From Burkholderiales bacterium (GTDB lineage Bacteria; Pseudomonadota; Gammaproteobacteria; Burkholderiales; Casimicrobiaceae), in assembly GCA_905339295.1 (NCBI GenBank), contig CAJPFI010000039.1, positions 1-44,047 of the forward strand: a DNA stretch of 44,047 nucleotides, in the 5' to 3' direction. Under the pieces are notes generated by a model. The model did not search any database and was not told the DNA's origin. It saw only the letters and a list, made by a program, of their open reading frames with translations. A program made the translations under genes and the position numbers. Each line of letters starts with the position of its first letter. Within the stretch, counting starts at the first letter, position 1. Positions 1-44,047 of this stretch are shown in pieces.

Positions 1-214
1 CGCCGGCATCCGCGAACGACGCGGCGATCCGCGCCTCGAACTCGCCGACGAGCGGCCCGAAGTTCGAGTACCAGCGGTTCGCGTCGATGCGGCGCAGGTA
101 CGGCAGCAACTCGTCGGCCGTCGGGAGCGACGGCATCATCAAAGGGATGCGCTCGCGCGCCAAGGCCCTTGGCCGCAAGTCATCACACCCCAGCCGAGAA
201 TCGTTCAGGCGCAT
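1..214 (-). CDS. DegT/DnrJ/EryC1-type sugar aminotransferase, N-terminal part
   Basis: The reading frame runs leftward from an ATG at 212-214 and is open to the window edge (71 codons seen). Residues 23-70 (IPLMMPSLP, then RWYSNFGPLVGEFE) match the opening of PLP-dependent sugar aminotransferases of the DegT/DnrJ/EryC1/StrS family, where the N/Y-x-N-x-G-P segment precedes the cofactor fold. A GAGGA ribosome site lies 8 nt before the ATG. The start is 19 nt after the stop of the upstream minus-strand gene, so the two are probably co-transcribed. The family makes 3- or 4-amino sugars for O-antigen, capsule or flagellin glycans, which suits the acyltransferase genes upstream. The catalytic lysine lies outside the window. 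Confidence 0.8.
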   Translation of the reverse strand, partial: MRLNDSRLGCDDLRPRALARERIPLMMPSLPTADELLPYLRRIDANRWYSNFGPLVGEFEARIAASFADAG

Positions 215-233
215 GGTATGGGTCCTCGGGCTG

Positions 234-1442
234 TCACGACTCTTCACGCAGCGACTGCACGACCCGCTCGAGCGCGTCCACGCGATCCCTGAGCAGTCCA
301 CCACCGGAGCGGGTAAACCCCTCGATCCAGAGCGAGCGCTCCCAGATCATGCACTTCGAGTAGTCCCACCATTGATCGAGCAATTCTCGTGCGTGATTGG
401 GCTGGACTGGCGAAAGCGAACTGAAATCCGGGACCGAGCGATCCGGCGCTAGGACACGATGCCAGAACGCAGGCGACAGGAACTCTGCAAAGCGTACTTG
501 GTGAAACGCGTGAACATTGGAAATCTGCCCGTGCGCGTTCAGGGGTACCAGCGATTGGAACAGTATGTGGGCGCGCTTCGAAAAGTACCGGGCCTCCTGC
601 AGCAGGCCGGACGACAAGCCGACGAGATCCACATTGCATCGCGCCGCCAGTATTTGATAGGCGTTCTGTCGGCACAATTCCACTCGCCGGCCCAAAGCGT
701 CCCGCAACAGCGCGCGCTCGGACTCCGCGTGCCATTCGGCGAAAGGGTGGGGCTTGTACAAGACTCGCCGGGTGCCGGCAATGGCCCTGACCCTGTCGAG
801 GTAGTCCCCGAGTCCCACGACGCCGCTCGACATCCTGATGAGCGAGGCGTCGTACGGCGCTTGGGCGACGTAGACGAGCGAGTCGTCGAGATCGAACGTG
901 AATCGCCCGGCCTCCTCCAGCCGCCGCTGGTGCATTCGCACTGATGCAGCCAGCAGCGACGCCTCCAGGCGTATCTCGCTTTCCGGAACGTCGAACGCGG
1001 CAAGACGCTCGGCAATTCCGCGATGGCTGGTTCGGATCGCGATGTAGAGATCGCGCGCAAATCTGATCGGCGAAGGCCGGAGGTCGATCCAGGGGACGCC
1101 GCGATCGTTACAGACGGCTTGAAGCCAGGGCGGCAGCTCGAATGACATGAGAAGTGTCCCGGCCTTCAGATGGTCGGCGAGATAGGCCTCCGCAGCCTTC
1201 GGGATCGTCATGTAACAGGCGATCCAGCGATCCTGGTCGGGAAGTCCGCCCGCCAGGCCGTAGAACCGATCGAGCGAGAATCCGGATGCAATCGAGTCGC
1301 ATGGTGGGCGCCCGACGGGATTGCCGATGCGCAATGCCGCACCCTGGAAGATGGCCTCTTCGACGAAGTCGAGAAATCCCCACGCAAATGCGCGAGTCGG
1401 ACGAAGAAGATCCTCGCAGTACGTGATGGAGGTCACGTTCAT
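234..1442 (-). CDS. Polysaccharide biosynthesis protein with KPHP motif (GT-B-like)
   Basis: A 402-residue protein if it starts at the ATG at 1440-1442. The frame stays open upstream to 1820, but that extension is Arg/Pro/Ser-rich and unlike protein. The segment LYKPHPFAEW near residue 230 is the motif seen in capsule and sialyl/polysialyl transferase-like proteins (CMP-sugar or poly-glycerol-phosphate type GT-B folds). A FDLDDSLVYVAQ strand about 45 residues earlier looks like the start of the C-terminal Rossmann half. The C terminus (ALERVVQSLREES) is a short amphipathic helix. It sits between amino-sugar modification genes and a DegT aminotransferase, so a role in surface glycan assembly is inferred. 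No clear ribosome site precedes the chosen ATG. I cannot name the substrate. Confidence 0.65.
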   Translation of the reverse strand: MNVTSITYCEDLLRPTRAFAWGFLDFVEEAIFQGAALRIGNPVGRPPCDSIASGFSLDRFYGLAGGLPDQDRWIACYMTIPKAAEAYLADHLKAGTLLMSFELPPWLQAVCNDRGVPWIDLRPSPIRFARDLYIAIRTSHRGIAERLAAFDVPESEIRLEASLLAASVRMHQRRLEEAGRFTFDLDDSLVYVAQAPYDASLIRMSSGVVGLGDYLDRVRAIAGTRRVLYKPHPFAEWHAESERALLRDALGRRVELCRQNAYQILAARCNVDLVGLSSGLLQEARYFSKRAHILFQSLVPLNAHGQISNVHAFHQVRFAEFLSPAFWHRVLAPDRSVPDFSSLSPVQPNHARELLDQWWDYSKCMIWERSLWIEGFTRSGGGLLRDRVDALERVVQSLREES

Positions 1443-1953
1443 GAGGGTCTCTCGCCGGGACGCGAGCGCCGCCAGCTCAGCACCGGTTGCCGCGCCCCGC
1501 ACGATGCCCCACTCCCGCGTGTGCGTGACGGTCGAGGGGCACATGCATGCCGGTGCGTGAACAACGAGGCTTCCCCGGTTCCGGAAGTTCCCTCCTCCAG
1601 GTCGACGCGCGCGAAGCCTCCGCACCCCGGCCAGGCTGGCGGAGGCAGCATGGGCGAGGCTCGTGGCAAGGTTCCGCTGCCCGGATTCGTGCCCGGGGGA
1701 GCGCAAGCGCGGACTTGCGAAAGGCGGATGCGGACGATGGCGAGCATCCGTTCGTTCCGAGGGAGGTCGTAGTCGAACGCGACCACGTTGCGGCACCCGT
1801 TGAGAATTGGTAGTCCACACAGGTCTCCGCGACGCGAGAACCGCCCTGCCCAGTCAATTCGACGATCGCGCCGATCGCGTTTCCGTTTGAGGAGCGGCTT
1901 GCCCGGACACATCGGCAGGCAAGTGCACGAACGTTCACGCGACGTCTCGAAGG
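1443..1953. other. 511-bp gap, possible decayed coding sequence
   Basis: No convincing intact gene. On the minus strand two frames hold short protein-like stretches (GLPILNGCRNVVAFDYDLPR around 1750-1815 and NAIGAIVELTGQGG around 1830-1875). They are in different frames and run into low-complexity Arg/Pro sequence. This is what a frameshifted, degraded gene would look like, but it could be chance. The gap separates the tightly overlapping acyl-modification operon from the two downstream glycan genes. Confidence 0.3.
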
Positions 1954-2592
1954 TCAATGCGTTCGAACCAAGCGCGCACCGGGATTCGGAAACTCCGGTG
2001 ACACGAACATCCCCGCCAGGATGGCGCCTCGATAGGTCCCGGCGACGTCGATCTCACCCGGTCCCGGGAATTGCGTGCGGTCGGCGAACTGCACGCCCGT
2101 GCCGAGCACCGAGTGCGCCCCCACGCTCGCCAGCGCGCCGATCACGACCCCGCGCGCGAACCAGCACCAGGGTGCGATCTCGGCCGCCGTGCCGATGCTC
2201 GTCGCGGCACCGACGATCGTGCCGCGACCGATGTGCACGTCCGGCTCGATCGACGCATTCGGCCCCACCAGCACGTTGTCGGCGAGCACCGCCGAGGGGT
2301 CGACATGCGCGCGGGGATGGACCAGCGTTGCGCAGCGATAGCCTTTGATCCTGAGCTTCGCCCAAAGGTCGAAGCGCGCGTAGTTGAGCGCCGAGAGGCC
2401 GATGGCGGCGAAGACGTGGGTCGCGTCGGCCGGATGGTCGGCGAGGAAGTCGAGCGGGTCGGTGGCGATGCGATCGGGCGTCAGTTCGACGACGCGTACG
2501 TTGCCGGTGCCACGTTCCATGATGCCGATCGCGCCGGCAAGCGTCGCGAGCGGCGCCTCGCCGATCACGACGAGCTGGCGCACGTCGCTCAC
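1954..2592 (-). CDS. NeuD-like sugar O/N-acyltransferase (left-handed beta-helix)
   Basis: A 212-residue protein. Residues 1-85 form the small Rossmann-like domain typical of NeuD/PglD acyltransferases (LVVIGEAPLATLAGAIGI). Residues about 90-195 are hexapeptide repeats of a left-handed beta-helix (HVDPSAVLADNVLVGPNASI, VHIGRGTIVGAATSIG), which binds acyl-CoA or acyl-ACP. The usual N-terminal GxGG is degenerate (GEAPLA). The start overlaps the stop of the Rieske gene by 4 nt (ATGA), so translation is coupled. It is one of two such acyltransferases in the operon. The presence of an ACP and KASIII suggests that the donor may be an unusual acyl group, but this is inference. Confidence 0.72.
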   Translation of the reverse strand: MSDVRQLVVIGEAPLATLAGAIGIMERGTGNVRVVELTPDRIATDPLDFLADHPADATHVFAAIGLSALNYARFDLWAKLRIKGYRCATLVHPRAHVDPSAVLADNVLVGPNASIEPDVHIGRGTIVGAATSIGTAAEIAPWCWFARGVVIGALASVGAHSVLGTGVQFADRTQFPGPGEIDVAGTYRGAILAGMFVSPEFPNPGARLVRTH

Positions 2593-3707
2593 GCGGCCTC
2601 CATCAGGCGCCGGTAGACCTTAGCGACGCGCCGCAACCGGTACTCGTAGGCGCCGTGGTAAGCGCGCGGCGTGCCGTCGTGAAATCCGCGTTGCAGGCCC
2701 TCGAACACGGCGACATCCTCGTCGATCACGCGCTTCTCGGCCTTGAGCTGTCCCCAGAGAATCGCCGGGGCCGCAGGGAGTCGCTGCTTCCTTCGTCCGA
2801 GCGCCATGGTGAGCCGCACCTCGGTGCGATCGGGGGTGATCGGGCAGAACTGCTGGATCAGGTGCACCACCCCCGCCATCACGACGTAGTTGACGTTGGG
2901 ATAGATGAACAGGTTCAGGTACTCGCCGGTCTCCGTGCAGCGCTCGACCGCCTCGTGCCAAGGCCAGGCCTGGAAGTCGAAAGGCGCGCGCGCCTCGTAC
3001 GACAGCTCCCGCAGGTCGTCCTCGATCGCGTCGTCCGGGACGGGCGGCGGCGATGCGGGACGCTCGCCGGGCGCCGCGGGACGCAACGTCGGCATCAGCG
3101 ACGCGAAGCTCGACGCGTGCACGAATGGAACGTGGTTCCAGTCGATCACGTTCTCGAAGTTGAGCTTCCAGTTGTACGCGCCGTCGAACTTCGCGAACAA
3201 CGCGTCGTCGCCGACGACACCGGTCACCGCCTCCAGCCGCTCGAGGAACGGCCCGTGGAACTGCTCGTCGATCGGCATCGGGTCGGAATCGAGGTTGACG
3301 AACACGAGACCGCCGACCACGCGCAGCGCGACCGGCTTCAGGTGCAGCGTCGCGATCGTCCCGGCGGCGAAGCCGTAGTTCGCCTCGTTGCCGGGAACCG
3401 ACTTGACGCGGCCGGCGTCGTCGTAGACCCAGCCGTGGTAGGGGCAGGCGAGGCGCCGCTGGCCGAAGTCGGCGTTCTGCACCGGCGACTGGCGATGCGC
3501 GCACTGGTTGACGAACGCCTTGAGCCCGTCTGCCGTGTTCTGCACGACGACCGGGATGCCGCCGATGCGATGCGTCACGAACGCGTCGGGCGCGTCGAGC
3601 AGCGAGCGGAAGCCCGCGAGGATCCACAACCGCCGGAACAGGCGCCGCTCCTCGCCGACGAGGACCTCGGGCGAGGTGTAGTCGGTCGAGGCGAGGATCG
3701 AGTGCAT
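2589..3707 (-). CDS. Rieske non-heme iron oxygenase, alpha-subunit type
   Basis: A 372-residue protein. The N-terminal Rieske domain has C69-x-H71 and C88-x2-H91 (QCAHRQSP, CPYHGW), the complete ligand set of a [2Fe-2S] cluster. The catalytic domain has the mononuclear iron motif D189-x2-H192-x4-H197 (VIDWNHVPFVH). These are the signatures of ring-hydroxylating and other Rieske oxygenases, which need an external reductase and O2; no reductase gene is adjacent. It sits inside an amino-sugar/acyl modification operon, its start overlapping the acetyltransferase stop by 1 nt (TGATG). The substrate may be an acyl chain or sugar rather than an aromatic compound. The family is certain and the substrate unknown. 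Confidence 0.88.
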   Translation of the reverse strand: MHSILASTDYTSPEVLVGEERRLFRRLWILAGFRSLLDAPDAFVTHRIGGIPVVVQNTADGLKAFVNQCAHRQSPVQNADFGQRRLACPYHGWVYDDAGRVKSVPGNEANYGFAAGTIATLHLKPVALRVVGGLVFVNLDSDPMPIDEQFHGPFLERLEAVTGVVGDDALFAKFDGAYNWKLNFENVIDWNHVPFVHASSFASLMPTLRPAAPGERPASPPPVPDDAIEDDLRELSYEARAPFDFQAWPWHEAVERCTETGEYLNLFIYPNVNYVVMAGVVHLIQQFCPITPDRTEVRLTMALGRRKQRLPAAPAILWGQLKAEKRVIDEDVAVFEGLQRGFHDGTPRAYHGAYEYRLRRVAKVYRRLMEAA

Positions 3708-4342
3708 CAGCGCGAGAAGACGATCTTCGCGGGATTCCCGAACACGGTGCAGTCGGGCGGCACGTCCTTGACGACGATGCTCCCGGCGCCGATGACCGCG
3801 CGGTCACCCACTTTCACGTCCGGCAGGATGCAGCTGTGCGGGTGGATCTGGACGGCGTTGCCGATGCGGGCGCGCGCGCCGATGAACGTGAAGCTCGCGA
3901 TCTGCACGTAATCGCCGATCGTGACGTCGTGGCCGATCACCGACATCGACAGGATCGTGACGAAATCCCCGATGCGGGTGTCGCTGCCCACCTGCACCTT
4001 GCGCTCGAAGATGATCCCCTGCCCGAGCCTGGCGGACGCCGGATAGGCGACCTCGGTGCGCAGATTGATGAACTCGACGCCCTGGGCGACCAGCGGCGCC
4101 GCATACTTGACGCGCATCTGCGGCTCTCCGAGCGCGCACAGCCAGATCTCGTTTGGATCCGCCTTGTAGGTGAACGGGCTGCCGAGGATCGGCTTGTCGA
4201 TGCCGAAGCCATCGAGGATGTGCGGGCGGTCGTCGAGGAAGCCCTTGATCGTCCACTCGCGGTGGTTGGCGTAGTCGGCGTCGCACTGCCAGTAGATCGT
4301 GCGGCCGAAGCCGCCCGCGCCAATGATGACGAGGTCCTTCAT
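3707..4342 (-). CDS. NeuD/PglD-family acyltransferase
   Basis: A 211-residue protein with the classic two-part NeuD/PglD layout. The N-terminal nucleotide-sugar-binding Rossmann domain starts DLVIIGAGGFGRTI (GxGGxG at residues 8-13). A C-terminal left-handed beta-helix of hexapeptide repeats (residues about 100-200) ends with the typical VFGNPAKIV. A likely catalytic histidine lies in VIGHDVTIGDYV. Family members N-acetylate UDP-4-amino sugars. It lies 9 nt after the SDR stop... on the same strand, and is followed without a gap by the Rieske gene. The DegT aminotransferase at the end of the cluster could provide its amino-sugar substrate. Confidence 0.85.
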   Translation of the reverse strand: MKDLVIIGAGGFGRTIYWQCDADYANHREWTIKGFLDDRPHILDGFGIDKPILGSPFTYKADPNEIWLCALGEPQMRVKYAAPLVAQGVEFINLRTEVAYPASARLGQGIIFERKVQVGSDTRIGDFVTILSMSVIGHDVTIGDYVQIASFTFIGARARIGNAVQIHPHSCILPDVKVGDRAVIGAGSIVVKDVPPDCTVFGNPAKIVFSR

Positions 4343-4351
4343 CGCCTGCTC

Positions 4352-5095
4352 CTAGCTGATCGTGAGTCCGCCGTCCATCACCAGCGTCGTCCCTGTGATC
4401 CAGCGGCTCGCGCCGGACAGGAAGAAGACCGCCGCGTTCGCGACATCCGCGGGCTTGCCGAAGCCGAGCGGATAGGCGGCGCGTTGCGCGTCGAGCGATG
4501 CGACAATCGACTCCGTGGCGGCGAGCAGTGGCGTCTCGACCAGCGCGGGCGCGAGACAGTTGACGCGGATGCCGCGTTTCGCCACTTCCATGGCCATGCA
4601 GCGCATCGTGGCGATGAGCGCCGCCTTGGTGCCCGAGTAGGCACCGACGCCGGCCACGCCGATGTACGCCGCGATCGACGACATGAACAGGATCGAGCCG
4701 TTGGCTGCGACCAGGTTCTTCGCGAGCAGCTTCTGCGTCATCAGCATCGGCGCCTCGTAGTTGATCTTCCAGACGTCGGCCAGGTGCTGCGGTGTTGCCA
4801 GGCGCATCGGCGACAGGCGCGAGATGCCGGCACTGTGCACGATGCCGTCGAGCGTGCCGCAGGCGGCGATGACCTTGTTACGGCCTTCGGCCTCGTTAAG
4901 GTCGGCGACCACGACAGCGTGGCCGTCGCCTTCGAGCGCAGCGCGGGTATCGCCCAGGCGCGGCTCGTCGCGCCCCGTGGCGACGATCGCGGCACCGCGG
5001 CCGGCGCAGGCGATCGCGATCGCTCGCCCGAGGCCCGACGAGGCGCCGGTGACGAGCAGGCGCTTCCCCGCGAGCGAGTACGGATCGTCGCTCAC
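4352..5095 (-). CDS. SDR-family oxidoreductase (3-oxoacyl-ACP reductase-like)
   Basis: A 247-residue classical short-chain dehydrogenase. The cofactor motif TGASSGLG is at residues 16-23, a serine sits in FMSSIAAY, and the catalytic YSGTK gives the Y-x3-K pair. The FabG-like C terminus ends GTTLVMDGGLTIS. The start is a GTG at 5093-5095 that overlaps the KASIII stop (GTGA), which indicates coupling. Directly after ACP and KASIII genes, the simplest role is reduction of a 3-ketoacyl-ACP to a 3-hydroxyacyl-ACP destined for an amino-sugar N-acyl group. A role in sugar oxidation/reduction is also possible. Confidence 0.82.
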   Translation of the reverse strand: MSDDPYSLAGKRLLVTGASSGLGRAIAIACAGRGAAIVATGRDEPRLGDTRAALEGDGHAVVVADLNEAEGRNKVIAACGTLDGIVHSAGISRLSPMRLATPQHLADVWKINYEAPMLMTQKLLAKNLVAANGSILFMSSIAAYIGVAGVGAYSGTKAALIATMRCMAMEVAKRGIRVNCLAPALVETPLLAATESIVASLDAQRAAYPLGFGKPADVANAAVFFLSGASRWITGTTLVMDGGLTIS

Positions 5096-6126
5096 ACTAC
5101 CACCAGCTCGGGCATCACGATGCCCTCGGTGCGAACGATGCAGCTTCCCCACGACAACCCGATGCCGAAGCCCGACATCAGCACGGTTGCCGGTCCGGAT
5201 GTCAGCGCGTCGCGCAGTCTGACGGTCATCGTCAGGGGTACCGACGCCGAGCTGGTGTTGCCGAAATCGTAGAGCGTCGACGGGACCTTTTCGGGCGCGA
5301 GCTGCAGTTTCTTGCGGATGGTCTCGTTGATCATCCGGTTCGCCTGGTGCAGCACGAAGTAATCGATCGACTCGAGCGGGGTCTTTGCGTATTCGCACAG
5401 CGACCGGAGCGCCGGCGGCACCCGCTGCGTCGAGAAATTGAGCACCGCAGTGCCGTCGAGGATCAGATCGGCGTCGCGACGAGTCTCGCCGTCGGCGTCC
5501 CTGCGTGGGAGCAGGTGATGGATTTGCGTCGGTTCGCGATGCCCGCCAACGGGCAGGATGATCGCGCGATATCCCGACCCGTCGCTGTTGAGGTCGAAAT
5601 GGATCGGCGGCGCGCCGGGATCGAATTCGAGCGCCGTCGCCGTGCCGCAATCGGAGAACAGCGGATCGTTCAGGCTCGCGCACTTGTCGCCGACGAGGAG
5701 CAGCGCTTTCTTGATCCCGCCCGACGAGAGCATGCTTCCGACGGTGTAGATCCCGAATGGATAGCCTGAGCAGCCGAGGTTGATGTCGTAGGCGATCGTG
5801 GTTGTCGGCAGCTTCATCCGGTCCTGGATGATGATTGCCGTCGCCGGGATCAGGTAGTCCGGAGATTGGGTGACCACGATCAGCGCATCGATCTCCTCGC
5901 GCGTCCATTCCACGGCGTCAAGCAGGCGCTCGGCAGCGGCCTTCGCCAGGTCGGAAAAGAACTGCCACGGATAGCAGATGCGGCGCGTGAGTATCCCGAT
6001 GTTGCGCACGAGCCGCTCGCGCTCGGAGCGCTTGTCCTCGGCGCAGTCGAGATTCCCGACCGATGCCTTCGGGACGCAGGACGCGAGCCCCCTGATGCGT
6101 ACCCGCTCGAGCGTGACGGCGGCCAT
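5092..6126 (-). CDS. 3-oxoacyl-ACP synthase III (KASIII/FabH-like)
   Basis: A 344-residue thiolase-fold protein with the full Cys-His-Asn triad: C119 (NLGCSGYP), H260 (VLHQANRM) and N290 (YDFGNTSSASVP). It is FabH-like rather than FabF-like. The long open frame upstream to 6468 is spurious, because the ATG at 6124-6126 overlaps the ACP stop by 1 nt. KASIII enzymes condense a short acyl-CoA with malonyl-ACP. Paired with a dedicated ACP and an SDR it should build a short 3-keto/3-hydroxyacyl-ACP. Comparable ACP/KASIII/reductase sets occur in glycan islands such as the viosamine island of Pseudomonas syringae, as far as I recall. Confidence 0.88.
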   Translation of the reverse strand: MAAVTLERVRIRGLASCVPKASVGNLDCAEDKRSERERLVRNIGILTRRICYPWQFFSDLAKAAAERLLDAVEWTREEIDALIVVTQSPDYLIPATAIIIQDRMKLPTTTIAYDINLGCSGYPFGIYTVGSMLSSGGIKKALLLVGDKCASLNDPLFSDCGTATALEFDPGAPPIHFDLNSDGSGYRAIILPVGGHREPTQIHHLLPRRDADGETRRDADLILDGTAVLNFSTQRVPPALRSLCEYAKTPLESIDYFVLHQANRMINETIRKKLQLAPEKVPSTLYDFGNTSSASVPLTMTVRLRDALTSGPATVLMSGFGIGLSWGSCIVRTEGIVMPELVVV

Positions 6127-6389
6127 CAGTGCCCCTTCTTCACGCGGACTTTCGCGAGGATGTCGCCTACGGTCACGCACTCCTTGAGGTCGTTGCCCGT
6201 GATCGTCACGCCATGGTCGGTGTCGCACATCACGATGACGCCCAGCGCGGCCAGGCTGTCCCACTCGGGCAGGTCGGCAAGTTTCGTGTCGCCCGCGACG
6301 GGGACCGCGGTCTGGAAGTCGACCGCGACGACGAACTGCTCGACGAACGAGGCCAGTTCGGCTGGGTCGGGCGGGCCTGCGGTGCTCAT
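6126..6389 (-). CDS. Acyl carrier protein
   Basis: An 87-residue acidic protein. The phosphopantetheine attachment serine is S45 in PEWDSLAALG (D-S-L). I chose the ATG at 6387-6389, preceded by GAGAC 5 nt upstream, because it gives the usual ACP length. An in-frame ATG at 6441-6443 would add 18 basic residues. It is the first gene of the minus-strand operon and overlaps the KASIII start (TGATG). As a cluster-specific ACP it probably carries the acyl group made by the KASIII/SDR pair to one of the two hexapeptide acyltransferases. About 300 bp separate it from the divergent azlC. Confidence 0.8.
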   Translation of the reverse strand: MSTAGPPDPAELASFVEQFVVAVDFQTAVPVAGDTKLADLPEWDSLAALGVIVMCDTDHGVTITGNDLKECVTVGDILAKVRVKKGH

Positions 6390-6649
6390 CGGGGTCTCGC
6401 GGCGGAAGAAGCGGTATCGGGAATCGGGAAATGCAAATGTCATGCCACCGGCATGGGCCGTTGCCCATCCCGGCTCGCGCCCGGTGACGGCGGGGATCGC
6501 CGCATCTTAACCGCTGGCCGACGACAACCCGGTGATTTCAGGCCGGTTGACTGCGGGGGAGCGCGAGCGCTCGACCGGCGAACGCGGTCCGGGAGGCGGC
6601 GCGCGGCGCCGATGATGCGGCGCGCCAGTCGCGTAGAATCGCCGCCACC

Positions 6650-6673
6650 GAGGGGAGGCGCCCGCCTCCCCTC
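6650..6673. promoter_or_regulatory. Perfect 11-bp-arm hairpin in azlC leader
   Basis: GAGGGGAGGCG (6650-6660) and CGCCTCCCCTC (6663-6673) are perfect inverted repeats with a 2-nt centre. They are followed by CTCGTTTT and then the azlC ATG 26 nt later. A TAGAAT that could serve as a -10 element lies at 6634-6639, just upstream, so the hairpin would be near the 5' end of the azlC mRNA. It could be an attenuator-like structure, a protein-binding palindrome, or a terminator for plus-strand read-through. The remaining 6444-6649 interval shows nothing else I can support. Confidence 0.45.
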
Positions 6674-6698
6674 CTCGTTTTCCCGGCCTTCCGATCCG

Positions 6699-7406
6699 AT
6701 GCGCCACCTGCTCGCCTCGAGGGACTTCCGCGAAGGCTTCGTCGAGATGCTGCCCGCGTGCGTCGGCCTGGTGCCATTCGGCCTCGTGTGCGGGGTGGGC
6801 GCGGCGGCGGCTGGCGCGGACTGGTTCGCGGCGCTCGGCATGGCGCTGATCATCTTCTCGGGCGCGGCGCAGGTCCTCGCCGTGCAGCTCTATGCGGCGA
6901 ACGCGCCGGTCGCGATCATCGTGCTGACCTGCTTCGTGCTGGGCCTGCGCTTCCTGATGTACAGCGCCGCGATGGCGCCGTACCTCAAGCCGCTGCCGAG
7001 GTCGTGGCAGCGAGGGCTCGCGTTCCTGCTCACCGACCAGGCGTTCGCGGCGGCGATACGGCGCTTCAACGCGAAGGACGACCCGCGCGGCGGCGGGCTG
7101 CACTTCCTGGGCTGCGGCGTCGCGCTCTGGGGCATGTGGATCGTCACGAACATGGCGGGATTCTTCGCGGGAAGCTCGATTCCCGCCTCGTGGTCGCTCG
7201 ACTTCGCGGTGCCGCTGTGCTTCATCGCGCTCGTCGCGCCGCTGTTCCGCACCACGCCGTCGATCGCCGCCGCGGTCGTCGCGGGCGTCGCCGTCGTCGC
7301 GCTCGAGGCGCTGCCGATGAAGCTCGCGCTGGTCGCGGCGGGCCTGATCGGCATCGTCGCCGGCACGCTCGTCGACATGATGGGGGAGCGGTGGAAGGCG
7401 CGCTGA
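6699..7406 (+). CDS. azlC: AzlC-family branched-chain amino acid exporter, large subunit
   Basis: A 235-residue membrane protein of the AzlC/YgaZ family, starting at the ATG 6699 (MRHLLASRDFREGF). The opening GFVEMLPACVGLVPFGLVCG and the FLTDQAFA motif in the middle are family signatures. About six hydrophobic segments are visible. With AzlD it forms an inner-membrane exporter of branched-chain amino acids or analogues (YgaZH in E. coli). The last 16 nt overlap the azlD start, giving translational coupling. The longer open frame from 6129 is a shadow. Confidence 0.88.
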   Translation: MRHLLASRDFREGFVEMLPACVGLVPFGLVCGVGAAAAGADWFAALGMALIIFSGAAQVLAVQLYAANAPVAIIVLTCFVLGLRFLMYSAAMAPYLKPLPRSWQRGLAFLLTDQAFAAAIRRFNAKDDPRGGGLHFLGCGVALWGMWIVTNMAGFFAGSSIPASWSLDFAVPLCFIALVAPLFRTTPSIAAAVVAGVAVVALEALPMKLALVAAGLIGIVAGTLVDMMGERWKAR

Positions 7407-7720
7407 AGCTCTGGATCGTGATCGTCGTCGTCGGCGCGCTCAACTACCTGTCGCGCCTGTCGTTCATCGCGTTCTTCGCGAGCCGCGAGATGCCGCCGCT
7501 GCTCGCCCGCGCACTCAAGTTCGTGCCGGCCGCGATGCTGACCGCGCTGGTCGTGCCGATGGTTCTCGTTCCGCCGACCGCCGAGGCGCTGGCCGGAACG
7601 AGTCCGCGCGTTCCGGCGGCGATCGTCGCCACGGTCGTCGCGTTCTTCACGCACAGCACGCTGAAGACGCTCGGCGCGGGCATGGCCGCGCTGTGGCTCG
7701 CGCAGGCGCTGGCGCGCTAG
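7391..7720 (+). CDS. azlD: AzlD-family branched-chain amino acid exporter, small subunit
   Basis: A 109-residue hydrophobic protein starting at the GTG 7391 inside the end of azlC. It carries the family pattern NYLSRLSFIAFFASREMP near the N terminus, corresponding to TxxxRxxPF/LF in AzlD/YgaH, and three to four membrane segments. It is the partner of AzlC in branched-chain amino acid export. The stop at 7718-7720 is followed by 72 nt to the MoxR ATPase gene. Confidence 0.84.
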   Translation: MEGALKLWIVIVVVGALNYLSRLSFIAFFASREMPPLLARALKFVPAAMLTALVVPMVLVPPTAEALAGTSPRVPAAIVATVVAFFTHSTLKTLGAGMAALWLAQALAR

Positions 7721-7792
7721 CGCGCGGGCCGGCGCTCCCCGCCGCAATCGCGGTAACATCTCGGATCCGCCCCCCCATCCCCGCCGCGGACC

Positions 7793-8632
7793 ATGCGCTT
7801 CGAAGGCACCGATACCTACGTCGCGACCGACGACCTGAAGCTCGCGGTCAACGCCGCGCTCGCGCTCGAGCGCCCGCTGCTGGTCAAGGGCGAGCCCGGG
7901 ACCGGCAAGACGATGCTCGCCGAGGAGATCGCGCGAAGCCTCGGCCGCCCGCTGCACCAATGGCACGTCAAGTCGACGACCAAGGCGCAGCAGGGGCTCT
8001 ACGAGTACGACGCGGTGTCGCGCCTGCGCGACTCGCAGCTCGGCGACGCGAAGGTCGCCGACATCGCGAACTACGTGAAGAAGGGCGTGCTGTGGGAGGC
8101 GTTCGACAGCGAGTCGCCCGCGATCGTGCTGATCGACGAGATCGACAAGGCCGACATTGAGTTTCCCAACGACCTTCTGCGCGAGCTCGACCGGATGGAG
8201 TTCTACGTCTACGAGCTGCACCGGACGGTCGTCGCGAGGCACCGCCCGCTCGTCGTCATCACGTCGAACAACGAGAAGGAGCTGCCCGACGCCTTCCTGC
8301 GCCGCTGCTTCTTCCACTACATCCGCTTCCCGGACAGGGAGACGATGACGCGCATCGTCGACGTCCACTACCCGGGGCTCAAGAAGGCGCTGCTCGCCGA
8401 GGCGCTCGAGGTGTTCTTCAACCTGCGCGACGTGCCGGGGCTCAAGAAGAAGCCGTCGACCTCGGAGCTGCTCGACTGGCTCAAGCTGCTGCTCGCCGAG
8501 GACATCCCTCCCGAGGCCCTGCACAGTGCCGACCGCAAGGTCGTCATTCCGCCGCTGCACGGCGCGCTGCTCAAGAACGAGCAGGACGTCCACCTGTTCG
8601 AGCGGGTGGCGTTCATGTCGCGGAGCCGATGA
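7793..8632 (+). CDS. MoxR-family AAA+ ATPase
   Basis: A 279-residue single AAA+ module. Walker A GEPGTGKT is at residues 33-40, Walker B is VLIDEIDKAD, sensor 1 is VVITSNNEKELPD, and an arginine-finger region follows (FLRRCFFHYIRFP). MoxR ATPases act with von Willebrand A partners to mature or remodel metalloenzymes and membrane complexes. The expected partner is the CoxE-like VWA gene at 10537, which here is separated by a repeat array, a GNAT and a UbiA gene. No ribosome site is visible before the ATG. It resembles the general MoxR type more than NorQ/CbbQ. Confidence 0.87.
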   Translation: MRFEGTDTYVATDDLKLAVNAALALERPLLVKGEPGTGKTMLAEEIARSLGRPLHQWHVKSTTKAQQGLYEYDAVSRLRDSQLGDAKVADIANYVKKGVLWEAFDSESPAIVLIDEIDKADIEFPNDLLRELDRMEFYVYELHRTVVARHRPLVVITSNNEKELPDAFLRRCFFHYIRFPDRETMTRIVDVHYPGLKKALLAEALEVFFNLRDVPGLKKKPSTSELLDWLKLLLAEDIPPEALHSADRKVVIPPLHGALLKNEQDVHLFERVAFMSRSR

Positions 8633-8654
8633 TTGCAGGCAAGGCCCGTGGTGT

Positions 8655-8960
8655 GGGCCAGGCTTCAGCCTGACGAAGTTCGGAGTGGCGAAGGCGTCCG
8701 GCTGAAGCCGGACCCACAGGAGTGGCAAGGGCGTCCGGCTGAAGCCGGACCCACAGGAAAGCTCGGCGCGTCGATGAGAGGGTGTCGTGGGTCAGGCTTC
8801 AGCCTGACGAAGTTCGGAGTGGCGAAGGCGTCCGGCTGAAGCCGGACCCACAGGAGTGGCGAAGGCGTCCGGCTGAAGCCGGACCCACAGGAGTGGCGAA
8901 GGCGTCCGGCTGAAGCCGGACCCACAGGAGTGGCAAGGGCGTCCGGCTGAAGCCGAACCC
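8655..8960. repeat. Hairpin repeat array A (37-bp units)
   Basis: A non-coding array between moxR and the GNAT gene. An 18-nt interrupted palindrome (GTCCGGCT-GA-AGCCGGAC) followed by CCCACAGGAGTGGC recurs at exactly 37-bp spacing from 8696 and 8733 and from 8830, 8867, 8904 and 8941. Two inverse-oriented variants (GTCAGGCT-TC-AGCCTGAC) lie at about 8658 and 8788. A segment of about 65 bp around 8660-8726 is repeated at 8794-8860, so the array grew by internal duplication. The 8633-9010 interval holds nothing else. Confidence 0.85.
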
Positions 8961-9010
8961 GCAGAGGCGGGAAGTCGACCGGCTGTGGCCGGCCCGGAGA
9001 GGCAGCGCGA

Positions 9011-9604
9011 ATGACGCGATTCATCGAACCGGTCACGCTGGTCGGCCGCCATGCGACGCTCGAGCCCCTCGAGGCGTCGCACGTCGCGCCGCTCGCCGAG
9101 GCGGCGAGCGACGGCGAGCTGTGGCGGCTCTGGTACACCGGCGTCGCCCCGCCGCAGAGGATGGCCGAATACGTGTCGACCGCGCTCGACATGCGCGAGC
9201 GGTTCGACGCGATGCCGTTCGTCGTGCGCGACGCGACCGGCGCGGTCGTGGGCTGCACGCGATTCTTCAACGTCGACGTGGCGAACCGCCGGATCGAGAT
9301 CGGGCACACGTGGTACGCGAAGCGCGTGCAGCGCACGCCGCTCAACACGGAGTGCAAGCTCCTGCTGCTGACGCACGCATTCGAAGCCCTCTCCTGCATC
9401 GCGGTCGAGTTCCGCACCCACTGGTTCAACCACGCGAGCCGCGCGGCGATCGAGCGACTCGGGGCGAAGCAGGACGGCGTGCTGCGCAACCACCAGGTGA
9501 GCGCGGACGGCATCAGGCGCGACACGGTCGTGTTCAGCATCATCGACAGCGAGTGGCCGGCGGTGAAGAAGCACCTCGCATTCCAGCTCGAGCGGCCGCG
9601 CTGA
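9011..9604 (+). CDS. GNAT-family N-acetyltransferase (RimJ/RimL-like)
   Basis: A 197-residue protein with the RimJ/RimL-type GNAT layout: an N-terminal VTLVGRHATLEPLEASHV, a central strand VVRDATGAVVGCTRFFNVD, a motif-A-like region IEIGHTWYAKRVQRT, and a late segment NHASRAAIERLGAKQDGVLR that is the usual acetyl-CoA/acceptor C-terminal motif. The substrate could be a small molecule or a protein N-terminus. The start ATG follows the repeat array directly. It is 37 nt upstream of the UbiA gene and may be co-transcribed with it. Confidence 0.82.
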   Translation: MTRFIEPVTLVGRHATLEPLEASHVAPLAEAASDGELWRLWYTGVAPPQRMAEYVSTALDMRERFDAMPFVVRDATGAVVGCTRFFNVDVANRRIEIGHTWYAKRVQRTPLNTECKLLLLTHAFEALSCIAVEFRTHWFNHASRAAIERLGAKQDGVLRNHQVSADGIRRDTVVFSIIDSEWPAVKKHLAFQLERPR

Positions 9605-9641
9605 CGGCGGCCGGCGACGCCACGAACCGGGAGGGCGCACG

Positions 9642-10535
9642 ATGAGCACCGCACGCCGACTGTTCGGCCCGATGCGCGTTCCGTTTCTCGCGCTCTCGCT
9701 CGTGTGCGTGCTGCTCGGCGTGGCGACCGCGTACCACGCGCAGGGCCGTGTCGCGTGGCCGCTCGCGACGCTCGCGCTCTTCGCCGCGCTCGCCGCGCAC
9801 GTCAGCGTCAACGCCTTCAACGAGTACCTGGACTTCAGGAGCGGGCTCGACTTGAGGACGCGGCGCACGCCGTTCTCGGGCGGAAGCGGCGTGCTGCCGG
9901 CCGATCCCGCCGCCGCGCCGCTCGCGCTCGCGGTCGCCGTCGTCTCGCTCGTGATCGTCGCGACGATCGGGCTCGGGCTGGTGGCGATGCGGGGCGCGGT
10001 GCTGGTGCCGCTCGGCGTCGCCGGCCTCCTGCTGATCGTCGCGTACACCAGCTGGATCACGCGCCATCCGTTCGCGTGCCTGGTCGCGCCGGGACTGGGA
10101 TTCGGCCCGCTGATGGTCGTCGGTACGCACATCGCGGTGTCCGGGCGCTACGACACCGCCTCGGGCGTCGCGGCGCTCGTGCCGTTCTTCCTCGTGAACG
10201 CGCTGCTGTTGCTGAACCAGTTTCCCGACGTCGAGGCGGACCGCGAGGTGGGGCGGCGCCACCTGCCGATCGTCTGGGGTCGGCTGCGCGCGGCACGCGT
10301 GTTCGTCGCGCTGTACGCGGCGGCCTACCTCTCGCTCGTCGTCGGCGTCGTCGTGGGCGTGCTGCCGTGGCAAAGCCTGATCGGTCTCGCGACGCTCGCG
10401 CTCGCGATTCCCGCGGCGCGTGACGCGCTGCGCCAGCCGGACGACGTGGACGCGCTGCTCCCCGCGATGGGTCGCAACGTGATGGTCAACCTCGCGACGC
10501 CGGCGCTCGTCGCCGCAGGGTTGTTCGCCGCCTGA
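9642..10535 (+). CDS. UbiA-family prenyltransferase (MenA-like)
   Basis: A 297-residue polytopic membrane protein with eight to nine predicted helices. The first Asp-rich motif is NAFNEYLDFRSGLD and the second is NQFPDVEADREVGRRHLP. These bind Mg-prenyl diphosphate in UbiA/MenA enzymes. The spacing and the FNEYxDxxxGxD form resemble 1,4-dihydroxy-2-naphthoate polyprenyltransferase (MenA) more than UbiA. The organism may not make menaquinone, so the aromatic acceptor is open. A GGGAGG ribosome site precedes the ATG. It ends 1 nt before the VWA gene. Confidence 0.8.
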   Translation: MSTARRLFGPMRVPFLALSLVCVLLGVATAYHAQGRVAWPLATLALFAALAAHVSVNAFNEYLDFRSGLDLRTRRTPFSGGSGVLPADPAAAPLALAVAVVSLVIVATIGLGLVAMRGAVLVPLGVAGLLLIVAYTSWITRHPFACLVAPGLGFGPLMVVGTHIAVSGRYDTASGVAALVPFFLVNALLLLNQFPDVEADREVGRRHLPIVWGRLRAARVFVALYAAAYLSLVVGVVVGVLPWQSLIGLATLALAIPAARDALRQPDDVDALLPAMGRNVMVNLATPALVAAGLFAA

Positions 10536-10536
10536 C

Positions 10537-11721
10537 GTGCCCGCGATGCTGGTCGATTTCTTCCTGCACCTCAAGTCGTTCAAGCTCCCGGTCTCGACGC
10601 GCGAGTTCCTGACGCTGCTCGAGGCGCTGGAGGCGCGCGTCGTGTCGCTGTCGATCGACGACTTCTACGCGCTCGCGCGCACGACGCTCGTCAAGGACGA
10701 GCAGCTCTTCGACCGTTTCGACCTCGCGTTCGGCAGCTACTTCAAGGGCGTCGACGCGATCTTCGACATCCGCGCAACGATCCCCGAGGAATGGCTGAAG
10801 AAGGAGTTCACGCGCACGCTCTCCGAGGAGGACAGGCGGCGCATCGACGCACTGGGCGGCCTCGACAAGCTGATGGAGCTGCTCAGGCAGCGGCTCGCCG
10901 AGCAGAAGGAGCGGCACGCGGGCGGGAAGAAGTGGATCGGAACCGGCGGGACGAGCCCGTTCGGCGCCTACGGCTACAACCCGGAAGGCATCCGCATCGG
11001 ACAGGCCGAAGGCGGCGCGCGCAGCGCGGTCAAGGTGTGGGACGCGCGCGACTTCGCGAATCTCGACGGCGAGGTCGAGCTCAACACGCGCAACCTGAAG
11101 ATCGCGCTGCGGCGCCTGCGAAAGTTCGCGCGCGAGGGCGTGCCCGAGGAGCTCGACCTCGACGGCACGATCGAGGGGACGGCGCGCAACGCCGGCTGGC
11201 TCGACCTGAAGCTCCAGCCGGAGCGCCGCAACCGCGTCAAGGTGCTGCTGTTCCTCGACGTCGGGGGATCGATGGACCCGCACGTCGAGGTGTGCGAGCA
11301 GCTCTTCTCGGCGGCGAAGAGCGAATTCCGCCACCTCGAGCACTACTACTTCCACAACTGCATCTACGATCACGTCTGGCGCGACAACACGCGCCGGCAC
11401 GCCGAGCGCAAGTCGACGCTCGAGCTGATCCGCACCTACGGGCCGGACTGGCGCGTGGTCGTCGTGGGCGACGCGGCGATGAGTCCCTACGAGCTGCTCG
11501 AGACCGGCGGCAGCGTCGAGTACAGCAACGACGAGCCCGGCATCGCGTGGCTCGCGCGGATCTTCGAGCACTTCAGGCACCGCGTCTGGTTCAACCCGGA
11601 GCCGCCGCGCGCGTGGGAGTACACGCGATCGACGCAGATCGTGCTCAAGGCGCTCGGGCCACGCATGTATCCGCTGACGCTGAAGGGCGTCGCCGAAGGC
11701 ATCGACGCGCTGCGCAAGTAG
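10537..11721 (+). CDS. CoxE-like von Willebrand factor A domain protein
   Basis: A 394-residue protein. The start is the GTG at 10537 or the ATG three codons later. The C-terminal half holds a VWA domain with a MIDAS-like LFLDVGGSMDPHV, in which the first serine of DxSxS is glycine. This variant is common in this family. The N-terminal helical part (residues 1-150) resembles CoxE/YeaC-type proteins that partner MoxR ATPases. Its likely partner is the ATPase at 7793; together they would act as a chaperone pair. The gene abuts the UbiA gene (1 nt), so it is probably translated from the same message. Confidence 0.82.
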   Translation: MPAMLVDFFLHLKSFKLPVSTREFLTLLEALEARVVSLSIDDFYALARTTLVKDEQLFDRFDLAFGSYFKGVDAIFDIRATIPEEWLKKEFTRTLSEEDRRRIDALGGLDKLMELLRQRLAEQKERHAGGKKWIGTGGTSPFGAYGYNPEGIRIGQAEGGARSAVKVWDARDFANLDGEVELNTRNLKIALRRLRKFAREGVPEELDLDGTIEGTARNAGWLDLKLQPERRNRVKVLLFLDVGGSMDPHVEVCEQLFSAAKSEFRHLEHYYFHNCIYDHVWRDNTRRHAERKSTLELIRTYGPDWRVVVVGDAAMSPYELLETGGSVEYSNDEPGIAWLARIFEHFRHRVWFNPEPPRAWEYTRSTQIVLKALGPRMYPLTLKGVAEGIDALRK

Positions 11722-11740
11722 CCGCGCGCCGCGGCGCTCG

Positions 11741-12126
11741 CAAGTCGGGCTGAAGCCCGACCCACGGCGGCGAGTCGGGGTGAAGCCCGACCCACGACGG
11801 CAAGTCGGGGTGAAGCCGGACCCACGGCGGCGAGTCGGGGTGAAGCCGGACCCACGGCGGCGAGTCGGGCTGAAGCCGGACCCACGGCGGCAAGTCGGGC
11901 TGAAGCCCGACCCACGGCGGCAAGCCGGGCTGAAGCCCGACCCACGGCGGCAAGCCGGGCTGAAGCCCGACCCACGACGGCAAGTCGGGCTGAAGCCCGA
12001 CCCACGACGGCAAGTCGGGCTGAAGCCCGACCCACGACGGCGAGTCGGACTGAAGCCCGACCCACGACGGCGAGTCGGACTGAAGCCCGACCCACGACGC
12101 AGCGGTGGGTCGGGCTTCAGCCCGAC
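11741..12126. repeat. Hairpin repeat array B: 12 tandem 30-bp units plus an inverted cap
   Basis: Twelve uninterrupted 30-bp units start at 11741 and repeat every 30 bp to 12100. Each holds a GTCGGGCT-GA-AGCCCGAC type palindrome followed by CCACGGCGG or CCACGACGG. A single inverted unit (GTGGGTCGGGCTTCAGCCC...) closes the array at 12105-12126. Units differ by a few substitutions, mostly in the left arm. Because the unit length is divisible by three, several long open frames run through it; they are artefacts. It lies 20 nt after the VWA gene and before a convergent gene, where it may also stop transcription. Confidence 0.92.
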
Positions 12127-12143
12127 GCCATGAACGTGCTGCT

Positions 12144-12815
12144 TCAGCGGGACGCGGTCACCCGCAGCGACGCGTCGGTCACCGCGAGCCGCTCGTTCGC
12201 GCACTCGACCTTCACGCGGAACCGGTGCTCGCCCGCGGGCGGATTGACCGCGTCGAGCGCGATCTCGACCGCCCGGCGCTCGCCCGTCGCGAGATCGAAC
12301 CACGCGGAACTGCCGTGGAGATAGCCATTGCGCGACGTGTAGCCGTCAACGGTCGCGCGGCACTGGCGCAGGCCCTCGCGCCCGTCGTTGACCGCTTCGA
12401 CGCCGAGCTTCGCCTTCCCTGGCGCCGACGCCATCGTTGCGGTCCCGACGGCCCGCATCGCGACGCTGCGCCCGGTGATCCTGCCTTCGAGCGGCAACAG
12501 CGCGCCGCTCTCGGCGACGAGGAACGCGGGAATGAACACGAGCGCCGCGACGCCCACCGTACCGACGACCAGCAGCGCGAGGTCCGCGGCGTATACGGCG
12601 CCGGTCTTCGGAAGCGTCGCGCCCGTGCCCTCGATGTCGTAGGTACCGGCGTCGAGGATGTTGGTCGACTCGCGCACCTCGACCTTCAGGCGGCGGCCAA
12701 GCGCGTCCATGACGCACGGGCGCACGCGCGCGAAGAACATGCCGAGCCACGCCAGGTAGGCGGCGACGAGCGCGATGCCCAGCCAGGCGCCGGGCCCGAT
12801 GGCGGAGAGGCTCAT
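12144..12815 (-). CDS. Unknown membrane-anchored protein
   Basis: A 223-residue protein I do not recognise. Residues 8-28 (GPGAWLGIALVAAYLAWLGM) and about 72-95 are membrane segments. The C-terminal half (about 110-223) looks like an extracytoplasmic beta-sandwich (VRVKVECANERLAV and similar strands) with a cysteine near each end of the domain. This topology would place the C-terminal domain in the periplasm if both helices span the membrane. It is the last of three minus-strand genes after a PCuAC copper chaperone, so a link to the same envelope process is possible but unproven. Confidence 0.6.
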   Translation of the reverse strand: MSLSAIGPGAWLGIALVAAYLAWLGMFFARVRPCVMDALGRRLKVEVRESTNILDAGTYDIEGTGATLPKTGAVYAADLALLVVGTVGVAALVFIPAFLVAESGALLPLEGRITGRSVAMRAVGTATMASAPGKAKLGVEAVNDGREGLRQCRATVDGYTSRNGYLHGSSAWFDLATGERRAVEIALDAVNPPAGEHRFRVKVECANERLAVTDASLRVTASR

Positions 12816-12893
12816 CGTGGCGGTGGCGCACCCGGGTCGTGCCGGGCGCGCCCGCCATCATCGCGCAGCGCGCGTTCCGATGCGAAGCGCGAC

Positions 12894-12920
12894 GCGGGAC
12901 CGCCCTCGGCCCGGTCCCGC
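12894..12920 (-). terminator. GC-rich hairpin after the PCuAC gene
   Basis: GCGGGACCG (12894-12902) and CGGTCCCGC (12912-12920) form a perfect 9-bp stem with a 9-nt loop, 8 nt beyond the stop of the PCuAC gene on the minus strand. There is no U-tract, so it may be a Rho-assisted terminator or an mRNA-stabilising hairpin rather than a classical intrinsic terminator. Confidence 0.4.
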
Positions 12921-12928
12921 CCCCGAGG

Positions 12929-13390
12929 TCAGTGCCTGGTGTGCGCGGGCGCCGGGACCGCGGTCAGCGCCTTCACCGGCGCGTTGACGACGATCGTCGA
13001 CGCGCGTCCGTCCTTGTCCTCGAACGTCAGCGAAATCGGCACGCTGTCGCCCTCGCTGAGCGGCGCCTTCAGCGCCATCAGCATCACGTGGTAGCCGCCG
13101 GGCTTGAGGTCGATGGTCTTGCCGGCGGGCAGGCCGAGCTTGCGCACGGCGGACATCCGCATCACGCCGCCGTCCATCTTCATCTCGTGGATCTCGACGA
13201 TGCCGGCGACCGGAGACGACGCGCCGACGAGCGCAACGTCCGACGCGGAGCGCAACTGCATGAACGCCCCGGTGGATTTCTGCGCGGCGACGGTGCCTCG
13301 CACCCACGGGTCGACGACGGCGACCTGGGCGAGCGCGGCGGGGGCCGCGGCGAGCGCGGCGGCGAGCGTGAGCGTGCGAACGATGTTCAT
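12929..13390 (-). CDS. PCuAC-family periplasmic copper chaperone
   Basis: A 153-residue secreted protein. Residues 1-22 form a signal peptide (MNIVRTLTLAAALAAAPAALA). The PCuAC/DUF461 Cu(I) site is visible: H-x-M in EIHEMKMDGGVMRM, then GGYHVMLM, matching H(M)x10Mx21HxM. Family members deliver copper to CuA of cytochrome oxidase or other copper enzymes in the periplasm. The window also encodes a CuA subunit II and a Sco protein, which could be clients or partners. The start is the ATG at 13388-13390; the longer frame upstream is not protein-like. A small Cys-rich secreted protein gene lies upstream on the same strand. Confidence 0.86.
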   Translation of the reverse strand: MNIVRTLTLAAALAAAPAALAQVAVVDPWVRGTVAAQKSTGAFMQLRSASDVALVGASSPVAGIVEIHEMKMDGGVMRMSAVRKLGLPAGKTIDLKPGGYHVMLMALKAPLSEGDSVPISLTFEDKDGRASTIVVNAPVKALTAVPAPAHTRH

Positions 13391-13493
13391 GGCGAATCCG
13401 ATCCCTGTTTTCTCGGCCGCGGTGGGCGGCGACAAAGGCCGGCGCGAAGCCGGCGCGACGACGGCGGGCATCCCGCCGCGATGGCGATCGGGA

Positions 13494-13832
13494 TCAGGCC
13501 GGCGGCGCGCGCGCCGGCGCGGCGAGCACGTCGGCGGCCGAGCACCGTGGCGACGTCGGCGCGGCGATGCGCGCGTGCGCGGCCGGAACGACGCCGGAGG
13601 CGGGAGGCGCGGACGGAGGCGCCGCGGACGAGCCGCAGCACGCGTCGCACGCGTGGACCGCCCCGGCGCTCGCGGGAGTGCCGGGCACGACCTTCCCTCC
13701 GACGCACAGGTCGCCGCCGACGCCTCCCATCGACGCGCGCGCCGGAAGCGCGTGGGCGGGCAGGGCGAGCGAAGCCAGCATCGCCGCCAGGGCGAGCCAG
13801 GCCGAACCCGATCGGAGGCAGCGTTGACGCAT
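13494..13832 (-). CDS. Small secreted Cys-containing protein (DUF2946-like)
   Basis: A 112-residue protein. The N-terminal signal/membrane segment is WLALAAMLASLALPAHALPA, and a metal-ligand-like cluster HACDACCGS lies near residue 60, followed by a Pro/Ala-rich tail with one more cysteine. The layout resembles DUF2946 proteins, which are often found beside copper uptake or PCuAC genes. Here it is 103 nt upstream of the PCuAC gene on the same strand. A role in copper handling is inferred from context. It diverges from nrdD, with an FNR-type site between them. Confidence 0.55.
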   Translation of the reverse strand: MRQRCLRSGSAWLALAAMLASLALPAHALPARASMGGVGGDLCVGGKVVPGTPASAGAVHACDACCGSSAAPPSAPPASGVVPAAHARIAAPTSPRCSAADVLAAPARAPPA

Positions 13833-13905
13833 CGCGGCATTCTACCCAGACGAGCGGACCTCCCGATGTCATGCGGATCAAGCAACGCGCGACGCGCCGG
13901 CGCGA

Positions 13906-13929
13906 TTTTCTTGACCCGCGTCAAGAAAA
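13906..13929. promoter_or_regulatory. FNR/DNR-type operator upstream of nrdD
   Basis: The core TTGAC-CCGC-GTCAA (13911-13924) is a perfect FNR-family dyad. The symmetry extends to 10-bp arms (TTTTCTTGAC and GTCAAGAAAA). A class II promoter (site at about -41) would start transcription near 13959, about 60-90 nt before nrdD. This fits oxygen-sensitive class III ribonucleotide reductase being induced without oxygen. The divergent small gene starts at 13832 and could also be affected. Confidence 0.75.
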
Positions 13930-13985
13930 CCCTCGGACAGCGCGATCAGCCGTTGCGACCCCCATCCCTCGGGGCTAGGCTCGCC

Positions 13986-14011
13986 TCCCACCCCAACATG
14001 TTGTGGTGGGA
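13986..14011. promoter_or_regulatory. 26-bp palindrome abutting the nrdD ribosome site
   Basis: A 26-bp dyad with a single mismatched pair (TCCCACCCCAACA / TGTTGTGGTGGGA) lies between the FNR-type box and the nrdD start. Its right arm runs directly into GGGAGGGGG, the ribosome site of a possible nrdD ATG at 14022. It could be an operator or an RNA hairpin that masks the ribosome site. It does not fit the NrdR box consensus as I know it. Confidence 0.5.
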
Positions 14012-14048
14012 GGGGGAAACGATGTTGCGCCGCACCAGGGAGGGGTCG

Positions 14049-16097
14049 ATGACGCAGGAAGCCGCGGAAAGTCTCGCCGAACCTCGCGGGTCGCCCGCGA
14101 TGCCGCACGCGATGGTCAAGCGCGACGGCCGGCGGGCGCCGTTCGAGCTGGGCAAGATCGCGTCGGCCATCGAGAGGGCCGGGGGCGCGACCGGCGAGTT
14201 CGGCAAGGCGGAGGCGGAACGGCTCGCCGAGGCGGTGGGCCTCTCGCTCGCGCTGCGCGGGTCCCCCGGCGATCCCGGGATCGAGGTGATCCAGGACACC
14301 GTCGAGCGCACGCTCGCCGCGGCAGGCTGGTTCGACACCGCGCGCGCCTACATCGTCCACCGCGAGCGGCACGCGCGCCTGCGAGACCAGAAGAAGACGC
14401 TGGTCGACGTCGCCGCGTCGATCGACGAGTACCTCGAGCAGAAGGACTGGCGCGTCAACGCGAACGCGAACCAGGGCTACTCGCTCGGCGGGCTCATCCT
14501 GAACGTTTCCGGCAAGGTGGTCGCGAACTACTGGCTCTCGCACGTCTACGCGCCGGAGATCGGCCGCGCGCACCGCGAGGGCGACGTGCACATCCACGAC
14601 CTCGACATGCTCGCCGGCTACTGCGCGGGCTGGTCGCTGCGGCGCCTGCTGTTCGAGGGCCTGAACGGCGTGCCCGGCAAGGTCGAGGCCGGACCCGCGA
14701 AGCACATGTCGAGCGCGGTCGGCCAGATCGTCAACTTCCTCGGCACGCTGCAGAACGAGTGGGCGGGCGCGCAGGCGTTCAGCTCGTTCGACACGTACAT
14801 GGCGCCGTACGTCCGCGCCGACGGCATGAGCTACGACGCGGTCAAGCAGAGCATCCAGGAGCTGATCTACAACCTGAACGTGCCGTCGCGGTGGGGCACG
14901 CAGACGCCGTTCACGAACCTGACGTTCGACTGGACCTGCCCCGAGGACCTGCGCGAGCAGGTGCCGGTGATCGCCGGCCGCGAGATGCCGTTCACCTACG
15001 GCGAGCTGCAGGCCGAGATGGACATGATCAACCGCGCCTATATCGAGGTGATGACCGAGGGCGACGCGAAGGGACGCGTGTTCACGTTCCCGATCCCGAC
15101 CTACAACATCACGCCGGACTTCGACTGGGACCACCCGAACTGCGAGGCGCTGTTCGCGATGACGGCGAAGTACGGGCTTCCGTACTTCCAGAACTTCCTC
15201 AACTCGGAGCTCAAGCCCAACATGATCCGGTCGATGTGCTGCCGCCTGCAGCTCGACCTGACCGAGCTGCTCAAGCGCGGCAACGGGCTCTTCGGCAGCG
15301 CCGAGCAGACCGGATCGCTCGGCGTCGTCACGATCAACTGCGCGCGGCTGGGATACACGCACTCGGGGGACGAGGCCGGGCTCTACGCGCGGCTGGACGA
15401 GCTGCTCGGCTGGGCGCGCGACAGCCTCGAGGTCAAGCGCAAGGTGATCCAGCGGCTGATCGACCAGGGACTCTTCCCGTACACGAAGCGCTACCTCGGC
15501 ACGCTGCGCAACCACTTCTCGACGATCGGCGTGAACGGGATCAACGAGATGATCCGCAACTTCACGCGCGACGCGCACGACATCACGACGCCCGAGGGCC
15601 ACGCGTTCGCGGTGCGGCTGCTCGACCACGTGCGCATGCGCATCCGCGGTTTCCAGGAGGAGACCGGTCACATGTACAACCTCGAGGCGACGCCCGCCGA
15701 GGGGACGACCTACCGGTTCGCCAAGGAGGACCGCAAGCGCTGGCCCGACATCCTGCAGGCGGGCACGGCCGCGATGCCGTACTACACGAACAGCTCGCAG
15801 CTGCCGGTCGGCTTCACCGACGACCCGTTCGAGGCGCTCGCGCGGCAGGAGGAGCTGCAGTCGAAGTACACGGGCGGCACCGTGCTGCACCTGTACATGA
15901 ACGAGCGCGTCTCCTCGACCGACGCGTGCAAGGCGCTGGTGCGCCGCTCGCTCGAGCGCTTCCGGCTGCCCTACATCACGATCACGCCGACGTTCTCGAT
16001 CTGCCCGTCGCACGGCTACCTGGCGGGCGAGCACGAGTACTGCCCGAAGTGCGACCAGGAGCGCCTCGAGGAGAAGCGCCGCAAGCTCGTGGCGTGA
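14049..16097 (+). CDS. nrdD: Anaerobic (class III) ribonucleoside-triphosphate reductase, catalytic part without glycyl-radical domain
   Basis: A 682-residue protein from the ATG at 14049 (AGGGAGGGG just upstream). An ATG at 14022 is also in frame with a strong ribosome site. An ATP-cone lies at about residues 20-110 (VKRDGRRAPFELGKI), followed by the class III fold: NLNVPSRWGTQTPFTN, and SMCCRLQLDL near residue 396 with the active-site cysteine. The C terminus has the zinc-site cysteines (CPSHGYLAGEHEYCPKC), then stops after a basic tail. The glycyl-radical segment that normally follows is absent and is encoded by the next small gene. It makes dNTPs anaerobically, with NrdG installing the radical. 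Confidence 0.93.
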   Translation: MTQEAAESLAEPRGSPAMPHAMVKRDGRRAPFELGKIASAIERAGGATGEFGKAEAERLAEAVGLSLALRGSPGDPGIEVIQDTVERTLAAAGWFDTARAYIVHRERHARLRDQKKTLVDVAASIDEYLEQKDWRVNANANQGYSLGGLILNVSGKVVANYWLSHVYAPEIGRAHREGDVHIHDLDMLAGYCAGWSLRRLLFEGLNGVPGKVEAGPAKHMSSAVGQIVNFLGTLQNEWAGAQAFSSFDTYMAPYVRADGMSYDAVKQSIQELIYNLNVPSRWGTQTPFTNLTFDWTCPEDLREQVPVIAGREMPFTYGELQAEMDMINRAYIEVMTEGDAKGRVFTFPIPTYNITPDFDWDHPNCEALFAMTAKYGLPYFQNFLNSELKPNMIRSMCCRLQLDLTELLKRGNGLFGSAEQTGSLGVVTINCARLGYTHSGDEAGLYARLDELLGWARDSLEVKRKVIQRLIDQGLFPYTKRYLGTLRNHFSTIGVNGINEMIRNFTRDAHDITTPEGHAFAVRLLDHVRMRIRGFQEETGHMYNLEATPAEGTTYRFAKEDRKRWPDILQAGTAAMPYYTNSSQLPVGFTDDPFEALARQEELQSKYTGGTVLHLYMNERVSSTDACKALVRRSLERFRLPYITITPTFSICPSHGYLAGEHEYCPKCDQERLEEKRRKLVA

Positions 16098-16173
16098 GCG
16101 GCGCGGGAACCGCGAGAATCGCCATTCCAACGCGCCGGCCGATGCCGGCGACCCGACCCAGGAGACCACCGAC

Positions 16174-16368
16174 ATGAACGACATGACCGACGTCCGCCGC
16201 ATCGCCGAAGCCACGGTCACGCTCGCCGACGAAGAGCGCCAGCGCTGCGAGGTGTGGACCCGCGTGATGGGCTACCACCGGCCCGTCGCGTCGTTCAACA
16301 TCGGCAAGAAGGGCGAGCACGCCGAGCGGCGGTTCTTCCTCGAGGCGTGCGCGCAGCCGCACCTGTGA
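16174..16368 (+). CDS. Separate glycyl-radical subunit/domain of class III ribonucleotide reductase
   Basis: A 64-residue protein containing CEVWTRVMGYHRPVASFN and GKKGEHAERRFF, which is the C-terminal glycyl-radical segment of NrdD. The radical glycine is G33 in RVMGY. It begins 76 nt after the nrdD stop with its own AGGAG ribosome site 9 nt before the ATG, so it looks like a real separate gene rather than a simple frameshift. It should pair with NrdD in trans and be the target of NrdG. Its end overlaps a possible GTG start of nrdG. Such splits may exist in relatives; I am not certain how common they are. Confidence 0.88.
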   Translation: MNDMTDVRRIAEATVTLADEERQRCEVWTRVMGYHRPVASFNIGKKGEHAERRFFLEACAQPHL

Positions 16369-16427
16369 CGCCGCAGGGCGCCGCCGTGCGCGCCGAGCGC
16401 GCGACCGCAACCGAGGCGCGAGACCCG

Positions 16428-17123
16428 ATGGCGCTGCGCATCGGCGGCGTCACGCCGTTCTCGACGACCGACTGGCCGGGCAGGCTCGCGGCGGTACTGT
16501 TCCTGCAGGGCTGCCCGTGGCGCTGCGGCTACTGTCACAACCCGCACCTCCAGCCCGCGACCGGGCCTGTCGCGCGGGACTATGCATCGACGCTCGCGTG
16601 GCTCGAGGGCCGCCGCGGACTCCTCGACGCGGTGGTGTTCTCCGGCGGCGAGCCGACGGCGCAGGCGGCGCTCGGGTCCGCGATGCGCGAGGTGGCGGAT
16701 CGCGGATTCGCGGTCGGCCTGCACACGGGCGGTGCGTACCCGCGCAGGCTCGACGAAGTGATCGACGATGCGGACTGGATCGGGCTCGACGTGAAGGCGC
16801 CGGCGAGCGGATATTCGGCGGTCACCGGCATCGCAGGCAGCGCCGCCGCCGCCGGTGCGAGCTTGCGGCTCGTCGTCGCGTCGGGCGTCGACTACGAGGT
16901 ACGGACGACCGTGCATCCGGATCTCGTGCCGGACGACGCGCTCGTGCGTCTCGCCGACGAGCTCGCGTCGCTCGGTGTGCGCCGCTGGGTATTGCAGCCG
17001 TTTCGGCCGACCGGCTGCGCGGACGAGGCGCTGATCGCCGCGTCGCCGTGCGGCACGAGGATTGCGGACGACCTCGTCGCGCGGTTGCGCGAGCGTGTGC
17101 CGGGCGTCGACGTGCGCGACTGA
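16428..17123 (+). CDS. nrdG: Anaerobic ribonucleotide reductase-activating radical SAM protein
   Basis: A 231-residue protein starting MALRIGGVTPFSTTDWPG. C-x3-C-x2-C (CPWRCGYC) binds the [4Fe-4S]-SAM cluster, FSGGEPT is the SAM-contact motif, and GLDVKAP follows later. The reaction uses SAM cleavage to make the glycyl radical, here on the separate small subunit. The ATG at 16428 is preferred because homologues start close to it. A GTG at 16365 overlapping the preceding stop (GTGA) is a possible alternative. The 3' third, from about 16855, has a diverged second copy at 22180-22448. Confidence 0.92.
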   Translation: MALRIGGVTPFSTTDWPGRLAAVLFLQGCPWRCGYCHNPHLQPATGPVARDYASTLAWLEGRRGLLDAVVFSGGEPTAQAALGSAMREVADRGFAVGLHTGGAYPRRLDEVIDDADWIGLDVKAPASGYSAVTGIAGSAAAAGASLRLVVASGVDYEVRTTVHPDLVPDDALVRLADELASLGVRRWVLQPFRPTGCADEALIAASPCGTRIADDLVARLRERVPGVDVRD

Positions 17124-17225
17124 CGATCTGCCGAACCGTGGGGCCGCCTTCCTTCGCGTTCCTCGCGGGTGCTCCTGATCCGCGGGGATCGCTAATCGGT
17201 GGGTGGCCGCGGACAAGGGCAGTTG

Positions 17226-20200
17226 CTACGGCGAAATGATCTGCACGGAGTCAATGAAGACGCTGTTGTCGTAGCCGTTGTTCACTCCCTGGAACGTGAT
17301 CGTGTGGTTGCCGGCCGAGACGTAGAATTGGGACGAGGTCAAAGTTACGTAGTTCCTGTCAGCAGGCGTAAGCGACCCGTGGTAGGCGCCGTCGACGTAC
17401 AGGTCAAGGCCAAGAGTCGACTCGTTGTAAAACAGGTCGCGTTGGGCCGCCGAGATCCGAACGCGATACGTGCCACAGGACGGGAAGTTGATGACCTGAC
17501 TGATCGTGTTTGCACCCTGGATGTATCCGACCTGCGAGCCCGCCGGGGCGTTGGGATTATGATCGGTGAAGACACTGCCGTTCGCGCTGATCCCGGACTG
17601 CCCTCCACCCCAGACCGGAACGAAGGTCCAAGAGGCGCCCGCCGGTGCGTCATCGTAGTTCCCGAATCCCAGCGACGGGATCTCGAAGCCGGCATTGGCG
17701 ATCGTGGGGATCGTGTTGGGACACGAGCCGACCGTGATATCGACCGGGTTCGACGTTGCCTGCAACGACGCGCTGTTGTTGTCCGTTGCCATTGCATAGA
17801 TCCTGTAGCTCCCCGCTGCCGCCGGCGTCCAGGACTTGTTGTATGGGGATGTGTTGTCGGTGGCGACCAGAACCCCGTTCGCGTAGAACTTGACGCTCCC
17901 GATGCCATTCGAATCGCTGGCGGTCGCCGTGAGTTGGACAGAAGACCCGAGGGAATACGTCGCGCCATTGGCAGGAGACGTCAGACTGACGGAAGGCGGG
18001 GAATTACCCGCGTAGTTCGGAACGATCCAGCCGATCCAGTTGGCGGACCCGAATTGGCTGGAGTAGTAGCTGCCTGTTGCATAGGAGGGGAAGGGCGGAT
18101 TGCACGCCTTCCCGTTGGTTCCCGTTCCGGGGAAGAGAATCGCTTCGTCTCGAACCGGATCGAGGAGACGACACAGTCGGGCCGCACCCGTGACGGGCGC
18201 GTTGGCGTACGACGTCGGGAAGACATACCCCTCGATACCATCCTTCTTGTAGTTGTAGGGCGCGGTGGTCAACGTCGCCACCTCGGTCGGCGAGGTTGAG
18301 TAGAAGTGACTCACGTGAAACGCGTTGTAATTCGGTGAACCGGGTGTGCAAACCGATGACGTGAAATCGCCGCATTTCCGGCTCAGCCGGTACAGCGGAA
18401 CCATCGCAGCTCCGCCGGTCGGGTTCACGTGGCTGACGTAGACATTGATGAGAGTTCGCGGATAGATGCCAATTGTCGTGACGCCCGGGAAGAGGTTGTA
18501 ACCGCTGACGAGGTTACCTCGCGGTGTGTATGCCAAGGGATAGAGCGTATCTGCGGCAAACGAGAAGGTGAGTGGTTGTCGCGCCGTATCCGGGATCTTC
18601 TGGGTCCATTGCGCGTATGGGGCAGCGACGCCAAGGGAGTTGGAGAGGCTGTATCCGGGGTTCGGATTTGCGTCAGGCGCGAATCCGCCGGACACGAAAT
18701 TCCGCACGCCCGCGTTTACGCCGGCGTTCGTGCCATCCGGATTGAGCACTTGCACGCCGGGAAGCCCAATTGAGGCATTGTTGCAGGGTGGTGGTGGCGT
18801 CGGACATGACAGTGAAGTCCACTGCGTCGGCGCCACGGCGTAGCTGGGTGCGGGCTTGAGCGTCCCAAGGATCGAGGCGGAAGCCATCTGCGGAACTACG
18901 GTATAGAAGTGATTCCTGCCTTGGCTCGAATAGAGGGAGAATAGCGGTGTCGTTCGATTGACGATCGACGCATCGTAGAGATTGGGATTTGCTGCGTTCG
19001 CGCCGCTCAGCGCGGCAATCACAGCATCGGCGGCGCTGGGGATGCCCCAGCCGTACTGAGGCGAAATCGGCGTCCCGGCGCCACTCGAACGCCGTTTCAG
19101 CACCGCTTGGATGTCTGCGGCATTCAGCAGCGGGTTCGCCGACCGCATGAGTCCGACGAGACCGCTCACGATCGGGGCGGCCATGGATGTACCTGTGCAC
19201 GTACCATACCCCGTTTGGAGCTGGTCGGTTCCGAAGTAGTGCAGTGGGTCGGTTGGCGAATACGGATCCCATCTATCACCACAGTGAACCGTAGTGCTGT
19301 AGTCCGCGCCCAGGTAGAAGGTCGATAGCACATCCTTCGCTGGCGCGAGGAAATGATACTTGCTGTTGGACAGGTCAGCACTGTCTGAACAATTCGAGCC
19401 GGTCTCTTCGTTTCCAGGACCTGGCAAAGGACAGGGACCCGCCCCCGGGTTTTCATAACCGTTCGCAAAAAATGAGATGACGCCCGTTATGGCGTCCTTT
19501 TCCAATCCGCCAACAGCAATCACAGTCGCTTGATTGGCCGGAAAGTCCAGTGCAACCTTCTTGTTCCCAGAGGAAGCGACGACCGTTGCGCCACGAGAAT
19601 TTGCCAGCGCGAGCGCCGTGCACAGAAATGTATTGGGATAGTTGGTGCAAAAGGTAGGCGGTCGAAGGTTATCGCTATCGTGTGCTGCAAAACCGAGGCT
19701 GAGATTCACGACCTGTGCACCTGAACGCACCGCGTCGCTTAGGGCCAATCCAACGAGGCTGTTTGTTAGGTCGGCTTGTACAATGCGATAAATGAATCCG
19801 CTGCAGCCTGGGCATGCACCGGATACGCCATATCCTGCGCCTGCGTCATCCGCGAACATCAGGCCCATCACGTGCGTTCCGTGACCAATGGGCGACGAGA
19901 ATCCCTCAGCGAAATCGCCGGTCAACGGGACGTACGGCGGGTCAACAGGCGGCGTCGGAACATGGGCCGAAAAGTGCGGTCTTAGCCCAGACTTGAGGTC
20001 TGGGTGTGTCTGACCCGTGACCCAGTACACGCCATTGTCGACCGCCGCCAAGTACGCAGTCCCGGTGAGCTTCCCCCACGCTCCCGCAAAATTTAGCGGT
20101 GACGATGCCGTTAACCCCCATTGGTATGTCCCAAGGTTGCTCGACGTGCCGGGATCTAGGAAGCGTGCAGAGTATCTGAGTCGGAAATTGCGTTCGGCGC

Positions 20201-20612
20201 TTAGTACCCATCGATGCCTCCGGATTCCTTGGAGAAAGAGTTCCGCGTTGACTCCGACTCGCAACGTGATGATGAGGTACTCGTTCAGCAATACTTCCGG
20301 CGAAAGTGGATCTGCAATTCGAAGTTCTGCAAGGTCAGTGCTTTCGGAAGCGTTTAGCACCTTGACGATGGACTCGAATCCATCAATATCGGCCAAGAAC
20401 TCGGCGACACCCTCTCGGGAGGTGTCTTTCCTCACCAGATCTACGGAACGGGGCGGACTCAGTCGAGGGTCTAGTACGATCAACAGCTGACGATCGATTG
20501 GGTCTATGGCAATTTCCGGATTGGTGCTCGCGCCCGAGCCGAAGCTCGGCATGAGTACCAATCCTGTAGTAAACAGGATTAGACACAGTTGTTGAGTGGA
20601 TGTCCGGATCAC
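17226..20612 (-). CDS. Secreted subtilisin-like (S8) serine protease with Ig-like and C-terminal beta domains
   Basis: A 1128-residue protein starting at the GTG 20610-20612, which gives a signal peptide (VIRTSTQQLCLILFTTGLVL...). The S8 triad is complete: D192 (AAVDNGVYW), H244 (GHGTHVMG) and S476 (GTSMAAPIVSG). Residues about 570-880 contain repeats with HFYTV and FYSTS...EGYVFPT patterns resembling DUF5648 modules. An Ig-like domain (PPSVSLTSPANGATY) and a C-terminal jelly-roll-like domain (ANAGFEIPS ... NVFIDSVQ type) follow. It is secreted and probably proteolytic. Base composition is clearly less GC-rich than the neighbours. It is divergent from another DUF5648-like gene. Confidence 0.86.
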   Translation of the reverse strand: MIRTSTQQLCLILFTTGLVLMPSFGSGASTNPEIAIDPIDRQLLIVLDPRLSPPRSVDLVRKDTSREGVAEFLADIDGFESIVKVLNASESTDLAELRIADPLSPEVLLNEYLIITLRVGVNAELFLQGIRRHRWVLSAERNFRLRYSARFLDPGTSSNLGTYQWGLTASSPLNFAGAWGKLTGTAYLAAVDNGVYWVTGQTHPDLKSGLRPHFSAHVPTPPVDPPYVPLTGDFAEGFSSPIGHGTHVMGLMFADDAGAGYGVSGACPGCSGFIYRIVQADLTNSLVGLALSDAVRSGAQVVNLSLGFAAHDSDNLRPPTFCTNYPNTFLCTALALANSRGATVVASSGNKKVALDFPANQATVIAVGGLEKDAITGVISFFANGYENPGAGPCPLPGPGNEETGSNCSDSADLSNSKYHFLAPAKDVLSTFYLGADYSTTVHCGDRWDPYSPTDPLHYFGTDQLQTGYGTCTGTSMAAPIVSGLVGLMRSANPLLNAADIQAVLKRRSSGAGTPISPQYGWGIPSAADAVIAALSGANAANPNLYDASIVNRTTPLFSLYSSQGRNHFYTVVPQMASASILGTLKPAPSYAVAPTQWTSLSCPTPPPPCNNASIGLPGVQVLNPDGTNAGVNAGVRNFVSGGFAPDANPNPGYSLSNSLGVAAPYAQWTQKIPDTARQPLTFSFAADTLYPLAYTPRGNLVSGYNLFPGVTTIGIYPRTLINVYVSHVNPTGGAAMVPLYRLSRKCGDFTSSVCTPGSPNYNAFHVSHFYSTSPTEVATLTTAPYNYKKDGIEGYVFPTSYANAPVTGAARLCRLLDPVRDEAILFPGTGTNGKACNPPFPSYATGSYYSSQFGSANWIGWIVPNYAGNSPPSVSLTSPANGATYSLGSSVQLTATASDSNGIGSVKFYANGVLVATDNTSPYNKSWTPAAAGSYRIYAMATDNNSASLQATSNPVDITVGSCPNTIPTIANAGFEIPSLGFGNYDDAPAGASWTFVPVWGGGQSGISANGSVFTDHNPNAPAGSQVGYIQGANTISQVINFPSCGTYRVRISAAQRDLFYNESTLGLDLYVDGAYHGSLTPADRNYVTLTSSQFYVSAGNHTITFQGVNNGYDNSVFIDSVQIISP

Positions 20613-20700
20613 AGGCTGTCCCGTAGCTGGGCCAAGCTCGTTGGTTGTCTCACAATACCATGTTACCATATCAACTATTAAAGTTGAAGTCGACAAGCTG

Positions 20701-21621
20701 ATGGTTCATTGGGTTACTTCCGCGCTGGCCTTTTCCCTAGCCGGTTTGCCGTTTGCAGCGGCAGCACAGCCTGCTTTGGATGTCATCAGCCCCAATTTCG
20801 TCTATACGACGCCGAAGGTTCCGTCACCGGGTCAGCCAACGAGCTTCACTATCGTCGACAGCACTAGTGTGGGCGCGACCGTCGAAGAGGAATGGGTAAC
20901 TCGAACTGGAGCAACCTTTGAGATTCGAGCCAAGATCAAACTTGGCTATGCAAACGTATTGGGCAGCTATACGATCCTCGAAGACCTCGGACCCTTGGAG
21001 GCGGGCACCTACACGGTGCGCTACGTTGCCGAAGCCCGACGCACCGATCAGCCCTATACCGGCGAGACAAAGACGTTTACTTGGCAGTTCGTGGTGATCG
21101 ACAGCGCGAATGGAACCAAGGCGATCGAGTACTACAACCCGCCGCGCGATCACTACTTCCTCACGACGTCCGCGACGGAGATCGCGCTACTCGATTCAGG
21201 GTATTTCCCCGGCTGGCAACGCACGGGCGAAAGCATTGCAGTGATCAAGTCTGGTTCGCCGGTGGCGGATTTCGCGAGCACGTGCCGGTTTTACGGCAAG
21301 CCCGAGGCAGGCCTCGACACGCACTTCTACTCGGCCTATCGCTCCGAGTGCGACTACCTGATCGCGAACGCCGCGGATGCGTGGATCCTCGAAAGCGAGG
21401 ACGCGTTCCGCATCTTCCCTGTCGACCTCGCGACCGGCGCGTGTCCGGTGAATCTGGTGGGGGTACACCGCGCCTGGAACGGAAGCGTGGATGTCAACCA
21501 CAGGTATACGACGTCCGATGCCATACAAGCGGCAATGGTCGCGAGCGGGTGGGTAGCGGAAGGCTCGGGACCGAATGTCGTCGTGTGGTGCGCGTTGCCT
21601 CCCGACGTGCCCGTGCAGTAG
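20701..21621 (+). CDS. Secreted protein with DUF5648-like module
   Basis: A 306-residue protein starting at the ATG 20701 with a signal peptide (SALAFSLAGLPFAAAAQPA). Residues 25-145 look like a beta-sandwich domain. Residues about 150-300 match the DUF5648 pattern: IEYYNPPRDHYFLTTSATEI, WQRTGESI, CRFYGKP...HFYSAYRSEC and NHRYTTS. This module is of unknown function and occurs on secreted proteins. The frame opening at 20596 overlaps the divergent protease start, so the later ATG is preferred. The 88-bp AT-rich divergent gap (20613-20700) probably holds both promoters. It shares the module with the protease and probably came with it. Confidence 0.75.
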   Translation: MVHWVTSALAFSLAGLPFAAAAQPALDVISPNFVYTTPKVPSPGQPTSFTIVDSTSVGATVEEEWVTRTGATFEIRAKIKLGYANVLGSYTILEDLGPLEAGTYTVRYVAEARRTDQPYTGETKTFTWQFVVIDSANGTKAIEYYNPPRDHYFLTTSATEIALLDSGYFPGWQRTGESIAVIKSGSPVADFASTCRFYGKPEAGLDTHFYSAYRSECDYLIANAADAWILESEDAFRIFPVDLATGACPVNLVGVHRAWNGSVDVNHRYTTSDAIQAAMVASGWVAEGSGPNVVVWCALPPDVPVQ

Positions 21622-21684
21622 CCGCTCCCTGCTGCGGTTGTGGTGGCGACGTGTCCAGAGGTCGCCCGCTCGCGCGTCGTCTAC

Positions 21685-21773
21685 CCGCGCCTGCCGCGTC
21701 GAACGGCCTGTCGACCGCGCAGCGTGTGACGTCGGAGATCTGTCGCGAGAGATTCATCGGGCCACCGTCGGGC
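21685..21773 (-). pseudogene. Fragment of the NTF2/SnoaL-like gene (3' end)
   Basis: This stretch aligns with the 3' end of the intact NTF2-like gene at 22473 (plus-strand 22478-22600), sharing GAACGG.CTGTCGA.CGCG, GACGTCGG..., GAGATT.ATCG and CCGTCGGGC blocks, with an internal deletion of about 30 nt. It is cut off at the large palindrome. It is one of three ordered gene remnants explained best as a diverged tandem copy. Confidence 0.7.
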
Positions 21774-21777
21774 GCTT

Positions 21778-21823
21778 TCGCTCTCCCCGGTGTCAGGCAC
21801 GTGCCTGACACCGGGGAGAGCGA
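21778..21823. repeat. 46-bp perfect palindrome (REP/MITE-like)
   Basis: Two 23-bp arms with no mismatch and no loop, centred between 21800 and 21801. The centre reads GTCAGGCAC/GTGCCTGAC. The GTGTCAGGCAC...GTGCCTGACAC core is one I associate with dispersed palindromic elements in proteobacteria. It sits exactly where the NTF2-like gene remnant ends, which fits an insertion or a break point. Confidence 0.85.
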
Positions 21824-21880
21824 GGGAAGCGCGAAGCTGCATGCGGTGCGTGACGCGGTCCATCGGTGACGCCGACACGC

Positions 21881-21903
21881 GTCCGGCTAAAGCCGGACCC
21901 ACA
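21881..21903. repeat. Single copy of the hairpin repeat
   Basis: GTCCGGCT-AA-AGCCGGAC followed by CCAC, the same 18-nt palindrome as in the repeat arrays at 8.7, 11.9 and 23.1 kb, here as one unit. The two central bases are AA instead of GA. Confidence 0.75.
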
Positions 21904-21921
21904 TAGGTGCGGGACCCGCAG

Positions 21922-22171
21922 TGCTACGCGCGCCGGGCCACAGCCGACGCCAGCGACGCGACCAGCAGTGCCGCGCACGCGTTGTGCGCGACCGTGAAGG
22001 CGAGCGAGGGCTGCCGCAGCGTCGCGGCGACACCCATCGCCAGTGCGGCGAGCGCGGCGGCAGCGACCGACAGGGCGATCGCACGCTGCGCCCGCAGCGC
22101 CCAGGCTACCGCGAAGGCAAGCGCCACGACCGCGATCGAGGCGAGCCGGTGCACGACAATCAGCGCGTCGC
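21922..22171 (-). pseudogene. Fragment of a heme A synthase-like gene (3' end)
   Basis: The minus-strand translation (VVHRLASIAVVALAF ... AMGVAATLRQPS ... HNACAALLVASLAS) matches residues about 215-300 of the intact ctaA-like gene at 23252-24163. Nucleotide identity is roughly three quarters by eye. Upstream coding sequence is missing: at about 22171-22180 the similarity switches abruptly to an nrdG fragment on the plus strand. It cannot encode a functional protein. Confidence 0.82.
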
Positions 22172-22179
22172 CGCCGCCG

Positions 22180-22448
22180 GTGCGAGCCTGCGGCTCGTCG
22201 CGGCGTCGGGCGTCGACTACGAGGTACGGACGACGGTGCATCCGGATCTTGTGCCGGACGACGCGCTCGTGCGTCTCGCCGACGAGCTGGCGTCGCTCGG
22301 CGTGGAGCGATGGGTGCTGCAGCCTTTCCGTCCGACCGGGTGCGCCGATGACGCGCTCGTCGCCGCGTCGCCGCGCGGCACGAGGATAGCGGACGAGCTG
22401 CTCGCGCGGTTGCGAGGGGCCGTACCGGAGATCGTGGTGCGCGACTGA
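22180..22448 (+). pseudogene. Fragment of nrdG (3' third)
   Basis: The plus-strand frame (ASLRLVAASGVDYEVRTTVHP ... WVLQPFRPTGCADDALVAAS ... VVRD, stop) is a diverged copy of the nrdG C-terminal 88 residues (16855-17123), with close to 90% nucleotide identity by eye. It lacks the radical SAM motifs and any start. Just 24 nt after its stop comes the end of the intact NTF2-like gene, probably the ancestral order nrdG / NTF2-like gene. Confidence 0.88.
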
Positions 22449-22472
22449 ACCGGGGTCGGACGCCGGGGTCGA

Positions 22473-22856
22473 TCAGCCGATGCCGGCGACGCCGAACGGA
22501 CTGTCGATCGCGTAGAGCCAGCGGCCGTCCGGCTGCCGCCGCGCGACGTCGGTCGTCTGTCCCGCGAGATTGATCGAACTGCCGTCGGGCCCGACGGCAT
22601 CCAGCGTCCAGTCCGCGAAGAGCAGCGCGATGCCGTCGCCTTGGATCACCCTCGGCGGCGACATCCGGAAGCTTCCCTTCATCGCCAGGAACGCCGCGAG
22701 CGACGCCCGGATCGCCACGCGTCCGCGCGCCATGTGGCCCGGCTGCGGAAGCAGCACCGCCTGATCCTCGTAGAGCGCGACCAGCGCGTCCAGATCTCCC
22801 GCGCCGAAGCATTCGGTGAACAGCGTGCAGAGTCGCTCGGGCGTTTGCGCGGACAT
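22473..22856 (-). CDS. SnoaL/NTF2-like domain protein (DUF4440-type)
   Basis: A 127-residue single-domain protein with the cone-shaped NTF2-like pattern: an N-terminal helix LCTLFTECFGAGDLDALVALYEDQAVLLPQ, a middle ARGRVAIRASLAAFLAMKG, and late strands ALLFADWTLDA and RWLYAIDSPFG. Members are isomerases, hydrolases or ligand-binding proteins, and no specific activity can be given. AGGAGG lies 6 nt before the ATG. It is convergent with the nrdG fragment. Its 3' end is also present as a fragment at 21685-21773. Confidence 0.75.
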   Translation of the reverse strand: MSAQTPERLCTLFTECFGAGDLDALVALYEDQAVLLPQPGHMARGRVAIRASLAAFLAMKGSFRMSPPRVIQGDGIALLFADWTLDAVGPDGSSINLAGQTTDVARRQPDGRWLYAIDSPFGVAGIG

Positions 22857-22940
22857 CTTCGGCCTCCTGTATGAGAAGAATCACCGCGGCGTAAGGCCGC
22901 CATGAGACGGCCGCCATGAGACGCATCGGCGCCAGCGATC

Positions 22941-23229
22941 CTCGTGGGTCAGGCTTCACCCCGACCTTCGTGGGCCGGGCTTCACCCCGACAATCTCGGC
23001 GGGCCGGCAGTATGCACTGCGTCCGGCTGAAGCCGGACCCACCGAGCGTCGTGGGTCGGGCTTCAGCCCGACAATCTCGGCGGGCAGGCAGTATGCACTG
23101 CGTCCGGCTGAAGCCGGACCCACGGGCTCCCGCACCGAGCGTCGTGGGTCGGGCTTCACCCCGGCAGTGGTGGGTCGGGCTTCAGCCCGACACGCATGAT
23201 GCTTCGCGTCCGGCCGAATCCGGACCCAC
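22941..23229. repeat. Hairpin repeat array D (mixed units)
   Basis: A non-coding block between the NTF2-like gene and the ctaA-like gene. It holds about nine palindromic units in both orientations (GTCCGGCT-GA-AGCCGGAC, GTCGGGCT-TC-AGCCCGAC and decayed CTTCACCCCGAC forms). A 55-bp segment at 22988-23042 containing CGACAATCTCGGCGGGC and GGCAGTATGCACTGC is repeated at 23069-23123. This array is less regular than the one at 11.7 kb. Confidence 0.8.
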
Positions 23230-23251
23230 CGGAATCGATGCCAGGCCGATG

Positions 23252-24163
23252 TCATCGCCGCGCGGCTGCCGCGCCGGCGAGTGCTGCGACGACCAGCGCG
23301 GCGAACGCGTTGTGCATGACGGTGCCGACGAGCGTGGGCTGCCGCAGCGTCGCCGCGACGCCCATCGCGAGCGCCCCGAGCGCGCAGGCCGCGATCGTCG
23401 CTGCGCGCGGGCGATCGGCGCGTACCGCCCATGCCGCCGCGAGCGCGAACGCGACGACCGCGATCGACGCGAGCCGGTGCAGCACGACGAGCGCGTCCGC
23501 GCCCGCGGGCGCGCGCGCGCGGCCGTCGACGAGTTCGATCGCGCGCAGCGGATCGAGGATGCCGGAGCCGGCGAGCGTCGAGAGATCGGCGGCCGGGCAC
23601 GAGAGCGCGGGCGGGCACGCGGTCACCGCGAATTGCGCGCCGATCATGCCGCCGAGCATCACGTGGACGAAGGCGACTGCGAGCGCGACCAGCGCGAGCG
23701 TCGAACCGCCGCCGCGCGGCACCGGATCGCGCAGCCGCGCCGATAGCCCCGCCAGCGCGGCGAACAACGCGAAGCCGCCGAGCAGGTTCCCGATCGCGAC
23801 GGCGGGAACGCGCGCGCCGGGCGTCCAGATGCCGAGCGCGGCAAGCGCGAGTGCGATCGCGAGCGCAAGCCAGGCGAGCCGGCGCTCGACCTGAACGCCG
23901 TCCGCGCGCCGCAGCGCGGCGAACGCGAGGACCGCGATCAGCACGAGCGCTCCGGTCGCGGCGAAGCGGTGCACGAGCCGCGCGAGTGCCGTGCCGGGAA
24001 GCGGCGTCTCGGTCGTGTCGACGATCACGCCGTAGCAGGCGGGCCAGTCGGCGCACCCGAGCCCGGCCTGCGAGTGGCGCAGCCACGCGCTCGCCACGAG
24101 CACCAGGAACACCAGCACGGCCGCGGCGACCGACAGGCGGCGTGCGAGCCTCCGGCCGTTCAT
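23252..24163 (-). CDS. Heme A synthase (CtaA/COX15)-like protein
   Basis: A 303-residue, roughly eight-helix membrane protein of the COX15/CtaA family. The N-terminal GLGCADWPACYG cysteine motif and the later CPPALSC pair are typical of the Cys-containing CtaA type. Heme-ligand histidines appear in LVHRFAATGA, FVHVMLGG, VLHRLASIAV and VMHNAFAAL. It would oxidise heme O to heme A or a related heme. It overlaps the stop of the upstream oxidase-like gene by 4 nt (ATGA). It probably matures the heme of that enzyme. A second, longer ctaA lies at 34693 and a truncated copy at 21922. Confidence 0.82.
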   Translation of the reverse strand: MNGRRLARRLSVAAAVLVFLVLVASAWLRHSQAGLGCADWPACYGVIVDTTETPLPGTALARLVHRFAATGALVLIAVLAFAALRRADGVQVERRLAWLALAIALALAALGIWTPGARVPAVAIGNLLGGFALFAALAGLSARLRDPVPRGGGSTLALVALAVAFVHVMLGGMIGAQFAVTACPPALSCPAADLSTLAGSGILDPLRAIELVDGRARAPAGADALVVLHRLASIAVVAFALAAAWAVRADRPRAATIAACALGALAMGVAATLRQPTLVGTVMHNAFAALVVAALAGAAAARR

Positions 24164-25617
24164 CGAGCCGGATCCCCTCGTGTCCCCGCGCGCGGCCGGT
24201 CGCGCACCGCGAGCGCGACGACGACGACGAACAGGACGCCGCCGATCACCGCGACGAGTCCGCCCGCGCCCATCAATCCCATGCCGGCGATCTCGCTCGT
24301 CGTGCGCAGCACCTGCTCGCCGCCCGCGACCTTGCGCTGCACGCCGTAGCCGCCCGACCAGAGCAGGCCGGAGATGTGCATGAGCTGTCCCGCGCCGTAG
24401 AGCAGCGACTGCCAGACCGCGAGCTTCGCCCGCGGTGCGGCGGCGCCCAGCCGCGGCAGCAGCCAGTAGGCGAGGCCCATCAGCGCGATCGTCACGCCGA
24501 CGATGGCGCCATGGTAGTGCGCCGGGATCCTGACGTCGCTGCCTTCGATCAGGAATCCGATCACGCCGCCGGTGCAGAACAGCGCGATCGACACGACGAG
24601 CGCCGCGAGCAGCGGCCGCGCGTGCACCGGGACCGGTCCGTCGCGCAGGCGCCGCGCGAGGCCGGCGACGACCGCAGCGGCGACCACGGGGATCGCGAGC
24701 GCGCCGCCGATGCGCATGAGCCAGGTCTGCAGCCGGTGGTGCTCGACCGACGTGACGTCGTAGGCGAGGTAGACGAGCGTCGTCGCGAAGACCGCGACGA
24801 GCTGGATGCCGAACAGCAGCGCGACGACGCGCGGCGAGACCGGCACGCGCACGCCGGACGCGTCGGCGAGCAGCAGCCAGGCGACCAGCAGCAGCAGCGT
24901 CCACGCGAACTGGAGCACGTGGCCTCCGCCCCAGAACACGAGCTCGTAGTACGCGCGCGGCTCGAGCGATCGCGGCACGACCGCGCCCGACCATGCGAAC
25001 GCGAGCAGCGCGACGGCGCCCGCCACGATCGCCGCGTTGACGCCGAAGCGCAGCGTTCCCGCGCCGTCGAGCCGGACGCCGACGAGCGGCGATGCGAAGA
25101 GCCCGCGCACGACGAGCAGCGCCGAGCCCGCGCCGAAGGCGGCGAGCCCGGACAGGAACACCGGCCCGTCGATCACGGGGATGTAGTTGGCCATGATCGG
25201 CGCGGCGGGATCGACGAACGGCGCCACGGCGATCGCGGCGGTGCCGGCGATCGCCAGCACCAGCGCCGAGCGGCCGAGCGCGAGCGCGCGCGGCGTGCTG
25301 TTGAGGCTCCAGACGGTTCCGGCGAACGAGACGAACCAGACCAGCACCGACAGGTCGACGTGGGCGACCAGCACCGTGCGGAAGAAGTCGCCCGCCGGCA
25401 GGAATCGGCCGACGCCGGGCGTGCGCGCGAGCGCGAGGAACACGGCGAGGAGCCCCGAGGCCGCGAGCGACGCGACGCCAAGCGCGAGCCACCCGATCGC
25501 GAGCCGCGCGCGCTCGTCGCGCGGGACCGCGAGCGCGTATCGGCCGAACGCGACGTCGACGGCCACGCGCGCGACCTGCGGGTCGGCAGCTGCGGTGGCG
25601 GCGGCGGTCGCTTTCAT
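24160..25617 (-). CDS. Divergent heme-copper oxidase-family subunit I, lacking the His+4 tyrosine
   Basis: A 485-residue, 12-helix protein. The six expected histidine ligands are visible: H86 (VAHVDLS), H233 (GGGHVLQF), H293/H294 (VEHHRLQ) and H367/H369 (AHYHGA). The cross-link tyrosine expected at H233+4 is phenylalanine, with Gln at +3. No subunit II gene is adjacent; instead it follows a cytochrome b/ferredoxin/MvhD fusion and precedes a ctaA-like gene with a 4-nt overlap. It may be an NO reductase or an unusual oxidase fed directly by the fusion protein. The start is taken as the ATG at 25617; an ATG at 25644 overlapping the previous gene is possible. Confidence 0.8.
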   Translation of the reverse strand: MKATAAATAAADPQVARVAVDVAFGRYALAVPRDERARLAIGWLALGVASLAASGLLAVFLALARTPGVGRFLPAGDFFRTVLVAHVDLSVLVWFVSFAGTVWSLNSTPRALALGRSALVLAIAGTAAIAVAPFVDPAAPIMANYIPVIDGPVFLSGLAAFGAGSALLVVRGLFASPLVGVRLDGAGTLRFGVNAAIVAGAVALLAFAWSGAVVPRSLEPRAYYELVFWGGGHVLQFAWTLLLLVAWLLLADASGVRVPVSPRVVALLFGIQLVAVFATTLVYLAYDVTSVEHHRLQTWLMRIGGALAIPVVAAAVVAGLARRLRDGPVPVHARPLLAALVVSIALFCTGGVIGFLIEGSDVRIPAHYHGAIVGVTIALMGLAYWLLPRLGAAAPRAKLAVWQSLLYGAGQLMHISGLLWSGGYGVQRKVAGGEQVLRTTSEIAGMGLMGAGGLVAVIGGVLFVVVVALAVRDRPRAGTRGDPAR

Positions 25618-25630
25618 GGCGTCGGCAGGA

Positions 25631-27295
25631 TCACGCCGGCGCATCGGACGGGCGGCGCTCGCGCTTCGGCGGCACGAGTGTAGCGCGGGATTCCGGCGGG
25701 AGCGACGCGAGCTCGTCCCGGAACGCGTCGATCGCCTGCGTGAGCCGCGTCCCGTCCTGCGGGCCGGCCCATGCGATGCGCACGCGCTCGCGCGGGACGC
25801 CGCCGCGCAGGCGCGGCGCGCGCTCGCCCGCGAAGCGCTCCTCGACCCAGCGCTGGCCCAGCCGCCAGACGCAGTCGCCCTCGCGGCAGCCGGTCACGAG
25901 CACGCCGTCGGCGCCGCTGCGAAGCGCGTACTCGACGAACGACGGCGGGAGCTGCGCCGCGCACAGCAGCGTCATCGCGGCGGTGTCCGCCGAGCGCAGG
26001 GCGACGACGTCGACCGACTCGTCGCAGCCGACGACGAGGATGCGCGGCGAGGCGCCGGACCCGTTGCGCTGCGGCGCGGCGACGCGCGCGAGCTCGCGCT
26101 CGAGCGTCGAGCGCGCCGCGCCGATCGGCTTCTGCGGGAGGTCGATGCCCGACACCAGGTCGGCGACCGAGCGGAACGGCGTCGACGACGGGCAGGCGCC
26201 CGCGCAGATGCCGCAGCCCGCGCACAGGTCGGGATCGACGCTCGCCTGGAACGGGTGCGGTCGGCCGTCGGTGCGCGCGACCATCTCGATCGCGTTGTAC
26301 GGGCAGTCGGCGAAGCAGCGCCGGCAGCCGTTGCAGTTCGCGAGCTCGACGACGGCGACCGGCCGGCGCGGCGCGCGCGCCGCGCGCGAGAGGTATGGCA
26401 GCAGCAGGAGCGCGACGGCCGCGACGGCGACGAGCGCCCACAACGCCTGCGGCGACCAGACGTACTGGACGACGTGCGGCGCGAGGTAGAACCAGTCGAG
26501 GCGCAGCGTCGCGGGCTCGACCGCGAGGGCGGCGGGCGCGTCGCTCGTGACCGGCAGCGCGAGCGAGAGCACCGCGAGCGCGGCGAGCGTTCCCCACGCG
26601 AGGATGCGCGGCACCTGCGTGACGGGCCGCTGCAGCCTCTGGACGTGGATCCACATCACGGCGAGCGTCGCGAGCGGGATGCCGATGTGCAGGAAGATCA
26701 GCAGCGAGAAGAACCGGTCGTCGATGCGCGAGTCGTCGTCGAAGTTGGCGGCCAGCGGCTCGGAGAACAGCGGCAGCGCGTCGAGCCATTCGGTCGTCGC
26801 GACGATCGAGAACTGGGCGAGCCGGTCCCACACCAGCCAGAAGCCGCCGACGCCCGACAGCCAGACGAACCCGAGCAGCGCGACGCCCGTGAGCCAGGCG
26901 AATCGCTGGACGTGCGCATAGCGCCGGTGCGCCCACTCGCGCGCGAGGTGCAGCACGGTCAGCAGGATGAACGCGTCGGAGGCGTAGCGGTGCAGGCTCC
27001 GCGCGAGTCCCGACAGCGGCCAGGCGTCCGCGGTGATGCGCTCGACCGAGGCGTACGCGCCCGAGGCGCTCGTGTCGAACGCGGCATACACGTAGATGCC
27101 GGTCGCCGCGACGATCCAGAAAAGGAACCACGCGAGCCCGCCCAGGACGCGCCAGGGGTTGGCGCGCGCTCCGAAGGCCGCGTCGAAGCCGGTGTCGACC
27201 CGGTCGAACAGTGCGCGGACGAGCGAACGCAGCGGCTCGCGCGCCGATGTCGACGCGCCGCCTGCCTTCCCGTCCGGGTCCCGCGCCTCCGGCAT
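25631..27295 (-). CDS. Cytochrome b / 2x[4Fe-4S] ferredoxin / MvhD-like fusion protein
   Basis: A 554-residue fusion. Residues 1-300 are a bc1-type cytochrome b N-terminal module with heme histidines (SLHRYASD, VLHLAREWAH, FLHIGIP, WIHVQR). Residues about 320-390 carry two clusters with C-x2-C-x2-C-x3-CP (CNGCRRCFADCP, CAGCGICAGACP). Residues about 410-500 match the hydrogenase/heterodisulfide reductase delta subunit MvhD/FlpD (VVGCDESVD, VTGCREGDCVWRLG). It would move electrons between a quinone pool or heme b and an Fe-S partner at the inner membrane. FNR-type sites lie 37-80 nt upstream. It leads an operon with the orphan oxidase subunit and ctaA. Confidence 0.86.
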   Translation of the reverse strand: MPEARDPDGKAGGASTSAREPLRSLVRALFDRVDTGFDAAFGARANPWRVLGGLAWFLFWIVAATGIYVYAAFDTSASGAYASVERITADAWPLSGLARSLHRYASDAFILLTVLHLAREWAHRRYAHVQRFAWLTGVALLGFVWLSGVGGFWLVWDRLAQFSIVATTEWLDALPLFSEPLAANFDDDSRIDDRFFSLLIFLHIGIPLATLAVMWIHVQRLQRPVTQVPRILAWGTLAALAVLSLALPVTSDAPAALAVEPATLRLDWFYLAPHVVQYVWSPQALWALVAVAAVALLLLPYLSRAARAPRRPVAVVELANCNGCRRCFADCPYNAIEMVARTDGRPHPFQASVDPDLCAGCGICAGACPSSTPFRSVADLVSGIDLPQKPIGAARSTLERELARVAAPQRNGSGASPRILVVGCDESVDVVALRSADTAAMTLLCAAQLPPSFVEYALRSGADGVLVTGCREGDCVWRLGQRWVEERFAGERAPRLRGGVPRERVRIAWAGPQDGTRLTQAIDAFRDELASLPPESRATLVPPKRERRPSDAPA

Positions 27296-27331
27296 GCCCC
27301 GAGTGTAAGGCCGCTGCAGCGCAGCAGGACT

Positions 27332-27375
27332 TTGACCTGCAATAACCGCCTCCCGGCGGGGTTGACCTCGATCAA
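27332..27375 (-). promoter_or_regulatory. FNR/DNR-type operators upstream of the cytochrome b/ferredoxin fusion
   Basis: A good dyad TTGAC-CTCG-ATCAA lies at 27362-27375, and a weaker TTGAC-CTGC-AATAA lies at 27332-27345, 30 bp closer to the gene. The stronger site would give a minus-strand start near 27327, about 32 nt before the ATG at 27295. It lies between this operon and the end of the 172-residue gene of the adjacent operon. Confidence 0.7.
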
Positions 27376-27469
27376 CCGCGGCGGAAGAGGCTTTGCGAGG
27401 CAAATTTCGTGGCCGGCCGCCGTGCCGACACCCGCCGGACGCGGGGGAGGACCACCCCGCGACCGGAGG

Positions 27470-27988
27470 TCAGGAGCGGAAGACCCATCCGCCGGCGTTC
27501 GCGTCGAAGTCGAGCAGCAGGATCGCGCCCGGCTTGAGCGTCACCGTCGTTTCCTTGACGTAGCCGAAGCCCGGGGCGGGCGCATCGCCCAGCCGGGCGA
27601 CGACGCGGTGCTCGCCCGCCGGCACGCCGACGCGCCGGTAGAGCGTCGCGCTGCCGTCCTTCGCGAACCCGGACGGCGGGACCGATTCGCGCACGAGCAT
27701 CCTGCCGTCGAGCTCGATCTCGACGGCCACGGGCACGCGTTCGCGCGGGCACACGCTCGCCGCGCGCATGTTGGGCGCGAGCTTCGCGAGTTCCTCGGGC
27801 GTGCGCTCGTGGCAGGCTTCCTTGCGCTGGCCCGCGTGCTGCAGCGACAGCTTGACCAGCGCGCCGTCCGGCGGCAGGTGCCGGTAGGGCGGCGCGACGG
27901 AGAAGTACGCGACCACCGCGCAGAACGCCGTGTAGCCGAGCGCCTGCCCGGTGTAGCTGACGATGCGGTTGACCGGATGCGTATTCAT
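27470..27988 (-). CDS. Unknown anchored protein downstream of the cytochrome b/FNR fusion
   Basis: A 172-residue protein I do not recognise. One N-terminal membrane helix (YTGQALGYTAFCAVVAYFSV) is followed by a periplasmic domain with a conserved-looking HAGQRKEACHERTPEELAKL and a C-terminal beta-rich part (VPVAVEIELDGRMLV ... GAILLLDFDA). It starts 3 nt after the stop of the fusion gene, so it is co-translated and probably an accessory or electron-transfer subunit of that complex. It has no CxxCH and no obvious cofactor motif. Confidence 0.65.
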   Translation of the reverse strand: MNTHPVNRIVSYTGQALGYTAFCAVVAYFSVAPPYRHLPPDGALVKLSLQHAGQRKEACHERTPEELAKLAPNMRAASVCPRERVPVAVEIELDGRMLVRESVPPSGFAKDGSATLYRRVGVPAGEHRVVARLGDAPAPGFGYVKETTVTLKPGAILLLDFDANAGGWVFRS

Positions 27989-27991
27989 CGG

Positions 27992-29932
27992 TCACGCCCC
28001 TCCAAGCTTGACCAGGTCCTCGGCGGACGTCGAGCGCACGAGGTGCGGCGTGAGCCGGAACGCGTCCGAGAAGCAGTCGTTCGGATCCATGCCGCGCGCG
28101 CGGAACGCGGGATGCGCGGCCTCGACCATCGCGACCGATCCGCACGCGTAGACCTGATGGCCGGCAAGCGTCGGGAAGTCGGCGAGGATCGCCTCGTGCA
28201 CGAGGCCCGTGCGGCCGGTCCAGCCGTCCTCGGGCCTGGGCTCGGACAGCACCGGCACGAACCGGAAGGTGTCCGGGTGCTCGCTGGCCCACCGCTCGCA
28301 CAGCTCGCGCGCGTACATGTCGCCGAGCGAGCGCGTGCCCCAGTACAGCACCATCTTCCGCTTCAGTCCGGTCGCGAACGCGTGCTCGACCATGCTCTTC
28401 ACCGGCGCGAAGCCGGTCGCGCCGGCGACGAAGACGATCGGCTTCGCCGAGTCCTCGCGCAGGAAGAACGAGCCGAGCGGGCCCTCGAACTCGACGGTGT
28501 CGCCGACCTTCATTTCCTCGAACACGTGCGTCGTGTAGCGCCCGCCGGGCACGCGGCGGATCTGCAGCTCGACGGTCGGCGACGCGCCGGGCGCCGTCGC
28601 GAACGAGAACGCGCGCTTCGCGCCGTCGGGCAGGAGCACGTTGATGTACTGGCCCGCGTAATAGAGGAGCGGCTCGTCGCCCTCGACCGCGAGGCGCACG
28701 ACCATCACGTCGCCGGTGGCCTTCTCCATCGACGCCACCTTCGCGCGCCAGGTCCTCGGCCTGAGGCCGCCGGGAAGCTCGAGCGGCACGTACTCCATCT
28801 CGACGTCGGTGAGCGGCATCGTGATGCACGCGAGCACCTTGCCCGCCGCGCGCTCCTCGTCGGACAGCACCGACTTCTGGTAGGGGCCGACCTCGACGTC
28901 GCCGTACAGGATCGTGCACTTGCACTGGCCGCAGCCGCCGTTGCGGCAGTCGAACGGCATACGGATGTCCTCGCGCAGCAACGCCTCGAGCAGCGTCTCG
29001 CCCGGCCGCGCCGGCACGATGCGGTTGTCCGGTCGCACCGCGACGTGCCGGATCGTCTTCGACTCGTGCCTGGGCGGCAGCCACGGCAGCGCCAGCATGA
29101 ACAGCGTGCCGCCGCCGACGACCAGCCACAGGATCGCCGGGCCCCACGAGTAGAGCAGCGCGAGCGTCGGCAGGTAGAACCAGTCGAAGGCGAGCTCGAT
29201 CGGGGCGCTCGAGAGGTCGGCCGGCTCGAGCGAGACCGCCGGCTTGACGAGCGACAGGACGACGAGCGCGACGGTGAACGGGATCGCGATCGAGCGCGGC
29301 GGGTTGGTGTGCGCGCCGGGGACGCGCTGCGTGTGCACCCACAAGAGCGCGAGGACGCCCAGCGGGAAGCCGATGTGCAGGAACGACAGGAGCGAGAACA
29401 GGCGGTCGTTGACCGCCTCGGGCGTGATGAAGTTGCGCACCAGCGCGCCGTTGAAGATCGGAAGCCAGTCGAGCCACTCGGCGGTCGCGACGACGGTGAA
29501 CTGCGCGAGCCGGTCCCACGGCAGCATGTAGCCGTTGATGCCGGAGATGTAGACCAGCCACAGCAGCACGACGCCCGAGATCCACGAGAACCAGCGGAAC
29601 GCGCGGTAGTGGTCGAACACGAAATGGCGCACGACGTGCAGCAGCATCGTGATCACCATGCCGTCGGACGCGTAGCGGTGGAGGCTGCGGAGGATGCCGC
29701 CGACCCAGCGCTGGTCGTGCGTGATCGCCTCGACCGACTGGTGCGCCTCGGACACACCGGTCGAGAAGAACGCGTAGAGGTAGAGCCCGCTCGCGACGAC
29801 GATCCAGAGCAGGTAGTAGCTGATCGCGCCGAGGTAGTAGAACGGGTTCGACGCCTCGCCGAACGCGCGATTGAACAGTTTCTCGACCGCGAGGAAGGCG
29901 GACTGGCCGGCGTGGTGGATGAGGTGCAGCAT
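27992..29932 (-). CDS. Cytochrome b / [2Fe-2S] / FAD-NAD(P)H reductase fusion protein
   Basis: A 646-residue fusion. Residues 1-300 are a cytochrome b module paralogous to the one at 25631 (SLHRYASDGM, WDRLAQFTVVATAEWLD in both). Near residue 330 a plant-type [2Fe-2S] domain has CRNGGCGQCKC and a later LACIT cysteine. Residues about 390-646 are a ferredoxin-NADP reductase-type domain with an FAD motif (RAFSFATAP), the pyridine nucleotide loop GATGFAPVKSM and a terminal ACGSVAMVEAA. It should exchange electrons between NAD(P)H and heme b/quinone at the membrane. The start at 29932 has only a weak ribosome site. The next gene begins 3 nt later. Confidence 0.87.
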   Translation of the reverse strand: MLHLIHHAGQSAFLAVEKLFNRAFGEASNPFYYLGAISYYLLWIVVASGLYLYAFFSTGVSEAHQSVEAITHDQRWVGGILRSLHRYASDGMVITMLLHVVRHFVFDHYRAFRWFSWISGVVLLWLVYISGINGYMLPWDRLAQFTVVATAEWLDWLPIFNGALVRNFITPEAVNDRLFSLLSFLHIGFPLGVLALLWVHTQRVPGAHTNPPRSIAIPFTVALVVLSLVKPAVSLEPADLSSAPIELAFDWFYLPTLALLYSWGPAILWLVVGGGTLFMLALPWLPPRHESKTIRHVAVRPDNRIVPARPGETLLEALLREDIRMPFDCRNGGCGQCKCTILYGDVEVGPYQKSVLSDEERAAGKVLACITMPLTDVEMEYVPLELPGGLRPRTWRAKVASMEKATGDVMVVRLAVEGDEPLLYYAGQYINVLLPDGAKRAFSFATAPGASPTVELQIRRVPGGRYTTHVFEEMKVGDTVEFEGPLGSFFLREDSAKPIVFVAGATGFAPVKSMVEHAFATGLKRKMVLYWGTRSLGDMYARELCERWASEHPDTFRFVPVLSEPRPEDGWTGRTGLVHEAILADFPTLAGHQVYACGSVAMVEAAHPAFRARGMDPNDCFSDAFRLTPHLVRSTSAEDLVKLGGA

Positions 29933-29987
29933 CGGATGGGGGCCGGCGACGCGCGGCGAACGCGCATTGTGGCCTGTGTGCGGCTGG

Positions 29988-30027
29988 AAAAAAAGCCCGG
30001 CCGCAGACGGAGGCAATGCGCCCGGGC
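29988..30027 (-). terminator. Intrinsic terminator-like hairpin with U-tract (minus strand)
   Basis: On the minus strand a GCCCGG...CCGGGC stem (10 bp with one mismatch, long loop) is followed by seven U residues. It lies after the Sco gene stop (30157) but also between the weak FNR-like site at 30087 and the cytochrome b/FNR start at 29932. It may end the oxidase operon or act as a leader attenuator. Confidence 0.6.
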
Positions 30028-30086
30028 CGGGGGGTCGAACCGAATACGTAATCCGGCTATCGTGCGCCATCGCGCACGCGGCTGAC

Positions 30087-30100
30087 TTGATCTGGATTAG
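30087..30100. promoter_or_regulatory. Weak FNR/DNR-like site
   Basis: TTGAT-CTGG-ATTAG has a perfect left half and a degenerate right half. It is 155 nt upstream of the cytochrome b/[2Fe-2S]/reductase fusion. It is kept because it is the only such element in front of that operon and comparable sites precede its neighbours. Confidence 0.4.
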
Positions 30101-30156
30101 GACCTTCCAACGCTACCGGGCGTCCCGATGGCGTCGACAGGCCCCGGGGAGGCGCC

Positions 30157-31020
30157 TCAGGCGGGCCGCACGTGGCCGTCCGGCGCGCGGCGACGGCGCC
30201 GCGACGCGGCGATCAGGTACCACACCGTCGCGATAACCATCGTCGTTCCGGTGAACAGCTCGAAGAACAGCGCGTAGTCGAGCCGGTAGCGTCCCGCGCG
30301 CGGGTCGTAGACCGTGCACAGGATGCGCACGCGCTCGATCCAGCCGGCGATGTCGTTCGCCGGCGCGGGCACGCCGAGCACGAGCTCGCGCAGCGGCGCG
30401 ACGAACATCGGCAGCTCGAAGCTGTCGCCGTAGACCTGCCGGACCACGCGGCCTTCGCGGTCGAGGATCGTCGCCTGCGTCAGGTGATCGAAGCCGGCGG
30501 CGGTCGGCACCCACTGGAATCCCAGGTCGCGCGCAAGGTCATCGAGCGTATCGGGCGACGGCGTCGCGAAGGTCCAGCGCGGGTCGACGATGTCCTGCTT
30601 GCGCGCGAACTCGCGCATCGCGACCGGCGAGTCGAACGGCAGGTTGAATCCGATCGTCAGCACGTTGAACCCCGCCTCGCCGACCGCGCGACGCGCCTCG
30701 CCCACGGCCTCGTCGAGGAACTTCGTCGTCGTCGGGCACACCTGGAAGCAGCCGGTGTAGATGAACGAGACGACGAGCGGCTTGCCGCGGAAATCGGACA
30801 TCCGGATTGCGCGGCCGTCGCTCGCGGTGAGCGCGTGGTCGCCGACCGCGCGCCCGATCGCGGCCTGGCTCTTCTCGACCGCCGCGCGCGGGTCGATCGT
30901 CGTGCCGGCCGGCATCGCCTGGCCGAGCGCGAGGTTCCAGACGAGGAGCAGGAGGAGGCCGACCAGCGCGGCGATCAGCAGCCGGTTGAGTTGCTTCGGA
31001 TCGGGCGTCGGATCAGGCAC
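30157..31020 (-). CDS. Sco1/SenC-family copper metallochaperone with extra C-terminal membrane helix
   Basis: A 287-residue protein. An N-terminal anchor (LLIAALVGLLLLLVWNLALG) precedes a thioredoxin-fold Sco domain with C91-x3-C95 (GCFQVCP) and H179 (FDHLTQ), the Cu(I)-binding set. It then extends beyond the usual Sco length with a segment VRILCTVYDPRAGRYRLDYALFFELFTG and a second helix. Sco proteins help to build the CuA centre. The CuA subunit II of the same operon is the obvious client. Its start overlaps ctaB by 8 nt. It is the last gene of the oxidase operon. Confidence 0.86.
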   Translation of the reverse strand: MPDPTPDPKQLNRLLIAALVGLLLLLVWNLALGQAMPAGTTIDPRAAVEKSQAAIGRAVGDHALTASDGRAIRMSDFRGKPLVVSFIYTGCFQVCPTTTKFLDEAVGEARRAVGEAGFNVLTIGFNLPFDSPVAMREFARKQDIVDPRWTFATPSPDTLDDLARDLGFQWVPTAAGFDHLTQATILDREGRVVRQVYGDSFELPMFVAPLRELVLGVPAPANDIAGWIERVRILCTVYDPRAGRYRLDYALFFELFTGTTMVIATVWYLIAASRRRRRAPDGHVRPA

Positions 31021-31924
31021 GGAGGAGCGGTTCGACGGATGCCGCGACGATCAGCAGCGAGAGCTGGACCAGCGACGCGTGGAAGCTCGCGAGCGCGCGC
31101 GGGCGCGTCGGCTCGAGCGCGAGCTGTCCCGCGCGGACGAGCATGAGCACGCCGCCGGCGACGGCCGCGGTTGCGTAGAGCCACGACATGCCGAGGAACA
31201 CCGGGACGAGCGAGGCGGCGACGAGCATCGCGGCGCCCGAGAACACCGCGCGCGCGGCGGCGGCGTCGCCGACCACGACCGGCAGCATCGGCACGCGCGC
31301 CGCCGCGTAGTCGTCGCGGTAGGCGATCGCCAGGCTCCAGAAGTGCGGCGGCGTCCACAGGAACAGCACGACGGCGAACGCCAGCGTCGTCGGGTCGGGC
31401 AGGCCCGGGTCGACGGCGGCGGCGCCCGCGAGAACCGCGAAGCTGCCGGCGAGGCCGCCGATCACGATGTTCCACGCGGTCCGGCGCTTGAGCCAGACCG
31501 TGTAGACGACGCCGTAGGTGAACGCGCCGAGCGCGGTGTAGAGCGCGGACAGCGGGTTGGCGGCGAGCCACGCGAGCCCGACGCCGGCGCAGGCGACCGC
31601 GCCGATCGTCAGCGGCCACACCGGGCCGGCGACGAGCCGCCCGGTGACGAACGCGCGGTTACGGGTGCGGCGCATCGAGCGGTCGATGTCGCGCTCGACG
31701 TACTGGTTGAAGGCGCCGGCCGCGGCCGACGCGAGCGTGACCGCGAGCACGACGCCGATGGCGCGCCATGCATCGATCCCGCCCGGAGCGATCGCGAGCC
31801 CCGCCAGCGCGGTCGCGCCGATCGCGATGCCGATGCGCAGCTTGAACAGGTCGAAGACGAGTCGCCAGCCGGTCGCCGCGCGGGGAGCGGAGCGGGCGGC
31901 GGCGGGTGCGGTGTCGGTAGTCAT
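31013..31924 (-). CDS. ctaB: Protoheme IX farnesyltransferase (heme O synthase)
   Basis: A 303-residue UbiA-superfamily membrane protein with the CtaB/CyoE signatures: NQYVERDIDRSMRRTRNR, which carries the first Asp-rich motif and the R-x2-R-T-x-R-R-like stretch, followed by ANPLSALYTALGAF, YTVWLKRRTAWNIVIGG and WTPPHFWSLAI. It converts heme B to heme O, which CtaA (34693) can take to heme A. Its place in the operon implies that the downstream oxidase-family enzyme uses an O- or A-type heme. A 103-bp gap with a strong hairpin separates it from the subunit I gene. Confidence 0.9.
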   Translation of the reverse strand: MTTDTAPAAARSAPRAATGWRLVFDLFKLRIGIAIGATALAGLAIAPGGIDAWRAIGVVLAVTLASAAAGAFNQYVERDIDRSMRRTRNRAFVTGRLVAGPVWPLTIGAVACAGVGLAWLAANPLSALYTALGAFTYGVVYTVWLKRRTAWNIVIGGLAGSFAVLAGAAAVDPGLPDPTTLAFAVVLFLWTPPHFWSLAIAYRDDYAAARVPMLPVVVGDAAAARAVFSGAAMLVAASLVPVFLGMSWLYATAAVAGGVLMLVRAGQLALEPTRPRALASFHASLVQLSLLIVAASVEPLLRA

Positions 31925-31951
31925 CGGGCGTCCTTCGCAAGGGAAGTCGCA

Positions 31952-32004
31952 GGCGGACGGAGGGAGAGGCGCTCCGGAGGCGCGTCGCGCCTCCCCCGTC
32001 CGCC
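31952..32004 (-). other. Large GC hairpin between subunit I and ctaB
   Basis: GGCGGACGG (31952-31960) and CCGTCCGCC (31996-32004) pair perfectly, and inner GAGGCG/CGCCTC segments extend the stem with bulges. There is no U-tract. It may attenuate or process the message so that ctaB and sco are made at lower levels than the structural subunits. Confidence 0.45.
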
Positions 32005-32027
32005 CGCTGCGATTCGCGATGCTCGTC

Positions 32028-33752
32028 TCAGGACAGCGGCCACACCGTCGACAGGTACTTCCAGTTGACGAAGTAGTAGAGGACGAACGCCGTCAGGAAC
32101 ACGAGCGCGAGGACGAAGGTGCCCGGCGCGACGAACCCGGCGGTGCCGATCCCCGCGTGCGAGACCGCCACCGGCTGCGGCACCGGCTTCGGCGCCACGC
32201 CGTCGCGGGCCGCCACCCGCGCGAAATCGGGCGTCTGGATCTTCTTGCCGAGGAACACGCTGCCCACGGTGATCAGCAGGTACATGATCCCGCCGACGAC
32301 CGCCGCGAGCCCGCTGATGGCCATGATGCCCATCATCAGGTACGCGGTGCCCGGGAACTCGTAGCCCAGCGCGTTGCCGGCGAAGGTCATGTCCCAGTGC
32401 CGGCGCGGCACGCCGAGCGTCCCCGCACCCATCATGAACAGCGAGAACGACATCATCCCCAGCCCGAAGACGTACGGCTGCCACTTCGCCATCCCCGGGA
32501 ACATCATCTCGCGGCGGAACAGCGTCGGGATCAGGAAGTAGGTCAGCCCCATGAACGCGAGGGTGGTGCCGACGACGACGGTCGCGTGGAAGTGGCCCGG
32601 AACGTAGATCGTGTTGTGGATGATGAGGTTGAGCTGCTCGGTGCCCATCATCACGCCCGAGATGCCGCCCAGGAATCCGAAGCCGATCAGCGACATGAAC
32701 ATCGCGGAGAAGCTCGGGTTGCTCCACGGCGCCTTGCGCAGCCACTCGAACAGGCCGCGGTTGAAGCCCTTCTCCCGCTGCGCGACCTCGATCGCGCCGG
32801 GCACCGTCAGGCCGTGGACCATCGACGCCAGCACCGCGAGGTACATCGCGTAGCTGGTGTTGAAGATCTTCCAGTTCGACGTGAGTCCCGGGTCGGCGAG
32901 CAGATGGTGCGCGCTCGCGAGCTGCAGGAAGCAGATGTAGAGGAAGAACGCGGTGCGGGACACCTTCTCGGACATCGGCTTCGCGCCGAACACGACCGCG
33001 GCGATCGCGTACCACACCGAGACGTGCGCCGCGACGTTGATCTGCTGCGAGCTGTGGCCGAACGCCCACCACACGGTGCGGTACATCAGCGAGTCGATGT
33101 AGTCCACCAGGCCGATCGACCACAGGAACGTCGGGATCAGGATGATCGCGCCCGACGCGATCGTGAACACGGCGATGATCGCGGCAGTGACCGCGCCGAA
33201 CGTGACCAGCGGGACCGAGCCGTTGTAGGTGCGCTCGGCCTTCGCGACGACGAGCGTCCCGAAGAACACGAAGCACGCGATCAGCGCGCCCACCGCGAAC
33301 AGGATCAGGCCGAGGTAGAACGCCGGGTGCGCGCCCATCGGCGCGTAGGACGTGAACATCACCGACGAGTCGCCGCGGAACACGGCCACGTTGTTGACCA
33401 GCGCCCCGACGATCATCAGCCAGAACCCGAGCCACGCCATGCCCGGCATCGCGAGCCGGCACCTGAGCAGCACGCTCGAGCAGAAGTACAGGACCGCGAT
33501 CTCGAAGAAGATGATCCAGAACACGAGCATGTCGAGCCCGTGCGCGGTGAGCACCAGGTAGAACCAGTCCGGCGGGAGCAGGTGGACGGCGGGCCAGCGC
33601 GTGAGCGTCACGAGCAGCGCCAGGATCCCGCCGACGAGCAGCGAGACCACCGCGGCCACGGCGTTCCACCGGATCAGCTTCTCGGCGGGCTCGTGGTAGA
33701 CCAGCCCCGTCGACGGGCAGGTACGGAACATCCGGTTGACGGCCATGGTCAT
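32028..33752 (-). CDS. Heme-copper oxidase-family subunit I with Gln in place of the cross-link Tyr (NO reductase candidate)
   Basis: A 574-residue, 12-plus-helix subunit I. Ligands: H71 (TAHGLDM), H233 (FGHSSQQIN), H282/H283 (SAHHLL) and H387/H389 (PGHFHAT). In O2-reducing A/B-type enzymes H233+4 is the Tyr cross-linked to the CuB histidine (HPEVY); here it is Gln. That substitution is reported for NO-reducing members of the superfamily, so this may be an NO reductase (eNOR/sNOR-like families) rather than an oxidase. Downstream it shares an operon with ctaB and sco; upstream it shares one with a CuA subunit II and a 57-residue peptide. It starts 4 nt after subunit II. Confidence 0.85.
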   Translation of the reverse strand: MTMAVNRMFRTCPSTGLVYHEPAEKLIRWNAVAAVVSLLVGGILALLVTLTRWPAVHLLPPDWFYLVLTAHGLDMLVFWIIFFEIAVLYFCSSVLLRCRLAMPGMAWLGFWLMIVGALVNNVAVFRGDSSVMFTSYAPMGAHPAFYLGLILFAVGALIACFVFFGTLVVAKAERTYNGSVPLVTFGAVTAAIIAVFTIASGAIILIPTFLWSIGLVDYIDSLMYRTVWWAFGHSSQQINVAAHVSVWYAIAAVVFGAKPMSEKVSRTAFFLYICFLQLASAHHLLADPGLTSNWKIFNTSYAMYLAVLASMVHGLTVPGAIEVAQREKGFNRGLFEWLRKAPWSNPSFSAMFMSLIGFGFLGGISGVMMGTEQLNLIIHNTIYVPGHFHATVVVGTTLAFMGLTYFLIPTLFRREMMFPGMAKWQPYVFGLGMMSFSLFMMGAGTLGVPRRHWDMTFAGNALGYEFPGTAYLMMGIMAISGLAAVVGGIMYLLITVGSVFLGKKIQTPDFARVAARDGVAPKPVPQPVAVSHAGIGTAGFVAPGTFVLALVFLTAFVLYYFVNWKYLSTVWPLS

Positions 33753-33756
33753 CCCC

Positions 33757-34302
33757 TCACTTGGCCTTGACGACGTACATGCGGCTCGCCATCGTGTGAT
33801 GGTTGATGCCGCAGTACTCGTTGCAGATGATCGAATAGGTGCCGGCCCGGGTCGGCGTGACGGTCATCACGTGCTCGTAGCCGGGGTGCACCTGGATGTT
33901 GATGTTCTCGGGCTGCAGCGAGAACCCGTGCAGCCAGTCCATCGACGCGAGGTGCAGGCGGTAGGTCTTGCCTTCCTCGAGCTCGACCATCGGCCACCAC
34001 GACCACAGCCGCGCGATCAGGTAGACGTCGCTGCCCGCGGGCGGCGCGACGACCGGGATCTTCTGGTCGGTCTCCTCGCGGACCTTGTACTTGTCCACCA
34101 TCGCCTGCGTCTTCGCCTGGAACATCTCCGGCGTCGTGCGATAGGCCTCGTTGGAGAGGTTCTGCTTACCGTACACGTGCCAGTACGGCATCATGAAGAA
34201 CATGATCAGGCACCACGCGAAGGCGATCACGATCCACGTGCCTTCGACGCGGTCCAGCGGCTGCTTCCACCAGACGCCGGTCGGGGGGGTGAGGGCATTC
34301 AT
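33757..34302 (-). CDS. CuA-containing subunit II of the heme-copper enzyme
   Basis: A 181-residue protein with one N-terminal membrane helix (TWIVIAFAWCLIMFFMMPYW) and a cupredoxin domain. The CuA ligand set is complete: H in DWLHGFSLQ, then C-x3-C-x3-H-x2-M (CNEYCGINHHTM). It is shorter than typical two-helix CoxB proteins, like the single-helix subunit II of B-type oxidases. It would accept electrons from a periplasmic cytochrome c or cupredoxin. It lies between the 57-residue peptide gene (31 nt upstream) and subunit I (4 nt downstream). Confidence 0.9.
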   Translation of the reverse strand: MNALTPPTGVWWKQPLDRVEGTWIVIAFAWCLIMFFMMPYWHVYGKQNLSNEAYRTTPEMFQAKTQAMVDKYKVREETDQKIPVVAPPAGSDVYLIARLWSWWPMVELEEGKTYRLHLASMDWLHGFSLQPENINIQVHPGYEHVMTVTPTRAGTYSIICNEYCGINHHTMASRMYVVKAK

Positions 34303-34333
34303 CGGGCGATCTCCTGTCGGTTCGCGGGCGCGG

Positions 34334-34507
34334 TCACTTGGCGACCGGGATGCCGACGATTTCCATCACGCCCCAGACGATGTAGAGCACCGTCGGCATC
34401 GCGATGCCGATGAAGAGGAGCAGGAACGGGTTGTCGAGGATCTGTTGCATCGCCGGCACGGGTTCGTCGTCGACGTCGAGCGGAGACTCGTTGGATGCGT
34501 TGTTCAT
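34334..34507 (-). CDS. Small single-helix subunit of the heme-copper enzyme
   Basis: A 57-residue protein: an acidic N terminus (NNASNESPLDVDDEPVP), then one membrane helix (FLLLFIGIAMPTVLYIVWGV). The ATG is at 34505-34507 and the stop at 34334-34336, with GGAG about 10 nt upstream. It is the first gene of the oxidase operon, 31 nt from subunit II. The form resembles the small subunit IIa/CoxM-like peptides of B-type oxidases. I infer that it is a structural subunit. It is below common gene-caller size limits. Confidence 0.78.
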   Translation of the reverse strand: MNNASNESPLDVDDEPVPAMQQILDNPFLLLFIGIAMPTVLYIVWGVMEIVGIPVAK

Positions 34508-34602
34508 GGCGGTGGCTCCCAGGTGGACCGGTCCGCAAAGCCCCGAACGGAGCAGGCGCGCGGCGATCCAGCGGATTCTCGGCGCGGGCCCGGCGGGGCG
34601 AA

Positions 34603-34616
34603 TTGATGCCCGTCAA
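34603..34616. promoter_or_regulatory. FNR/DNR-type operator between the oxidase operon and ctaA
   Basis: TTGAT-GCCC-GTCAA, both halves matching the family consensus. It is 96 nt upstream of the 57-residue subunit gene on the minus strand and 77 nt from ctaA on the plus strand. A class II arrangement could serve the minus-strand operon, with a start near 34568. FNR/DNR control of this operon would be more in line with NO reduction than with an aerobic oxidase. Confidence 0.72.
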
Positions 34617-34680
34617 GGTTTCCCTTGCCGCACCGCAGCGGACCCCCGCGCGGGATCAAGGACGGCAGGTTGCGCCACGG

Positions 34681-34686
34681 TAGAAT
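34681..34686 (+). promoter_or_regulatory. -10-like TAGAAT placed for a leaderless ctaA message
   Basis: TAGAAT is followed after 6 nt by the ctaA start codon (GTG at 34693), where transcription would begin. No ribosome site precedes the GTG. No clear -35 box is visible. The same TAGAAT with downstream CGCC occurs before azlC (6634). Confidence 0.4.
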
Positions 34687-34692
34687 TTCGCC

Positions 34693-35784
34693 GTGCCTCC
34701 CACCGCCACCTCGCTCGCCCCCCCCGCCGCGTCCGCCGTCCCGCGCGCCGGCGCGTCGAACCGCGCGATCGCCGCCTGGCTGCTGGCCTGCTGCGCGCTC
34801 GTCTTCGCGATGGTCGTCGTCGGCGGCGTCACGCGGCTCACGCATTCGGGGCTGTCGATCGTCGAGTGGCAGCCGATCGTCGGCACGCTTCCGCCGCTCG
34901 ACGAGGCCGCCTGGCAGGACGCGTTCGAGAAGTACAAGCTCACGCCCGAGTACAAGCTCGTGAACGCGGGCATGGCGCTCGACGAGTTCAAGGGCATCTT
35001 CTGGTGGGAATACTTCCACCGGCTGCTCGGGAGGCTCATCGGCGTCGCGTTCCTGGTGCCGTTTCTCTGGTTCCTGCTGCGCCGCCGCATTCCTGACGGG
35101 TACGGCTGGAAGCTCGCCGGCATCTTCCTGCTGGGCGGCCTGCAGGGCGCGATGGGCTGGTACATGGTCAAGAGCGGGCTGGTCGACGACCCCCGCGTCT
35201 CGCAGTTCCGGCTGACCGCGCACCTCGCGCTCGCGATCGTGATCTTCGGCGCGATGCAGTGGGTCGCGATGTCGCTGCTGCGGCCCGCGAACGCCGACGG
35301 CGGCGACGAGCGCGTGCGCTCGGCGCGCCGCTGGGCGCACGCGCTCGCCGCGCTCGTGTTCGCGATGATCCTGACCGGCGGGTTCGTCGCCGGCATCCGC
35401 GCCGGCTTCGCCTACAACACGTTCCCGCTGATGAACGGGCACGTCGTGCCGCCCGAGATCATGATGCTCGAGCCGTGGTGGCGCAATTTCTTCTGGAACA
35501 TGGCGACCGTCCAGTTCGACCACCGGCTCGGCGCGTGGCTGCTCGCCTTCCTCGTGCCGGTGCTGTGGTGGAAGGTGACGCGCGCGCGCGCGCCCGATCG
35601 CGCGCGCACCGGCGCGCACCTGATGCTCGGCATGCTCGCCGTCCAGATCGCGCTCGGCATCGCGACGCTCGTCTACGTCGTTCCGCTGCCGCTCGCTGCG
35701 GCGCACCAGGCGGGTGCGGTGCTGCTGTTCGCGTTCGCGCTCGACGTCGCCCACGCGCTGCGCGCGGCAGGGCGCGAGGCTTGA
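34693..35784 (+). CDS. ctaA: Heme A synthase (CtaA/COX15)
   Basis: A 363-residue, eight-helix membrane protein. [18 protein letters not shown] at the N terminus is the family signature of the proteobacterial/mitochondrial COX15 type. Heme histidines occur in [27 protein letters not shown] and [10 protein letters not shown]. It oxidises heme O to heme A at the membrane. It starts with GTG and lacks a Shine-Dalgarno site. It is divergent from the oxidase operon that holds ctaB, so together they can make heme A for that enzyme. The stop codon lies inside an FNR-type box. Confidence 0.9.
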
Positions 35785-35794
35785 CCGGCATCAA
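35781..35794. promoter_or_regulatory. FNR/DNR-type operator overlapping the ctaA stop codon
   Basis: TTGAC-CGGC-ATCAA. The TGA of the ctaA stop is within its left half. It is 68 nt upstream of the DUF2249 gene, a good distance for a class II promoter (start near 35829). The short frame at 35830-35865 that overlaps the gene start (ATGA) could be a leader peptide. Confidence 0.72.
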
Positions 35795-35861
35795 GGCGCG
35801 CATCACGGCCGCACCGGTCAAATGACACGATGAGCGCATTGCCCCCGGGCTCCCAGCGGCC

Positions 35862-36089
35862 ATGACGCATCGTCACGTGGTCCTCGACGTGCGCGGCATG
35901 CAGCCGCCCGAGCCGATCGAGCGCGTGCTCGAGACGATCGGCGACTTCCACGCGGGCGACACGCTGAAGCTCGTGATCGACTGCGAGCCGAAGCCGCTGT
36001 TCCGGATCCTGCAGGCGAACGACTATTCGTGGCGCGTCGAGCCGGGCACCGAGTCGAACTACGAGATCACGATCTGGGCGCGCGAGTGA
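35862..36089 (+). CDS. DUF2249 small protein
   Basis: A 75-residue protein with the DUF2249/TusA-like pattern: LDVRGMQPPEPIERVLETI, then LKLVIDCEPKPLFRIL. The usual TusA cysteine (C-P-x-P) is replaced by Q-P-P-E. DUF2249 proteins are often encoded near anaerobic and denitrification genes (with nor or nos loci). They have been suggested to handle sulfur or redox cofactors, but the function is not known. An FNR-type site is just upstream and ybiB follows 19 nt downstream. Confidence 0.78.
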   Translation: MTHRHVVLDVRGMQPPEPIERVLETIGDFHAGDTLKLVIDCEPKPLFRILQANDYSWRVEPGTESNYEITIWARE

Positions 36090-36108
36090 CGCGCCGGGGC
36101 CCCGCGCG

Positions 36109-37137
36109 ATGCAGATCGACTGTGCGCCGCTGATCCGCGAGATCGGCCGCGGCTCGCGCCGGTCGCGCGACCTCGACGGCGCGCGGGCGCGCGACCTGTT
36201 CGGCGCGATGCTCGACGGCGACGTGCCCGACCTCGAGCTGGGCGCGATCCTGATCGCCATGCGCATGAAGGGCGAATCGCTGCCCGAGACGCTGGGCTTC
36301 CTCGATGCGCTCGCGCCGTACGTCGCGCGAATGGTCCCGCCGATCGACCGGCCGCGCCCGGTCGTGCTTCCGAGCTACGGCGGCGCGCGGCGCGGCGCGA
36401 ACCTGACGCCGCTGCTCGCGTTGCTGCTCGCGCGCTACGGCGTGCCGGTGCTGGTGCACGGACTTGCCGGCGCCGGCCGGCTCGACGAGTCGGACGCGGA
36501 CGACCTCGACGACGACGCGATCGACGCTGCCGCCGGCGGGGCCCCCGCGGAGGCGCGCCGCGGGCGCGTGACCAGCGCGCAGGTGCTGTGGGAGCTGGGC
36601 GTCGCGCCGTCGCCCTCCGCCGCGGAGGCCGGTTCGAGGCTCGCGCGGCACGGCATCGCCTACGTGCCGGTGTCGGTGCTCGCCCCCGGCCTCGCGCGCC
36701 TGCTCGCGACGCGCGCGCGCCTCGGCCTGAACTCGTCGGCGCACGGGCTCGCGAAGCTCCTCGACCCGTTCGGCGGGAACGCCGTGCGCGTGGTGAGCGT
36801 GTCGAGTTTCGGCGAACTCGAGCGCATGCGCGAGGTGCTCGCGGCCTCGCGTGCCGACGCGATGCTCCTGCCCGGCACCGAAGGCGAGCCCTACGCGAAC
36901 CCGGGCCGCTGCCCGGGACTCGAGCTCTACCGGAACGGCGCGGCCGTGCGCTGCTGCGACGCGGACGACGGCCCGAACGGGGCGCCGCCCGCGCTGCCCG
37001 CGTCGAGCGATCCGCAGGAGACGGCCGAGTGGATCGAGGGCGCGCTCGCGGGATCGCAGCCGGTGCCCGCGCCGATCCTGCAGCAGCTGGGCTGCCTGCT
37101 CGAGGCGTCGCGCGAGTCGCGCGCGGTGGCGGCCTGA
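36109..37137 (+). CDS. ybiB: YbiB-like protein (TrpD2/glycosyltransferase family 3 fold)
   Basis: A 342-residue protein. The N-terminal helical domain (DLDGARARDLFGAMLDGDVPDLELGAILIAMRMKGES) is typical of anthranilate phosphoribosyltransferase-like proteins. The central domain has LPSYGGARRGANLTPLLALLLA, where TrpD has its PRPP loop, and the C-terminal half contains LLPGTEGEPYANP, which is characteristic of the YbiB/TrpD2 group. E. coli YbiB binds nucleic acids and is not a tryptophan enzyme. The gene follows the DUF2249 gene closely and may share its FNR-controlled promoter. Confidence 0.85.
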   Translation: MQIDCAPLIREIGRGSRRSRDLDGARARDLFGAMLDGDVPDLELGAILIAMRMKGESLPETLGFLDALAPYVARMVPPIDRPRPVVLPSYGGARRGANLTPLLALLLARYGVPVLVHGLAGAGRLDESDADDLDDDAIDAAAGGAPAEARRGRVTSAQVLWELGVAPSPSAAEAGSRLARHGIAYVPVSVLAPGLARLLATRARLGLNSSAHGLAKLLDPFGGNAVRVVSVSSFGELERMREVLAASRADAMLLPGTEGEPYANPGRCPGLELYRNGAAVRCCDADDGPNGAPPALPASSDPQETAEWIEGALAGSQPVPAPILQQLGCLLEASRESRAVAA

Positions 37138-37210
37138 GCGGACGGCTGCCCGACGCCCGGCGGACGCCGGCGCGGCCCGGGCGCGAGCGCCTCGGGAACG
37201 TCGACAGGCG

Positions 37211-38191
37211 CTAATCCGCAGCGAGTGCGAGCCCCGCCGCGGGCACCGCGGCAGGGAAGAGCGATTCCGAGAGCGCCACGACGTCGCCGACGACGATCAG
37301 CGTCGGCGGCTTGAGGCCCTGGGCAACGACGCGCTCGTGCAGCGTGGCGAGCGTGGCGCGCACGACGCGCTGCGTGGGCAGCGTGCCCTGCTGGACGACC
37401 GCGGCGGGCGTCGACGGCGCACGGCCGTGCGCGACCAGTTGCCGGCACAGCTCGGGCAGGCCGGCGAGCCCCATGTAGACGACCAGCGTCTGCCCCGGCC
37501 GCGCGAGCGACGGCCAGTCGAGGTTCATCGTGCCGTCGCGCAGGTGCCCGGCGACGAACGTGAGCGTGTGCGCGTGGTCGCGGTGCGTGAGCGGGATGCG
37601 CGTCGCGGCGGCGATGCCGCAGGCCGCGGTCACGCCGGGCACGATCTCGAACGCGACGCCGGCCTGCGCGAGCGACTGCGCCTCCTCGCCGCCGCGCCCG
37701 AACACGAACGGGTCGCCGCCCTTGAGCCGCACGACGCGCTTGCCTTCGTGCGCGAGCCGCACGAGCAACGCGTTGATGTCCTCCTGCGGCAGCGTGTGGT
37801 TCGAGCGCTCCTTGCCGGCGTAGAGGCGCTCGGCGTCGGGACGCAGCAGCGCCAGCACGCCGTCCCCGACGAGGTGGTCGTAGACGCACGCGTCCGCCTC
37901 GGCGAGGAGGCGCGCCGCCCTGAGCGTCAGCAGCTCGGGATCGCCCGGGCCCGCGCCGACCAGCGAGACGAATCCGCGTCGCGGCGCCCGGGCCGCGCGC
38001 GACGGGATGCGGCCGTTCGTCGCCTCCCCGCCGGCTCCCGCCGTCCCCGCCGCGTGCGCATGCGGCGCGCCGCCGTCCGTCGCCCGTCCCTTCGACCTCG
38101 CCAGCACCTCGCGCCTCCGTTCGGTCCGCCGTCCCGCCGCGGCCGCCTCGGCCGGCGCCGGAACGCGCATTCGCAGTCTAGGAGCGGGCAT
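37211..38191 (-). CDS. nirE: Uroporphyrinogen-III C-methyltransferase (CobA/NirE)
   Basis: Up to 326 residues from the ATG at 38191, with a CobA/SUMT catalytic domain from about residue 72 (VSLVGAGPGDPELLTLRA). Motifs: YDHLVGDGVL, RLKGGDPFVFGRGGEEA and VVYMGL. It methylates uroporphyrinogen III to precorrin-2 with SAM, the entry step to heme d1 and siroheme. The first 70 residues are Arg/Ala-rich and may be untranslated; other starts are possible. It is divergent from nirS with an FNR-type box between them, which supports a NirE role. The remaining heme d1 genes are not in the window. Confidence 0.88.
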   Translation of the reverse strand: MPAPRLRMRVPAPAEAAAAGRRTERRREVLARSKGRATDGGAPHAHAAGTAGAGGEATNGRIPSRAARAPRRGFVSLVGAGPGDPELLTLRAARLLAEADACVYDHLVGDGVLALLRPDAERLYAGKERSNHTLPQEDINALLVRLAHEGKRVVRLKGGDPFVFGRGGEEAQSLAQAGVAFEIVPGVTAACGIAAATRIPLTHRDHAHTLTFVAGHLRDGTMNLDWPSLARPGQTLVVYMGLAGLPELCRQLVAHGRAPSTPAAVVQQGTLPTQRVVRATLATLHERVVAQGLKPPTLIVVGDVVALSESLFPAAVPAAGLALAAD

Positions 38192-38202
38192 CGTGCAAGC
38201 CC

Positions 38203-38216
38203 TTGATGGGCGTCAA
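38203..38216. promoter_or_regulatory. FNR/DNR-type operator between nirE and nirS
   Basis: TTGAT-GGGC-GTCAA, 92 nt before the nirS ATG and 12 nt before the longest nirE start. Class II geometry would start nirS transcription near 38251. For nirE the site is so close that the real start would be downstream of 38168 if it drives that gene. Confidence 0.75.
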
Positions 38217-38307
38217 GGTCGAAGACGGTGCAGCATGGAAAATTCCCTCATCCAGACGATAGATTCCCGGGTTCCAGCGGGCATTCACGAGGGAAAAGGA
38301 GACGGAG

Positions 38308-40011
38308 ATGGGCAAACGCAATCGTTGGCTGATGGGCGCGGCGGTCGTCGCCGCGTTGCCGCTCGCCATTTCGCAGGCCTATGCGCAGCAGGCGGCCCCC
38401 GCGGCCACGGGCGCGTCGCTCACGGCCGCCGAGAAGGACTCGGCGAAGAAAATCTACTTCGAGCGCTGCGCGGGGTGCCACGGCGTGCTGCGCAAGGGCG
38501 CGACCGGCAAGAACCTCGAGCCGCACTGGACCAAGAAGCTGCCCGACGGGACCACGCAGGAAGGCGGCACGACCAAGCTCGGCACGCCGCGCCTCGAGAA
38601 GATCATCGCCTACGGCACCGACGGCGGGATGGTCAACTTCGACGACATCCTGAGCAAGGACGAGATCACGTTGATGTCGCGCTACATCCAGGACACGCCG
38701 GATGTGCCGCCCGAGTACAGCCTCAAGGACACGATCGATTCGTGGAAGGTCATCGTCGCGGTCAGCGATCGGCCGAAGAGGCAGATGAACAAGTTCAACC
38801 TCAAGAACATGTTCTCGGTCACGCTGCGCGACACCGGCGAGGTGGCGCTGATCGACGGCGACACGAAGGAGATCCGGAGCATCGTCAAGACAGGCTACGC
38901 GGTCCACATCTCGCGCCTGTCGAAGTCGGGACGCTACGTCTACGTGATCGGACGCGACGGCCGCCTGTCGCTCATCGACCTGTGGATGGAGAAGCCCGCG
39001 GTCGTCGCCGAGGTGAAGATCGGCTTCGACGCGCGCTCGGTCGACACCTCCAAGTTCAAGGGGTTCGAGGACAAGTACGCGATCGCCGGCGCCTACTGGC
39101 CGCCGCAGTACGTGATCATGGACGGCGAGTCGCTCAAGCCGATCAAGGTCGTTTCGACGCGCGGCATGACCGTCGACGGCGAGTACCACCCCGAGCCGCG
39201 CGTCGCGTCGATCGTGTCGTCCGAGACCAAGCCCGAGTGGGTCGTCAACATCAAGGAGACCGGCCAGATCCTGCTGGTCGACTACTCCGACATCAAGAAC
39301 CTCAAGGTCACGACGATCGAGTCGGCGAAGTTCCTGCACGACGGCGGATGGGACGCCTCGAAGCGCTACTTCCTGGTCGCGGCGAACGCCTCGAACAAGA
39401 TCGCGGCGGTCGACACCAAGACCGGCAAGCTCGCGGCGCTCATCGACACCAAGAAGATCCCGCATCCGGGGCGCGGCGCGAACTTCAAGCATCCGGAATT
39501 CGGTCCGGTGTGGGCGACCGGCCACCTCGGCGACGCGGTGGTCACGCTGATCAGCACGCCGTCCGACAAGCCGGCCGACGCCAGGTACAGGAAGAACAAC
39601 TGGAAGGTCGTGCAGGAGGTCAAGCACATCGGCGCCGGCAACCTGTTCGTGAAGACCCACCCGAAGTCGAAGCACCTGTGGGCCGACGCGCCGCAGAACC
39701 CGGAGCGCGAGCTCGCCGAGTCGGTGGCGGTGTGGGACATGGCCGACCTGTCCAAGCCGAAGAAGGTGATCAACGTGGCGAAGGACTCCGGCCTGCCCGA
39801 GACCAAGGCGATCCGCCGCGCGGTGCACCCCGAGTACAACGCGGACGGCAACGAGGTGTGGATCTCGCTGTGGGGCGGCAAGACCGACCAGTCGGCGATC
39901 GTCGTCTATGACGACAAGACGCTCGCGGTCAAGAAGGTGATCACCGATCCGAAGATGATCACGCCGACCGGCAAGTTCAACGTCTACAACACGCAGCACG
40001 ACATCTACTAG
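38308..40011 (+). CDS. nirS: Cytochrome cd1 nitrite reductase
   Basis: A 567-residue periplasmic enzyme. The signal peptide is about residues 1-26 (ISQAYA/QQ). A c-heme domain has C54-x2-C57-H58 (CAGCHG). An eight-bladed heme d1 propeller follows. The active-site histidines H344 (FLHDGGW) and H386 (PHPGRGANF) are 42 apart, exactly the spacing of His327 and His369 in Pseudomonas aeruginosa NirS. The C terminus PTGKFNVYNTQHD is also typical of NirS rather than NirN or NirF. It reduces nitrite to NO. AAGGAGACGGAG is the ribosome site. nirT follows after 146 nt. Confidence 0.95.
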   Translation: MGKRNRWLMGAAVVAALPLAISQAYAQQAAPAATGASLTAAEKDSAKKIYFERCAGCHGVLRKGATGKNLEPHWTKKLPDGTTQEGGTTKLGTPRLEKIIAYGTDGGMVNFDDILSKDEITLMSRYIQDTPDVPPEYSLKDTIDSWKVIVAVSDRPKRQMNKFNLKNMFSVTLRDTGEVALIDGDTKEIRSIVKTGYAVHISRLSKSGRYVYVIGRDGRLSLIDLWMEKPAVVAEVKIGFDARSVDTSKFKGFEDKYAIAGAYWPPQYVIMDGESLKPIKVVSTRGMTVDGEYHPEPRVASIVSSETKPEWVVNIKETGQILLVDYSDIKNLKVTTIESAKFLHDGGWDASKRYFLVAANASNKIAAVDTKTGKLAALIDTKKIPHPGRGANFKHPEFGPVWATGHLGDAVVTLISTPSDKPADARYRKNNWKVVQEVKHIGAGNLFVKTHPKSKHLWADAPQNPERELAESVAVWDMADLSKPKKVINVAKDSGLPETKAIRRAVHPEYNADGNEVWISLWGGKTDQSAIVVYDDKTLAVKKVITDPKMITPTGKFNVYNTQHDIY

Positions 40012-40018
40012 GTCCGCG

Positions 40019-40057
40019 GCGGGGCGGGGGCGCCGACCGCGCCCCCGCCGTCCCCGC
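40019..40057 (+). terminator. GC-rich hairpin between nirS and nirT
   Basis: GCGGGG and GGGGGCGC pair with GCGCCCCC and CCCCGC, with one 3-nt bulge and a 5-nt loop, 8 nt after the nirS stop. There is no U-tract. It may partly terminate or stabilise the message so that nirS exceeds nirT. Confidence 0.45.
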
Positions 40058-40157
40058 GCCGACGCAAGAGTCCATTCCAGGGATCGCCCGAGCGCGCGCC
40101 CCCACCAGGGGCGCACGGACGGGCGCGTCCGATCCTGCAACAAGACGAGGAGCGACG

Positions 40158-40772
40158 ATGGCCGGCAACGACGAGGCGACGAGCGGCGGGGGCGCGCTGT
40201 CGCGCCTGTGGGGGTGGCTGCGCCGCCCGAGCGGGACGATCACGGTCCTCACGCTGCTCGCCGCCGGCTTCGCCTCGGGCATCGTGTTCTGGGGCGGCTT
40301 CCATACCGTCGTCGAGGAGACGAACACGATGACGTTCTGCGTCTCGTGCCACGAGATGCGCGACAACGTCTACGCGGAGTACAAGGAGACGATCCACTAC
40401 TCGAACCGCACCGGCGTGCGCGCGGTGTGCTCCGACTGCCACGTGCCCAGGGACTGGACGCACAAGATGGTCCGCAAGGTCCAGGCGACGAAGGAGCTGT
40501 ACGGCAAGGTGATGGGCACGATCGCCACGAAGGAGAAGTTCGAGGCGAAGCGCCTCGAGCTCGCCCGGCACGAGTGGGCGCGCATGAAGGCGTCCGACTC
40601 GCGCGAATGCCGCAACTGCCACAGCTTCGACGGGATGAACACCGAAGTGCAGAAGGCGCGCGCCAAGAAGTCGCACGAACTCGGTCAGCGCGACGGGCAG
40701 ACCTGCATCGACTGCCACAAGGGCATCGCTCACAGGAAGCCCCAGGGCATGACCGAGGCGGACGAGGGCTGA
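40158..40772 (+). CDS. nirT: NapC/NirT-family membrane tetraheme cytochrome c
   Basis: A 204-residue protein. One N-terminal membrane helix (ITVLTLLAAGFASGIVFWGG) is followed by four CxxCH sites: CVSCH, CSDCH, CRNCH and CIDCH. This is the NapC/NrfH/NirT quinol dehydrogenase family, which passes electrons from quinol to periplasmic reductases. Its position after nirS makes it the probable electron donor to cytochrome cd1 or to the c cytochrome downstream. AGGAG lies 7 nt before the ATG. Confidence 0.92.
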   Translation: MAGNDEATSGGGALSRLWGWLRRPSGTITVLTLLAAGFASGIVFWGGFHTVVEETNTMTFCVSCHEMRDNVYAEYKETIHYSNRTGVRAVCSDCHVPRDWTHKMVRKVQATKELYGKVMGTIATKEKFEAKRLELARHEWARMKASDSRECRNCHSFDGMNTEVQKARAKKSHELGQRDGQTCIDCHKGIAHRKPQGMTEADEG

Positions 40773-40833
40773 CCGCGCCGCCGGACCATGGCGATGCTTC
40801 CCCGCACGAGAACCCGTGCGTGCCCGGCGCCCG

Positions 40834-40847
40834 TTGACCTGAATCAA
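40834..40847. promoter_or_regulatory. FNR/DNR-type operator upstream of the c-type cytochrome gene
   Basis: TTGAC-CTGA-ATCAA, 126 nt before the cytochrome ATG. A class II start would lie near 40882. The gene may thus have its own anaerobic promoter besides read-through from nirT. Confidence 0.72.
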
Positions 40848-40972
40848 CGGGCGCCCGGCGCGACGGAGCGAAACTTCAACAATCTGGCCTGCATTGCCGG
40901 CGCCGCGCCATGGGCGGCGGCGTACCGGCCTGAGCAGGATCCTTCGACGACGACTCCCGGAGTCCACCCATC

Positions 40973-41944
40973 ATGCACAAGACCCTGATCGCCGCTGCCG
41001 TGACCGCGCTGCTGGCGGCGCCGGCATTCGCGTCGCCCGACTGGAACAAGATCCCCGCGAAGAAAGTGAACGTGTTCTACCCGGGCGTGGCGAGCCTGGA
41101 GTGGGTGCTGAGCGGGCCGGACCACGGCGGCGCGCGCGGCATCAGGAAGGGCGAGACCTGCGCATCCTGCCACGAGGAGGAATCCGCCGAGTTCGCCAAG
41201 AAGATCGTCGCCGGCCAGAAGGCCGAGCCGACGCCCGACATGTCCAAGGGCCGCGCCGCGAGCATTCCGGTGAGCGTGCAGGCCGCCGTCGACGACGGCA
41301 AGCTCTACATGCGCTTCCAGTGGAAGCCGACCGTCACCGGCCAGAAGAAGATCGACGAGAAGAGCGCCGCGAAGATCAGCGTGATGATCGACGCCGGAAA
41401 GGTCGAGTACGCCAACCTCGGCGGCTGCTGGGCGACGTGCCACGACGACCTGCGCAGCATGCCCGACGTCGCAGCGAACGCGAAGGACCACCCGCGCGCC
41501 AAGGAACTCGACATCCGCGCGAACGGCCCGACGAAGTACATCCGGGAAAGCCGCACCGCCATCTCCACGACGAAGCCGCGCGGCGGCTGGGACAAGCTCA
41601 AGCCCGCCGCCGACTACGAGGCGATGATGAAGGACGGCAAGTTCCTCGAGATGTGGCAGTGGCGCAGCGGCGACTCGGTGCGCGCCGGCAACGTCGCCGA
41701 CGCGCGCCGCCTCAAGGCGTCGAAGGACCTGGCCGAGGGCAAGCTCGAAAACGGCATGTGGACGGTCGTGTTCAAGCGCGCGCTGGCCGGCGGACCGGGA
41801 ATGCACGAGCTCGTGGCAGGCAAGACCTACAACATCGGCTTCGCGATCCACGACGATCACGCCGACTGGCGCTTCCACCAGGTCTCGTTCGGCTACACGC
41901 TCGGCATCGCCACGAAGGCCGACATCACCGCCGTGAAGGACTAG
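40973..41944 (+). CDS. Periplasmic c-type cytochrome with ethylbenzene-dehydrogenase-type heme domain
   Basis: A 323-residue secreted protein. The signal peptide is residues 1-20 (AAVTALLAAPAFAS). CASCHEE near residue 63 is a normal c-heme site. A second site, CWATCHDD, near residue 157, has three residues between cysteines (C-x3-C-H). The rest resembles the PF09459 heme-binding domain (gamma subunit of ethylbenzene or DMSO-type dehydrogenases), with FAIHDDHADWRFHQVSFG at the end. It could carry electrons to NirS. Relatives lie in nir clusters of denitrifiers, as far as I recall. It is not a typical class I cytochrome c. Confidence 0.82.
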   Translation: MHKTLIAAAVTALLAAPAFASPDWNKIPAKKVNVFYPGVASLEWVLSGPDHGGARGIRKGETCASCHEEESAEFAKKIVAGQKAEPTPDMSKGRAASIPVSVQAAVDDGKLYMRFQWKPTVTGQKKIDEKSAAKISVMIDAGKVEYANLGGCWATCHDDLRSMPDVAANAKDHPRAKELDIRANGPTKYIRESRTAISTTKPRGGWDKLKPAADYEAMMKDGKFLEMWQWRSGDSVRAGNVADARRLKASKDLAEGKLENGMWTVVFKRALAGGPGMHELVAGKTYNIGFAIHDDHADWRFHQVSFGYTLGIATKADITAVKD

Positions 41945-41958
41945 CGCGCGGCCCGGAG

Positions 41959-41981
41959 GCGCGCAGGGCCGACCTGCGCGC
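41959..41981 (+). terminator. First of two hairpins after the cytochrome gene
   Basis: GCGCGCAGG and CCTGCGCGC form a perfect 9-bp stem with a 5-nt loop, 14 nt after the stop. There is no U-tract. Confidence 0.45.
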
Positions 41982-41998
41982 GGGTTGCGGTGACGAAG

Positions 41999-42021
41999 CG
42001 GGGGCCATGGGTCCCCGTTTT
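41999..42021 (+). terminator. Intrinsic terminator after the nir cluster
   Basis: CGGGGGCC and GGTCCCCG pair (one wobble) around a 3-nt loop and are followed by TTTT at 42018-42021. It is placed 54 nt after the cytochrome stop and is the likely end of the nirS-nirT-cytochrome transcript. Confidence 0.65.
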
Positions 42022-42440
42022 CGCTCGGCACGTCGCCGCGCCCGATCCGCCGCCTCCGACCCGACGTCCGGCGGCACGGGACGCGGCTCTGACCATCCGG
42101 GCGCGGCGAGTCGCCCGTCGCCCGGACTCCGCCCGTCGCCCACGCTTGTCAGGGGCGGGGGACGGGCGTTAAATCCGTCAGCACGGCGCACATCGTCCGG
42201 TGTCCCGCCGCTCGCGTGGCGGTGAATGGTCGGGCGGCGCGGCCGGCCGATTGGCCGCTTCCGATTGGAGCGCGAATGATCCCGAATCGGCAACGATCGT
42301 GTTGATTCACCAGGAGTCGCGTCCATCGGCCGGCACGCCCGACGTGCGCGCGCCGACGCCGAATGCGGCCGAATCACTCCGTTTCGACCGGGCGCTCTGG
42401 CGCCACACTTCACGTTAGGGCGCAGGCCAACGGAGCAATC
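42022..42440. other. Gap without a supported gene
   Basis: Nothing with coding character is seen in either strand except short Arg-rich frames. A local direct repeat CCGATTGG occurs twice (around 42245 and 42262). The interval ends with GTTAGGGCGC (42414-42423), one half of the inverted repeat that flanks the following small gene. Confidence 0.4.
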
Positions 42441-42773
42441 ATGGACCTAGAGAGCTTTGTCGCCACTACCCTAGTTCAGATTTCGAACGGCTTGCGAAGA
42501 GCGAACCGCGACGTTCGCGAGTCTTGGGAAATCGAAGGTCGGGAGCTCCTCGACCGACAGTACTTCATGCTTCTTCCCACAAGCACCGCAGCTGGCGATC
42601 GCACAGTTGAATTCGACGTGGCGGTGACGGCCTCTGCCAAAGGCGACCTGAAGGTAGGCGCCAAGGCAGGCCTTTGGGTTGCTGACGCGAATGCCGAAAG
42701 CACGGGTACTCTTGCGCACGAACGGGTTTCGCGTGTCCGCTTCCACGTGCACGTCGAGCAGTCAATTTTTTAG
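42441..42773 (+). CDS. Small protein of unknown function, possible mobile-cassette gene
   Basis: A 110-residue protein (MDLESFVATTLVQISNGLRRAN...). The N-terminal helix is followed by a domain with strands FMLLPTST, VEFDVAVTAS and VRFHVHVEQ. It has no signal peptide and no recognised catalytic motif. It loosely resembles trypsin-co-occurring or other small proteins of defense and mobile loci, but I cannot assign it. The region is clearly less GC-rich than neighbours. A 10-bp inverted repeat (GTTAGGGCGC / GCGCCCTAAC) flanks the gene, and the downstream copy abuts an IS end, which suggests recent acquisition. Confidence 0.6.
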   Translation: MDLESFVATTLVQISNGLRRANRDVRESWEIEGRELLDRQYFMLLPTSTAAGDRTVEFDVAVTASAKGDLKVGAKAGLWVADANAESTGTLAHERVSRVRFHVHVEQSIF

Positions 42774-42797
42774 CGCCGGCTAACATGCGCCCTAACA

Positions 42798-44047
42798 GGC
42801 TGTTGAAAAACGCCTTGTAATTCGGGCGTTGGCGACTATCGTTCGAGTAGGGGTTCTCACGATTTCTCCGACGGGGATCGAGCGATGCGCGGACCGGATG
42901 CGATGCAGGAAAGCCTGTTCACGGTGGCGAAGCTCGAGGACTTTGTTCCCGAAGACCACCCGCTGCGGGCGATCCGGCACTTGGTGAACGCGGCGCTGAC
43001 GCAGATGAACCCGCGGTTCAACGGGATCTACGCACCCAACGGCCGGGACTCGATCGCGCCTGAGAAGCTGATCCGGGCCCTGTTGCTGCAAGTTTTCTAC
43101 ACGATTCGCAGCGAGCGGCAGCTGTGCGAACAGCTGCGCTACAATCTGTTGTTCCGCTGGTTCGTGGGCCTGGCCATCGACGATCCCATTTGGGATCACT
43201 CGACCTTCTCCAAGAACCGCGACCGGCTGCTGGAGCACCAGATCGTGGAAGAGCTCTTCGCCGAGGTTCTGCGTCTGGCAGACCAGCAGGGTCTGCTGTC
43301 GAAGGAACACTTCTCGGTGGACGGGACGCTGATCCAGGCGTGGGCGAGCCAGAAGAGCTTTCGACCCAAGGACGGGTCGGACGACCAGCGGCCGGGTGGC
43401 GGTGGGCGCAATGCGCAAGCGGACTGGAAAGGCCGGCCGCGCAGCAACGACACCCACGCGAGCACGACCGATCCGGATGCCCGCAGCTACCGCAAGAGCC
43501 ACAACACGGCGGCGATTCTGTGCTACCAGGGCCACGCGCTGATGGAGAACCGCAGCGGTCTGGTGGTGAGTGCCGTGGTGACCCACGCCGACGGCTTCGG
43601 CGAGCGCCGCGCGGCAGCGGCGATGCTCGACGCCTTGCCGCGTGCGTCGGGCCGCCGTAGCGTCGGCGCTGACAAGGCCTACGACACGGCCGACTTCGTC
43701 GGTGCGTGTCGCGAGCGCAACGTCTCGCCCCACGTCGCTTGCAACGACACCCGGATCGGCGGCAGTGCCATCGACGGCCGCACCACGCGGCACGCGGGCT
43801 ACCGGCTGAGCCAGAAGGTGCGCAAGCGCATCGAAGAGCACTTCGGCTGGGCCAAGACGATCGGGCGGATACGCCAGACCGTGTTTCGTGGGCTGCGGCG
43901 TGTCGATCAGCAGTTCAAGTTGACGCTGACCGCCAGCAACTTGATGCGACTGGGTCGAATGTCGATCGCGGTACCCGCGGGAGCGCCTGCGTGAAGGCGC
44001 GAAACGGCGGCCGGAGAAGCGAACGCGACGCGCCGACAGCGGGCCGG
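42798..44047 (+). mobile_element. IS5-like insertion sequence, left end to window edge
   Basis: The left terminus begins GGCTGTTGAAAAACGCC (42798 on), a type of end common in IS5- and IS1182-like elements. The transposase gene follows at 42885. The matching right inverted repeat (TTTTTCAACAGCC) is not seen before 44047, so the right end lies outside. The element sits 1 nt after GCGCCCTAAC and so interrupts whatever followed the small gene. Confidence 0.8.
42885..43994 (+). CDS. IS5-like transposase
   Basis: A 369-residue DDE transposase. The N-terminal DUF772-type domain is ESLFTVAKLEDFVPEDHPLRAIR...HSTFSKNRDRL. The catalytic triad is visible: D in FSVDGTLIQAWAS, D in GADKAYDTADF and E in RIEEHFGWAKT. 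The length and reading frame are intact, so it may be functional. The start is the ATG at 42885 in a GC-normal region, 87 nt inside the IS end. Confidence 0.92.
   Translation: MRGPDAMQESLFTVAKLEDFVPEDHPLRAIRHLVNAALTQMNPRFNGIYAPNGRDSIAPEKLIRALLLQVFYTIRSERQLCEQLRYNLLFRWFVGLAIDDPIWDHSTFSKNRDRLLEHQIVEELFAEVLRLADQQGLLSKEHFSVDGTLIQAWASQKSFRPKDGSDDQRPGGGGRNAQADWKGRPRSNDTHASTTDPDARSYRKSHNTAAILCYQGHALMENRSGLVVSAVVTHADGFGERRAAAAMLDALPRASGRRSVGADKAYDTADFVGACRERNVSPHVACNDTRIGGSAIDGRTTRHAGYRLSQKVRKRIEEHFGWAKTIGRIRQTVFRGLRRVDQQFKLTLTASNLMRLGRMSIAVPAGAPA

Follow-up and report, generated by a model that had tools for sequence, protein, structure and literature searches.

The DNA stretch analysed here (the window, 44,047 nucleotides) probably carries a nirS–eNOR denitrification island, in which an iron–sulphur quinone module is an accessory and HCO1, a divergent haem-copper subunit I with an incomplete CuB site, is a recruit. 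The analyses supported the two cytochrome b fusion proteins as part of a conserved, denitrification-linked electron-transfer cluster. To this extent the original prediction of an undescribed electron-transfer complex held, but its joining of one fusion and HCO1 into a single enzyme was not supported. No description of the gene set was found in the literature searched, a scope that stopped short of the PNAS 2024 eNOR paper, figures and supplements. eNOR has recently been recognised as an N2O source, and a conserved cytochrome b–Fe-S module accompanying eNOR and nirS is a candidate electron-supply or maturation factor; genome surveys may mistake genes of the HCO1 type for oxidases or NO reductases.

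The predicted minus-strand genes and their domain calls were confirmed by an ORF check and Pfam searches. The fusion of cytochrome b, [2Fe-2S] and FAD/NAD(P)H reductase domains (27992..29932, minus strand; 646 aa from a conserved Met) lies in an ORF of 27992–30070, and its likely start is 29932, Met47 of the long ORF being nearly invariant. It is followed on the same strand by a gene for a 172-aa protein with a hydrophobic N-terminal stretch and a predicted periplasmic domain (27470..27988), by the adjoining Fd fusion of cytochrome b, two [4Fe-4S] clusters and FlpD/MvhD (25631..27295; 554 aa; ORF 25631–27403, likely true start about 27295), by HCO1 (24160..25617; COX1 51 bits, cut-off 35; ORF 24160–25644, 25617 being the chosen start codon) and by a ctaA-like haem A synthase homologue (23252..24163; PF02628, COX15-CtaA, 2.6e-19). 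The G+C content at the third codon position was 0.93–0.95 in HCO1, both fusions and the 172-aa gene; the ctaA-like gene was outside the picks of the G+C script and was called by Pfam. The gene set was found again in most of the 80 HCO1 loci kept (the best 80 of 91 relatives) and therefore goes beyond chance, in a locus set that favours close kin because the search was seeded with the HCO1 of the window.

The gene run extends about 4.5 kb farther upstream, also on the minus strand, with a small one-helix subunit of 57 aa as the first gene of the eNOR set (34334..34507), a CuA-type subunit II of 181 aa with the motif CNEYCGINHHTM (33757..34302; Pfam COX2 2e-6; TIGR02866 2.6e-10, under the cut-off), HCO2, an eNOR-type subunit I of the B-family (32028..33752; COX1 224 bits), ctaB for haem O synthase (31013..31924; TIGR01473 254 bits, above the cut-off) and a gene for a Sco family protein (30157..31020; PF02630 7e-11). 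A similar small ORF likewise precedes the CuA gene in Defluviimonas, Thermus and Thermomicrobium. HCO1 had been described as an orphan, and indeed no subunit II stands beside it, but the same cluster holds this CuA/subunit I pair.

The NO reductase of the locus is very probably the eNOR at 34.5–32.0 kb rather than HCO1, because a CuA subunit II lies upstream of a Gln-type B-family subunit I and nirS is near. The closest solved relatives of HCO2 are ba3 oxidases (E 2e-51). In the alignment its HSSQQ stretch falls on the ba3 H...Y motif, Gln237 occupying the place of the cross-linked Tyr of B-family O2 reductases, which is absent. Both Q237 and the six haem/CuB histidines (H71, H233, H282, H283, H387 and H389) were invariant in 16/16 homologues, a set free of HCO1 proteins, some of which are included in the broader HCO2 rows. 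The GHxxQQ motif is also present in the Thermus and Thermomicrobium HCO2 homologues, at 47–48%. Gln is the eNOR mark in excerpts of PMC8756737, and assignment of HCO2 to sNOR was rejected since the residue is Gln and not Asn (table in that paper). According to excerpts of PMC8756737, PMC8879329 and PMC6431628, the window shares with eNOR (the ba3-a1 B-family subtype) this Gln, the CuA subunit II directly upstream and a Sco gene in the operon, but differs in both cytochrome b fusions, the 172-aa protein and HCO1, which are unmentioned in those excerpts. The sources disagree on the electron donor of eNOR, the excerpts of PMC8879329 naming reduced cytochrome c and those of PMC13274419 quinol.

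Beyond the eNOR genes lie a second, canonical-looking haem A synthase gene, divergent from the cluster (34693..35784, plus strand; PF02628 6e-116), a cobA/nirE-like uroporphyrinogen-III methyltransferase gene (37211..38191, minus strand; TIGR01469 302 bits, above the cut-off), nirS for cytochrome cd1 nitrite reductase at a distance of 4 kb (38308..40011, plus strand; Cytochrom_D1 5e-150) and a gene for a NapC/NirT-type cytochrome (40158..40772, plus strand; PF03264 2e-74). This genome also encodes a qNOR, so NO reduction in it need not fall mainly to the eNOR. The NosZ profile TIGR04244, the sole model used, gave two weak matches, both under the cut-off; the CuA subunit was one of the two.

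HCO1, judged by its sequence, is a haem-copper paralogue with both haem sites but deficient in CuB. H86, H233, H367 and H369 were present in all 96 aligned homologues, which keep both haem sites and one CuB His. The CuB His pair was found at the aligned place in none of the 96, the window's own protein included: His occurs at position 282 in 0/96 and at 283 in 8/96, and the window has Val-Tyr. The pair was aligned to 282–283 by MAFFT in three modes and by hhalign in a second run; one other alignment, differing by one gap choice, placed Glu292–His293 there (H293 against eNOR H283), likewise without a pair. Four residues after the TM6 His, at the Tyr position, Phe stands in 89 homologues, Val in four and Tyr in three; the window has Phe237 and lacks at this place both the active-site Tyr (O2) and the Glu (cNOR/qNOR). 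E225, H233, Q236 and an Arg-Lys pair were invariant in the 96-row alignment. His293 was present in 74/96 and an HH dipeptide at 293–294 in seven, which form one nested clade including the window; of the 81 HCO1 rows behind the clade, the two short ones, L054 and L074, were left out. Reading this dipeptide as a regained CuB pair was rejected, as the re-alignments and counts place the pair at 282–283.

The predicted model of HCO1 has the haem-copper fold (Foldseek E 1e-7) and is about equally near to A-, B- and C-family enzymes and cNOR. Searched against the PDB, the single HCO1 sequence gave three weak, chance-level matches and no catalytic oxidase subunit, and the HCO1 profile matched 7deg_A only. 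NnrS was dropped as an identity for HCO1, which matches COX1.

The Fd fusion was assigned Pfam Cytochrome_B, 4Fe-4S and FlpD/MvhD domains, its cytochrome b part being b6-like (E 2e-35), and the four haem His, eight [4Fe-4S] Cys and three FlpD Cys were present in 19/19 homologues. The NAD(P)H-type fusion was assigned Cytochrome_B, Fer2, FAD_binding_6 and NAD_binding_1, and kept four haem His and four cluster Cys in 14/14. DW and WD motifs were invariant in the alignments of the fusions. As in cytochrome b6/b of b6f/bc1, there are four haem-b His and a WD in the cd loop, and DW stands roughly at the place of PEWY, which we take to be the corresponding bc1/b6f motif and which is absent from both fusions in the alignments. 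Unlike b6f/bc1, the fusions carry ferredoxin/MvhD or [2Fe-2S]-FAD/NAD domains after the membrane part, and among the ten cluster genes Pfam showed none for a Rieske protein or cytochrome c1/f. ExtP, of the ExtP/ExtQ b-type cytochromes of the selenite/tellurite operon, was the best NCBIfam match for the cytochrome b part of each fusion, at 92 and 99 bits, under its cut-off of 290. With MvhD/VhuD, the HdrABC–Mvh link, the Fd fusion shares an FlpD domain with conserved Cys, and its predicted model matches the MvhD chain 5odc_D; in the window, however, this domain is fused to a membrane cytochrome b, and neither HdrA nor a hydrogenase is among the cluster genes. The 172-aa gene adjoins the Fd fusion in 68/68 loci having both (within the best 80 of 91 HCO1 relatives), and in five aligned rows its product is fused to the C-terminus of the Fd fusion. 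When fourteen homologues of the 172-aa protein were compared with Pfam, nothing useful matched at E values up to 1. The two Cys of this protein are replaced in Verrucomicrobia rows and are thus not a general redox site.

Linkage was examined in 398 genomes of the phylum with a limit of 12 kb; this sample and that of the window's order both hold many related genomes. The Fd fusion was present in 29/30 eNOR genomes, G267 being the exception (Fisher p 8e-38, without kinship correction), and nirS in 25/30. The two genes of the eNOR–fusion pair were ≤12 kb apart in 15 of the 29 genomes having both and on different contigs in 12. The fusion lay ≤12 kb from nirS in 18/26 genomes having both, and from nirS or eNOR in 26 of the 34 fusion genomes. 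Five of the 34 were without eNOR, four of these being 69–82% complete and one in 730 contigs. On a Defluviimonas plasmid, eNOR, cyoE, SCO, the fusion and the small protein form one run. Around the Thermus and Thermomicrobium eNOR genes neither fusion nor HCO1 was found within 25.5 kb, so eNOR as such does not depend on the module.

We infer the electron direction, complex formation and substrate of the island, and observe its gene content, conserved ligands and linkage. In the preferred reading, NO from the nearby NirS would be reduced to N2O by an eNOR made of the small subunit, the CuA subunit II and HCO2 and matured with ctaB, ctaA and Sco. The Fd fusion and the 172-aa protein would form an accessory membrane module of the NO respiration pathway; with its two haems b and quinone-site-like motifs, the fusion may connect the quinone pool with Fe-S clusters in the cytoplasm by electron transfer in one direction or the other, as an entry or relief route for electrons. 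The NAD(P)H-type fusion may offer a similar entry for electrons from NAD(P)H, and HCO1 may be a non-catalytic or specialised haem subunit recruited to the cluster in this lineage. That a Qo-like site of the Fd fusion bifurcates quinol in contact with eNOR, with HCO1 as a haem relay, is quite improbable; if true, one quinol electron would pass via CuA to NO and the other via the haems b to the ferredoxin/MvhD clusters, a quinol electron bifurcation powered by NO reduction.

The module might instead be a CcoG–CcoH-like assembly device, supplying Cu(I) or reducing power for eNOR metal insertion together with Sco. As in the CcoG/CcoH (FixG/FixH) pair of cbb3 assembly, a membrane protein with two 4Fe-4S clusters and a small, partly periplasmic protein are encoded in a haem-copper operon, here among ctaB and sco, and the clusters precede, or are fused to, the protein with the predicted periplasmic domain; according to excerpts of PMC7558416, CcoG is a cupric reductase that carries two tetranuclear clusters and, C-terminally, an Ig-like domain in the periplasm. 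Yet in the Fd fusion a cytochrome b with its haem ligands forms the membrane domain and an FlpD domain is added, no CcoG/FixG-type domain was matched by Pfam in the fusions, a copper reductase does not obviously need the invariant four haem-b His, DW and WD, and at two loci (L133 and L134) the module lies next to nirS, with neither eNOR nor HCO1 in the 18 kb covered. This reading is unlikely. That HCO1 serves haem-copper enzymes in haem handling or assembly, and is not an electron carrier, is rather unlikely as well. The haem ligands and the Arg-Lys pair are invariant while the CuB pair is not, and ctaA-, ctaB- or CuA-like genes were found in 9 of 12 phylum stretches examined that have HCO1 outside the cluster (L125–L128, L130, L132, L135, L136 and L139); but any haem-copper oxidase is expected to have such neighbours, and L129, L131 and L138 lack them.

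The originally predicted enzyme, in which the Fd fusion feeds HCO1 to make a ferredoxin- or quinol-linked oxidase or NO reductase without CuA or cytochrome c, is very improbable. The two genes are directly consecutive in the window, and HCO1 was present in 19/19 eNOR genomes of the order and, in the co-occurrence check, in 33/34 fusion genomes of the phylum. However, the fusion and HCO1 were ≤12 kb apart in 6 of these 33, compared with 15 of 29 for the fusion and eNOR, the remaining 27 of the 33 having them on different contigs, many of them short and hence no proof of separation, and the fusion directly precedes HCO1 in 8/80 loci (the best 80 of 91 relatives). The Defluviimonas plasmid lacks HCO1 in the 29.7 kb around eNOR, and a search confined to plasmids gave no HCO1 match on this or any other plasmid. 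With an eNOR-type subunit I and CuA in the same cluster and an incomplete CuB site in HCO1, HCO1 was rejected as the NO reductase of the locus. That HCO1 nonetheless reduces NO or O2 at an unusual metal site (e.g., His233, Tyr283 and the window-clade His293/His294), perhaps with the CuA of the eNOR set, is extremely improbable. The invariant E225, H233 and Q236, the frequent His293 and the one alignment that sets it at eNOR H283 favour it, as do CuA-like genes close to HCO1 in some other genomes; against it stand the other alignments and the model, whose helices span 262–285 and 291–326 and leave 293–294 outside the TM7 helix. Two points run counter to the preferred reading: HCO1 accompanies eNOR in all 19 eNOR genomes of the window's own order (16 within 9 kb), so that a working HCO1–eNOR link is likely there, and the TM7 alignments differ by the one gap choice.

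The co-occurrence counts leave out five weak HCO1-profile rows (G217:C3, G290:C29 at 11073, G220:C147, G312:C217 and G294:C113), the first three of which overlap eNOR genes, and, from the fusion search, the NAD(P)H-type rows of genomes G000 and G545, one row each; the nirS linkage also leaves out second HCO1 and fusion copies of some genomes. None of these omissions altered a genome count.

The minus strand between 34507 and 23252 carries ten genes in a single run, with gaps of no more than about 225 bases or short overlaps. The first half encodes a 57-aa membrane protein (34334–34507), a CuA subunit II (33757–34302), the haem-copper subunit I HCO2 (32028–33752), ctaB, and sco. The second half comprises the NAD(P)H fusion (cytochrome b–[2Fe-2S]–FAD, 27992–29932), a 172-aa protein (27470–27988), the Fd fusion (cytochrome b–2x[4Fe-4S]–MvhD, 25631–27295), a second subunit I, HCO1 (24160–25617), and a ctaA-like gene. 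All assignments except those of the 172-aa and 57-aa proteins were backed by Pfam or NCBIfam; the 172-aa protein gave no match. The coordinates and domain calls of the original prediction are right for the genes it reported, which covered the downstream half of the run and left out the upstream half. Past the upstream end lies a second haem A synthase, followed by a nitrite-reduction set (37211–41944) of cobA, nirS, a NapC/NirT cytochrome, and an ethylbenzene-dehydrogenase-like haem protein, with a transposase (DDE_Tnp_1/DUF772, 42885–43994) on its far side. Short GC-rich repeats of the GGGTCCGGCTTCAGCCGGAC type were seen by eye directly past the ctaA-like gene (23000–23240).

The HCO1 search yielded 80 loci from 91 relatives, chiefly Burkholderiales and Gammaproteobacteria, with three from Verrucomicrobia and one from Nitrospirota. 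Among the 54 loci whose sequence extended 8 kb or more ahead of HCO1 and 3 kb or more beyond it, HCO2 was found within 12 kb in 51, the CuA subunit in 49, sco in 52, ctaB in 44, the Fd-MvhD part in 49, the 172-aa protein in 53, and the FAD/NAD(P)H part in 42. The gene set noticed in the original prediction is real and conserved. In the most frequent order (CuA–HCO2–ctaB–sco–Fd fusion–172 aa–HCO1–NAD(P)H fusion) the 172-aa gene stands ahead of HCO1, so HCO1 mostly follows this gene (56/80 loci) and not the fusion (8/80).

The sequence features of HCO2 make it very probably an eNOR-type enzyme. Its closest solved relatives are the ba3 oxidases (E 2e-51), in alignment with which Gln occupies the position of the cross-linked Tyr; this Gln and the six metal histidines were invariant in all 16 aligned cluster members, and subunit II of the set has a CuA-type motif. 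Excerpts of PMC8756737 list Gln as the mark of eNOR and place subunit II directly upstream, and the enzyme is described as ba3-a1, with the Tyr missing and SCO within the operon, in parts of PMC6431628 (for the name, also of PMC8879329). The HCO2 set shares with these descriptions Gln for Tyr and the upstream CuA subunit. Homologues with 47–48% identity and a GHGAQQ motif occur on Thermus thermophilus and Thermomicrobium plasmids in the window's order of small subunit–subunit II–subunit I, and one Thermus plasmid has a gene annotated as nitrite reductase about 4 kb away.

HCO1 has the haem-copper fold (model mean pLDDT 84.1, pTM 0.87); Foldseek matched it to enzymes of the A, B, and C families and to cNOR, with E values of 1e-7 and weaker. 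Alignment with eNOR paired H86 with H71, H233 with H233, H367/H369 with H387/H389, and R428 with R450. Across 96 homologues from this cluster and other contexts, H86, H233, H367, H369, E225, Q236, and an Arg-Lys pair were invariant. Under three MAFFT modes, and again in a second hhalign run, the TM7 CuB pair of eNOR fell on HCO1 282–283, which is Val-Tyr in the window (residue 283 at about 24769–24771); His was found in 0/96 rows at 282 and in 8/96 at 283. The latter position holds Tyr in 80/96, while Phe replaces the usual active-site Tyr in 89/96. An earlier hhalign run put the pair at Glu292-His293 via a 10-residue gap, where no row among the 96 has the pair, although 74 have His293; an HH dipeptide at 293–294 in seven rows, the window's clade, falls immediately beyond the model's TM7 helix. 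HCO1 is best taken as a haem-containing and probably non-catalytic paralogue, and its family, with an incomplete metal site, is part of what is new here.

Co-occurrence was counted in two samples that include many related genomes. Of the 200 genomes sampled from the window's order, 20 have HCO1 and 19 have eNOR; every eNOR genome also carries HCO1, at a distance of up to 9 kb in 16 and on different contigs in three (assemblies of 370–600 contigs). The phylum sample of 398 genomes contained eNOR in 30, the Fd fusion in 34, HCO1 in 58, and nirS in 50. The fusion and eNOR occurred together in 29 genomes: the two lay no more than 12 kb apart in 15, farther apart on one contig in two, and on different contigs in 12. 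HCO1 and eNOR also shared 29 genomes, lying inside 12 kb of each other in four and at a larger distance on one contig in a fifth; HCO1 and the fusion shared 33, six within 12 kb. nirS accompanied the fusion in 26 genomes, 18 within 12 kb, and HCO1 in 27, one within 12 kb. Either nirS or eNOR lay within 12 kb of the fusion in 26 of the 34 fusion genomes, and nirS was found in 1/24 HCO1 genomes having neither eNOR nor fusion. These counts suggest that the Fd fusion is a denitrification gene and that HCO1 is a gene of more general kind, recruited to the cluster in certain lineages. On a Defluviimonas plasmid, eNOR, cyoE, SCO, the cytochrome b fusion, and the small protein are consecutive, with no HCO1 in that row. 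At loci L133 and L134 the fusion and the 172-aa protein adjoin nirS, and the 18 kb fetched contain neither eNOR nor HCO1. Outside the cluster, HCO1 had ctaA, ctaB, or CuA-like genes nearby in 9/12 fetched phylum stretches. Distant paralogues (L087–L089, L138; open frames of 642–715 aa) follow a large protein that has a KHNLS/KHNFS stretch close to its beginning; at L087–L089 they precede ABC-type and other genes that read by eye like cytochrome c maturation.

The Fd fusion resembles cytochrome b6 (E 2e-35). In 19/19 sequences it keeps four haem-b histidines, the eight cysteines of the [4Fe-4S] clusters, and three cysteines of the MvhD type, with a fourth of these present in 17/19. For the NAD(P)H fusion, 14/14 sequences retained four haem histidines along with the four cysteines of the [2Fe-2S] cluster. 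WD and DW motifs are retained in both, at about what we take to be the positions of the bc1/b6f quinol-site motifs. The structure model of the Fd fusion was only fair (mean pLDDT 75.7, pTM 0.68), matching cytochrome b and, in its C-terminal part, MvhD (5odc_D); the hydrophobic stretches would put the ferredoxin side in the cytoplasm. The 172-aa protein adjoined the Fd fusion in 68/68 loci with both, and five aligned rows, three from Gammaproteobacteria and two from Verrucomicrobia, have it fused to the C-terminus of the Fd fusion, which argues for physical association of the two.

The original prediction joined the Fd fusion and HCO1 into one oxidase or NO reductase working without CuA or cytochrome c, a model left unsupported. 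In the most likely mechanism, NirS would produce NO and eNOR would reduce it with electrons entering at CuA. The Fd fusion and the 172-aa protein, joined in the window's lineage by the NAD(P)H fusion, would form a membrane link next to eNOR between quinone, NAD(P)H, and carriers at the ferredoxin level. This link may supply electrons, balance the redox state, or provide the reducing power needed to insert metals. The strongest rival, by analogy, is that the fusion module parallels CcoG/CcoH in assembly, as drawn from part of PMC7558416. The cluster is partly new, combining the known eNOR type with an accessory module that we did not find described in the literature.

The genome also encodes qNOR, a further B-family-like enzyme, and, by motif, a cbb3-type subunit; its strongest COX1 match, on contig C9, is taken for an aa3 type from the match score. 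Contig C6 holds another nirS-like gene. No NosZ scored above the cut-off with the one model tried, so the denitrification pathway may end at N2O. Elsewhere in the window, an AAA ATPase and a VWA/CoxE-like protein (7793–11721), with GNAT and UbiA genes between, recall NorQ/NorD or CbbQ/CbbO pairs. Loci L007 and L013 have homologues of both the anaerobic ribonucleotide reductase and the radical SAM protein of 13104–17123 close to the cluster, and L008 has one of the radical SAM protein. A large gene of lower GC (17226–20696) reads by eye like a secreted subtilisin-type protease.
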